From assembly GCA_910574345.1 (NCBI GenBank), contig CAJSZV010000039.1, positions 1 to 32,372 of the forward strand: a stretch of 32,372 bases of DNA. The letters run 5' to 3'. The position numbers and the translations under genes were made by a program. The notes beneath the pieces were generated by a model. The model had not been told where the DNA came from. It worked only from the letters and a program-made list of their open reading frames with translations, and searched no databases. Position 1 is the first letter of the stretch; the number at the start of each line of letters is the position of its first letter. Origin of the DNA: Clostridiaceae bacterium. GTDB taxonomy: Bacteria > Bacillota > Clostridia > Lachnospirales > Lachnospiraceae. Below are positions 1 through 32,372 of the stretch, one piece after another.

Positions 1-79
1 GCAGACAGAAAAAAGAGCGCACTAATAGAAGGAAAAGCAGACCTCCGATTTGAAAGTGGTAAGTTCTGAACGGAATGGC

Positions 80-1566
80 TTAGGCGATTAGGGGCTTTAG
101 GCTTCGGATATATTGATGCTGCTTTATCTTATCAGCAAGAATCACACCAATCAATTGTGTGATACCGGCTAAAAGCAGATCCGCATGGAGCGTCTTTTCA
201 TTTTGAGTTTTGCGTCCGGCAAGCCCGAAGCTGTCTTTAAACTGATTGATAGAGCGCTCCACGGTAGTCCTGATCTTATAGGTATTATCCCATACCGTGG
301 TTCCCCGGAGGGTGCCGGGATATGCCCGCAGGTCTTTTTCCGGATAGATATAAACCATTCTCCCGCAGGGAGAAGAAGTACAGGGATTTTCGCAGTGGCA
401 GACACGGTGATATTTTCCGGTGGAAGCATCCTTTTCCCATTTTCCCTTTGGACAGCTGAATTTATAACGTATGACACCGCTCCTGAGCCTGCTGGTACCT
501 TCTGGTTTTAATGGGAGAGACGGGTCATTGGGACAGAAGGGGATGCCGTCCTGATTTACGGAATAATCCTTATTTTCCAGTCCTGCCCGAGAATTCAGAG
601 GGATGTAAGCTTTTTGGAAATGCCTGCCGCTGCCGTTCGGATCGGTGCCAAAGGTACTGCCGGAAAGAAGCTGCTTATAAAGTCCGGCGGAGTCAAAGGC
701 AGCATCGCCTAAAAAGGTATGGGGATTGAGAAGAGGATGTGCGGCAAAAGGTCCTGTAAAGAGGGGATGAGCAGTCTTGCGTCATGAACCGATTTATCCT
801 TATCCGGGGAATCGGATTTCTTTTCAAGGATGATTTCCGGATGATGATCAAAGAAATCCTTATTATAGAAGCTGATATGCCGTACAATGCCCAGGCCGTT
901 GGTGACGATGCCGAATTTATATGCATAGCAGAAATGGCCGTCAATGTAGAGCTGTTTAATGTCAGAGTTGGCGGCGGAGTGGGAAGGCATGGAGCCGTAA
1001 GCGGCTTTATAAGGGTCGTAGCTGTCATCAAAATGCATGGCTTTAGCGTAGGCTTTGAGCTGTTTGATAATGCGGTTGGCATACTTTGGATTATTTTGCG
1101 TAACCCATGCCTCTATGCCGGAAGAATCAAAAATGGTCATATCAGCCCTGCAGGAATCAATGGCCTGGCAGATTGGCTCAGTAAGGTCAACCAGCCGTTC
1201 AAAAACAGCCTGGATATCTTCAAGGAAGTCCTGCTTAAATCTGGTCATTTCAGAAGCATCCGGAACCTTGTCAAAGCCGCAGAATTCCCGGAGATGTCGT
1301 GAATAGAGGAGAAAAACAAGGAGCAGGGAATCGGTAGGGATAGAAAAAATCCGCTGGATAATGAGAGCCCATAAAAAAGCGTGCAAAGGGTATTTACGGG
1401 TTCTGCCCGTTGATGCATAGAAATGCTTCCGGAAGGAAGCGGGAATAATCTCATCAAGGTCAATGTGCTGTTGTAAGAGAGACAGGAACTGTGGTTTGTC
1501 GGATTCATAAATTTCCTGGCAATCTGAAAAAATATCTGCCAAAGAAAGCTGATTATATGGTATCAT
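80..1566 (-). pseudogene. Frameshifted DDE transposase (DUF772-type, IS1182/IS5-like)
   Basis: The gene starts at an ATG at 1564-1566 with AAGGAG about 10 bases upstream. The first frame runs from 1566 to about 750 and holds a DUF772-like N-terminal domain and a FDSSGIEAW segment that probably carries the first catalytic Asp. It then reads out of frame and stops at 709. The protein resumes one frame over as AAHPLLNPHTFLGDAAFD, with the second Asp, and continues through a Cys-rich insert to VERSINQFKDSFGLAGRK, where the catalytic Glu is expected, ending at 80. Adding one T to the T4 run near 747-750 restores a single product of about 495 residues, normal for such transposases. I infer a one-base loss, or less likely a sequencing error or programmed frameshift. 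The family name is from recall and is less certain than the transposase call. Confidence 0.85.
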
Positions 1567-1686
1567 AGAGGTACAACTCCTTTCAGGTGGGTATGGTGAA
1601 TTGTTACTGACATCTCAATTTTACCACAAACCTGTGAGGAGTTGTTCTATTTTATCAAAGAAAAAGCCTGATTTTATGTGGGCTGT

Positions 1687-1703
1687 GGCGTTTTGCAAAC
1701 GCC
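1687..1703. repeat. Perfect 7-bp palindrome at the likely IS right end
   Basis: GGCGTTT and AAACGCC flank a TGC centre. It lies between the transposase start and the next gene, where the terminal inverted repeat of the insertion sequence is expected. It could instead be a small hairpin in the leader of the AraC-type gene that begins 35 bases downstream. Confidence 0.5.
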
Positions 1704-1737
1704 TAAATCATACTTATAAAGAGAGGAGAAAGGCGCA

Positions 1738-2598
1738 ATGCCGGGAAATATTAAAATGATAACAGAGGCCATCGACTATATCGAAAGCCATTTGCAGGAA
1801 AAGCCGGATCTGGACGCCATTGCAGAAGCCCTGCACTATTCAAAATACTACCTGCACCGCATGTTTACCCATACGGCGGGGCTGACCATCCAGACCTATG
1901 TACAGCGCCGCCGGCTGACGGAAGCCGCCAAGCTTCTTGTTTTTTCCGACAGGCCCATTCTTGATATAGCCCTCACTGCCGGCTATGAGAGCCAGCAGTC
2001 ATTTACCGATATTTTCAAGGCCATGTATAAAAAGACGCCCAATCAGTACAGGGAGGAGGAAGTATTTTATCCCCTGCAGTTAAGATACAGCTTCAATGAG
2101 AATCCTGCATACTTAGAGGCGAAGGCCTGGAAGGACAGGATTGTCTTTGCCACAGAGGAAGACATTCCGGAATGGATCAAACTGGTTCATCTTGTGATTG
2201 ATGGGTTCCCTTATTTGGACGACGAACAATACCTTGAACAGCTGAAGAAATCTATAAGAGCCGGCCAGGCATTGATATTAAGAGACAGGGATAGGGCAGT
2301 GGGGATCATGATATTTAGAGAGACCGCAGGAACCATTGATTTCTTCGGGGTGCACCCTCAATATCGAAAGAGGGGGATTGGGAAAGCATTCTGCGAAAAA
2401 GTACTGGAAGAACTGACATGTTCCCAGCAGATCAGCGTCACCACTTTCAGGGAGGGAGATAAAGCAGATACCGGCTACCGAAAAGAGTGGGAGAGCCTTG
2501 GATTTGCAGAGGGAGAACTGCTGACTGAATTTGGCTATCCCACTCAGCGGTTTGTATTGCAGAGAGAAAAGATGGAGAAAAACGGAAAAAACTATTAA
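1738..2598 (+). CDS. AraC-family regulator fused to a GNAT acetyltransferase domain
   Basis: The N-terminal 105 residues form a double helix-turn-helix of the AraC/XylS type: LDAIAEALHYSKYYLHRMF, then RPILDIALTAGYESQQSFTDIFKAMYKKTP (quoted in two parts, the second being the classic AraC signature around residues 73-102). From about residue 130 to 280 the protein has a GNAT fold, with the acetyl-CoA loop QYRKRGIGKAF. The usual ligand-sensing cupin is absent. GNAT proteins acetylate small molecules or protein amines, so this polypeptide may sense or modify a ligand and regulate transcription in one chain; that link is inference. The ATG is preceded by GAGAGGAGAAAGG. The gene is complete and lies just beyond the insertion sequence. 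Its substrate and targets cannot be read from the sequence. Confidence 0.85.
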   Translation: MPGNIKMITEAIDYIESHLQEKPDLDAIAEALHYSKYYLHRMFTHTAGLTIQTYVQRRRLTEAAKLLVFSDRPILDIALTAGYESQQSFTDIFKAMYKKTPNQYREEEVFYPLQLRYSFNENPAYLEAKAWKDRIVFATEEDIPEWIKLVHLVIDGFPYLDDEQYLEQLKKSIRAGQALILRDRDRAVGIMIFRETAGTIDFFGVHPQYRKRGIGKAFCEKVLEELTCSQQISVTTFREGDKADTGYRKEWESLGFAEGELLTEFGYPTQRFVLQREKMEKNGKNY

Positions 2599-2684
2599 TT
2601 AGAAACATAAAAGCTGCTAGAAAAGAATGTGTAAAAATGGTACAATTAAAAATTGTATGTTGGCATTTGAAAGGATACACATCA

Positions 2685-3109
2685 ATGAAACCAGGAAGAA
2701 TTGTTATAATAACCGGCTCGCCGAGAACCGGAAAAACTACAGCCTCTGCAATCATTGCTAAAGAATCTGATATGGAAAAATCCGTGCACATGAATACGGA
2801 TGATTATTATCATTATCTTAGCAAAGGTGCAATACCGCCTCATTTTCCAGAGTCAAATGAACAGAATCAGATAGTGATAGAGGCTTTTTTGGAAGCCGCA
2901 AAGACCAAACCATGAAACGTGCTGTTGGGCGTTCCAAATTAGATCGAACAACGAATATGGAATTAGTGGAAACAATGTGGGAACAGTTCCATGATCTGGG
3001 TACATATGAGCCCAATGTTATTGATACGACAGATTGCCAAGTTAAAGATACGGTTTTCTCTATAAAAGAAAGAATTAAGAATAAAATAAATTTGCTTGTG
3101 GGAGAATGA
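2685..3109 (+). pseudogene. P-loop kinase-like ATPase with an internal deletion
   Basis: The N-terminal part starts at ATG 2685 after AAAGGA and has the Walker A motif GSPRTGKTT close to the N-terminus (MKPGRIVIITG precedes it). It reads as a small AAA/shikimate-kinase-like protein up to EAFLEAAKTKP and stops at 2915. A second frame beginning at 2912 continues with KRAVGRSKLDRTTNMELVE and ends at 3109. That segment looks like the C-terminal lid and tail of the same family, whose members are about 180 residues long. About 50 central residues, including the expected Walker B region, are missing at the junction near 2900-2915. I infer a deletion plus frameshift that leaves a non-functional gene. 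The stop overlaps the next ATG, so translation coupling may persist. Confidence 0.7.
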
Positions 3110-3750
3110 AAGTGAGCGAAATTCATAGAATAAAATGTGGAAATGTTAATTGCTATATAGTCGAAAACGGAACGAATGGAATATTAGTAGATACAGGTAA
3201 AAAAGAATTTATAAATCAGGTGATGGAGCAGTGTAAATATTATCACGTTAAACTAATTGTTTTGACCCATGGGCATTTTGACCATGCGGAAAATGCTGCC
3301 CGAATATCAAATGCATTAGGAATTCCGGTGGGAATGAATGAAAAGGACTGTAATTTGATTCGGTCAAACACCGAACAGATGCTTTCTGCTGAAAGCCTTT
3401 TAGGGAAACTTGTTTTGTCAGCATCACTCAAAGAATTTTCCATACGTACATTGGAAGAGTTTAAGCCTGATATATTACTAAATGACGGGGAAAGTTTAAG
3501 CAGCTATGGGATTAATGCAAAGATTATGGCTTTGCCCGGCCATACGGACGGTTCCATAGGCATTGATGTGGATGGTGCCTTTTTAATGGTCGGTGACGCG
3601 TTGATGAATATGTTTTATCCCACAGTGTCCATGCTGTTTCACAATAAAAATGACATGTTGGAAAGCGCAGGGAAGATTGGCAGGATGGGCAATAAAATAA
3701 TATATTTTGGACATGGCAGGCCGGTATCTAATCGGCAATGGATTAAGTAA
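3106..3750 (+). CDS. MBL-fold metallo-hydrolase
   Basis: This 214-residue protein carries the complete metallo-beta-lactamase-fold metal set: H55, H57, D59 and H60 in THGHFDH, H146 in GHTDGS, D164 in VGDAL and H203 in FGHGRPV. The family includes glyoxalase II-like hydrolases, lactonases and other hydrolases that use two metal ions; no signal peptide is visible, so it is probably cytoplasmic. The first ATG overlaps the stop of the preceding broken gene (ATGA). GTG at 3112 is an alternative start with better spacing from GGGAGA. The substrate is unknown. Confidence 0.85.
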   Translation: MKVSEIHRIKCGNVNCYIVENGTNGILVDTGKKEFINQVMEQCKYYHVKLIVLTHGHFDHAENAARISNALGIPVGMNEKDCNLIRSNTEQMLSAESLLGKLVLSASLKEFSIRTLEEFKPDILLNDGESLSSYGINAKIMALPGHTDGSIGIDVDGAFLMVGDALMNMFYPTVSMLFHNKNDMLESAGKIGRMGNKIIYFGHGRPVSNRQWIK

Positions 3751-3885
3751 ATTCGCTGGAAGCGGTGTTTATCTATGGCAAATGAATATAAAACAGATTT
3801 TAATTCTGTGCAGCATAGGCAAGATTGATGAAACATGCAGCCCCTCCTTTTGATAGAATACACATAAAAAGGAGGATACAGAACA

Positions 3886-5232
3886 ATGATAAATCAAACG
3901 CAGATAACAGAAAATCCGCTGGCAAGGGATTTCGATCTAAAGTCTTTGCTCCGGTTTGCGCTGCCGACCATTGTCATGATGATATTTATGGGGCTTTACA
4001 CAATCGTAGATACTATTTTTGTAGCCCGAATCGTGAATACGGACGCACTGTCGGCCATGAATATGGTCTGCCCGGTGATCAATCTTATAGTAGGACTGGG
4101 AACTATGGTTGCGGCCGGAGGGAGCGCTGTGATCGCACGGAACATGGGGGCCGGAGAAGATGAGCAGGCATGCCGGGATTTTACATTTATTGTCTTTGCG
4201 GGAATGGTTATGGGCATAGCGGTCGCCTTTTGGGGAATATGTTTTATTGATCAGATTGTGTGGAGGCTTGGAGCAAGTCCTTTACTGTTTCCCTACTGTA
4301 AAGAGTATCTGTTTATTATTCTTTGTTTCACGCCTGCAAGCATTCTTCAGGTTCTTTTCCAAAACCTTATGGTGACAGCCGGAAATCCCTTATTAGGAAT
4401 GGTATTGTCAATCAGCGCCGGGGCAGTGAATATTTTGTTGGATTACATTTTCATGGTGTCTCTGCAAATGGGGATCAGGGGTTCGGCCCTCGGCACGGGA
4501 ATAGGATATCTGATACCGGCTATTGCCGGAATCTGTTACTTTGCCGTTCATGGAGGAACTTTGAGATTTCAAAAGCCTAAGATAAATATTTCTGTGCTGG
4601 CGGAGAGCTGCCTTAACGGTTTTTCTGAGATGGTAAGCCAGGCTTCCGGGGCAGTCACCACATTTTTCTTTAATATGGCTATGATGAAGCTGCTGGGTGA
4701 AAATGGTGTAGCAGCTATTACGATTATGATTTACACACAGTTTTTGCTGACAGCTCTGTATATAGGATTTGCCATGGGAGTTGCCCCGGTGATCAGCTGT
4801 CATTACGGTATGGGAGACAAAGGGAGACTAAAAAGAATATTCAGGATCTGTATGATTTTTATTGCAGCGGTGTCTGCTGTGGTATTTCTGGTGTCCATGA
4901 TCTTGGGAGAGCCTCTGGTAAGAATTTTTTCCGCCAGGGGGACTGCAGTTTATAACATTGCCCGGAAAGGATTTCTTATCTTTCCCGCCGCCTTTCTCTT
5001 CTGCGGGACCAATATTTTTGCGTCTGCATTTTTTACAGCTTTGTCTAACGGGTGGGTGTCAGCCGTTATTTCTTCCCTGCGTACCTTTGTGCTGCTTACC
5101 ATGTGTCTCCTCATTTTGCCTTCATTTTTGGGGGTGGCGGGGGTATGGCTGGCAGTTCCGCTGTCTGAGTCGGCAACTATGGCTGTTTCTCTGGGATTTA
5201 TTGTAAAAAACAGGAAAAAATACGGTTATTAG
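3886..5232 (+). CDS. MATE-family multidrug/Na+ efflux transporter
   Basis: The 448-residue product is strongly hydrophobic, with about twelve membrane segments in two homologous halves, as in MATE antiporters. Typical elements are the N-terminal FALPTIVMMIFMGLYTIVDT and the FFNMAMMKLLGENGVAA region that opens the second half. MATE proteins expel cationic drugs or metabolites in exchange for Na+ or H+. The start has a strong AAAAGGAGG site at good spacing. A convergent minus-strand gene begins just past the shared terminator. The substrate cannot be predicted. It resembles the DinF/NorM-type Clostridia group by general pattern. Confidence 0.9.
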   Translation: MINQTQITENPLARDFDLKSLLRFALPTIVMMIFMGLYTIVDTIFVARIVNTDALSAMNMVCPVINLIVGLGTMVAAGGSAVIARNMGAGEDEQACRDFTFIVFAGMVMGIAVAFWGICFIDQIVWRLGASPLLFPYCKEYLFIILCFTPASILQVLFQNLMVTAGNPLLGMVLSISAGAVNILLDYIFMVSLQMGIRGSALGTGIGYLIPAIAGICYFAVHGGTLRFQKPKINISVLAESCLNGFSEMVSQASGAVTTFFFNMAMMKLLGENGVAAITIMIYTQFLLTALYIGFAMGVAPVISCHYGMGDKGRLKRIFRICMIFIAAVSAVVFLVSMILGEPLVRIFSARGTAVYNIARKGFLIFPAAFLFCGTNIFASAFFTALSNGWVSAVISSLRTFVLLTMCLLILPSFLGVAGVWLAVPLSESATMAVSLGFIVKNRKKYGY

Positions 5233-5243
5233 ATAACATGATC

Positions 5244-5283
5244 GAAACCCGGAGATGCTCACAGGAAGGTATCTCCGGGTTTC
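5244..5283. terminator. Bidirectional terminator between convergent genes
   Basis: GAAACCCGGAGAT (5244-5256) and ATCTCCGGGTTTC (5271-5283) make a perfect 13-bp stem around a 14-base loop. It lies between the MATE stop codon and the stop of the convergent DUF4397 gene, so it can serve both strands. Confidence 0.9.
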
Positions 5284-5298
5284 CTCATGTGTTCGGGG

Positions 5299-6330
5299 TT
5301 AATAGATCAGATCACTCTCAACAGGAAGGATCTGAAGGGCAGGGAACTGGTATGCCCGACCGATAATATATAAGGTGTAAGTTACGCCGTTCATTACATT
5401 AAAGGTAGCGGAATCCATGACTGCAATCCGTGTATTGTTGCATTCTACATATCCGTCGGCCATGATAACCCCTTGATTGCCAGTACAGGGCAGCGCTTCG
5501 GATACGGAGGCGCGGTAGGTGCCCTGCTGAATGGTGCGGTAGTTGGTGGTGCTTAACTGGCCTACATTCTGGAAGATGCGCCCATATCCGGCCAGGAACA
5601 CATCTACAGACCCGCTGTTGGGAGACAGATTCACAGCCCGCAGACAGCCATAGTTTCTGGAACTGCAGGGAGTGTCAATGACCGTAAACAGAGAGATACC
5701 GGAGCCGCTGTTTACAATGGATACGGTATAGGCAGTGTTGTCGGCAAGATTAAGATATGTCTGATATAATCTGTTTCCGTTTTGGGCATTGGTGATGGTC
5801 ACAAGTGTGCGCTGATTTCCGCTGTCCAGATAATATGGAGTAAAATTTCCATACTGCATATTATTGATGACTGTACGGTTGCCCAAGCGGATCGTCACAG
5901 TCGGCTGATTAACGGCAGCATGGAGAAAACGGATGTTGGCATTGCGGGTGCTTGGGATACAGCAGGAGCCCGTATTTTGCCCGGGAATTACCACAATGGG
6001 AGGTGTGGGTGTCACACCAGACGGCGGTCCCCAGGAGGGAGTATCCGGTGAAATGGGGAAGTATCCTGGCGAGTCATTAGAGCCATTGCCAGGCGGCGGT
6101 CCCCAGGAGGGAGTATCCGGTGAAATGGGGGCGAACCCCGGCGAGTCATTAGAGCCATTGCCAGACGGCGGTCCCCAGGAAGGAGTATTTGGTGAGATAG
6201 GAGCATACCCTGGAGAATTGTCTGCTGATGACTGCCCGGAAGAGTTTTGGGAGGTATCCGGCGATTGAACGGCATCGGCATTTTCAGAAACAGACCGGGA
6301 AAGATTAAATCCGTCGTTGTCAATAAACAT
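5299..6330 (-). CDS. DUF4397 domain protein with Pro/Gly/Ser-rich tandem repeats
   Basis: The 343-residue protein has three parts. Residues 1-40 are polar and low complexity. Residues about 40-112 consist of three near-identical 24-residue repeats rich in SPGYAPISPDTPSWGPP. The rest, about 125-340, is a beta-rich region matching DUF4397, with segments such as ANIRFLHAAVNQPTVTIRLG and CLRAVNLSPNSGSVDVFLAG that look like two copies of one fold. DUF4397 is often found in surface or envelope-associated proteins, but its role is not settled. No signal peptide or sortase motif is visible, so a spore-coat, non-classically exported or cytoplasmic location all remain possible. The start follows GAAAGGAAAATCT. 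It converges on the MATE gene and diverges from the Sel1 gene. Confidence 0.8.
   Translation of the reverse strand: MFIDNDGFNLSRSVSENADAVQSPDTSQNSSGQSSADNSPGYAPISPNTPSWGPPSGNGSNDSPGFAPISPDTPSWGPPPGNGSNDSPGYFPISPDTPSWGPPSGVTPTPPIVVIPGQNTGSCCIPSTRNANIRFLHAAVNQPTVTIRLGNRTVINNMQYGNFTPYYLDSGNQRTLVTITNAQNGNRLYQTYLNLADNTAYTVSIVNSGSGISLFTVIDTPCSSRNYGCLRAVNLSPNSGSVDVFLAGYGRIFQNVGQLSTTNYRTIQQGTYRASVSEALPCTGNQGVIMADGYVECNNTRIAVMDSATFNVMNGVTYTLYIIGRAYQFPALQILPVESDLIY
6020..6235. repeat. 72-bp tandem repeat inside the DUF4397 gene
   Basis: Three units begin with GGTCCCCAGGA at 6026, 6098 and 6170, exactly 72 bases apart. The first two are almost identical and the third is diverged. Each encodes 24 residues, so copy changes keep the frame. 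Confidence 0.9.
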
Positions 6331-6528
6331 AGATTTTCCTTTCTATTTGATTGCATATGCAAACAGTATTGGTATATCATATGTGCCGAGACTTGACCAG
6401 GTGATATAAAATATTCAAATTTTCAAAGAGAAAGAAAATACAAGTCTGTACGCCTTTAAAAAAGTATGGTAAACTGTTCATGAGATAAAGGTGAGTCATT
6501 GATTGACAAAATAATGGAGGAGAAAATA

Positions 6529-7764
6529 ATGGGAAGATTTTTCAGCGATATAGTAGAACAGGCTCTTCGGGATATTTATTATGACGTGACTACAGGCCGT
6601 GGCAGAGAAAGTTTTAAACGTCTGGAGCAGGCTTCGTGGGCCGGAGACGGAGATGCATCCTGTATTCTTGCCCGGTGCTATTGCGGACACCAGTATGTAT
6701 GGAGCGGTCATGAATTTCCGGAGGATGATGACAAAGCAGTGGGGCTGATGCATAAAGCCGTGCAGCAGGGAAGCGCCATTGGAGTGCTTTTGGCCTTGAG
6801 AAGCGGAGAATTGACACCGCAGCTCAGAGCAGGAATGCCGTTTTCCAGCTTAAAGGAGGCATTCGATATTGTATTGGAAAAAGCCCGGCAGGGCGAGCCA
6901 TTTTGCCAGTATACCATAGGAAATACATATTTTTGGTGGGATTTTCTTGAGATTGACGGGAAAGGAAAAGAATCATTTCCAAGTCAGGAGGCGTTCAGGG
7001 CTTATCTGATCGAAAATATAGCCAAATGTGAGGACTGGTTCTGGAAAGCATTTCGGGGCGGGATGTACCATGCGGCCAATAACCTGAACCGCTACTACAG
7101 CCAGGGCGATGAAGACCTAATCGCGCCTCAGCCGGAGAAGGCCAAAGATCTCTGGAAGATCGGAGCGGAACTGGGCTATCCGGTTCACCAGTACATCTAT
7201 GCAAAGGAACTGCAGGAAAAGGGAAGAAGCGCAGAGGCCTTTGAATGGCATAAAAAGGCGGCTGAGAACGGAGAGACAGACAGCTGGTACTATGTGGGTC
7301 TGGCATATGAGGAAGGCAAAGTGACAGGTCAGGATTACAGCCGTGCGGCCCAGTGCTACGAGAGGGGGCTTAAGGACGGCATAGGATGCCATAACCGTCT
7401 GGGTGCCCTGTGTTTTGACGGAAAAGGAGTTCCCAAGGATGAGGAAAGGGCGGTAAAACTTTTGACCTGGGCTTACGAGCAGGGCAACAAATGGGGGCTT
7501 GTTTATCTGGGGAAGGCTTATTTTTACGGCAGGGGCGTGCAGAAAGATTATGTGAGGGCCAGACAGCTTCTGGGAGATGTTACCTGGTCCAATCAGGATG
7601 CTTCCTATATGCTTGGTGTGATGTATGCGCAGGGATTGGGAGTGGACCAGGATATCAGGAAGGGTGTAGAGCATCTGCAGAAAGCAGGTGATTTAAAAGA
7701 GGCCAGGGACGAACTTGCAAAATACAAGAAGAACCTTTTTGGCAAATGGATCCGCAGAAAATAA
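6529..7764 (+). CDS. Sel1-like repeat (SLR) protein
   Basis: The gene encodes about 411 residues. I chose ATG 6529 because GGAGGAG lies 6 bases upstream; an in-frame TTG at 6499 has no good site. The C-terminal 200 residues contain at least four Sel1-type helical repeats, recognisable as AxxxYxxGxGVxxDxxxAxxxxxxA, for example LGALCFDGKGVPKDEERAVK and LGKAYFYGRGVQKDYVRAR. More diverged repeats fill the N-terminal half. Sel1 repeats build alpha solenoids that act as protein-protein scaffolds. There is no signal peptide, so a cytoplasmic scaffold is likely. Its partner is unknown. guaA follows 93 bases downstream with its own ribosome site and no clear terminator between, so co-transcription is possible. 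Confidence 0.85.
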   Translation: MGRFFSDIVEQALRDIYYDVTTGRGRESFKRLEQASWAGDGDASCILARCYCGHQYVWSGHEFPEDDDKAVGLMHKAVQQGSAIGVLLALRSGELTPQLRAGMPFSSLKEAFDIVLEKARQGEPFCQYTIGNTYFWWDFLEIDGKGKESFPSQEAFRAYLIENIAKCEDWFWKAFRGGMYHAANNLNRYYSQGDEDLIAPQPEKAKDLWKIGAELGYPVHQYIYAKELQEKGRSAEAFEWHKKAAENGETDSWYYVGLAYEEGKVTGQDYSRAAQCYERGLKDGIGCHNRLGALCFDGKGVPKDEERAVKLLTWAYEQGNKWGLVYLGKAYFYGRGVQKDYVRARQLLGDVTWSNQDASYMLGVMYAQGLGVDQDIRKGVEHLQKAGDLKEARDELAKYKKNLFGKWIRRK

Positions 7765-7857
7765 TCCGCGTCAGGCAGCACACAGACCGGTCGGTGTCTG
7801 GGCCGGTGATCAGAGAAAATGCAGTGAGAAAAACATACTACAAGAGGAGAAAAGACC

Positions 7858-9150
7858 ATGAAGCAGGACATGATTGTGATTCTTGATTTAGGAAGTACAG
7901 AGAATACTGCTATTGCCCGTCAGATTCGGGAACTGGGAGTATACAGTGAGATACATCCCCATGACATTACCCCGGAACAACTGCAGGGGCTTCAGAATGT
8001 AAAGGGAATCGTGTTAAACGGCGGCGAAAACAGAATAGTGGACGGCACAGCGGTGGATATTGATCCGGCACTGTATAACTGCGGGTATCCTATGATTGCC
8101 ATAGATCATCCCGGAGCGAAATGTGACAGAAAAATGGACGCTATGCCCAGCGAGGCGGTATTGAAGGAATTTGTCTTTGACGTGTGTCATGCCCAGGCAA
8201 ATTGGAATATGAAGAATTTTATTGAAGACCAAGTGGAACTGATCCGCAGGCAGGTAGGGGACAGAAAGGTGCTTCTTGCTCTTTCGGGAGGTGTGGATTC
8301 CTCTGTAGTTGCTGCCATGCTGATCAAGGCTATCGGCAAGCAGCTGGTCTGTGTCCATGTGAATCACGGCCTCATGAGAAAGAACGAGTCGGAGAGCGTG
8401 ATCGAGGTCTTTAAAAACCAGCTTCATGCCAATCTGATCTACGTGGACGCTACGGAACGGTTCCTTGGGAAATTGGCAGGGGTGGCAGATCCGGAGCAGA
8501 AGCGCAAGATCATCGGCGGCGAGTTCATCCGTGTCTTCGAGGAGGAGGCCAGAAAGTTGGAGGGCATTGATTTCCTGGGCCAAGGGACTATTTACCCGGA
8601 TATTATTGAGAGCGGAACCAAGACAGCCAAGATGGTAAAGTCCCACCACAATGTAGGCGGTCTTCCAGAGGATCTTAAGTTTGAACTGGTGGAGCCCTTA
8701 AAGCAGCTGTTTAAGGATGAGGTGCGGGCCTGCGGCGTGGAACTGGGACTTCCGGCTTCCATGGTTTACCGTCAGCCCTTCCCGGGACCGGGACTGGGCG
8801 TGCGGTGTCTCGGAGCCATTACCAGAGATCGCCTGGAGGCGGTCAGGGAATCTGACGCCATCTTAAGGGAGGAGTTCGAGAAGGCCGGGCTGAATAAAAA
8901 GGTGTGGCAGTATTTTACGGTGGTGCCTGACTTTAAGTCCGTGGGCGTGAAGAACAACGCCAGGTGTTTTGATTATATGGTGATTATCCGGGCCATTAAT
9001 ACGGTTGACGCGATGAGCGCTACGGTGGAGAGAGTGGACTGGGATGTGCTGGAGAGGATCACGAACAGGATCTTGGCGGAAGTGGGGAATGTGTGTCGGG
9101 TGTGTTATGATATGAGTCCGAAGCCGCCGGCTACGATTGAGTTCGAGTGA
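7858..9150 (+). CDS. guaA: GMP synthase with a shortened, apparently inactive glutaminase domain
   Basis: GuaA converts XMP to GMP with ATP and ammonia, normally released from glutamine by its N-terminal amidotransferase domain. This protein has 430 residues rather than the usual 510-525. The ATP pyrophosphatase half is intact: PP-loop SGGVDSS at residues 143-149, then KRKIIGGEF, GQGTIYPD and FPGPGLGVR, and the C-terminal dimerisation domain ending KPPATIEFE. The N-terminal half is only about 105 residues. It has no CYGMQ nucleophile motif and no QFHPE motif, so the catalytic Cys, His and Glu of the glutaminase are missing. It therefore should use free ammonia or a separate glutaminase. I recall similar short forms in Lachnospiraceae, so this is probably a lineage trait and not fresh damage. 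Its last codons are the integration site of the following element. Confidence 0.93.
   Translation: MKQDMIVILDLGSTENTAIARQIRELGVYSEIHPHDITPEQLQGLQNVKGIVLNGGENRIVDGTAVDIDPALYNCGYPMIAIDHPGAKCDRKMDAMPSEAVLKEFVFDVCHAQANWNMKNFIEDQVELIRRQVGDRKVLLALSGGVDSSVVAAMLIKAIGKQLVCVHVNHGLMRKNESESVIEVFKNQLHANLIYVDATERFLGKLAGVADPEQKRKIIGGEFIRVFEEEARKLEGIDFLGQGTIYPDIIESGTKTAKMVKSHHNVGGLPEDLKFELVEPLKQLFKDEVRACGVELGLPASMVYRQPFPGPGLGVRCLGAITRDRLEAVRESDAILREEFEKAGLNKKVWQYFTVVPDFKSVGVKNNARCFDYMVIIRAINTVDAMSATVERVDWDVLERITNRILAEVGNVCRVCYDMSPKPPATIEFE
9139..9150 (+). other. Candidate attL at the guaA 3' end
   Basis: The last four codons of guaA, GAGTTCGAGTGA, share GAGTTCGA with the right junction at 31942-31949. Integration here keeps guaA intact because the element restores the final codons and supplies a terminator. 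Confidence 0.65.
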
Positions 9151-9158
9151 GAAGTAAA

Positions 9159-9202
9159 ATTCCCGCAAGTCTTGAAAAATCAAGGCTTGTGGGGATTTTT
9201 TA
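9159..9202 (+). terminator. Terminator downstream of guaA, probably supplied by the element
   Basis: ATTCCCGCAAGTCTTG pairs with CAAGGCTTGTGGGGAT around an A-rich loop, with one mismatch and one G-T pair, followed by a T run. It lies just right of the proposed crossover, so it belongs to the inserted DNA and replaces the original guaA terminator. Confidence 0.75.
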
Positions 9203-9209
9203 ATTGGCG

Positions 9210-9229
9210 GTGGGTACGATTTGGGTACA
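9210..9229 (+). repeat. Left arm-type integrase site
   Basis: GTGGGTACGATTTGGGTACA contains two TGGGTAC copies at 9211 and 9222, 11 bases apart. The same 20-mer with one change occurs at 31820-31839 near the other end. This matches the arm (DR2-like) sites bound by the N-terminal domain of Tn916-type integrases. Confidence 0.75.
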
Positions 9230-9232
9230 AAA

Positions 9233-10633
9233 TCAAAAAGCAATGGAAACATTTGATTTGATGGTTTTCGTAATGAAACTATATAATTCTATTAAATCAC
9301 TTTCGCTTCGCCACCAATCTTCTAGCAATTCTATATTCTGTAAATAACATTTTTCAAATATAGGGACATTCATAGTAGGCAAGGTTATGAAAAATATAGA
9401 TGTGCTATTACTTTTAAAAAGTATAATTGAAAAATGATTATTTAATTCATATCGAATATATCCACTTAAACATTGAGCATTAAGAAAACGTTTTGCTAAA
9501 AAATCCCAATTACCAAGATCAACGTAAATTGCAATTTTGGGGTTAGGGGAAGTCTTATTATATAAAAGGGGATAACTATGTCGGTCAGTAAAAATTTTCC
9601 CGATTTGTAAGGCAAGATTGGGATTGTAATCTTTTTTAATATATACTATTTCACCATTTTTAACATTTATTAAAGCAGTTGGAGTAGAACTATCATTGTT
9701 ATCACAAATATATGCATAAAAAGCAGCGTTTATAATATCGGTTTTGGATGGATTAGACACGGTCTTTCCTAAATATTTATATTTGCTGATATAACAATTT
9801 ATTGACAATATTTGCTCTAAAGGATTTTCCCTTTCTCCATAGGCAACATAATAAGAGTATTCTTCTAAATTGTATTTATTCAAAAGATTATTATTAGCCC
9901 AGTTACACATAAATGAAACATCAAAATTATTTAGATGTGTAAAGTTTAGCTGATTAAATATCTTTTCAATCATAGATTTAGACAAATTGTGTATGGAAAT
10001 TTTGTGATCTTTTATATATTTAATTGCACGAGCAAAACGGTAATTGGGACAAAAAGATGATTTATCATTATTAATTTCTGGGAGAATAGCGTTTCCAGTA
10101 ATCGTAAGCTTTGTAATATCAATATTCATGCAGTATTTAGCCAGCAAAAGTAAATTTGCAGCTTTATCTCTAATTTGCTCATTAGTTGGTTTGAATTTGT
10201 ATCTATCCCAAGCATCATCAAGGAAGTCTTCAATATCTATAAAACGGTATTTAATGTAATAATCGGGGCGCTTAGTTTTATATGTCTCTAATTCTTTGTC
10301 CATTAAGGCAGAATTATATGTTTCTAAAAATGATAATTCCCAAAAAACAGCTAAACTTTCTTGGACATTAATAGAGGAGTCGTATATTTTTTCTATAAAT
10401 CTTTTAAAGAGTTCACGGGTTTTACAATTTGTGTTTGGAGAAAGTGCTATTTGTTGCATAAGAAATTCTAATTGTCCTAAATAAGTATCAAATTCAATAA
10501 AACCATGAGTTAATTCGTGTACAGATGTAGAAAAAACAATCCAGTCTTCAGAATTATTTTCCATATCAATAAAAATACCTTGACTATTAAATTCGCCATA
10601 AAGTGTGTTGAAACTTGGTATAGCTGTATTCAT
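9233..10633 (-). CDS. Uncharacterised protein with an HEXXH metallopeptidase motif
   Basis: I do not recognise this 466-residue family. The clear feature is HELTH at residues 39-43, a zinc-binding HEXXH motif, within SVHELTHGFIEFD. A further acidic ligand could be E92 or E99 in VQESLAVFWELSF, as in gluzincin peptidases; that assignment is inference. The remainder is rich in Asn, Ile, Lys and Tyr with no membrane segment or signal peptide, so the protein is probably cytoplasmic. The DNA is much more AT-rich than guaA beside it, a sign of separate origin. It is the outermost gene at the left end of the element and is transcribed towards guaA. The start follows GGAGGAAAATATTTT. Position and composition fit an accessory cargo gene, possibly defensive, but function is unknown. 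Confidence 0.6.
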   Translation of the reverse strand: MNTAIPSFNTLYGEFNSQGIFIDMENNSEDWIVFSTSVHELTHGFIEFDTYLGQLEFLMQQIALSPNTNCKTRELFKRFIEKIYDSSINVQESLAVFWELSFLETYNSALMDKELETYKTKRPDYYIKYRFIDIEDFLDDAWDRYKFKPTNEQIRDKAANLLLLAKYCMNIDITKLTITGNAILPEINNDKSSFCPNYRFARAIKYIKDHKISIHNLSKSMIEKIFNQLNFTHLNNFDVSFMCNWANNNLLNKYNLEEYSYYVAYGERENPLEQILSINCYISKYKYLGKTVSNPSKTDIINAAFYAYICDNNDSSTPTALINVKNGEIVYIKKDYNPNLALQIGKIFTDRHSYPLLYNKTSPNPKIAIYVDLGNWDFLAKRFLNAQCLSGYIRYELNNHFSIILFKSNSTSIFFITLPTMNVPIFEKCYLQNIELLEDWWRSESDLIELYSFITKTIKSNVSIAF

Positions 10634-10683
10634 AAAATATTTTCCTCCGTTAATTGTTCAATATAATGGAAGTGAAGATTGAT

Positions 10684-11229
10684 TTATTTTTGGGGATTCA
10701 ATCCAATCTTATCCATAGTCTCATCATGTGCCTTCTGTATCTTCAAATTCAAATCAAATGGTTCCGATTCAGGATAAATATCCATCCAAAGGTTAAAATC
10801 TGCTTCTGCCTTTAATAATGCCTCTCCTCGCTTTTTCACATCTTTAAGAGAATTACATTTCTCCACTTCTTTCATATATTCCTCATAGCGGTCGCACCAT
10901 GAACGCATTAAAGAAAGCGTGCCAAAGCTGACAGCGACCATATCATTACCGTACTGATCCTGATACTCAAACAAATGTCCGTCATATTGCCGGAACACTT
11001 GGAAAAGTCTGTGCATGGCTTTTACACCGTCAAAGTCCGAGTTAGTTAATACTTCAACATTGACAGCAAGTGCCTGTGCTAAAGCCTCTAAAGATTTTAA
11101 TTTGGGGTTTCTGCGCCCGCTTTCATATGCTCTAATGTAGGCTTCGCTGACGCCAACCATTTCTCCTAATTGCTTTAATGTCAGACCTCGTTCTTGACGT
11201 ATGCGCCGAATATTTTCGCCTACTGTCAT
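10684..11229 (-). CDS. XRE-family HTH transcriptional regulator
   Basis: Residues 1-60 form a Cro/C1-type helix-turn-helix: TVGENIRRIRQERGLTLKQL, then GVSEAYIRAYESGRRNPKL. The C-terminal 120 residues are charged and helical without a recognised domain. There is no visible LexA-like autocleavage site and no adjacent ImmA-type peptidase, although the next gene carries an HEXXH motif. The gene diverges from xis-int across a region with repeated GATAC motifs overlapping the rightward promoter. It is most likely the repressor that keeps excision genes off. AGGAGG lies 9-10 bases before the ATG. The 181-residue length is typical for regulators of integrative elements. Confidence 0.85.
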   Translation of the reverse strand: MTVGENIRRIRQERGLTLKQLGEMVGVSEAYIRAYESGRRNPKLKSLEALAQALAVNVEVLTNSDFDGVKAMHRLFQVFRQYDGHLFEYQDQYGNDMVAVSFGTLSLMRSWCDRYEEYMKEVEKCNSLKDVKKRGEALLKAEADFNLWMDIYPESEPFDLNLKIQKAHDETMDKIGLNPQK

Positions 11230-11304
11230 AATATTATGCCTCCTGTGTTATGGGATTTTTCATCAATACAAGAAAATATCAAATGCAACTTAATAATACC
11301 ATAA

Positions 11305-11390
11305 GATACGGAATAAATAAAGAGATACTTTAAAAAGTTATTGACACGCACCAAAAGATACGCTAATATATAAACGTATCAAAAAGATAC
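11305..11390. promoter_or_regulatory. Operator cluster with repeated GATAC boxes
   Basis: GATAC occurs at 11305, 11324, 11357 and 11386, and its complement GTATC at 11376. The last two form the inverted repeat GTATC-AAAAA-GATAC at 11376-11390. One box lies inside the spacer of the xis promoter and the inverted repeat lies just downstream of its -10. This is the expected layout for repression by the neighbouring XRE protein. Confidence 0.65.
11341..11369 (+). promoter_or_regulatory. Strong sigma-A promoter for xis-int
   Basis: TTGACA at 11341-11346 and TAATAT at 11364-11369 are separated by exactly 17 bases. The xis-like start lies 60 bases downstream of the -10. A GATAC box lies in the spacer. 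Confidence 0.8.
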
Positions 11391-11428
11391 ACAATAAAAC
11401 CAAATGGTATAAACGGGAGGTAAACAAC

Positions 11429-11623
11429 ATGAACGAAAAACTTTATTATAATGCCGCAGACATTGCGGCGATGCTTGGTATCAGCATGGGAAAGTCTTAC
11501 AAGATTCTGCGGGAAATGAACAGCGAATTATCTTCCAAAGGCTTTCTCACAATCGCAGGGAAAATTCCCGTAGCCTATTTCAAAGAAAAATGGTATGGGG
11601 CGGCAAAGGAGGCGGTTGTATGA
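11429..11623 (+). CDS. Excisionase-like small HTH protein
   Basis: The 64-residue protein has a winged-helix start, YYNAADIAAMLGISMGKSYKI, similar to the MerR-type fold of Tn916-like Xis and other small directionality factors. It has a GGGAGG site and sits directly downstream of the strong promoter. Its stop overlaps the integrase start (ATGA), so the two are translationally coupled. The Xis role is inferred from size, fold and position. Confidence 0.75.
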   Translation: MNEKLYYNAADIAAMLGISMGKSYKILREMNSELSSKGFLTIAGKIPVAYFKEKWYGAAKEAVV

Positions 11624-12699
11624 GCTGTAATGCAAAGAAAGATCCCAATGGTACTTGGCGGATACAGTACCGCTGGACGGATTGGACAGGAGCAAAAAAG
11701 AAGTCGCAGAAAAGAGGGTTCAAAACAAAGAAAGAAGCGGAAGAATGGTATGCGCATTTCTTATTGCAGCAGTCCTCTGATCCGACAATGACGCTGGCTG
11801 ACTTTTGGGAGATTTATAAGGCGGATATGGAAAAGCGTCTGCGGAAAACGACCATGAAACAGAAAGAATATGTGATGAACGATAAAGTTCTGCCTTACTT
11901 TGGCAATACGCCAATCAATGAAATAACTGCTCCTATGATAAGGAAATGGCAGGGTGAAATGATGGATAAAGGCTTCAAACCTACTTATCTGAAAACCATA
12001 CATAACCAGCTCAGTGCAATTCTGAATTATGCAGTCAATTTTTATGATTTGCGATCCAATCCATGCCGGAAAGCAGGAAGCATGGGAAAGAGCAGGGCGG
12101 ATGAAAGACCATACTGGACGTTGGAGGAATTTCAGAAGTTTTCGGATGCAATTATGGATAAACAGGATTCGTGGGTTGCATTTCAGATTTTATTCTGGAC
12201 GGGAATGCGTCTGGGAGAATTACTTGCCCTTCAGGTAAAGGACGTAAATTTTGAAGAAGGCACGATTACCGTTGATGAATCCCTTGCGAGGATTGACGGA
12301 GAGGATTTGATAACCGCACCGAAAACAGAAAGCTCCATAAGGGTAATTACGATACATAAGGAATTGCAGGAGGTAATCAAAGAGTATATTTCAACACTCT
12401 ATCGGGCAAGGGCAGGAACACGTCTTTTTGCAGGACGGACAAAGAGCTTCTTTGAGCATGAAATGGAGAAGGGGATTAAGCTGTCTGGAGTAAAAAAGAT
12501 CACAGTCCATTGTACCAGACACAGCCATGCGAGTATGCTCGTACAGATGGGATTCAGCCCTGTTGAGATTGCAAAAAGATTAGGGCATGGAAAAGTTACA
12601 ACTACGATTGAAACCTACTGTCACCAGTCTATGGACGCACAGATAAAAATTGCGGACAGGCTTGGAAAAGTAGAAAGGGGTGAGGAAAATGGCGTGTAA
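11620..12699 (+). CDS. int: Tyrosine-recombinase integrase of the element
   Basis: I chose ATG 11620 because AAAGGAGG lies 7-8 bases upstream and the codon overlaps the xis stop; the product has 359 residues. An N-terminal arm-binding domain (GTWRIQYRWTDWTGAKKKSQ) precedes an SAM-like core-binding domain at about 55-150. The catalytic domain has R197 in TGMRLGEL, H297 and R300 in HCTRHSHAS, H323 in RLGHGK and nucleophile Y333 in ETYCHQ, so the set is complete. It should catalyse site-specific insertion into and excision from guaA, binding the TGGGTAC arm sites at both ends. It is regulated with xis by the divergent XRE repressor. Confidence 0.93.
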   Translation: MSCNAKKDPNGTWRIQYRWTDWTGAKKKSQKRGFKTKKEAEEWYAHFLLQQSSDPTMTLADFWEIYKADMEKRLRKTTMKQKEYVMNDKVLPYFGNTPINEITAPMIRKWQGEMMDKGFKPTYLKTIHNQLSAILNYAVNFYDLRSNPCRKAGSMGKSRADERPYWTLEEFQKFSDAIMDKQDSWVAFQILFWTGMRLGELLALQVKDVNFEEGTITVDESLARIDGEDLITAPKTESSIRVITIHKELQEVIKEYISTLYRARAGTRLFAGRTKSFFEHEMEKGIKLSGVKKITVHCTRHSHASMLVQMGFSPVEIAKRLGHGKVTTTIETYCHQSMDAQIKIADRLGKVERGEENGV

Positions 12700-13024
12700 G
12701 CGTGAGGACAGGTTTCGGCGTAATACAATCGCTTTTTGGCTGAGTGATGAGGAAAAAGCCCAAGTGGAAGCGAGGATTATATTATCAGGACTTCCCAAAG
12801 GAGATTATTACCGCAAAGCTATATTAGGACAGGAAGTAGCGGTAATTGCCGGAAATTATATGTCTAACAGAGTTGCAAAAGTTTTAGAGCAGATATTGGA
12901 GCATCTGAAAAACGGGAATACAGAAGATGAAAAATTACTGCTGGAACTGATAAGGCAGTTGTTGGAAATCAGACAGAATAGAAATGCCCCTGCTGGTAAC
13001 AGGAGCATTCCAGAAACAGATTAG
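12689..13024 (+). CDS. MobC-like relaxosome accessory protein
   Basis: About 111 residues. The N-terminus REDRFRRNTIAFWLSDEEKA followed by VEARIILSGLPKGDYYRKAIL is the ribbon-helix-helix-like pattern of MobC-type proteins, which bind at oriT and help the relaxase nick. The C-terminal part is helical (LEQILEHLKN). The gene overlaps the integrase stop by about 11 bases. An in-frame GTG at 12680 is the alternative start. The MobV relaxase is 4 kb downstream, so partnership is plausible but not proven. Confidence 0.75.
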   Translation: MACKREDRFRRNTIAFWLSDEEKAQVEARIILSGLPKGDYYRKAILGQEVAVIAGNYMSNRVAKVLEQILEHLKNGNTEDEKLLLELIRQLLEIRQNRNAPAGNRSIPETD

Positions 13025-13105
13025 GCTGTTGACGCAGCTTAATCTGAGTGCAAAAAGGACAAGCCTCTTTATATATATTTTGCAGATTTATTATAGCAGA
13101 GGCTT
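13017..13105 (+). promoter_or_regulatory. Two hairpins in the gap between mobC-like gene and primase
   Basis: CAGATTAGGCTG and CAGCTTAATCTG (13017-13046) form a 12-bp stem with one G-T pair and a six-base loop. AAGCCTCT (13061) and AGAGGCTT (13098) form a second 8-bp stem followed by only TT. They may attenuate or terminate read-through from int, or act in replication. The T run is weak. Confidence 0.45.
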
Positions 13106-13136
13106 TTCCGGCTGAAAAGGAGGGAAAGCTGTAAAA

Positions 13137-13784
13137 TTGAATATTTTTTCAGAGGTAAAAGAACATCTGACGGCAAGGCAGGCGGCAGAATACTATGGTT
13201 TGCGGGTTAAAAGGAATGGCTTAGCCTGCTGTCCGTTCCATGATGATAAACACCCAAGCATGAAGATTGATAAAAATTACCACTGCTTTGCCTGTGGTGT
13301 CGGCGGAGATGTGGTTGATTATGTTTCGCGTATGTTTGGGCTGTCACAGTATGATGCGGCACTAAAGCTGATAGAGGATTTTTCTCTGCCTGCTGATGCG
13401 AAGGGGAATGTAGAGTTAAGCGTGCGGGAAAAAGAGCACATCCGCAGGGAAAAGGCAGAGCGTGAAAGGGTAACACGCATTCAGGAACGATTTGAAAAAT
13501 GGTGCAGTCAGACGATTGATATGTTGAGGAATTGTATCTTGGAGATTGACGATGTAAATCGTTTTCTCATTGGTAAACCGCCTGACATTATTTTTTCAGA
13601 GGATTATGCACAGATGCTTCATGCAGAGCCGATTATTAATTACTGGCTGAATATTTTGTGTATGGGAGATGTTTCAGAGAGGCAGGAGCTGTTTTTGAAG
13701 GACAGAAAGAAGGTGGAGGAAATTGCAGGAACAGTCTGCACAGGCAGAAAACGAATTATGGAATGCAGTCGGGGAAGCGCTTGA
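13137..13784 (+). CDS. CHC2 zinc-finger DNA primase-like protein
   Basis: The 215-residue protein has the CHC2 zinc ribbon of DnaG-type primases: C32 and H35 in CCPFHDDKHPS and C50 and C53 in YHCFACGVGGD, followed by VVDYVSRMFG. It lacks the TOPRIM catalytic domain, so it probably only recognises template for a separate enzyme. Such small CHC2 proteins sit before VirE-type ATPases in Firmicutes mobile elements, as here. The start is a TTG at 13137 with AAAGGAGGG about 12 bases upstream; no ATG gives the full zinc domain. Its 3' end overlaps the next frame. Confidence 0.85.
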   Translation: MNIFSEVKEHLTARQAAEYYGLRVKRNGLACCPFHDDKHPSMKIDKNYHCFACGVGGDVVDYVSRMFGLSQYDAALKLIEDFSLPADAKGNVELSVREKEHIRREKAERERVTRIQERFEKWCSQTIDMLRNCILEIDDVNRFLIGKPPDIIFSEDYAQMLHAEPIINYWLNILCMGDVSERQELFLKDRKKVEEIAGTVCTGRKRIMECSRGSA

Positions 13785-15081
13785 TATGGAAATGAGTACC
13801 GTAGAGGACGTTCTGGAATCGCTTGCAAGAACACAGAAAGGGAATGTGAAATCCTCCATTGAAAACTGCATGACTATTTTATACAGAGATCCGGTGCTGA
13901 AAGATGCTATATGCAAAAATGAGCTAACAAACAAAATTGATATTGTAAAACAGTTATTGTGGAAACGGAACGGGAACTGCGTCACTGATGTGGATATGTA
14001 CCAAATTCAGCGATATATAGAAACAAATTATGGGATTTCCAGTGATAAAGCAATTAACAAGGCGGTCAACATTGTTGCAAGTGAAAAAAGTTACCATCCG
14101 ATTCGAGAGCTTCTTGAAGGTTTGCAATGGGATGGGAAAAACAGGATTTCAAGTCTGTTACCTCGTTTTCTTGGAACAGATGATAATGAATATACAAGGG
14201 AAATAATACGGCTTTTGATGCTGGCGGCAATACACCGGATTTATGAGCCGGGCTGTAAGTTTGAGATTATGGTCTGCCTTGTAGGTGGTCAGGGTGCTGG
14301 AAAGTCTACATTTTTCCGTTTTCTTGCTGTCAATGATGAATGGTTTACGGACGATCTGAAGCGCATGGATGATGAAAATGTTTACAGCAAGATGCAGGGG
14401 CATTGGATAATTGAAATGTCGGAAATGCTTGCCACTGTCAATGCAAAAAGTATTGAGGATATTAAATCGTTTTTGAGCAGGCAGAAAGAAACATACCGTA
14501 TTCCGTATCAGACTTATGCGGAGGACAGACCAAGACAGTGTATCTTTGTCGGCACATCAAACAACCTTGATTTTCTTCCGCTGGACAGAACGGGAAACAG
14601 AAGGTTTGCGCCTGTTCTGGTTCATCAGGAGCGTGTGGAGAAACATATCCTTGAGGACGAAAAGGAGTCGAGGGAATATATTGTGCAGGCGTGGGCGGAG
14701 GCTATGGTTATCTATAAGAACTGTACGCATGAGTTAAAGCTGTCAAAAGAGATGGAAGAATATCTTAAGGAGATGCAGAAACAGTTTATGCCGGAAGATA
14801 CAAAGGTTGGAATTATTCAGGCGTGGCTGGACGATTGTACCGACGAGTATGTGTGCAGTGAGATGATTTACAGAGAAGCGCTGAGGCATGAGTACGAGGA
14901 ACCGAAACAATGGGAGATTAAGGAAATAAACAGCATTATGAACACCTGTATTGCAGGGTGGGAAAAAATCAGCTCCCATAGGTTCGACAGGTATGGATTG
15001 CAGCGTGGCTGGAAACGCAGAACCGATATGCAGGGATTTTCACCATTGCCGGATAATGCGCAGTTACCTTTTAAGGAGTAA
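13723..15081 (+). CDS. VirE-domain P-loop protein (primase/helicase partner)
   Basis: The protein matches the virulence-associated E family found in phage and plasmid replication modules. It has a P-loop GGQGAGKST at residues 188-196, HWIIEMSEM as a Walker B-like segment, and the family signature GTSNNLDFLPLDRTGNRRF. These proteins are thought to act as helicase-type ATPases with a primase, here the CHC2 protein upstream. The longest start is TTG 13723, only about 2 bases after GGAGG. ATG 13786, with GGGGAAG 8 bases upstream and just past the primase stop, gives a 431-residue product and may be the true start. The module suggests that the element can replicate after excision. Confidence 0.85.
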   Translation: MQEQSAQAENELWNAVGEALDMEMSTVEDVLESLARTQKGNVKSSIENCMTILYRDPVLKDAICKNELTNKIDIVKQLLWKRNGNCVTDVDMYQIQRYIETNYGISSDKAINKAVNIVASEKSYHPIRELLEGLQWDGKNRISSLLPRFLGTDDNEYTREIIRLLMLAAIHRIYEPGCKFEIMVCLVGGQGAGKSTFFRFLAVNDEWFTDDLKRMDDENVYSKMQGHWIIEMSEMLATVNAKSIEDIKSFLSRQKETYRIPYQTYAEDRPRQCIFVGTSNNLDFLPLDRTGNRRFAPVLVHQERVEKHILEDEKESREYIVQAWAEAMVIYKNCTHELKLSKEMEEYLKEMQKQFMPEDTKVGIIQAWLDDCTDEYVCSEMIYREALRHEYEEPKQWEIKEINSIMNTCIAGWEKISSHRFDRYGLQRGWKRRTDMQGFSPLPDNAQLPFKE

Positions 15082-15113
15082 ATGGAAGTATGCTTTAAAC
15101 TCTTTTTTATCCG

Positions 15114-15206
15114 GTTTACAGGGCGCGTTTACATTTTTGTAAACGGTGAGTTTACAGCGGGATATAGGAAAATCAAGGCTTTCCGCTGTTTGTAAACGGT
15201 GTAAAC
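15114..15206. repeat. GTTTACA/TGTAAAC repeat cluster, candidate centromere or origin
   Basis: Six copies lie within 93 bases: GTTTACA at 15114, 15127 and 15150, and TGTAAAC at 15138, 15191 and 15200. The pairs 15127/15138 and 15150/15191 are inverted. The cluster is directly upstream of the ParM-like gene, where type II partition loci place parC. Confidence 0.75.
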
Positions 15207-15260
15207 CGAAAAAACTGAAAACACAATAATAAGATTAACAATAATAGGAGGGCATTTATT

Positions 15261-16184
15261 ATGCAGAAATATAACAACACAAAAATCATTATCGGACTGG
15301 ATCATGGTTATGGCAATATAAAAACAACGCACAGGGTATTTAGGACAGGCGTGGAATGCTTTGAGGAAGAACCGATAGTCAGTGTGAATTACATCAAGTA
15401 TAAGGATAAGCATTATGTGATTGGGGAAAATCACTTAATTTATCAGGGGAACAAGACAGATTCGCAGGACTTTTTTATTCTCACATTGGCAGGATTGGCG
15501 GAAGAACTGAAATTCCGAGGTCTGCATGAGGCAAAAGTGGTACTGGCAGTTGGACTTCCGCTTGCTTGGGCGAAAAGTCAGGCGGCAGATTTTAAGAAAT
15601 ATCTTATGCAGGAGCAGGAATTATTTTTCTCATTCCGTAAAGAAAGCTACAGAGTGCATTTGTGCGGAGTGGAAGTGTTTCCGCAGGGATTTGCGGCGGT
15701 ATGCAACGCCGGTTCAATGAAAGGGTTTAACATGATAGCGGATATCGGGAATGGCACGATGAACGTGATGCAGATTGTGGACGGCAGACCATTAGAGAAA
15801 AGTCTTGTGACGGACAAATTCGGTGTTTCGATCTGTATGAAGGAAATACAAAAAGAACTGTCAAAATCAGCAGGGGAAAGCATACCGGAGGTTCTGATCG
15901 AGCCGATGCTGATAAACGGATTACAGGGCAGAGCTGATGCAGCTGCAAAGGTTGTAGAGCGCATTGCCGCAGGATACGCAGAGAATATTTCAAAGCGCTT
16001 AATTGATTATGGATATAAAGAAAATCTGGTGCATCTCTATGTGATTGGCGGCGGTGGCTGCCTGCTCAGACATTACAGTGATATTGCCTCAAAAGGGAAT
16101 GTGACTTTTATTGAGGACATCTGTGCAAATGCAAAAGGATATGAATACCTTGCAATGCAGAAACAGCGCAGACAGGCAGTGTAG
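15261..16184 (+). CDS. ParM/StbA-like actin-family segregation ATPase
   Basis: This 307-residue protein has the actin-fold nucleotide motifs in order: phosphate-1 loop GLDHGYGNIKT near residue 12, phosphate-2 loop MIADIGNGTMNVM near 160, and adenosine loop VIGGGGCLL near 265. ParM proteins polymerise to push plasmid copies apart, held to DNA by ParR at parC. The TGTAAAC repeat cluster lies immediately upstream and a small charged protein follows 16 bases downstream, fitting a parC-parM-parR order. ATAGGAGGGC precedes the ATG. Its presence suggests a circular, perhaps multicopy stage of the element, which is inference. Confidence 0.85.
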   Translation: MQKYNNTKIIIGLDHGYGNIKTTHRVFRTGVECFEEEPIVSVNYIKYKDKHYVIGENHLIYQGNKTDSQDFFILTLAGLAEELKFRGLHEAKVVLAVGLPLAWAKSQAADFKKYLMQEQELFFSFRKESYRVHLCGVEVFPQGFAAVCNAGSMKGFNMIADIGNGTMNVMQIVDGRPLEKSLVTDKFGVSICMKEIQKELSKSAGESIPEVLIEPMLINGLQGRADAAAKVVERIAAGYAENISKRLIDYGYKENLVHLYVIGGGGCLLRHYSDIASKGNVTFIEDICANAKGYEYLAMQKQRRQAV

Positions 16185-16199
16185 AAATGGGGTTATGGA

Positions 16200-16646
16200 A
16201 TGAGAAAGGCTTATAAATGCAGCAACATAAAATTCTGCATGGAAGATGAAAACCAGCGCAGGACTTGGGAATATTTGCAGGGCATTACACGAAAAGATGG
16301 TTCTTATGGGAAGATACTTTCTGATGCGTTTGTGGAGATTCTTGACAGAGGAATACAGGAGGTGAATAAGACGGAGAATGACTCTGCTATTTTAAAAGAG
16401 CAGACTGTTGATGCTATTGAGGAAGTGCTGGACAGGGCATTGGAACAAAAATTCTATGATATGCTCCAAGAATTGAAGGGAGTTTTTACAGACCAAATCA
16501 GTAGAGGCTTTAAAGAATATGTTCCTGCTTCTTGTTCCAGTGCAGACGATCCTATGCACAAAAGCGATGCGGAGGGGATGGAGCAGATGCAGGAGCCGGA
16601 ATTGTCCGAGGATATGATGGCGTTTGCATTTGCAATGGGCGAATAG
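16200..16646 (+). CDS. Small charged helical protein, possible ParR-like partner of ParM
   Basis: I do not recognise the 148-residue product by family. The N-terminal part (AYKCSNIKFCMEDENQRRTW) is basic and mixed. The middle is helical, with acidic heptad-like stretches such as VDAIEEVLDRALEQKFYDML, and the C-terminus is acidic and ends AFAFAMGE. It starts 16 bases after parM and shares its orientation, the usual place for ParR, whose acidic C-terminal tail binds the actin filament. The tail here would fit that role. The assignment rests on position and composition only. Confidence 0.6.
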   Translation: MRKAYKCSNIKFCMEDENQRRTWEYLQGITRKDGSYGKILSDAFVEILDRGIQEVNKTENDSAILKEQTVDAIEEVLDRALEQKFYDMLQELKGVFTDQISRGFKEYVPASCSSADDPMHKSDAEGMEQMQEPELSEDMMAFAFAMGE

Positions 16647-16966
16647 GCGGTTCCAAATTTTTATATTCGGTACTCATTTCCGAAAAGGAAGCCTATGGAA
16701 CGGTACCGAAAAGCTTAAATTCGGTACTGTTGCCCAAAACGAATGACGGCTGTATTTTGCCGGAATGAGCAGTCTGTGGGAATGTTTTTCCGGCAGACCA
16801 CGGATGTCGTCAGGCAGACGGTGTTTGCCAGCGGCAAACACTACCCTCGGAGAGCGCCTTACTTCTGATGCGTATGTGTCAGAAGTAATAAAGCGTTACT
16901 TTTGACAAAAGTAACAAAACCGTAGTTAGCTTTAATACATAAAAATATGAGAAAGAGAGTGATGCG
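16647..16966. other. 320-base non-coding region before the relaxase, candidate oriT
   Basis: No credible gene is present. The left part holds ATTCGGTACT twice (16665 and 16719) and the palindrome CGGTACCG at 16701. The right part holds three perfect inverted repeats: GTGTTTGCC-AGC-GGCAAACAC (16821-16841), TTACTTCTGA/TCAGAAGTAA (16859-16888) and GTTACTTTT-GAC-AAAAGTAAC (16895-16915). MobV/Pre relaxases nick at a hairpin site just upstream of their own gene, so the last two stems are the best oriT candidates. The nick position cannot be given. Confidence 0.65.
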
Positions 16967-18331
16967 TTGGCGGCAAAAACAATTTCTTTTCCAAAGGGGA
17001 AGGGGCATCTTACACATAATAACAGGGATTTTATCTGCAATAATGTGGTGCCGGAAAGAACTGCTTGGAACCGGATTTACATACAGGAACCGTTAAAGGA
17101 TGCTTATGAGAAATGCTTCGGACAATCGCTTCGGGATTATAATGCGGCGCAGAAGCGCAAGGACAGGCAGAAAGACGATTATCTGAAAGAGATAGAGAAC
17201 TCCGGAAACAAGGAAAAGACATTTTATGAAAACATCGTACAGATAGGCAAAAAGACGGATACTCCGGTCACAGATGAAAACGGGGTGATGACAGAGGAGG
17301 CAAAAGCGGCGATAGAGGTCTTAGACCGCTATGCAAAGACCTTTCAAGAGCGTAATCCGAATCTGTATTTATTTAATTGTGTGATGCATTTGGACGAGGC
17401 GACACCGCATCTGCATATAGATTATATTCCTGTGGCGCATGGATATAAAAACGGCATGAAGACACGCAACAGCCTGACAAAAGCATTCCAGCAGATGGGA
17501 TTTGCAAAGGCGGTCAGCAGAAAGCAGAATGAAACGGTTGCGTGGCAGGAACGGGAGAGGGAGTATCTGACAGAGCTGTGCAGGGAGCAGAGGATTGAAA
17601 TAGAAGTCCTCGGTGTACAGCGGGATAACCTGTCACTGCCGGAATATAAGGCGGCAATGCGTGAGGTGGAGCAGTTGGAACAGCAGGCGGCAGTTCTGGA
17701 TAAGCGGAATGAGGCTCTTGAACAGCAGAATGATGATCTTGCGCAGAAAACAGCAGAGTTTCGTGGACAGGTGCTAGAAATGGAGACACAAAACAATGAG
17801 CTGGTTTTACAGGCACAGAAACTCACAGAGCAGATTGAGGAAGCAGAGGAAAAAGAAAAAGCGGCGAAGGAGGTTCTTGCGAAACATGATTTGAGGGCGG
17901 AAACATTTAAATTGATTTCAAAGGAAGTGGCGGCAGAAACAAAAAATATGAAAAGCGTTGCTGTTCCAGTGACAAACCTTTTCGGCAGTGAGGAATATGT
18001 CAAAGTAAAGAAAAGTGACTGGAATAAAATATTGGATGCTTTCAGCAAGGCAGTATCAAGAAATCATCTCTTGGAAAAGTATGAGAAGAAAATTTCCGGT
18101 CTGGAGAAAAAGATAGCTGTGCTTACAGATCAGGTTGAAAAACTAAAGAGGTTTGTAGCATCAAGAGGACTTGGAGAGGCGTTTGTGGAATTTATAAAAT
18201 CGCTTGCGCCAAAGACGATGAAACAGAAACTGGAGGAGGCAAAAGAGGATGCCGTGGTACATAACCAGCAAAGAAAGCGTAGCCAGCAGGACGTAGTAAG
18301 AAAAAATAATCAGTGGCAGCAGGAAATGTAA
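16967..18331 (+). CDS. MobV/Pre-type relaxase (TnpZ-like)
   Basis: The 454-residue protein nicks oriT to start DNA mobilisation. The N-terminal Mob_Pre domain has the metal and catalytic signature H141-L-D-E-A-T-P-H148-L-H150, the HxDExxPHxH pattern of MobV enzymes, in NCVMHLDEATPHLHIDYIP. Residues about 215-300 and 350-400 are coiled-coil, rich in Glu and Gln, typical of this family's C-terminal half. Translation starts at TTG 16967 with a weak GAAAGAGAG site; the MAAKTISF start is standard for relatives. TnpV follows, the same pairing as in Tn4451-type elements, but here transposition is by a tyrosine recombinase and not the large serine TnpX. Confidence 0.92.
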   Translation: MAAKTISFPKGKGHLTHNNRDFICNNVVPERTAWNRIYIQEPLKDAYEKCFGQSLRDYNAAQKRKDRQKDDYLKEIENSGNKEKTFYENIVQIGKKTDTPVTDENGVMTEEAKAAIEVLDRYAKTFQERNPNLYLFNCVMHLDEATPHLHIDYIPVAHGYKNGMKTRNSLTKAFQQMGFAKAVSRKQNETVAWQEREREYLTELCREQRIEIEVLGVQRDNLSLPEYKAAMREVEQLEQQAAVLDKRNEALEQQNDDLAQKTAEFRGQVLEMETQNNELVLQAQKLTEQIEEAEEKEKAAKEVLAKHDLRAETFKLISKEVAAETKNMKSVAVPVTNLFGSEEYVKVKKSDWNKILDAFSKAVSRNHLLEKYEKKISGLEKKIAVLTDQVEKLKRFVASRGLGEAFVEFIKSLAPKTMKQKLEEAKEDAVVHNQQRKRSQQDVVRKNNQWQQEM

Positions 18332-18358
18332 ATTTTTAAGGAAAGAGAGGAACAGACA

Positions 18359-18712
18359 ATGAATATAACTTACGAAAAATGTGGAGATTATTTGATTCCA
18401 AATCTAATCCCCAATCCAGAGCCAGAGGGAGAGTTGAGAAAGTTCGGACTGATGCGGAAGTTTTATTTGGAGAACTATAGGAGAGGAATTTATTCGGGAT
18501 TGTTGCTATCAGGAGAATTAAACAAGCATCTGCTTATGATACAAGAACAGGCTGAGAAAAGATTTGATTTGCTGGTGGAGCAGATGGCGAAGCGAGAAGG
18601 AGTGACGGAGCAGTTAAAGGCACAAGATCAGATGCTTTGGGTTAAGAAAATGAATAGCATTAGGATGAGGGCAGAGGAGATTGTAAGGGAAGAGATAATT
18701 TATATATTGTAG
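18359..18712 (+). CDS. TnpV-like transposon-encoded protein
   Basis: The 117-residue product has the TnpV pattern: YEKCGDYLIPNL at the N-terminus, LRKFGLMRKFYLENYR, then a helical charged body. TnpV occurs in Tn4451/Tn4453-type mobilizable transposons and many Clostridia elements. Its role is not established and it was found dispensable for excision in Tn4451 as I recall. It lies 27 bases after the relaxase with AAAGAGAGG before the ATG, and ends just before a hairpin. Confidence 0.85.
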   Translation: MNITYEKCGDYLIPNLIPNPEPEGELRKFGLMRKFYLENYRRGIYSGLLLSGELNKHLLMIQEQAEKRFDLLVEQMAKREGVTEQLKAQDQMLWVKKMNSIRMRAEEIVREEIIYIL

Positions 18713-18719
18713 TAGAGAG

Positions 18720-18746
18720 CAAGGTACAGCGTGTAGTTGTACCTTG
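18720..18746 (+). terminator. Hairpin ending the mobilisation operon
   Basis: CAAGGTACA and TGTACCTTG form a perfect 9-bp stem round a 9-base loop, just after the tnpV stop. The following GTTGTATT is a poor T run, so efficiency may be modest. Confidence 0.65.
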
Positions 18747-18792
18747 TTGTATTAAGATAAGAATATTATATAAAGATTGCGTTAGGATATGC

Positions 18793-18821
18793 TTGCTATT
18801 GTTCCAAGGTTGGAATATACT
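18793..18821 (+). promoter_or_regulatory. Promoter of the restriction-defence operon with a palindromic spacer
   Basis: TTGCTA (18793-18798) and TATACT (18816-18821) are 17 bases apart. The palindrome TTCCAA-GG-TTGGAA occupies 18802-18815, ending directly at the -10. A regulator bound there would sit between the two promoter boxes, as MerR-type proteins do. The first gene downstream encodes a small MerR-like HTH protein. Confidence 0.75.
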
Positions 18822-18857
18822 ATATATTAGTTCAAGTTGTAAACATGGAGGACGGTT

Positions 18858-19049
18858 ATGGAATACTTAACAGTAAAAGAAATAGCTGAAAAGTGGGGTA
18901 TTTCCGGAAGAAGAATAAACACATTGTGTAATGAAGGCAGAATAGCAGGTGCAGAGAAAAAGGGGCTTATGTGGCTAATACCAAAGGATGCCGAAAAACC
19001 TGCTGATTTGAGATATGGCAAAAAACAAATGACTGAGGAGAACAAATAA
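18858..19049 (+). CDS. Small MerR/excisionase-like HTH protein, likely operon controller
   Basis: The 63-residue protein is mostly one winged helix-turn-helix: YLTVKEIAEKWGISGRRINT, then LCNEGRIAGAEKKGLMWLIP. It has a TGGAGG site 9 bases before ATG. Its stop TAA is directly followed by the hsdM ATG with no gap, so it is produced with the methyltransferase. Small HTH proteins of this kind precede some type I restriction operons. By analogy with C proteins, it may time expression through the palindrome in the promoter spacer. The regulatory role is inference. It has no domain besides the HTH. Confidence 0.75.
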   Translation: MEYLTVKEIAEKWGISGRRINTLCNEGRIAGAEKKGLMWLIPKDAEKPADLRYGKKQMTEENK

Positions 19050-21152
19050 ATGGCGAATTTAGCAATTGATGTGATGTGGGATGATAGCCCTGTGGATGTT
19101 ACAGCAGAGGCAAACTTTATATGGAGTATTGCGAACAAATTAAGAGGTTCTTATATGCCCGATAAATATGGTGATGTTATTATTCCTATGACGATTATCA
19201 GACGTTTTGAATGTGCTTTGCTTGATGATGAAGTGAAAAGAAAAGATGTTATCGATACTTTTAAACAGAATCCGAACTACCCAGAAAAAGCATTATTCAG
19301 AAAATCAGGTTTTCAATTTTATAATACCAGTGATTATACGTTACAGGAACTTTGCAACGATGCTGACCATGTGGCAGCGAATTTTAGGGCATATATAGCA
19401 GGATTTTCTGCAAATGTGCAGGACATTTTGAAAGAGCTGGAAATGGAGCAGCATATCAACAAGATGGACAAGGATGGATGCCTGTATTCGGTAGTCAAAG
19501 CGTTTTCAGAACTGGATTTAAGCCCAAGAACTTTTGACAGTATCAAAATGGGATACATATTTGAAAATCTCATAGGCAGATTCTATCAAAATGTGGATGC
19601 CGGACAGTTTTATACAGGCAGGGATATTATTAAATTGTTGGTATCGCTTTTGATTTCGGAGGGATGCGATGACATTTTTGATGCGGGGAAGATAATAACA
19701 GTCTGTGATCAGGCATGTGGTACAGGTGGTATGCTTTCAACAGCATACAGCTATCTCAAGCATTATAATCCTTCTGCGGATGTGCGGTTGTTTGGACAGG
19801 AGATGATGGGGCAGTCTTATGCAGTAGGTCTGGCGGAGATGCTGATTAAAGGACAGAATGCCGAGAACTTTCGCCATGCGGATACCTTAAAAGAGGACTG
19901 TTTTGAAGGTACAAAGATGCGGTTCTTAATTGAGAATCCACCTTTTGGTACACCGTGGTCTGGAAAGGACGCAAAGGCAGGACAGGAAGATGCTGTAAAT
20001 GCTGAATATGCAAAAAGATTTCATGGACGGTGGGGCGCAGGTCTTCCAAGCGGCGGTGATTCACAGCTTTTATTTTTGCAGTCAGCAGTTGCGAAGCTGG
20101 ATGAGCAACAAGGAAGGGCAGCCATTATTGAAAATGGTTCTCCGCTTTTTACAGGCGGTACAGCATCAGGAGAATCACAGGTAAGAAGATGGCTATTGGA
20201 GAATGATTTGATTGAGGCGATAATCCAAATGCCGACAGAACTGTTTTACAATACAGGTATCAGCACTTATGTGTGGATATTGTCAAAAAACAAAAGAAAA
20301 GAGAGAATAGGAAGGATTCAGCTTATAGATGCTTCTGGTATCTGCCATAAACTGCGCAAGCCTCTGGGCAACAAGAAAAATGAATTTAGTCCGGAGGACA
20401 GAAAGAAGATAACAGAGTTATATGCTAATTTTACAGAAAATGAGTACAGTAAAATTTATGATAATACGGAGTTTGTTTACAAAGAGTATGCAGTAATGCA
20501 GCCTTTACAGAGAAGCTATTCGATTACAGAGGATAGTATACAGGCGATGTTGCGGCAGGGTACACTAAAAAATCTGTGGGATGAAATAAAAGTAGCACAG
20601 TTGGAGGAATTGGGAACGGTGATTACAGGGAAAGAACAGAAAACGCTTGATAATTTTTATAAGAACAAGCCAGTGTATGATGCAATCCTTGATGCACTGC
20701 AATCATCGGTATCCAATCAAAAATGGCTTTCTCCTGATGAATTTATGCCAGTGATAACGGAAATTCTTTCAGATGTAGCAGATAATAAGACAATACAGAA
20801 GATTGCAGATGGTCTTTCAGTTATGGACAAGGAAGCGGTAATTCAGAAGGATAAGAGAGGGAACATTCTGTTTGATAAGTCTACGAAAGATACTGAAATC
20901 GTAAAGGTAGAAGAAGATATTGATTCTTATATGGAAAGGGAAGTGCTGCCTCATATCCCAGATGCAGTAGCATTTTGGGAAGAGAATTTAGAGGCAAAGA
21001 ACCCTGTTATCAGAACAGGAGCGGAGATTCCCTTTACAAGATATTTTTATAAGTATCAGCAGCCGACACCAAGCGAGGAACTGGAAGCCAGATTTGGCAA
21101 ATTGGAACTGTCAGTCAGTGAACGTGTGGCTAAGTTGTTTGGGAGAAAATAA
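19050..21152 (+). CDS. hsdM: Type I restriction-modification methyltransferase subunit
   Basis: HsdM transfers a methyl group from AdoMet to adenine N6 within the sequence chosen by HsdS. The AdoMet-binding motif is DQACGTGGM at residues 220-228 and the catalytic motif is NPPF at 296-299, with the family's N-terminal helical domain (FIWSIANKLRGSYMPDKYG) before them. At 700 residues it is longer than the 500-residue E. coli type. The extra C-terminal 200 residues are charged and helical and probably contact HsdS. The gene abuts the HTH controller and is followed at once by hsdS, so stoichiometry is set by one transcript. Confidence 0.95.
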   Translation: MANLAIDVMWDDSPVDVTAEANFIWSIANKLRGSYMPDKYGDVIIPMTIIRRFECALLDDEVKRKDVIDTFKQNPNYPEKALFRKSGFQFYNTSDYTLQELCNDADHVAANFRAYIAGFSANVQDILKELEMEQHINKMDKDGCLYSVVKAFSELDLSPRTFDSIKMGYIFENLIGRFYQNVDAGQFYTGRDIIKLLVSLLISEGCDDIFDAGKIITVCDQACGTGGMLSTAYSYLKHYNPSADVRLFGQEMMGQSYAVGLAEMLIKGQNAENFRHADTLKEDCFEGTKMRFLIENPPFGTPWSGKDAKAGQEDAVNAEYAKRFHGRWGAGLPSGGDSQLLFLQSAVAKLDEQQGRAAIIENGSPLFTGGTASGESQVRRWLLENDLIEAIIQMPTELFYNTGISTYVWILSKNKRKERIGRIQLIDASGICHKLRKPLGNKKNEFSPEDRKKITELYANFTENEYSKIYDNTEFVYKEYAVMQPLQRSYSITEDSIQAMLRQGTLKNLWDEIKVAQLEELGTVITGKEQKTLDNFYKNKPVYDAILDALQSSVSNQKWLSPDEFMPVITEILSDVADNKTIQKIADGLSVMDKEAVIQKDKRGNILFDKSTKDTEIVKVEEDIDSYMEREVLPHIPDAVAFWEENLEAKNPVIRTGAEIPFTRYFYKYQQPTPSEELEARFGKLELSVSERVAKLFGRK

Positions 21153-21153
21153 T

Positions 21154-22356
21154 ATGGAAGAAATGAAAGATAGTGGGATCGAATGGGTAGAAAAGTGTCC
21201 TGCCCATTGGAAAATAATGGCGAATAAGCATATTATGAAAAAAGTGAAAAACATTAAAGTAATATATGAGAATGAGGATATATTGTCATTAACCATGAAA
21301 GGTGTAATAGTAAGAGATCTTGAGGCGGGTGGCAAGATGCCAACGTCCTTTGATGGATATCAGATATTATATCCCAATAATTTGCTTATGTGTCTATTTG
21401 ACTATGATGTAACGCCTAGATGTATTGGTCTAATAAAAAAATATGGTCTTTCTAGTCCGGCATATAGCCAATTTGAAATGAAAAACCAAAATTATGAGGG
21501 CTACTATTATTACTATTATTTAATGATTGATAACACGAAAGCATTGCTTCATCTTGCAAAAAATTTAAGACATTCTTTTACAGAAGAGCAATTGGGACTT
21601 ATTCATGCACCAGTACCACCAATCAAGGAACAAATAGCTATTGCGAATTTACTAGATGAAAAATGTTCAGAAATAGACAGGCTGTTTGCGGATATTCAAT
21701 CAGAGATTGACTCATTAGAGGAATATAGAATGTCTATTATAAATGAAGTGTTGAGGTGCGGAATAAGTGGGAAAAGTAAACACAAGGAAGTGAGATTTAA
21801 ATATATTGCAACTGTAAAAGCTAATTTAGTACCACCAACATTTTTTTTAGAATATCCTCAAGTATCACCAGAAAACATAGCTAAGAATACAGGAAAATTA
21901 TTATCGTATTCGACTGTAGAGGATTCTGGCATAATCAGTGGCAATCATTTGTTTTATAAAGGGCAAATTATATATTCTGAAATTCGCCCAAACCTTAATA
22001 AAGCAATAATAGCCCCGTTTGATGGATTGTGTAGTGCTGATATGTACCCAATAGAAGCAAAAATCAATAGTAAATATTTATTATATGCAATGCTATCAAG
22101 GCATTTTGTTGAGCAAGTCACGCTTATAATGCAAGACAGAGTAAAAATGCCTAAGATTAATCAGGATGAACTTGGAAATATAGGGGTTTATATTGCGCCG
22201 GATATAGAACAAAAAGAGATTGTATTATATCTTGACAAAAAATGTGCAGAAATAGATTCTATAATCGAAACAAAAAAGGAGCAATTAACGGTTCTTGGTG
22301 AATATAAAAAAGCAATTATTTATGAATATGTAACAGGGAAGAAAGAGGTGATTTGA
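21154..22356 (+). CDS. hsdS: Type I restriction-modification specificity subunit
   Basis: I place the start at ATG 21154, one base after the hsdM stop; a longer frame would invade hsdM. The 400-residue product begins MKDSGIEWVEKCPAHW, the usual HsdS opening. Two target-recognition domains lie at about 15-150 and 215-345. Each is followed by a conserved helical spacer: PPIKEQIAIANLLDEKCSEID and, later, EQKEIVLYLDKKCAEID (parallel LDEKCSEID and LDKKCAEID motifs). A full pair implies a bipartite DNA target. The sequence recognised cannot be deduced. No second hsdS copy or invertase is seen, so there is no sign of shuffling. Confidence 0.93.
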   Translation: MEEMKDSGIEWVEKCPAHWKIMANKHIMKKVKNIKVIYENEDILSLTMKGVIVRDLEAGGKMPTSFDGYQILYPNNLLMCLFDYDVTPRCIGLIKKYGLSSPAYSQFEMKNQNYEGYYYYYYLMIDNTKALLHLAKNLRHSFTEEQLGLIHAPVPPIKEQIAIANLLDEKCSEIDRLFADIQSEIDSLEEYRMSIINEVLRCGISGKSKHKEVRFKYIATVKANLVPPTFFLEYPQVSPENIAKNTGKLLSYSTVEDSGIISGNHLFYKGQIIYSEIRPNLNKAIIAPFDGLCSADMYPIEAKINSKYLLYAMLSRHFVEQVTLIMQDRVKMPKINQDELGNIGVYIAPDIEQKEIVLYLDKKCAEIDSIIETKKEQLTVLGEYKKAIIYEYVTGKKEVI

Positions 22357-23375
22357 TGTCGTTTACAAGAGTTTCAGAAGAAGCTGAGGATGTCTTAATG
22401 GAAATATTAGAGCATGAACACGATAGCGATTACTGGAAAAATCGTTTCGATAAATTATCTGATCGTGATGATATTGTGTTGAGAGGATGCTTTAAAGAAT
22501 TACGAGAAGGTGGACTTATCAATGCCGAATATGCAGATAACTATCCTTATCTGATAACTATATTAAAAGATGGTTATTTATACGAAAAGCATTTGGAAGA
22601 GGAGAAGGATGCTGAATTAACCCCGTTTGAAAGAGAACTTAATGAACTTCTGAAACGAGCAAGAAATATCAAAGCACCAATTAATACTGCACCACCCAAT
22701 ATGAGTATGGACGAATATAATAAGCCCAGTGAGATTTGGATGAATGATGTGCAGATTTTTTACGACAATTATCTTAAAGACCATGCTTTGGGCGATAGGA
22801 TAAAGACATTATTATTCCATAGGGGATTGGGTGCGTATGGGGAATTAGTGGCAGCACTTACAAGCGTGAGCAAGGACAGGAAATTTATTGATAAAATAAA
22901 CGGAGCACAGGAAGTTTTAGTGCCTAAATATCAGGCAAAAGCAATACCAGAATATGATGTGTTCATATCCCATGCAAATAGGGATAAGGAAGAACTGGTA
23001 GAAGATTTATATAAATCTTTAGATAAGTTGGGAATACAAATATTTTATGATAAAGAATCCATTGAATGGGGAGATAATTGGAAAGATAAGATATTGAAGG
23101 GTGTTAAAAAAGCCGAGTTTGCTATTATTGTCATATCAGAAAACTTTTTTGGTAGAGAATGGACAGAAAGAGAACTTAAAGAACTATTATCGAGGCAGAA
23201 CAGGAATGGACAGAAATTAATACTTCCCATACTCAAAAATATAGCACTGGAGCAATTACAACAGAAATATCCATCAGTGGCAGATATTCAGGCAATAGAT
23301 TCTAAAAATTATTCCACTGATGAAATAGCTTTAATGTTTGCGAAACAATTGATAAAAAGATTGAAGATCAAATAA
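22356..23375 (+). CDS. TIR-domain protein nested in the type I restriction operon
   Basis: The start ATG 22356 overlaps the hsdS stop by one base (TGATG), with AAAGAGGTGA upstream. The 339-residue protein has an N-terminal part (1-90) that looks like a winged helix (LRGCFKELREGGLINAEYAD), a linker and helical middle (90-195), and a C-terminal TIR domain from about 199: YDVFISHANRDKEELVEDLY, IFYDKES, and WTERELKELL. E271 in WTERE is the likely catalytic Glu of TIR NADases. Bacterial TIR effectors such as those of Thoeris and TIR-STING cleave NAD to kill infected cells. No ThsA-like partner is adjacent. The position between hsdS and hsdR matches prrC in the prr locus, suggesting a guard that is silenced by the restriction complex; this is inference. 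Confidence 0.85.
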   Translation: MSFTRVSEEAEDVLMEILEHEHDSDYWKNRFDKLSDRDDIVLRGCFKELREGGLINAEYADNYPYLITILKDGYLYEKHLEEEKDAELTPFERELNELLKRARNIKAPINTAPPNMSMDEYNKPSEIWMNDVQIFYDNYLKDHALGDRIKTLLFHRGLGAYGELVAALTSVSKDRKFIDKINGAQEVLVPKYQAKAIPEYDVFISHANRDKEELVEDLYKSLDKLGIQIFYDKESIEWGDNWKDKILKGVKKAEFAIIVISENFFGREWTERELKELLSRQNRNGQKLILPILKNIALEQLQQKYPSVADIQAIDSKNYSTDEIALMFAKQLIKRLKIK

Positions 23376-23399
23376 AAGTGTTTGAGGAGGAAACGGTAA

Positions 23400-26300
23400 A
23401 TGCAAAATGATGTGTTATCCGAAAAAGAATACCAGAATTACATATTAGAAAGACTTTCTGAAAATGGGTATGAGATAAAGCCGTCTGCTGGTTATGACCG
23501 CTTTTTTGCAATAGACAAGGAGGCACTTTTTCGGTTTCTGAATACAACACAGCCTGATGAAATAGATGCGCTCAGAAAAGTATACAAGACAGATTTGGAA
23601 AACACGATTATCGGCGTTATCAATGCGGAAGAAACGAAGACAAGAGGAAGCAGACTGGATGTATTAAAACATGGGGTAGAAATTGCAAACCATAAGCTGG
23701 AGCTTATGTATACAAAACCGGCAACTACATTCAACCCTGTGCTTAATAAGCTGTATGAGCAGAATATTTTTTCCGTATCCGAAGAAGTCTGGGCAAGTGA
23801 CAAGGAAAGGATAGACCTTGTAATCTTTTTAAATGGTCTGGCAATCATAACATTTGAATTGAAATGCAATGCAGCGGGGCAGTCTTATCAGGATGCAATT
23901 TATCAGTACCGCACACAGCGCGACCCAAAGACAAGGCTTTTCAGGCGGAAAGCAGGGGCGCTGGTGGATTTTGCAATGGATTTGGAACAGGTCTATATGA
24001 CGACAAAGCTAGACGGAGCATCAACGTTCTTCCTGCCCTTTAACATGGGAAAGGGAGAGGGGATTGATACAGGAGCAGGGAATCCGGTTTATGAAGATAA
24101 ATACAGCGTATCTTATATGTGGGAAGATATTCTGCAAAAAGACACGCTGATTGAGATACTTGGCAAATTTATGTTCATTGAAGTCAAGGAAAAGAAAGAC
24201 CCTGTGACAGATAAAATGAAACGCTCTGAAACAGTTATTTTTCCAAGATATCATCAGTTGGATGTCATCAGGAAGACGTTGGCAGAAGTTGTGGAAACAG
24301 GTTCCAGCCAAAATTATCTGATACAGCACTCCGCTGGTTCGGGCAAGACCAATTCCATTGCATGGTTGGCGCACAGACTGGCATCTCTGCATGATAAAGA
24401 AAATAAAATCATATTTGATAATATTATTATTTGTACGGACAGGGTAGTTGTGGACAGGCAGCTTCAGCAGGCAGTAATGGGAATTGAACATAAAACAGGG
24501 ATGATTCGGGTTATGGATGAAAAGTGCAATTCCAATGACCTTGCGCTTGCGATTCAGGGAAATACTAAAATTATCGCCACTACAATACAAAAGTTTCCGT
24601 ATATTGTTGACAGCGTAAAAGGGCTGAAAAATAAGAAATTTGCAGTTATTATAGACGAGGCGCATTCGTCCACGGCAGGTAAGAATATGGCAGCGGTGAC
24701 AATGACACTCGGCAATGGAGATGAATTGGTATATGATACGGAAGATATGATTGTTGACCAGATTTCCAAACAGGGAAAACAGGCGAATGTTTCTATGTTT
24801 GCTTTTACAGCAACGCCAAAGCCTACAACAATACAGCTTTTCGGGCGGGAGAATACAAAGGGACAGAAAGAGGCATTTCATTTTTATACGATGAAACAGG
24901 CAATAGAAGAAGGCTTTATTCTTGATGTGTTGGATAATTATCTAAACTATGAAACTTATTACAAGCTGAACAAGGAAATTGAGGAAGATCCTACCTTGCA
25001 GACAAATGAAGCCAAAAGGCAGATTGCCCGGTTTATTCAGCTTCATGAAGTAAATATAGCGCAGAGGGTAGAGATTATTATTGAACATTTCAGAACCTCG
25101 GTCATGCAGGAACTCGGCGGACACGCAAAGGCTATGGTTGTAACAGAATCAAGGGCAGGGGCGGTCAAATACAGACAGGCTTTTGAAGATTATACAAAGA
25201 AGAAAGGCTATACAAATATTCGCGCTTTGGTGGCGTTCTCCGGTAAGGTGACGTTGGAGGATAAAGAATATACAGAAGCGGGAATGAACGGCATATCAGA
25301 GAAAAATCTGCCTGACGAGTTTGACAAAGACGAGTATCAGGTACTTTTGGTTGCAGATAAATACCAGACGGGATTTGATCAGCCGAAACTGTGCGCCATG
25401 TATATCCTGAAAAAGCTACATGGCGTGACTGCGGTACAGACACTTTCCAGACTAAACCGTATCTGCCCGCCTTATGAGAAAAAGACATTTGTGCTGGATT
25501 TTGTCAACAAATATGAGGATATTGTGGCTGCATTTTCCAAATATTACACAAAGACAGTTCTTTCCAATTCAGTTACGCCCCGTGCAATCTATGATATTGA
25601 AGCAAAGATAGACGGATACTTTTTCTTAGATCCTGCCGATGTGGAATCCTTTAATAAAGTATTGTATGAATCGGCACATACGGCAAAAGATAAAAAGCAG
25701 ATGACTTTTTATTTGCAAAAAGCAAAACGTGTAATAGATGGATTTGCAGACGATAAAAGAGGGCAGATCGCATTAGACATCAGGCATTTTATCAGGTTTT
25801 ATGAATTTCTGTTACAGGCTTCCTGCTTTGAGGATGTGGAACTGCACAAGAAATATAATTTCCTCTCCTATTTGATAGCGTATATCAGGATTAATCATGG
25901 AGGGGGAGGCTATAATCTTGATAGCATGATTAAAGCATCTGAATTTTTCCAGAAAAAGGGAGGGGAACACAAGAAAAGCAATATGACCGCAAGCTCTGTG
26001 ATGAAACTGCCCACAGCATATGATATTGTATTGACTCCTGCAAAGGAAGAGCGCCTTTCACAGATTATCAGAGAGATAAACAGCAGGACAGGCAGACAAT
26101 ATGACAATGATGTTGCAATCAAAGCAGCATTGCAGATTCGGGATATTATGAAAAAGTCCGAGGAACTTAAAACCAGCGCAAAGAATAATTCGGAACAGGA
26201 TTTTGAATTTGCGTATTTTGACCATGTGGATGATGCGCTGATAGATGGATTGGAGCAAAATCAGGATTTCTTTACCCTGCTTTTGCAGAATGATGAAATT

Positions 26301-26453
26301 AAACATGAAGTGCTGGGGCTGTTTTTGAGTGATACATATCATAGTTTGCGAAATGGGGAAGATGTGGGAAGTGGGATTGTATATCAATATGAAAATCTTA
26401 AACCGATGATGGTTGCGGAAGAACCTGTGGATTATGGCAGAAAGGATAAATAA
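23400..26453 (+). CDS. hsdR: Type I restriction endonuclease/translocase subunit
   Basis: The 1017-residue subunit cuts DNA after ATP-driven translocation. The nuclease motif is D139 followed by E153-L-K155 in FELKCNAAGQ. The helicase has Walker A HSAGSGKT at 310-317, DEAH at 419-422, FTATPKPTT, and motif VI within QTLSRLNRICPP. A helical C-terminal domain that binds HsdM completes it. All active-site motifs are intact. GAGGAGG precedes the ATG, 24 bases after the TIR gene, so it should be on the same transcript but has its own strong ribosome site. Confidence 0.95.
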   Translation: MQNDVLSEKEYQNYILERLSENGYEIKPSAGYDRFFAIDKEALFRFLNTTQPDEIDALRKVYKTDLENTIIGVINAEETKTRGSRLDVLKHGVEIANHKLELMYTKPATTFNPVLNKLYEQNIFSVSEEVWASDKERIDLVIFLNGLAIITFELKCNAAGQSYQDAIYQYRTQRDPKTRLFRRKAGALVDFAMDLEQVYMTTKLDGASTFFLPFNMGKGEGIDTGAGNPVYEDKYSVSYMWEDILQKDTLIEILGKFMFIEVKEKKDPVTDKMKRSETVIFPRYHQLDVIRKTLAEVVETGSSQNYLIQHSAGSGKTNSIAWLAHRLASLHDKENKIIFDNIIICTDRVVVDRQLQQAVMGIEHKTGMIRVMDEKCNSNDLALAIQGNTKIIATTIQKFPYIVDSVKGLKNKKFAVIIDEAHSSTAGKNMAAVTMTLGNGDELVYDTEDMIVDQISKQGKQANVSMFAFTATPKPTTIQLFGRENTKGQKEAFHFYTMKQAIEEGFILDVLDNYLNYETYYKLNKEIEEDPTLQTNEAKRQIARFIQLHEVNIAQRVEIIIEHFRTSVMQELGGHAKAMVVTESRAGAVKYRQAFEDYTKKKGYTNIRALVAFSGKVTLEDKEYTEAGMNGISEKNLPDEFDKDEYQVLLVADKYQTGFDQPKLCAMYILKKLHGVTAVQTLSRLNRICPPYEKKTFVLDFVNKYEDIVAAFSKYYTKTVLSNSVTPRAIYDIEAKIDGYFFLDPADVESFNKVLYESAHTAKDKKQMTFYLQKAKRVIDGFADDKRGQIALDIRHFIRFYEFLLQASCFEDVELHKKYNFLSYLIAYIRINHGGGGYNLDSMIKASEFFQKKGGEHKKSNMTASSVMKLPTAYDIVLTPAKEERLSQIIREINSRTGRQYDNDVAIKAALQIRDIMKKSEELKTSAKNNSEQDFEFAYFDHVDDALIDGLEQNQDFFTLLLQNDEIKHEVLGLFLSDTYHSLRNGEDVGSGIVYQYENLKPMMVAEEPVDYGRKDK

Positions 26454-26482
26454 GGCATGAGGTGTCAAATGGAGGTGCAAAA

Positions 26483-27391
26483 GTGAATATTTCATTAGAG
26501 AATACAGATTTTTTAAATTCGTTTGATTTGTTATTGGAGACAACAATTGATAAATATCAACGAGATAGATTAAATTTATATGCATTAAAAATCAATGCAA
26601 ATGAATTTAATTATACTAATTTGCAAGAACAGTTGGTAGATCCAATGATAGATTATGCTGTTTCTCGTGAAATAAAAAAACAATATTCTAATAGACCAGG
26701 TGCATTATCTAAAAAAGCAAGAGAAAAGTTTAAAGAATATTCGAAGAATGATGGAGAGTTAGGTGAATTATTGCTGTTTTGCTTCTTGGAAGCGCAACTT
26801 AAGGCACCCAAAATATTAAGCAAATTAGAACTTAAAACATCAACAAAATTGTATGTTAATGGAGCAGATGGAGTGCATTTTCTGGAACTTGAAGATGGAA
26901 ATTACCAATTGATTTTTGGCGAATCAAAGATGTATAAAGAGATAAAAACAGCTTTTGATAAAGCACTAAAATCATTATATGAGTTTAAAAATGAAATTAA
27001 TGAAAATGGAGATTCAAAAAGTGGCATAAATTATGAAAGATCGTTAATTAGTGACAATCTTTCTAAAGAAACATTTAACGAAGATGAGCAAAAATTTTTA
27101 AGGGCTTTAATATATCCATGCGAAAATCAAAGTTTCTATGTTGATGATGCGTTTGGCATATTTGTGGGATTTGAAATAGAGGTGAGTGAAGACGAAAGAT
27201 GTTTGCCCAATTCTGAGTTTAGAAAATTAATACATAGAAGAATAATTGAGGAAGTAAAAAATTGTATTGAGGATATTGGCAAAAAAATAAGGAGTTATGG
27301 TTTGCAAGGACATGATTTTTATGTGTATGTAGTTCCTTTCACAGATATTGAAAGCAGCAGAAAAGAAATACTAAGGGAAGTGATATCATGA
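26483..27391 (+). CDS. hamA: Hachiman defence protein HamA (DUF1837 nuclease)
   Basis: I place the start at GTG 26483, seven bases after GGAGGTG; the frame could extend to 26462. The 302-residue product matches DUF1837: GELGELLLFCFLEAQL, then GADGVHFLE and LIFGESKMY. D129, E147 and K149 (numbered from the GTG) form a PD-(D/E)xK nuclease triad, with E92 or E95 as a further acidic residue. In Hachiman, HamA is the nuclease held inactive by the HamB helicase until abnormal DNA is sensed, after which it degrades DNA in the cell. The gene overlaps hamB by four bases (ATGA). The DNA is very AT-rich, more than hsdR, suggesting a separate origin from the restriction genes. Confidence 0.88.
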   Translation: MNISLENTDFLNSFDLLLETTIDKYQRDRLNLYALKINANEFNYTNLQEQLVDPMIDYAVSREIKKQYSNRPGALSKKAREKFKEYSKNDGELGELLLFCFLEAQLKAPKILSKLELKTSTKLYVNGADGVHFLELEDGNYQLIFGESKMYKEIKTAFDKALKSLYEFKNEINENGDSKSGINYERSLISDNLSKETFNEDEQKFLRALIYPCENQSFYVDDAFGIFVGFEIEVSEDERCLPNSEFRKLIHRRIIEEVKNCIEDIGKKIRSYGLQGHDFYVYVVPFTDIESSRKEILREVIS

Positions 27392-29937
27392 GATTTATAC
27401 AGGAATTAGTCGATTGTGCGTTGAAAGATAGATATTTACAAAAACTCATTGAGAAAGCGGAGCATATTTATGGAGTAGACTTTTTGAATAAATCTAAGGA
27501 CTCTGCACTTACAGAAAAAGAATATCTCGATATTATGAGATTTTCTGATATATTGAGTAGGGATTCAGACTGTGAAGGAAGAAACCTTGCATATAAAATT
27601 ATCAGTATTTTATATCCTTTTTATGCAGAGGATGAACATTATAAATTTATATCTAATAGTGTAATGACCAAATTGGGGAATTTTCCATCATTAAGTTTAA
27701 TAATGAAAACTGATAATCCTAACCGTTATGATACACCAGAAATATTATTAGATAAACAGCTAAAAGAAACTTATCAAAAGGTTCCGGGAACGGAAAAGGT
27801 ATTTACAGATGCGCAGTATCGACTGTTTGAGGCGATTAAGGATAGTAATCATTTTAGTTTTTCAGGACCAACTTCTTTTGGAAAGTCATTTATAATGGAT
27901 GCGTTTATAAATTATATTATTGATGAGAGACATGGCGTGGACAATATAATTGTGCTGGTCCCTACACGCGCATTGATTAACCAAGTGTCAAAACGTCTAA
28001 AGGTTGAGATAAAGCACGAGAAGTATAGGGTTATGACACATCCGATTGTGCCAGTGATGTATAGAAGAAATGGTGCAAAATATGTGTTTGTATTTACCCC
28101 AGAAAGAATGATAGCCTATTTGTCTGAAAAAAATAACCCATTAATTAGTTATTTGTTTATTGATGAGGCACAAAAGATTATTGCCAAGAAAGATTCAAGA
28201 GCACCATTGTATTATCAAGCAATATCTTTAGCAGAGAGAAAAAGCATAAAATTGTTTTTTGCATCACCTAATATCCCGAATAGTGACATTTTTCTGAAAT
28301 TATTTGATAAAAGTACAGATGAATGTATGGTAATAAAGGAAGCACCTGTATCGCAAAATAGATTTTTCATTGATTTTGTAGAGCGAAAAGAGAAGATGTT
28401 TACTGAAAGTGGGAAAGAAGATATTTTTGATACTTTTGGGAATTATAATAACTTAAATGAACTGCTGATATGTATTGGAAGTGATAGAAAGAACATAGTG
28501 TACTGCAATAGCGTTGAGGATACAATAAATTTTGCTTTGCTTTTTTCAAAAGTATTAAAAGAAAAAAGAGATTCAAGGATAGATGAGGTAATTAAACTCA
28601 TTCAGGAATATTTACATAAAGATTACTATTTGATTGATTGTTTGAAAAAGGGGGTTGCTTTTCATTTTGGAAAACTTCCACAAAGAATTAGAGAGAAGGT
28701 AGAAACTTTATATGAGCAAAAAGTAATTGATTATATGTTTTGCACCTCAACACTTTTGGAAGGAGTTAATTTGCCAGCTCAAAATATTTTTATTTTAAAC
28801 AATACAATCGGACTTAGGAAATTTACAGATGTAGATTTCTGGAATTTGGCTGGAAGAGCCGGGCGGTTAAGCAAAGAGTTATCAGGAAATATAATTTGTG
28901 TTCGTTTGGATAGTAACAAGTGGAAAGTAAAAGAAAATGATATGGAAATGATCAGAACAAAGGTCATTAAACATGTTTCACCAACAATCTTGAATGGAGA
29001 GGATAATTTTTATAAAAATGTAGAGAATTCTTTGTTAGGGAAACCCTTTACTAAAAAGACTGTAACTAAAGACGAAGCAGAGACTTGGAACCATTACGCA
29101 AATATAGTATATTATCAAGAGATTGCGAAGGCGGATTCTATACTAAAGAGCAATTTTATGAAGAAAAATCATAAGACAGCAAAAAGAGTATTAGAACACA
29201 TCGAAAAAACTAATTTTGTACCAGAGAATATTTTAGAGCAAAGTACGAGTATCAAGCCATTATATCAGAATACAATATGGAATGGGTTGGTGGCGTCAGA
29301 CAAGGCTTTTCCAGAAGAAATAACAACGCAAAACTGCTATGATGTGTTAGTTAAAATGTATAAAATTTATAAATGGAATATTGAAGAATCAAAAGGAAGA
29401 AATCCTTTGATAAGAGATATAGAGCAATTAAAGTATTATGCGGTACTCATGTATACATGGATATCATCAAAGCCTTTAAATATGATAATAGGAAATATGA
29501 TAAATTATTACAGAAGAAAAGGTAGTATTTGGCATAGCAATGAGAATGTTCCTTTTGTTTATACAAACAAAGAACATATTAATTGGGTAATAAATGATTT
29601 AATTGCAGATATTGATAATGCATTAAGATTTAAAATAAAGAATTATTTTTCTAATTATTATTTGCTTGTTTCGGGTAAAAATGGTGTGAAAGCAGCAGGT
29701 GCGGATTGGTCAGAATATTTAGAATACGGAACAACAAATAAGACTATAATTGATTTACAAAATTTAGGCTTTCCAAGACATATCGCTATGCTGGTAAAAG
29801 AAAAATTTGAGGAGGTATTAGTATATGAAGAGGATGGATTGGTGGATATTAACATTGAAAAGTTGTTAGGTTTTCTTCTTGAAGATAATCATAAGCAGGA
29901 ATATCAAGAAATATTAGAAGTAATAGGGATTGATTAG
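27388..29937 (+). CDS. hamB: Hachiman defence helicase HamB
   Basis: The 849-residue protein is a superfamily 2 helicase of the Ski2-like type. Walker A is GPTSFGKS at 160-167, with LVPTRALINQ as motif Ia, IDEAQ at 258-262, STLLEGVNLPA as motif V and AGRAGRL at 488-494 as motif VI. The first 150 residues and the 300-residue C-terminus are helical and lineage-specific. Its start overlaps the hamA stop, and the pair matches the two-gene Hachiman system in which HamB loads on DNA with exposed single strands and releases HamA. All visible motifs are intact. It follows hsdR, so the restriction, TIR and Hachiman genes may form one long transcript. Confidence 0.88.
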   Translation: MRFIQELVDCALKDRYLQKLIEKAEHIYGVDFLNKSKDSALTEKEYLDIMRFSDILSRDSDCEGRNLAYKIISILYPFYAEDEHYKFISNSVMTKLGNFPSLSLIMKTDNPNRYDTPEILLDKQLKETYQKVPGTEKVFTDAQYRLFEAIKDSNHFSFSGPTSFGKSFIMDAFINYIIDERHGVDNIIVLVPTRALINQVSKRLKVEIKHEKYRVMTHPIVPVMYRRNGAKYVFVFTPERMIAYLSEKNNPLISYLFIDEAQKIIAKKDSRAPLYYQAISLAERKSIKLFFASPNIPNSDIFLKLFDKSTDECMVIKEAPVSQNRFFIDFVERKEKMFTESGKEDIFDTFGNYNNLNELLICIGSDRKNIVYCNSVEDTINFALLFSKVLKEKRDSRIDEVIKLIQEYLHKDYYLIDCLKKGVAFHFGKLPQRIREKVETLYEQKVIDYMFCTSTLLEGVNLPAQNIFILNNTIGLRKFTDVDFWNLAGRAGRLSKELSGNIICVRLDSNKWKVKENDMEMIRTKVIKHVSPTILNGEDNFYKNVENSLLGKPFTKKTVTKDEAETWNHYANIVYYQEIAKADSILKSNFMKKNHKTAKRVLEHIEKTNFVPENILEQSTSIKPLYQNTIWNGLVASDKAFPEEITTQNCYDVLVKMYKIYKWNIEESKGRNPLIRDIEQLKYYAVLMYTWISSKPLNMIIGNMINYYRRKGSIWHSNENVPFVYTNKEHINWVINDLIADIDNALRFKIKNYFSNYYLLVSGKNGVKAAGADWSEYLEYGTTNKTIIDLQNLGFPRHIAMLVKEKFEEVLVYEEDGLVDINIEKLLGFLLEDNHKQEYQEILEVIGID

Positions 29938-30059
29938 GAGAGGCAGTGATAACAAAACATACAAGAAGTCGTGATAACTCGCTTTGTAAGTCTTTTTATA
30001 AATGATGAGGTATTTCTGTATATGTTTAAGGACGTGTTGATAGAAAGCAGGTGAAAAGT

Positions 30060-31436
30060 ATGCCGGAACATCAAACAATAGAATATAAAGAATCGTGGCA
30101 TGATGAATTTTTAGAGTGGATCTGCGGATATGCAAACGCATACGGCGGAACACTTTATATAGGAAAAAATGATGGTGGAGAGGTTGTTGGACTCAATGAT
30201 AAAGATAGAAAAAGGTTATTGGAAGCCATTCCCAATAAAATTACAGATACAATGGGAATTGTAGCGGATGTTAATCTGCTATACAATGGGGAATTGCAAT
30301 ATATTGAAATTATTGTAGATAAGTATCCTTCGCTTATCAGTTATCATGGTAAATATTTTTATCGTTCTGGCAGCACAATGAGAACGATAACAGGAAAAGA
30401 ACTGGATAAAGCAATCTTAAAATCGCAGGGCAGAACATGGGATGGTATGCCGATTCCGAAGCTGAAAGTGACAGATTTGAGAAGAGAGGCAATTGATTTA
30501 CTGAAAGAAAAGGCGATAAGAAGAGGAAGGCTGACGGAGGAAGAAACAAGGGTTGATGATACAATATTGATGGAAAATCTTCATTTATTTGATGAAGAAG
30601 GTTATCTGATAAGAGCCGCAATGCTGGCGTTTTATAAAGATCCGGAGAAATGGGTGACGGGTTCTTATATCAAGATTGGTTATTTTGGCGACTCTGATTC
30701 AGATTTGAAATATCAGGACGAGATACATGGCTCTCTGATTGAACAGATTGATAAAGCTGTTGACTTGGCTTATACGAAATATTTGAAAGCACTGATTTAT
30801 TATGATGGGATTCAGAGGATTGAGCAGTTTATGTTTCCGCAGGATGCATTCCGTGAGATATTGCTGAATGCTGTGGTTCACAAGGATTATAGCGCCTGCA
30901 ACCCGATTCAGATTAGTGTATACGAAGATAAAATATATATTTGGAACGATGGTGAGATGCCGTCTGAGTTGAACTCAACAGAGAAACTGTTTGAAAAGCA
31001 TTCTTCCAAGCCATATAATCCTAAGTTGGCAAATGTTTTCTTTAAAAGTGGTATGATAGAGGCATGGGGCAGAGGTTTTGACAAAATCAAGGAGGCTTGT
31101 GCAAAGTACAATGGACGCCTGCCGGAATACAATATCAGCGCATCTGGAATTATGGTGCTTTGTAAGGCGTGTGATAAGTATTTGGAGTTGTTGAATGATG
31201 AAATACATCCTATTCAAAGTGACCAAGATCATGACCAAGATGGTCATGATGTGGTCATGATGATTTTGGATTTTTGTAAAGAAGCAAGATCCATACCGGA
31301 AATTATGGAGAAATTTGGATTTGACAGTCGGACAAGCTTTAGAAGAAAATATTTAAATACATTAGTAAAAGAAGGAAGATTAAAAATGACCTTGCCGGAT
31401 AAGCCCAAAAGTAAAAATCAAAAATATTATTCATAA
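30060..31436 (+). CDS. AlbA_2/Schlafen-like ATP-binding protein (COG2865 type)
   Basis: ATG 30060 follows AGGTGAAAAGT; a GTG at 30051 is possible. The 458-residue protein has an N-terminal AlbA_2 (Schlafen-like) domain with TIEYKESWHDEFLEWICGYA and YFYRSGSTMR, then a GHKL-type ATPase: AFREILLNAVVHKDYS as the N box, IWNDGEMP as G1 and EAWGRGFDKI. The C-terminus is a winged helix after the acidic linker SDQDHDQDGHDVVMM. It is often annotated as a transcriptional regulator or RecG-like, although it lacks helicase motifs. It follows Hachiman after 122 bases. It could regulate the island or be a defence factor; neither is shown. Confidence 0.8.
   Translation: MPEHQTIEYKESWHDEFLEWICGYANAYGGTLYIGKNDGGEVVGLNDKDRKRLLEAIPNKITDTMGIVADVNLLYNGELQYIEIIVDKYPSLISYHGKYFYRSGSTMRTITGKELDKAILKSQGRTWDGMPIPKLKVTDLRREAIDLLKEKAIRRGRLTEEETRVDDTILMENLHLFDEEGYLIRAAMLAFYKDPEKWVTGSYIKIGYFGDSDSDLKYQDEIHGSLIEQIDKAVDLAYTKYLKALIYYDGIQRIEQFMFPQDAFREILLNAVVHKDYSACNPIQISVYEDKIYIWNDGEMPSELNSTEKLFEKHSSKPYNPKLANVFFKSGMIEAWGRGFDKIKEACAKYNGRLPEYNISASGIMVLCKACDKYLELLNDEIHPIQSDQDHDQDGHDVVMMILDFCKEARSIPEIMEKFGFDSRTSFRRKYLNTLVKEGRLKMTLPDKPKSKNQKYYS
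31228..31262. repeat. ATCATGACC/GGTCATGAT repeats inside the AlbA_2 gene
   Basis: ATCATGACC (31228-31236) and GGTCATGAT (31242-31250) form a 9-bp inverted repeat with a five-base centre. A further GGTCATGATG lies at 31253-31262. They encode the acidic linker HDQDGHDVVMM. The same sequence recurs after the stop codon. Confidence 0.7.
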
Positions 31437-31451
31437 CCAGGATCATGACTA

Positions 31452-31487
31452 CATCATGACCAAAATGCTTGTGATATGGTCATGATG
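31452..31487. repeat. CATCATGACC/GGTCATGATG inverted repeat after the AlbA_2 gene
   Basis: CATCATGACC (31452-31461) and GGTCATGATG (31478-31487) are a perfect 10-bp stem with a 16-base loop, 16 bases past the stop. There is no T run. It may be a terminator, but the matching copies inside the gene suggest a protein-binding site. Confidence 0.65.
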
Positions 31488-31535
31488 AAAGCAGATGTTA
31501 ATGAATAGAACTTTATTGTTAAGAGGGAGGATAAA

Positions 31536-31766
31536 ATGTTCAACCAAAATCAAATATACAATATTTTTAACCAGCAACAAATACAAGAGCAACTACAGCA
31601 AATGCAACAACAGTATCATAGTCAGCAAATGTGGAAGGTGTCTGATTGCGCAAAGAAGTTAGATGATTTTCTGAAAAGTGCGGAGGAGATAGACACTCAG
31701 TATCAGCAGCTTGCGTTTGCCGAATGTTGTGCAGTATTGGGGAAACATATGCAAGGGCAAATATGA
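31536..31766 (+). CDS. Small Gln-rich protein of unknown function
   Basis: The 76-residue product has a Gln-rich N-terminal third (QQQIQEQLQQMQQQYHSQQ) and a helical second half, CAKKLDDFLKSAEEIDTQYQQLAF, ending QGQI. A good AGAGGGAGG site lies before the ATG. It is the last gene at the right end of the element. I recognise no family. The real ribosome site and regular helical C-terminus support it being coding. Confidence 0.65.
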   Translation: MFNQNQIYNIFNQQQIQEQLQQMQQQYHSQQMWKVSDCAKKLDDFLKSAEEIDTQYQQLAFAECCAVLGKHMQGQI

Positions 31767-31770
31767 ATTG

Positions 31771-31787
31771 GCTACACAGTGTGTAGC
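31771..31787. repeat. Near-perfect palindrome at the right end of the element
   Basis: GCTACACA and TGTGTAGC flank a single G, five bases after the last stop codon. As RNA it could fold with a loop of ACAGTGT-type size; as DNA it suits a dimeric protein. It lies 33 bases before the arm site, so it may be part of the recombination region. Confidence 0.5.
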
Positions 31788-31819
31788 TAATTATGAAAGT
31801 GTTTGCTCAAAAGATATGC

Positions 31820-31839
31820 GTGGGTACAATTTGGGTACA
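31820..31839 (+). repeat. Right arm-type integrase site
   Basis: GTGGGTACAATTTGGGTACA equals the left arm site except for one base, in the same orientation. TGGGTAC copies at 31821 and 31832 are again 11 bases apart. It lies about 100 bases inside the right junction, as the left one lies about 60 bases inside its junction. Confidence 0.75.
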
Positions 31840-31874
31840 TTAGCTTTGTCACCATATAAATGAGGGACAAAACC

Positions 31875-31889
31875 GTATCAAAATGATAT
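31875..31889. promoter_or_regulatory. Copy of the xis-promoter operator near the right end
   Basis: GTATCAAAATGATAT matches 13 of 15 bases of GTATCAAAAAGATAC at 11376-11390. It lies between the right arm site and the core. It may be a site for the XRE or Xis protein during excision. A chance match is possible in AT-rich DNA. Confidence 0.4.
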
Positions 31890-31941
31890 GGATTTAAGAG
31901 AAAAAGCAATATAAAACAGGACTTGCAACGAACAGGAAAAA

Positions 31942-31953
31942 GAGTTCGAATAG
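31942..31953 (+). other. Candidate attR with the displaced guaA tail
   Basis: GAGTTCGAATAG reads Glu-Phe-Glu-stop and shares GAGTTCGA with the guaA end. It would be the original guaA terminus pushed right by insertion, followed within 10 bases by a terminator. Confidence 0.65.
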
Positions 31954-31961
31954 TCGGAGCT

Positions 31962-32004
31962 AAGCCGCAAAGCCCGTAAACACTAGGGTTTGGCGGCTTT
32001 TTCT
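31962..32004 (+). terminator. Terminator right of the junction
   Basis: AAGCCGC (31962-31968) and GCGGCTT (31993-31999) form the base of the stem. AAA and CCC inside pair with GGG and TTT, with a bulged G on each side. TTTTTC follows. It may be the original guaA terminator or belong to the neighbouring element. Confidence 0.75.
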
Positions 32005-32011
32005 CTTTCTC

Positions 32012-32030
32012 ATTGCATTACGATTGCATT
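32012..32030. repeat. Paired ATTGCATT arm-like repeats of the neighbouring element
   Basis: ATTGCATT occurs at 32012 and 32023, 11 bases apart, just past the end of the decayed integrase. The spacing equals that of the TGGGTAC pairs of the main element. Confidence 0.55.
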
Positions 32031-32033
32031 TTT

Positions 32034-32270
32034 CTATTCAACCTCTCTGTGATAGATTGCGGTGTGCTGATTGCTCGTGTAATCTGCAATGCTGTGTGAA
32101 GCGGGTGTGTATGTCAGCACGCCCGTTAATTTATTGGCAACTTCAAGATTGCTGTTCGGGTACAAATGCCCGTATGTTCCTAAAGTGGTCTGTATCTTCT
32201 CATGCCCTAGACGCTCTTTAATCAAAAGCGGGTTTTCTCCCATGCTGATTAAGAGGGAAGCGTGGGAATG
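32034..32270 (-). pseudogene. C-terminal remnant of a second tyrosine integrase
   Basis: On the minus strand the sequence reads HSHASLLISMGENPL, KERLGHEKIQTTLGTYGHLYPN and then a 35-residue tail to 32034. The LGH histidine and the TYGHLYP nucleophile region are clear. Upstream, the Arg expected before HSH is Gly (GGG at 32271-32273) and the next codon is a stop (TAA, 32274-32276), and no further integrase sequence is recognisable. It is a broken tail of an integrase unlike the one at 11620-12699. Its C-terminus points at the guaA junction, the usual arrangement for an element inserted at that site. Confidence 0.8.
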
Positions 32271-32372
32271 CCCTTACGGTATAATAAGGACAAATCGGAA
32301 AACCCATTATTACCAAGGTTGCTCAGGTGTTGTAAAGCGCGCATATGACACTAAATACAGAAACAAATAATG

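Follow-up and report, generated by a model that had tools for sequence, protein, structure and literature searches.

A TIR domain gene lies between hsdS and hsdR of a type I restriction operon in the 32,372-nucleotide stretch of clostridial DNA analyzed here (the window), which raises the question of whether its product is governed by the restriction enzyme or acts on its own. In the EcoprrI type I locus the same slot is occupied by prrC, and PrrC is kept latent by HsdMSR and freed when HsdMSR is inhibited. The initial annotation correctly placed the TIR gene in the prrC position and proposed that it serves as a PrrC-like guard. Judged from sequence, we favor, at a probability of about 0.5, an embedded and self-latent NADase with an SpbK-like layout, which would act as an abortive-infection effector and form a second layer of defense.

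Organization of the Operon

The five genes, all on the forward strand, follow one another in the order HTH, hsdM, hsdS, TIR and hsdR, the junctions ranging from −1 to +24 bases, which bears out the tight arrangement first noted for this locus. A small HTH_17 (Pfam) regulator of 63 residues (18858..19049), relatives of which occur in four of the loci described below (L035-L038), is followed with a gap of 0 bases by hsdM (19050..21152), whose 700-residue product is a type I methyltransferase according to both PADLOC (MTase_I, 751 bits) and Pfam (HsdM_N, N6_Mtase). The gene for the specificity subunit, hsdS (21154..22356; Pfam Methylase_S, PADLOC Specificity_I), is likelier to start at the ATG at 21154, one base after hsdM, than at the TTG at 21094 given in the list of open reading frames. 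Its stop codon shares one base (TGATG) with the ATG of the TIR gene (22356..23375, 339 residues, with a TTG at 22353 as an alternative start), and 24 bases separate the latter from hsdR (23400..26453), which encodes the 1017-residue restriction and translocase subunit (Pfam HSDR_N, SWI2_SNF2/ResIII) and scores 195.7 bits with the NCBIfam hsdR model, under its cut-off of 284.55. With hsdM, hsdS and hsdR all open in one gene run this is a type I restriction-modification system, and the translations contain NPPF in HsdM and DEAH in HsdR, which we take to be functional motifs.

Translation of the TIR gene is probably coupled to that of hsdS, as indicated by a Shine-Dalgarno-like AGAGGTG within the end of hsdS that is followed by the TGATG stop/start overlap (22344..22358, forward strand). 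Such a stretch also lies within the end of hsdS at eight of the ten other junctions that we compared (L035-L038, L042, L044, L046 and L034); in L045 it is located past the hsdS stop, and the junction in L041, where the TIR gene comes after res, differs. The likely promoter of the operon consists of TTGCTA, a 17-base spacer and TATACT (18793..18821, forward strand), and in an alignment of five close loci the first box is TTGCTA in four and TTGTTA in the fifth, L035, while all five have TATACT or TATAAT as the second box. Within the spacer is an inverted repeat, TTCCAAGGTTGGAA (18802..18815), whose arms TTCCA and TGGAA are kept in all five aligned loci, and this is a candidate operator for the 63-residue HTH protein. 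The island upstream of the operon also carries genes for an integrase (11590-12699) and a Mob_Pre relaxase (16967-18331).

The TIR Protein

AlphaFold2 predicts four regions in the TIR protein (numbered from the ATG): a winged helix (residues ∼1-70), a helical middle domain (∼88-181), a linker (∼184-197) and the TIR domain (∼199-338). Confidence is high for the middle domain, low for the linker and low to moderate for the TIR domain, and at a whole-protein pTM of 0.39 the arrangement of the domains is not fixed by the model. At E 0.01 Pfam finds no families other than TIR ones, with TIR_2 at 78 bits against a cut-off of 28, and the best solved relative by sequence is the NAD hydrolase AbTIR (E 6.8e-32). 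In the alignment with AbTIR the catalytic glutamate, E208, corresponds to the last E of WTERE, which is E273 counted from the ATG and E274 from the TTG (codon 23172..23174, forward strand), and not to the E271 named at the outset, which aligns with N206 of AbTIR.

According to PMC11374754, the residues needed in AbTIR are S140, D167, W204, E208 and R215 together with R151, whose counterpart in TcpC (R187) is likewise required. The first five correspond to S206, D233, W270, E274 and R281 (TTG numbering) and all are present in the window protein, in which V193 of AbTIR corresponds to I259 and the required R151 to E217. Most of the active-site residues are thus conserved. The protein is a probable NADase, with the substitution at R151 making the activity less than certain. 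A profile of the N-terminal part, run against the sequences of solved structures, gave no convincing sensor relative, the single match having an E-value of 0.21. The best PADLOC score is for the candidate system PDC-S66 (149.5 bits), in which the TIR part alone matches (positions 138-277 of 282 in the model) and the N-terminal 189 residues do not, and the PADLOC ThsB model scores the TIR part at 95 bits.

Recurrence of the TIR Lineage

The TIR protein was searched for in 391 genomes from the class and in 397 from the family, which returned 28 matches besides the window, and four of these (L014, L015, L016 and L029) are near relatives, with high identity in both the middle domain and the TIR domain. 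Genes of the hsd type flank three of the four (all except L015) compared with none of the 24 other matches (Fisher p = 0.0012, with loci counted regardless of kinship), in a tblastn test with ten restriction-type queries at E 1e-4 in flanks of at most 1.5 kb, some of them ended by contig ends, by which divergent systems could be missed. The association thus exceeds chance. Two of the 24 (L011 and L023) adjoin a cytosine methyltransferase or BrxL, and L023 matches through the winged helix alone.

When an alignment of the near relatives was scanned against the genome collection, 13 loci were obtained, and once duplicates had been merged (L014 is L035, L015 is L039 and L029 is L042) and L047, in which the middle domain is joined to a non-TIR tail, had been set aside, the total stood at 13 loci besides the window. 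The TIR gene lies between hsdS and hsdR in nine of the 13 (L035, L036, L037, L038, L042, L044, L045, L046 and L034/L016), and the arrangement is not unique to this strain. In L046 an extra gene of 454 residues separates the TIR gene from hsdR, and the protein keeps the winged helix and has an additional region between the middle and TIR domains. Since the window has its close kin in L035-L038 (TIR 92-95% identical), the type I loci represent about six independent lineages, and outside the close clade the TIR proteins are 61-73% identical to that of the window. A distant type I setting is that of L045, where Pfam confirms HsdM, HsdS and HsdR and the same slot is used. Identity to the window proteins, where alignable, is only 30% for HsdM and 24% for HsdR in this locus, yet its TIR protein is 64% identical over residues 92-338. 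The TIR-in-slot arrangement therefore spans several lineages and two type I families. A SIR2_2 gene follows hsdR in L045, and no counterpart of it is found among the eight window proteins scanned.

The remaining four loci have the TIR gene outside a type I operon. In L041 it starts 73 bases past a type III pair, of which Mod is a strong match (MTase_III, 432 bits) and Res a weak one (47 bits), and shared expression with this pair is less likely because an inverted repeat, recognized by eye, lies between res and the TIR gene. No restriction gene is directly adjacent in L039, L040 and L043; a cytosine methyltransferase gene ends 1.6 kb upstream of the TIR gene in L040, and L043 is located where its contig begins, so that no gene is visible upstream, and has a KAP NTPase downstream. 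A profile of the middle domain added two further genomes among the 391, and in both, by eye, the match lies within a TIR-like protein or is followed by one. Viral contigs scanned with three queries yielded no confirmed relative, and searches of plasmids and phages found no place that covered 80% of the query and nothing that matched the middle domain; the three plasmid loci that were opened had no restriction genes among their listed features, which are incomplete. The TIR tree, with only three of 13 inner branches starred, does not settle the ancestry of the type I setting.

Co-Inheritance With the Restriction Genes

The TIR, HsdM and HsdR proteins of the four closest loci share 92-98% identity with those of the window, compared with 32-65% for HsdS, and hence the TIR protein stays while the target specificity changes. 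The ratio dN/dS in four pairs is 0.065-0.094 for the TIR gene, 0.043-0.079 for hsdM and 0.050-0.091 for hsdR, similar values for the three genes, and the TIR gene, which is intact, is thus under purifying selection within the close clade. An HsdR tree of 26 rows, from which L044 was omitted because the reading frames of its hsdM and hsdR are split into several pieces, has the TIR gene in eight of the 11 rows of the window clade and in none of the 15 outside it, with four of the eight having come via the TIR search. With the HsdR survey alone, window excluded, the corresponding figures are three of five and none of 19 (p = 0.005, regardless of kinship). The link between the TIR gene and type I restriction, although real and selected for, is optional.

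The distribution of the winged helix bears on how any contact with the restriction enzyme might be made. It had been suggested that this domain could bind HsdMSR, and a required role of that kind is rejected, since four of the ten copies embedded in type I loci, window included, have no winged helix (L042, L044, L045 and L034/L016), whereas L039, L040 and L041, all of them without an adjacent type I gene, do have one. The winged helix also occurs in other company: it accompanies a weak TIR match that follows a cytosine methyltransferase in L011/L084 and an AbiTi-like tail that follows BrxL in L023, and it is present in the SEFIR/TIR proteins of L085 and L086, near which no restriction gene was noticed by eye.

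The hsdS-hsdR Gap as a Cargo Slot

The survey of HsdR in the 397 family genomes gave 32 matches, of which 25 have a readable upstream side; the seven excluded are cut or broken upstream or have no locus (L053, L054, L071, L074, L075 and two without locus). The hsdS upstream of the slot was identified by eye from motifs at its end and start, and was not seen for L068. At the 25 readable positions the slot is empty in 14, holds a TIR gene in four (window included) and holds other genes in seven, namely three DUF1016 nucleases, one DUF4238 protein and three without a Pfam name (L050, L061 and L072), with the cargo of L066, L068 and L063 named by Pfam and that of L073 called DUF1016 by eye. The hsdS-hsdR gap is thus a general cargo slot.

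Comparison With Known Systems

Genes inside type I operons are known already in the form of PrrC, DarTG2, TgvAB and RloF. PrrC is an ABC-ATPase anticodon nuclease, whereas the window protein contains TIR families only and no PrrC domain, and any dependence on HsdMSR is probably not absolute. What the two share is the embedding of an effector gene within a type I operon, PrrC being described in PMC12707154 as "embedded within a Type IC locus," that of EcoprrI. PMC12255303 places DarTG2 between hsdS and hsdR and calls the site a potential recombination hotspot, and PMC11411939 reports that TgvAB is embedded in a type I cluster, with RloF mentioned too; DarTG2 and TgvAB differ from the TIR protein in being two-gene systems of other enzyme classes.

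AbTIR and ThsB of Thoeris resemble the window protein in the TIR domain, where the WxxxE glutamate aligns with that of AbTIR, and differ in that the N-terminal part has no counterpart in them, the PADLOC and PDB matches covering the TIR region only. Thoeris differs further in its adjacent ThsA, as no ThsA is named among the eight proteins encoded from 18858 to 31436 in the window. SpbK, from ICEBs1 of Bacillus subtilis, is similar in plan. PMC12847820 describes a single protein with a helical N-terminal domain, a flexible linker and a C-terminal TIR NADase, and the same order of parts is predicted for the window protein. The likeness is one of domain plan, and the window protein differs in having an additional winged helix and in its location in a restriction operon. 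In the open-access literature, preprints excluded, we found no report of a TIR NADase in the hsdS-hsdR slot.

Guard or Independent Effector

We propose that the TIR gene represents an abortive-infection effector embedded in the cargo slot. Its product would be expressed together with the restriction enzyme from one operon, probably through translational coupling, and would be latent by itself. A phage that gets past restriction would be sensed, whereupon the N-terminal helical domain would cluster the TIR domains and NAD would be destroyed, as described for SpbK. Self-latency is supported by the complete copies in L039 and L040, which have no adjacent restriction gene. The latter is from Blautia schinkii DSM 10518 (65% identical), whose draft genome has no match to HSDR_N or Methylase_S at E 0.001 and four to N6_Mtase, the best of 46 bits (over the cut-off) compared with 182 bits for HsdM of the window. 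A divergent HsdR could be missed there, as HSDR_N gives even the window HsdR just 50 bits, and the copy could also be silent through lack of expression. Nevertheless, HsdMSR is probably not needed to keep the Blautia schinkii copy silent.

The PrrC-like guard, in which HsdMSR silences the TIR protein and phage anti-restriction proteins that disturb HsdMSR free it to destroy NAD, is a possible but doubtful alternative. It accounts for the shared slot, for a TIR protein that is retained with HsdM and HsdR through changes of HsdS, for its limitation to one HsdR clade in the tree and for its recurrence both in a distant type I family and downstream of a type III system; three of the four out-of-slot copies could also be guarding at a distance, as an HSDR_N match is found elsewhere in the genomes of L039, L041 and L043. 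The original proposal is supported in part: the prrC slot, the recurrence, the co-inheritance with hsdM and hsdR and most of the active-site residues speak for it, while a required winged-helix contact and a need for HsdMSR are not supported. Complete copies exist without type I neighbors, a contact tailored to HsdMSR is hard to reconcile with one TIR lineage serving two type I families with such divergent HsdM and HsdR, and unrelated cargo uses the same slot. In addition, PMC11411939 reports that embedded TgvAB still protects with a restriction-dead HsdR, although protection by tgvAB alone is 10- to 100-fold below that of the whole cluster. A broader version, in which the lineage is a general guard of DNA-modification defense whose middle domain, whether or not a winged helix is present, reads the state of complexes from two type I families and a type III system and whose TIR domain destroys NAD upon phage inhibition, seems to us unlikely, in part because the type III case is a weaker one.

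Still less probable is a role in signaling, in which a cyclic ADP-ribose isomer produced by the TIR domain would activate a separate effector, as with ThsB in Thoeris. The score with the ThsB model is consistent with such a signal, and W270 aligns with W204 of AbTIR, which PMC11374754 ties to production of 2′cADPR; nevertheless, no ThsA-like partner is named among the eight operon and downstream proteins scanned, and the SIR2_2 gene of L045 has no counterpart in this set. Equally improbable is a neutral hitch-hiker that is present since the slot is a hot spot where insertion is tolerated and expression is free. Diverse cargo and the description of the site as a potential recombination hotspot (PMC12255303) fit this idea, and it is opposed by the occurrence of a single TIR lineage across about six type I lineages and by purifying selection in the close clade. 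The repeated association with restriction systems hints at more than a neutral slot, which also counts against the self-latent effector that we favor.

Slot cargo could act as a guard or as an independent second layer, and the TIR lineage provides a natural test between the two, since it occurs with two type I families, downstream of a type III system and by itself. If the lineage is a general guard, it would be an NAD-depleting counterpart of PrrC, and the winged helices near BrxL (L023) and a cytosine methyltransferase (L011) would extend guarding to BREX and type II systems. With a TIR protein in its restriction operon the cell likely has a second line of defense against phages, from which guarding of the restriction enzyme may, but need not, follow.

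Genomic Context of the TIR-Bearing Operon

The mobile island of the window (11590-18331) includes genes for an integrase, a CHC2 zinc-finger protein, a VapE-like protein, an actin-like protein and a Mob_Pre relaxase, and a GMP synthase-like gene upstream of it (7858-9150) possibly represents its insertion neighborhood. Only 8 bases separate hsdR from the downstream hamA and hamB genes of a Hachiman system (26462-29937), the HamB of which scores 1054 bits in PADLOC. Both genes are also found in L035, a close relative with the TIR gene in the same slot between hsdS and hsdR, and neither was seen by tblastn in three further relatives, L036-L038, with the sequence after hsdR in L038 extending for only 1.9 kb. 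The window also encodes a SLFN_AlbA_2/HATPase_c_4 protein (30051-31436), an 89% relative of which adjoins a different TIR gene in another genome (L019).

Where the TIR gene follows a type III pair (L041), an inverted repeat recognized by eye lies between it and res (7918-7992) and is a candidate terminator or operator. The TIR-bearing operon of a distant type I family (L045) is directly followed by a gene for a SIR2_2 protein of 1149 aa (11927-15376). In another locus with TIR in the type I slot (L044, 4626-11852), the TIR gene is open, yet the matches to hsdM and hsdR are broken into several pieces, reflecting either decay or draft errors.

Related Domains and Other Slot Genes

The N-terminal domains of the TIR protein also occur in other proteins. 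In L047 (8001-8849) the helical middle domain is fused to a different, non-TIR tail that has no Pfam match, while in L023 (1153-3264) the winged helix is fused to an AbiTi-like tail directly 3' of BrxL in a BREX system. In L084 (5988-11620) a winged-helix TIR-like protein is flanked by a cytosine methyltransferase on one side and, on the other, by a protein of 910 aa that matches the candidate system PDC-S53 in PADLOC. The genes upstream of hsdR that occupy the slot in L050, L061 and L072, loci from the HsdR survey of family genomes, encode proteins of 208, 211 and 337 aa, none with a Pfam match, and are candidate embedded defense genes of unknown kind.
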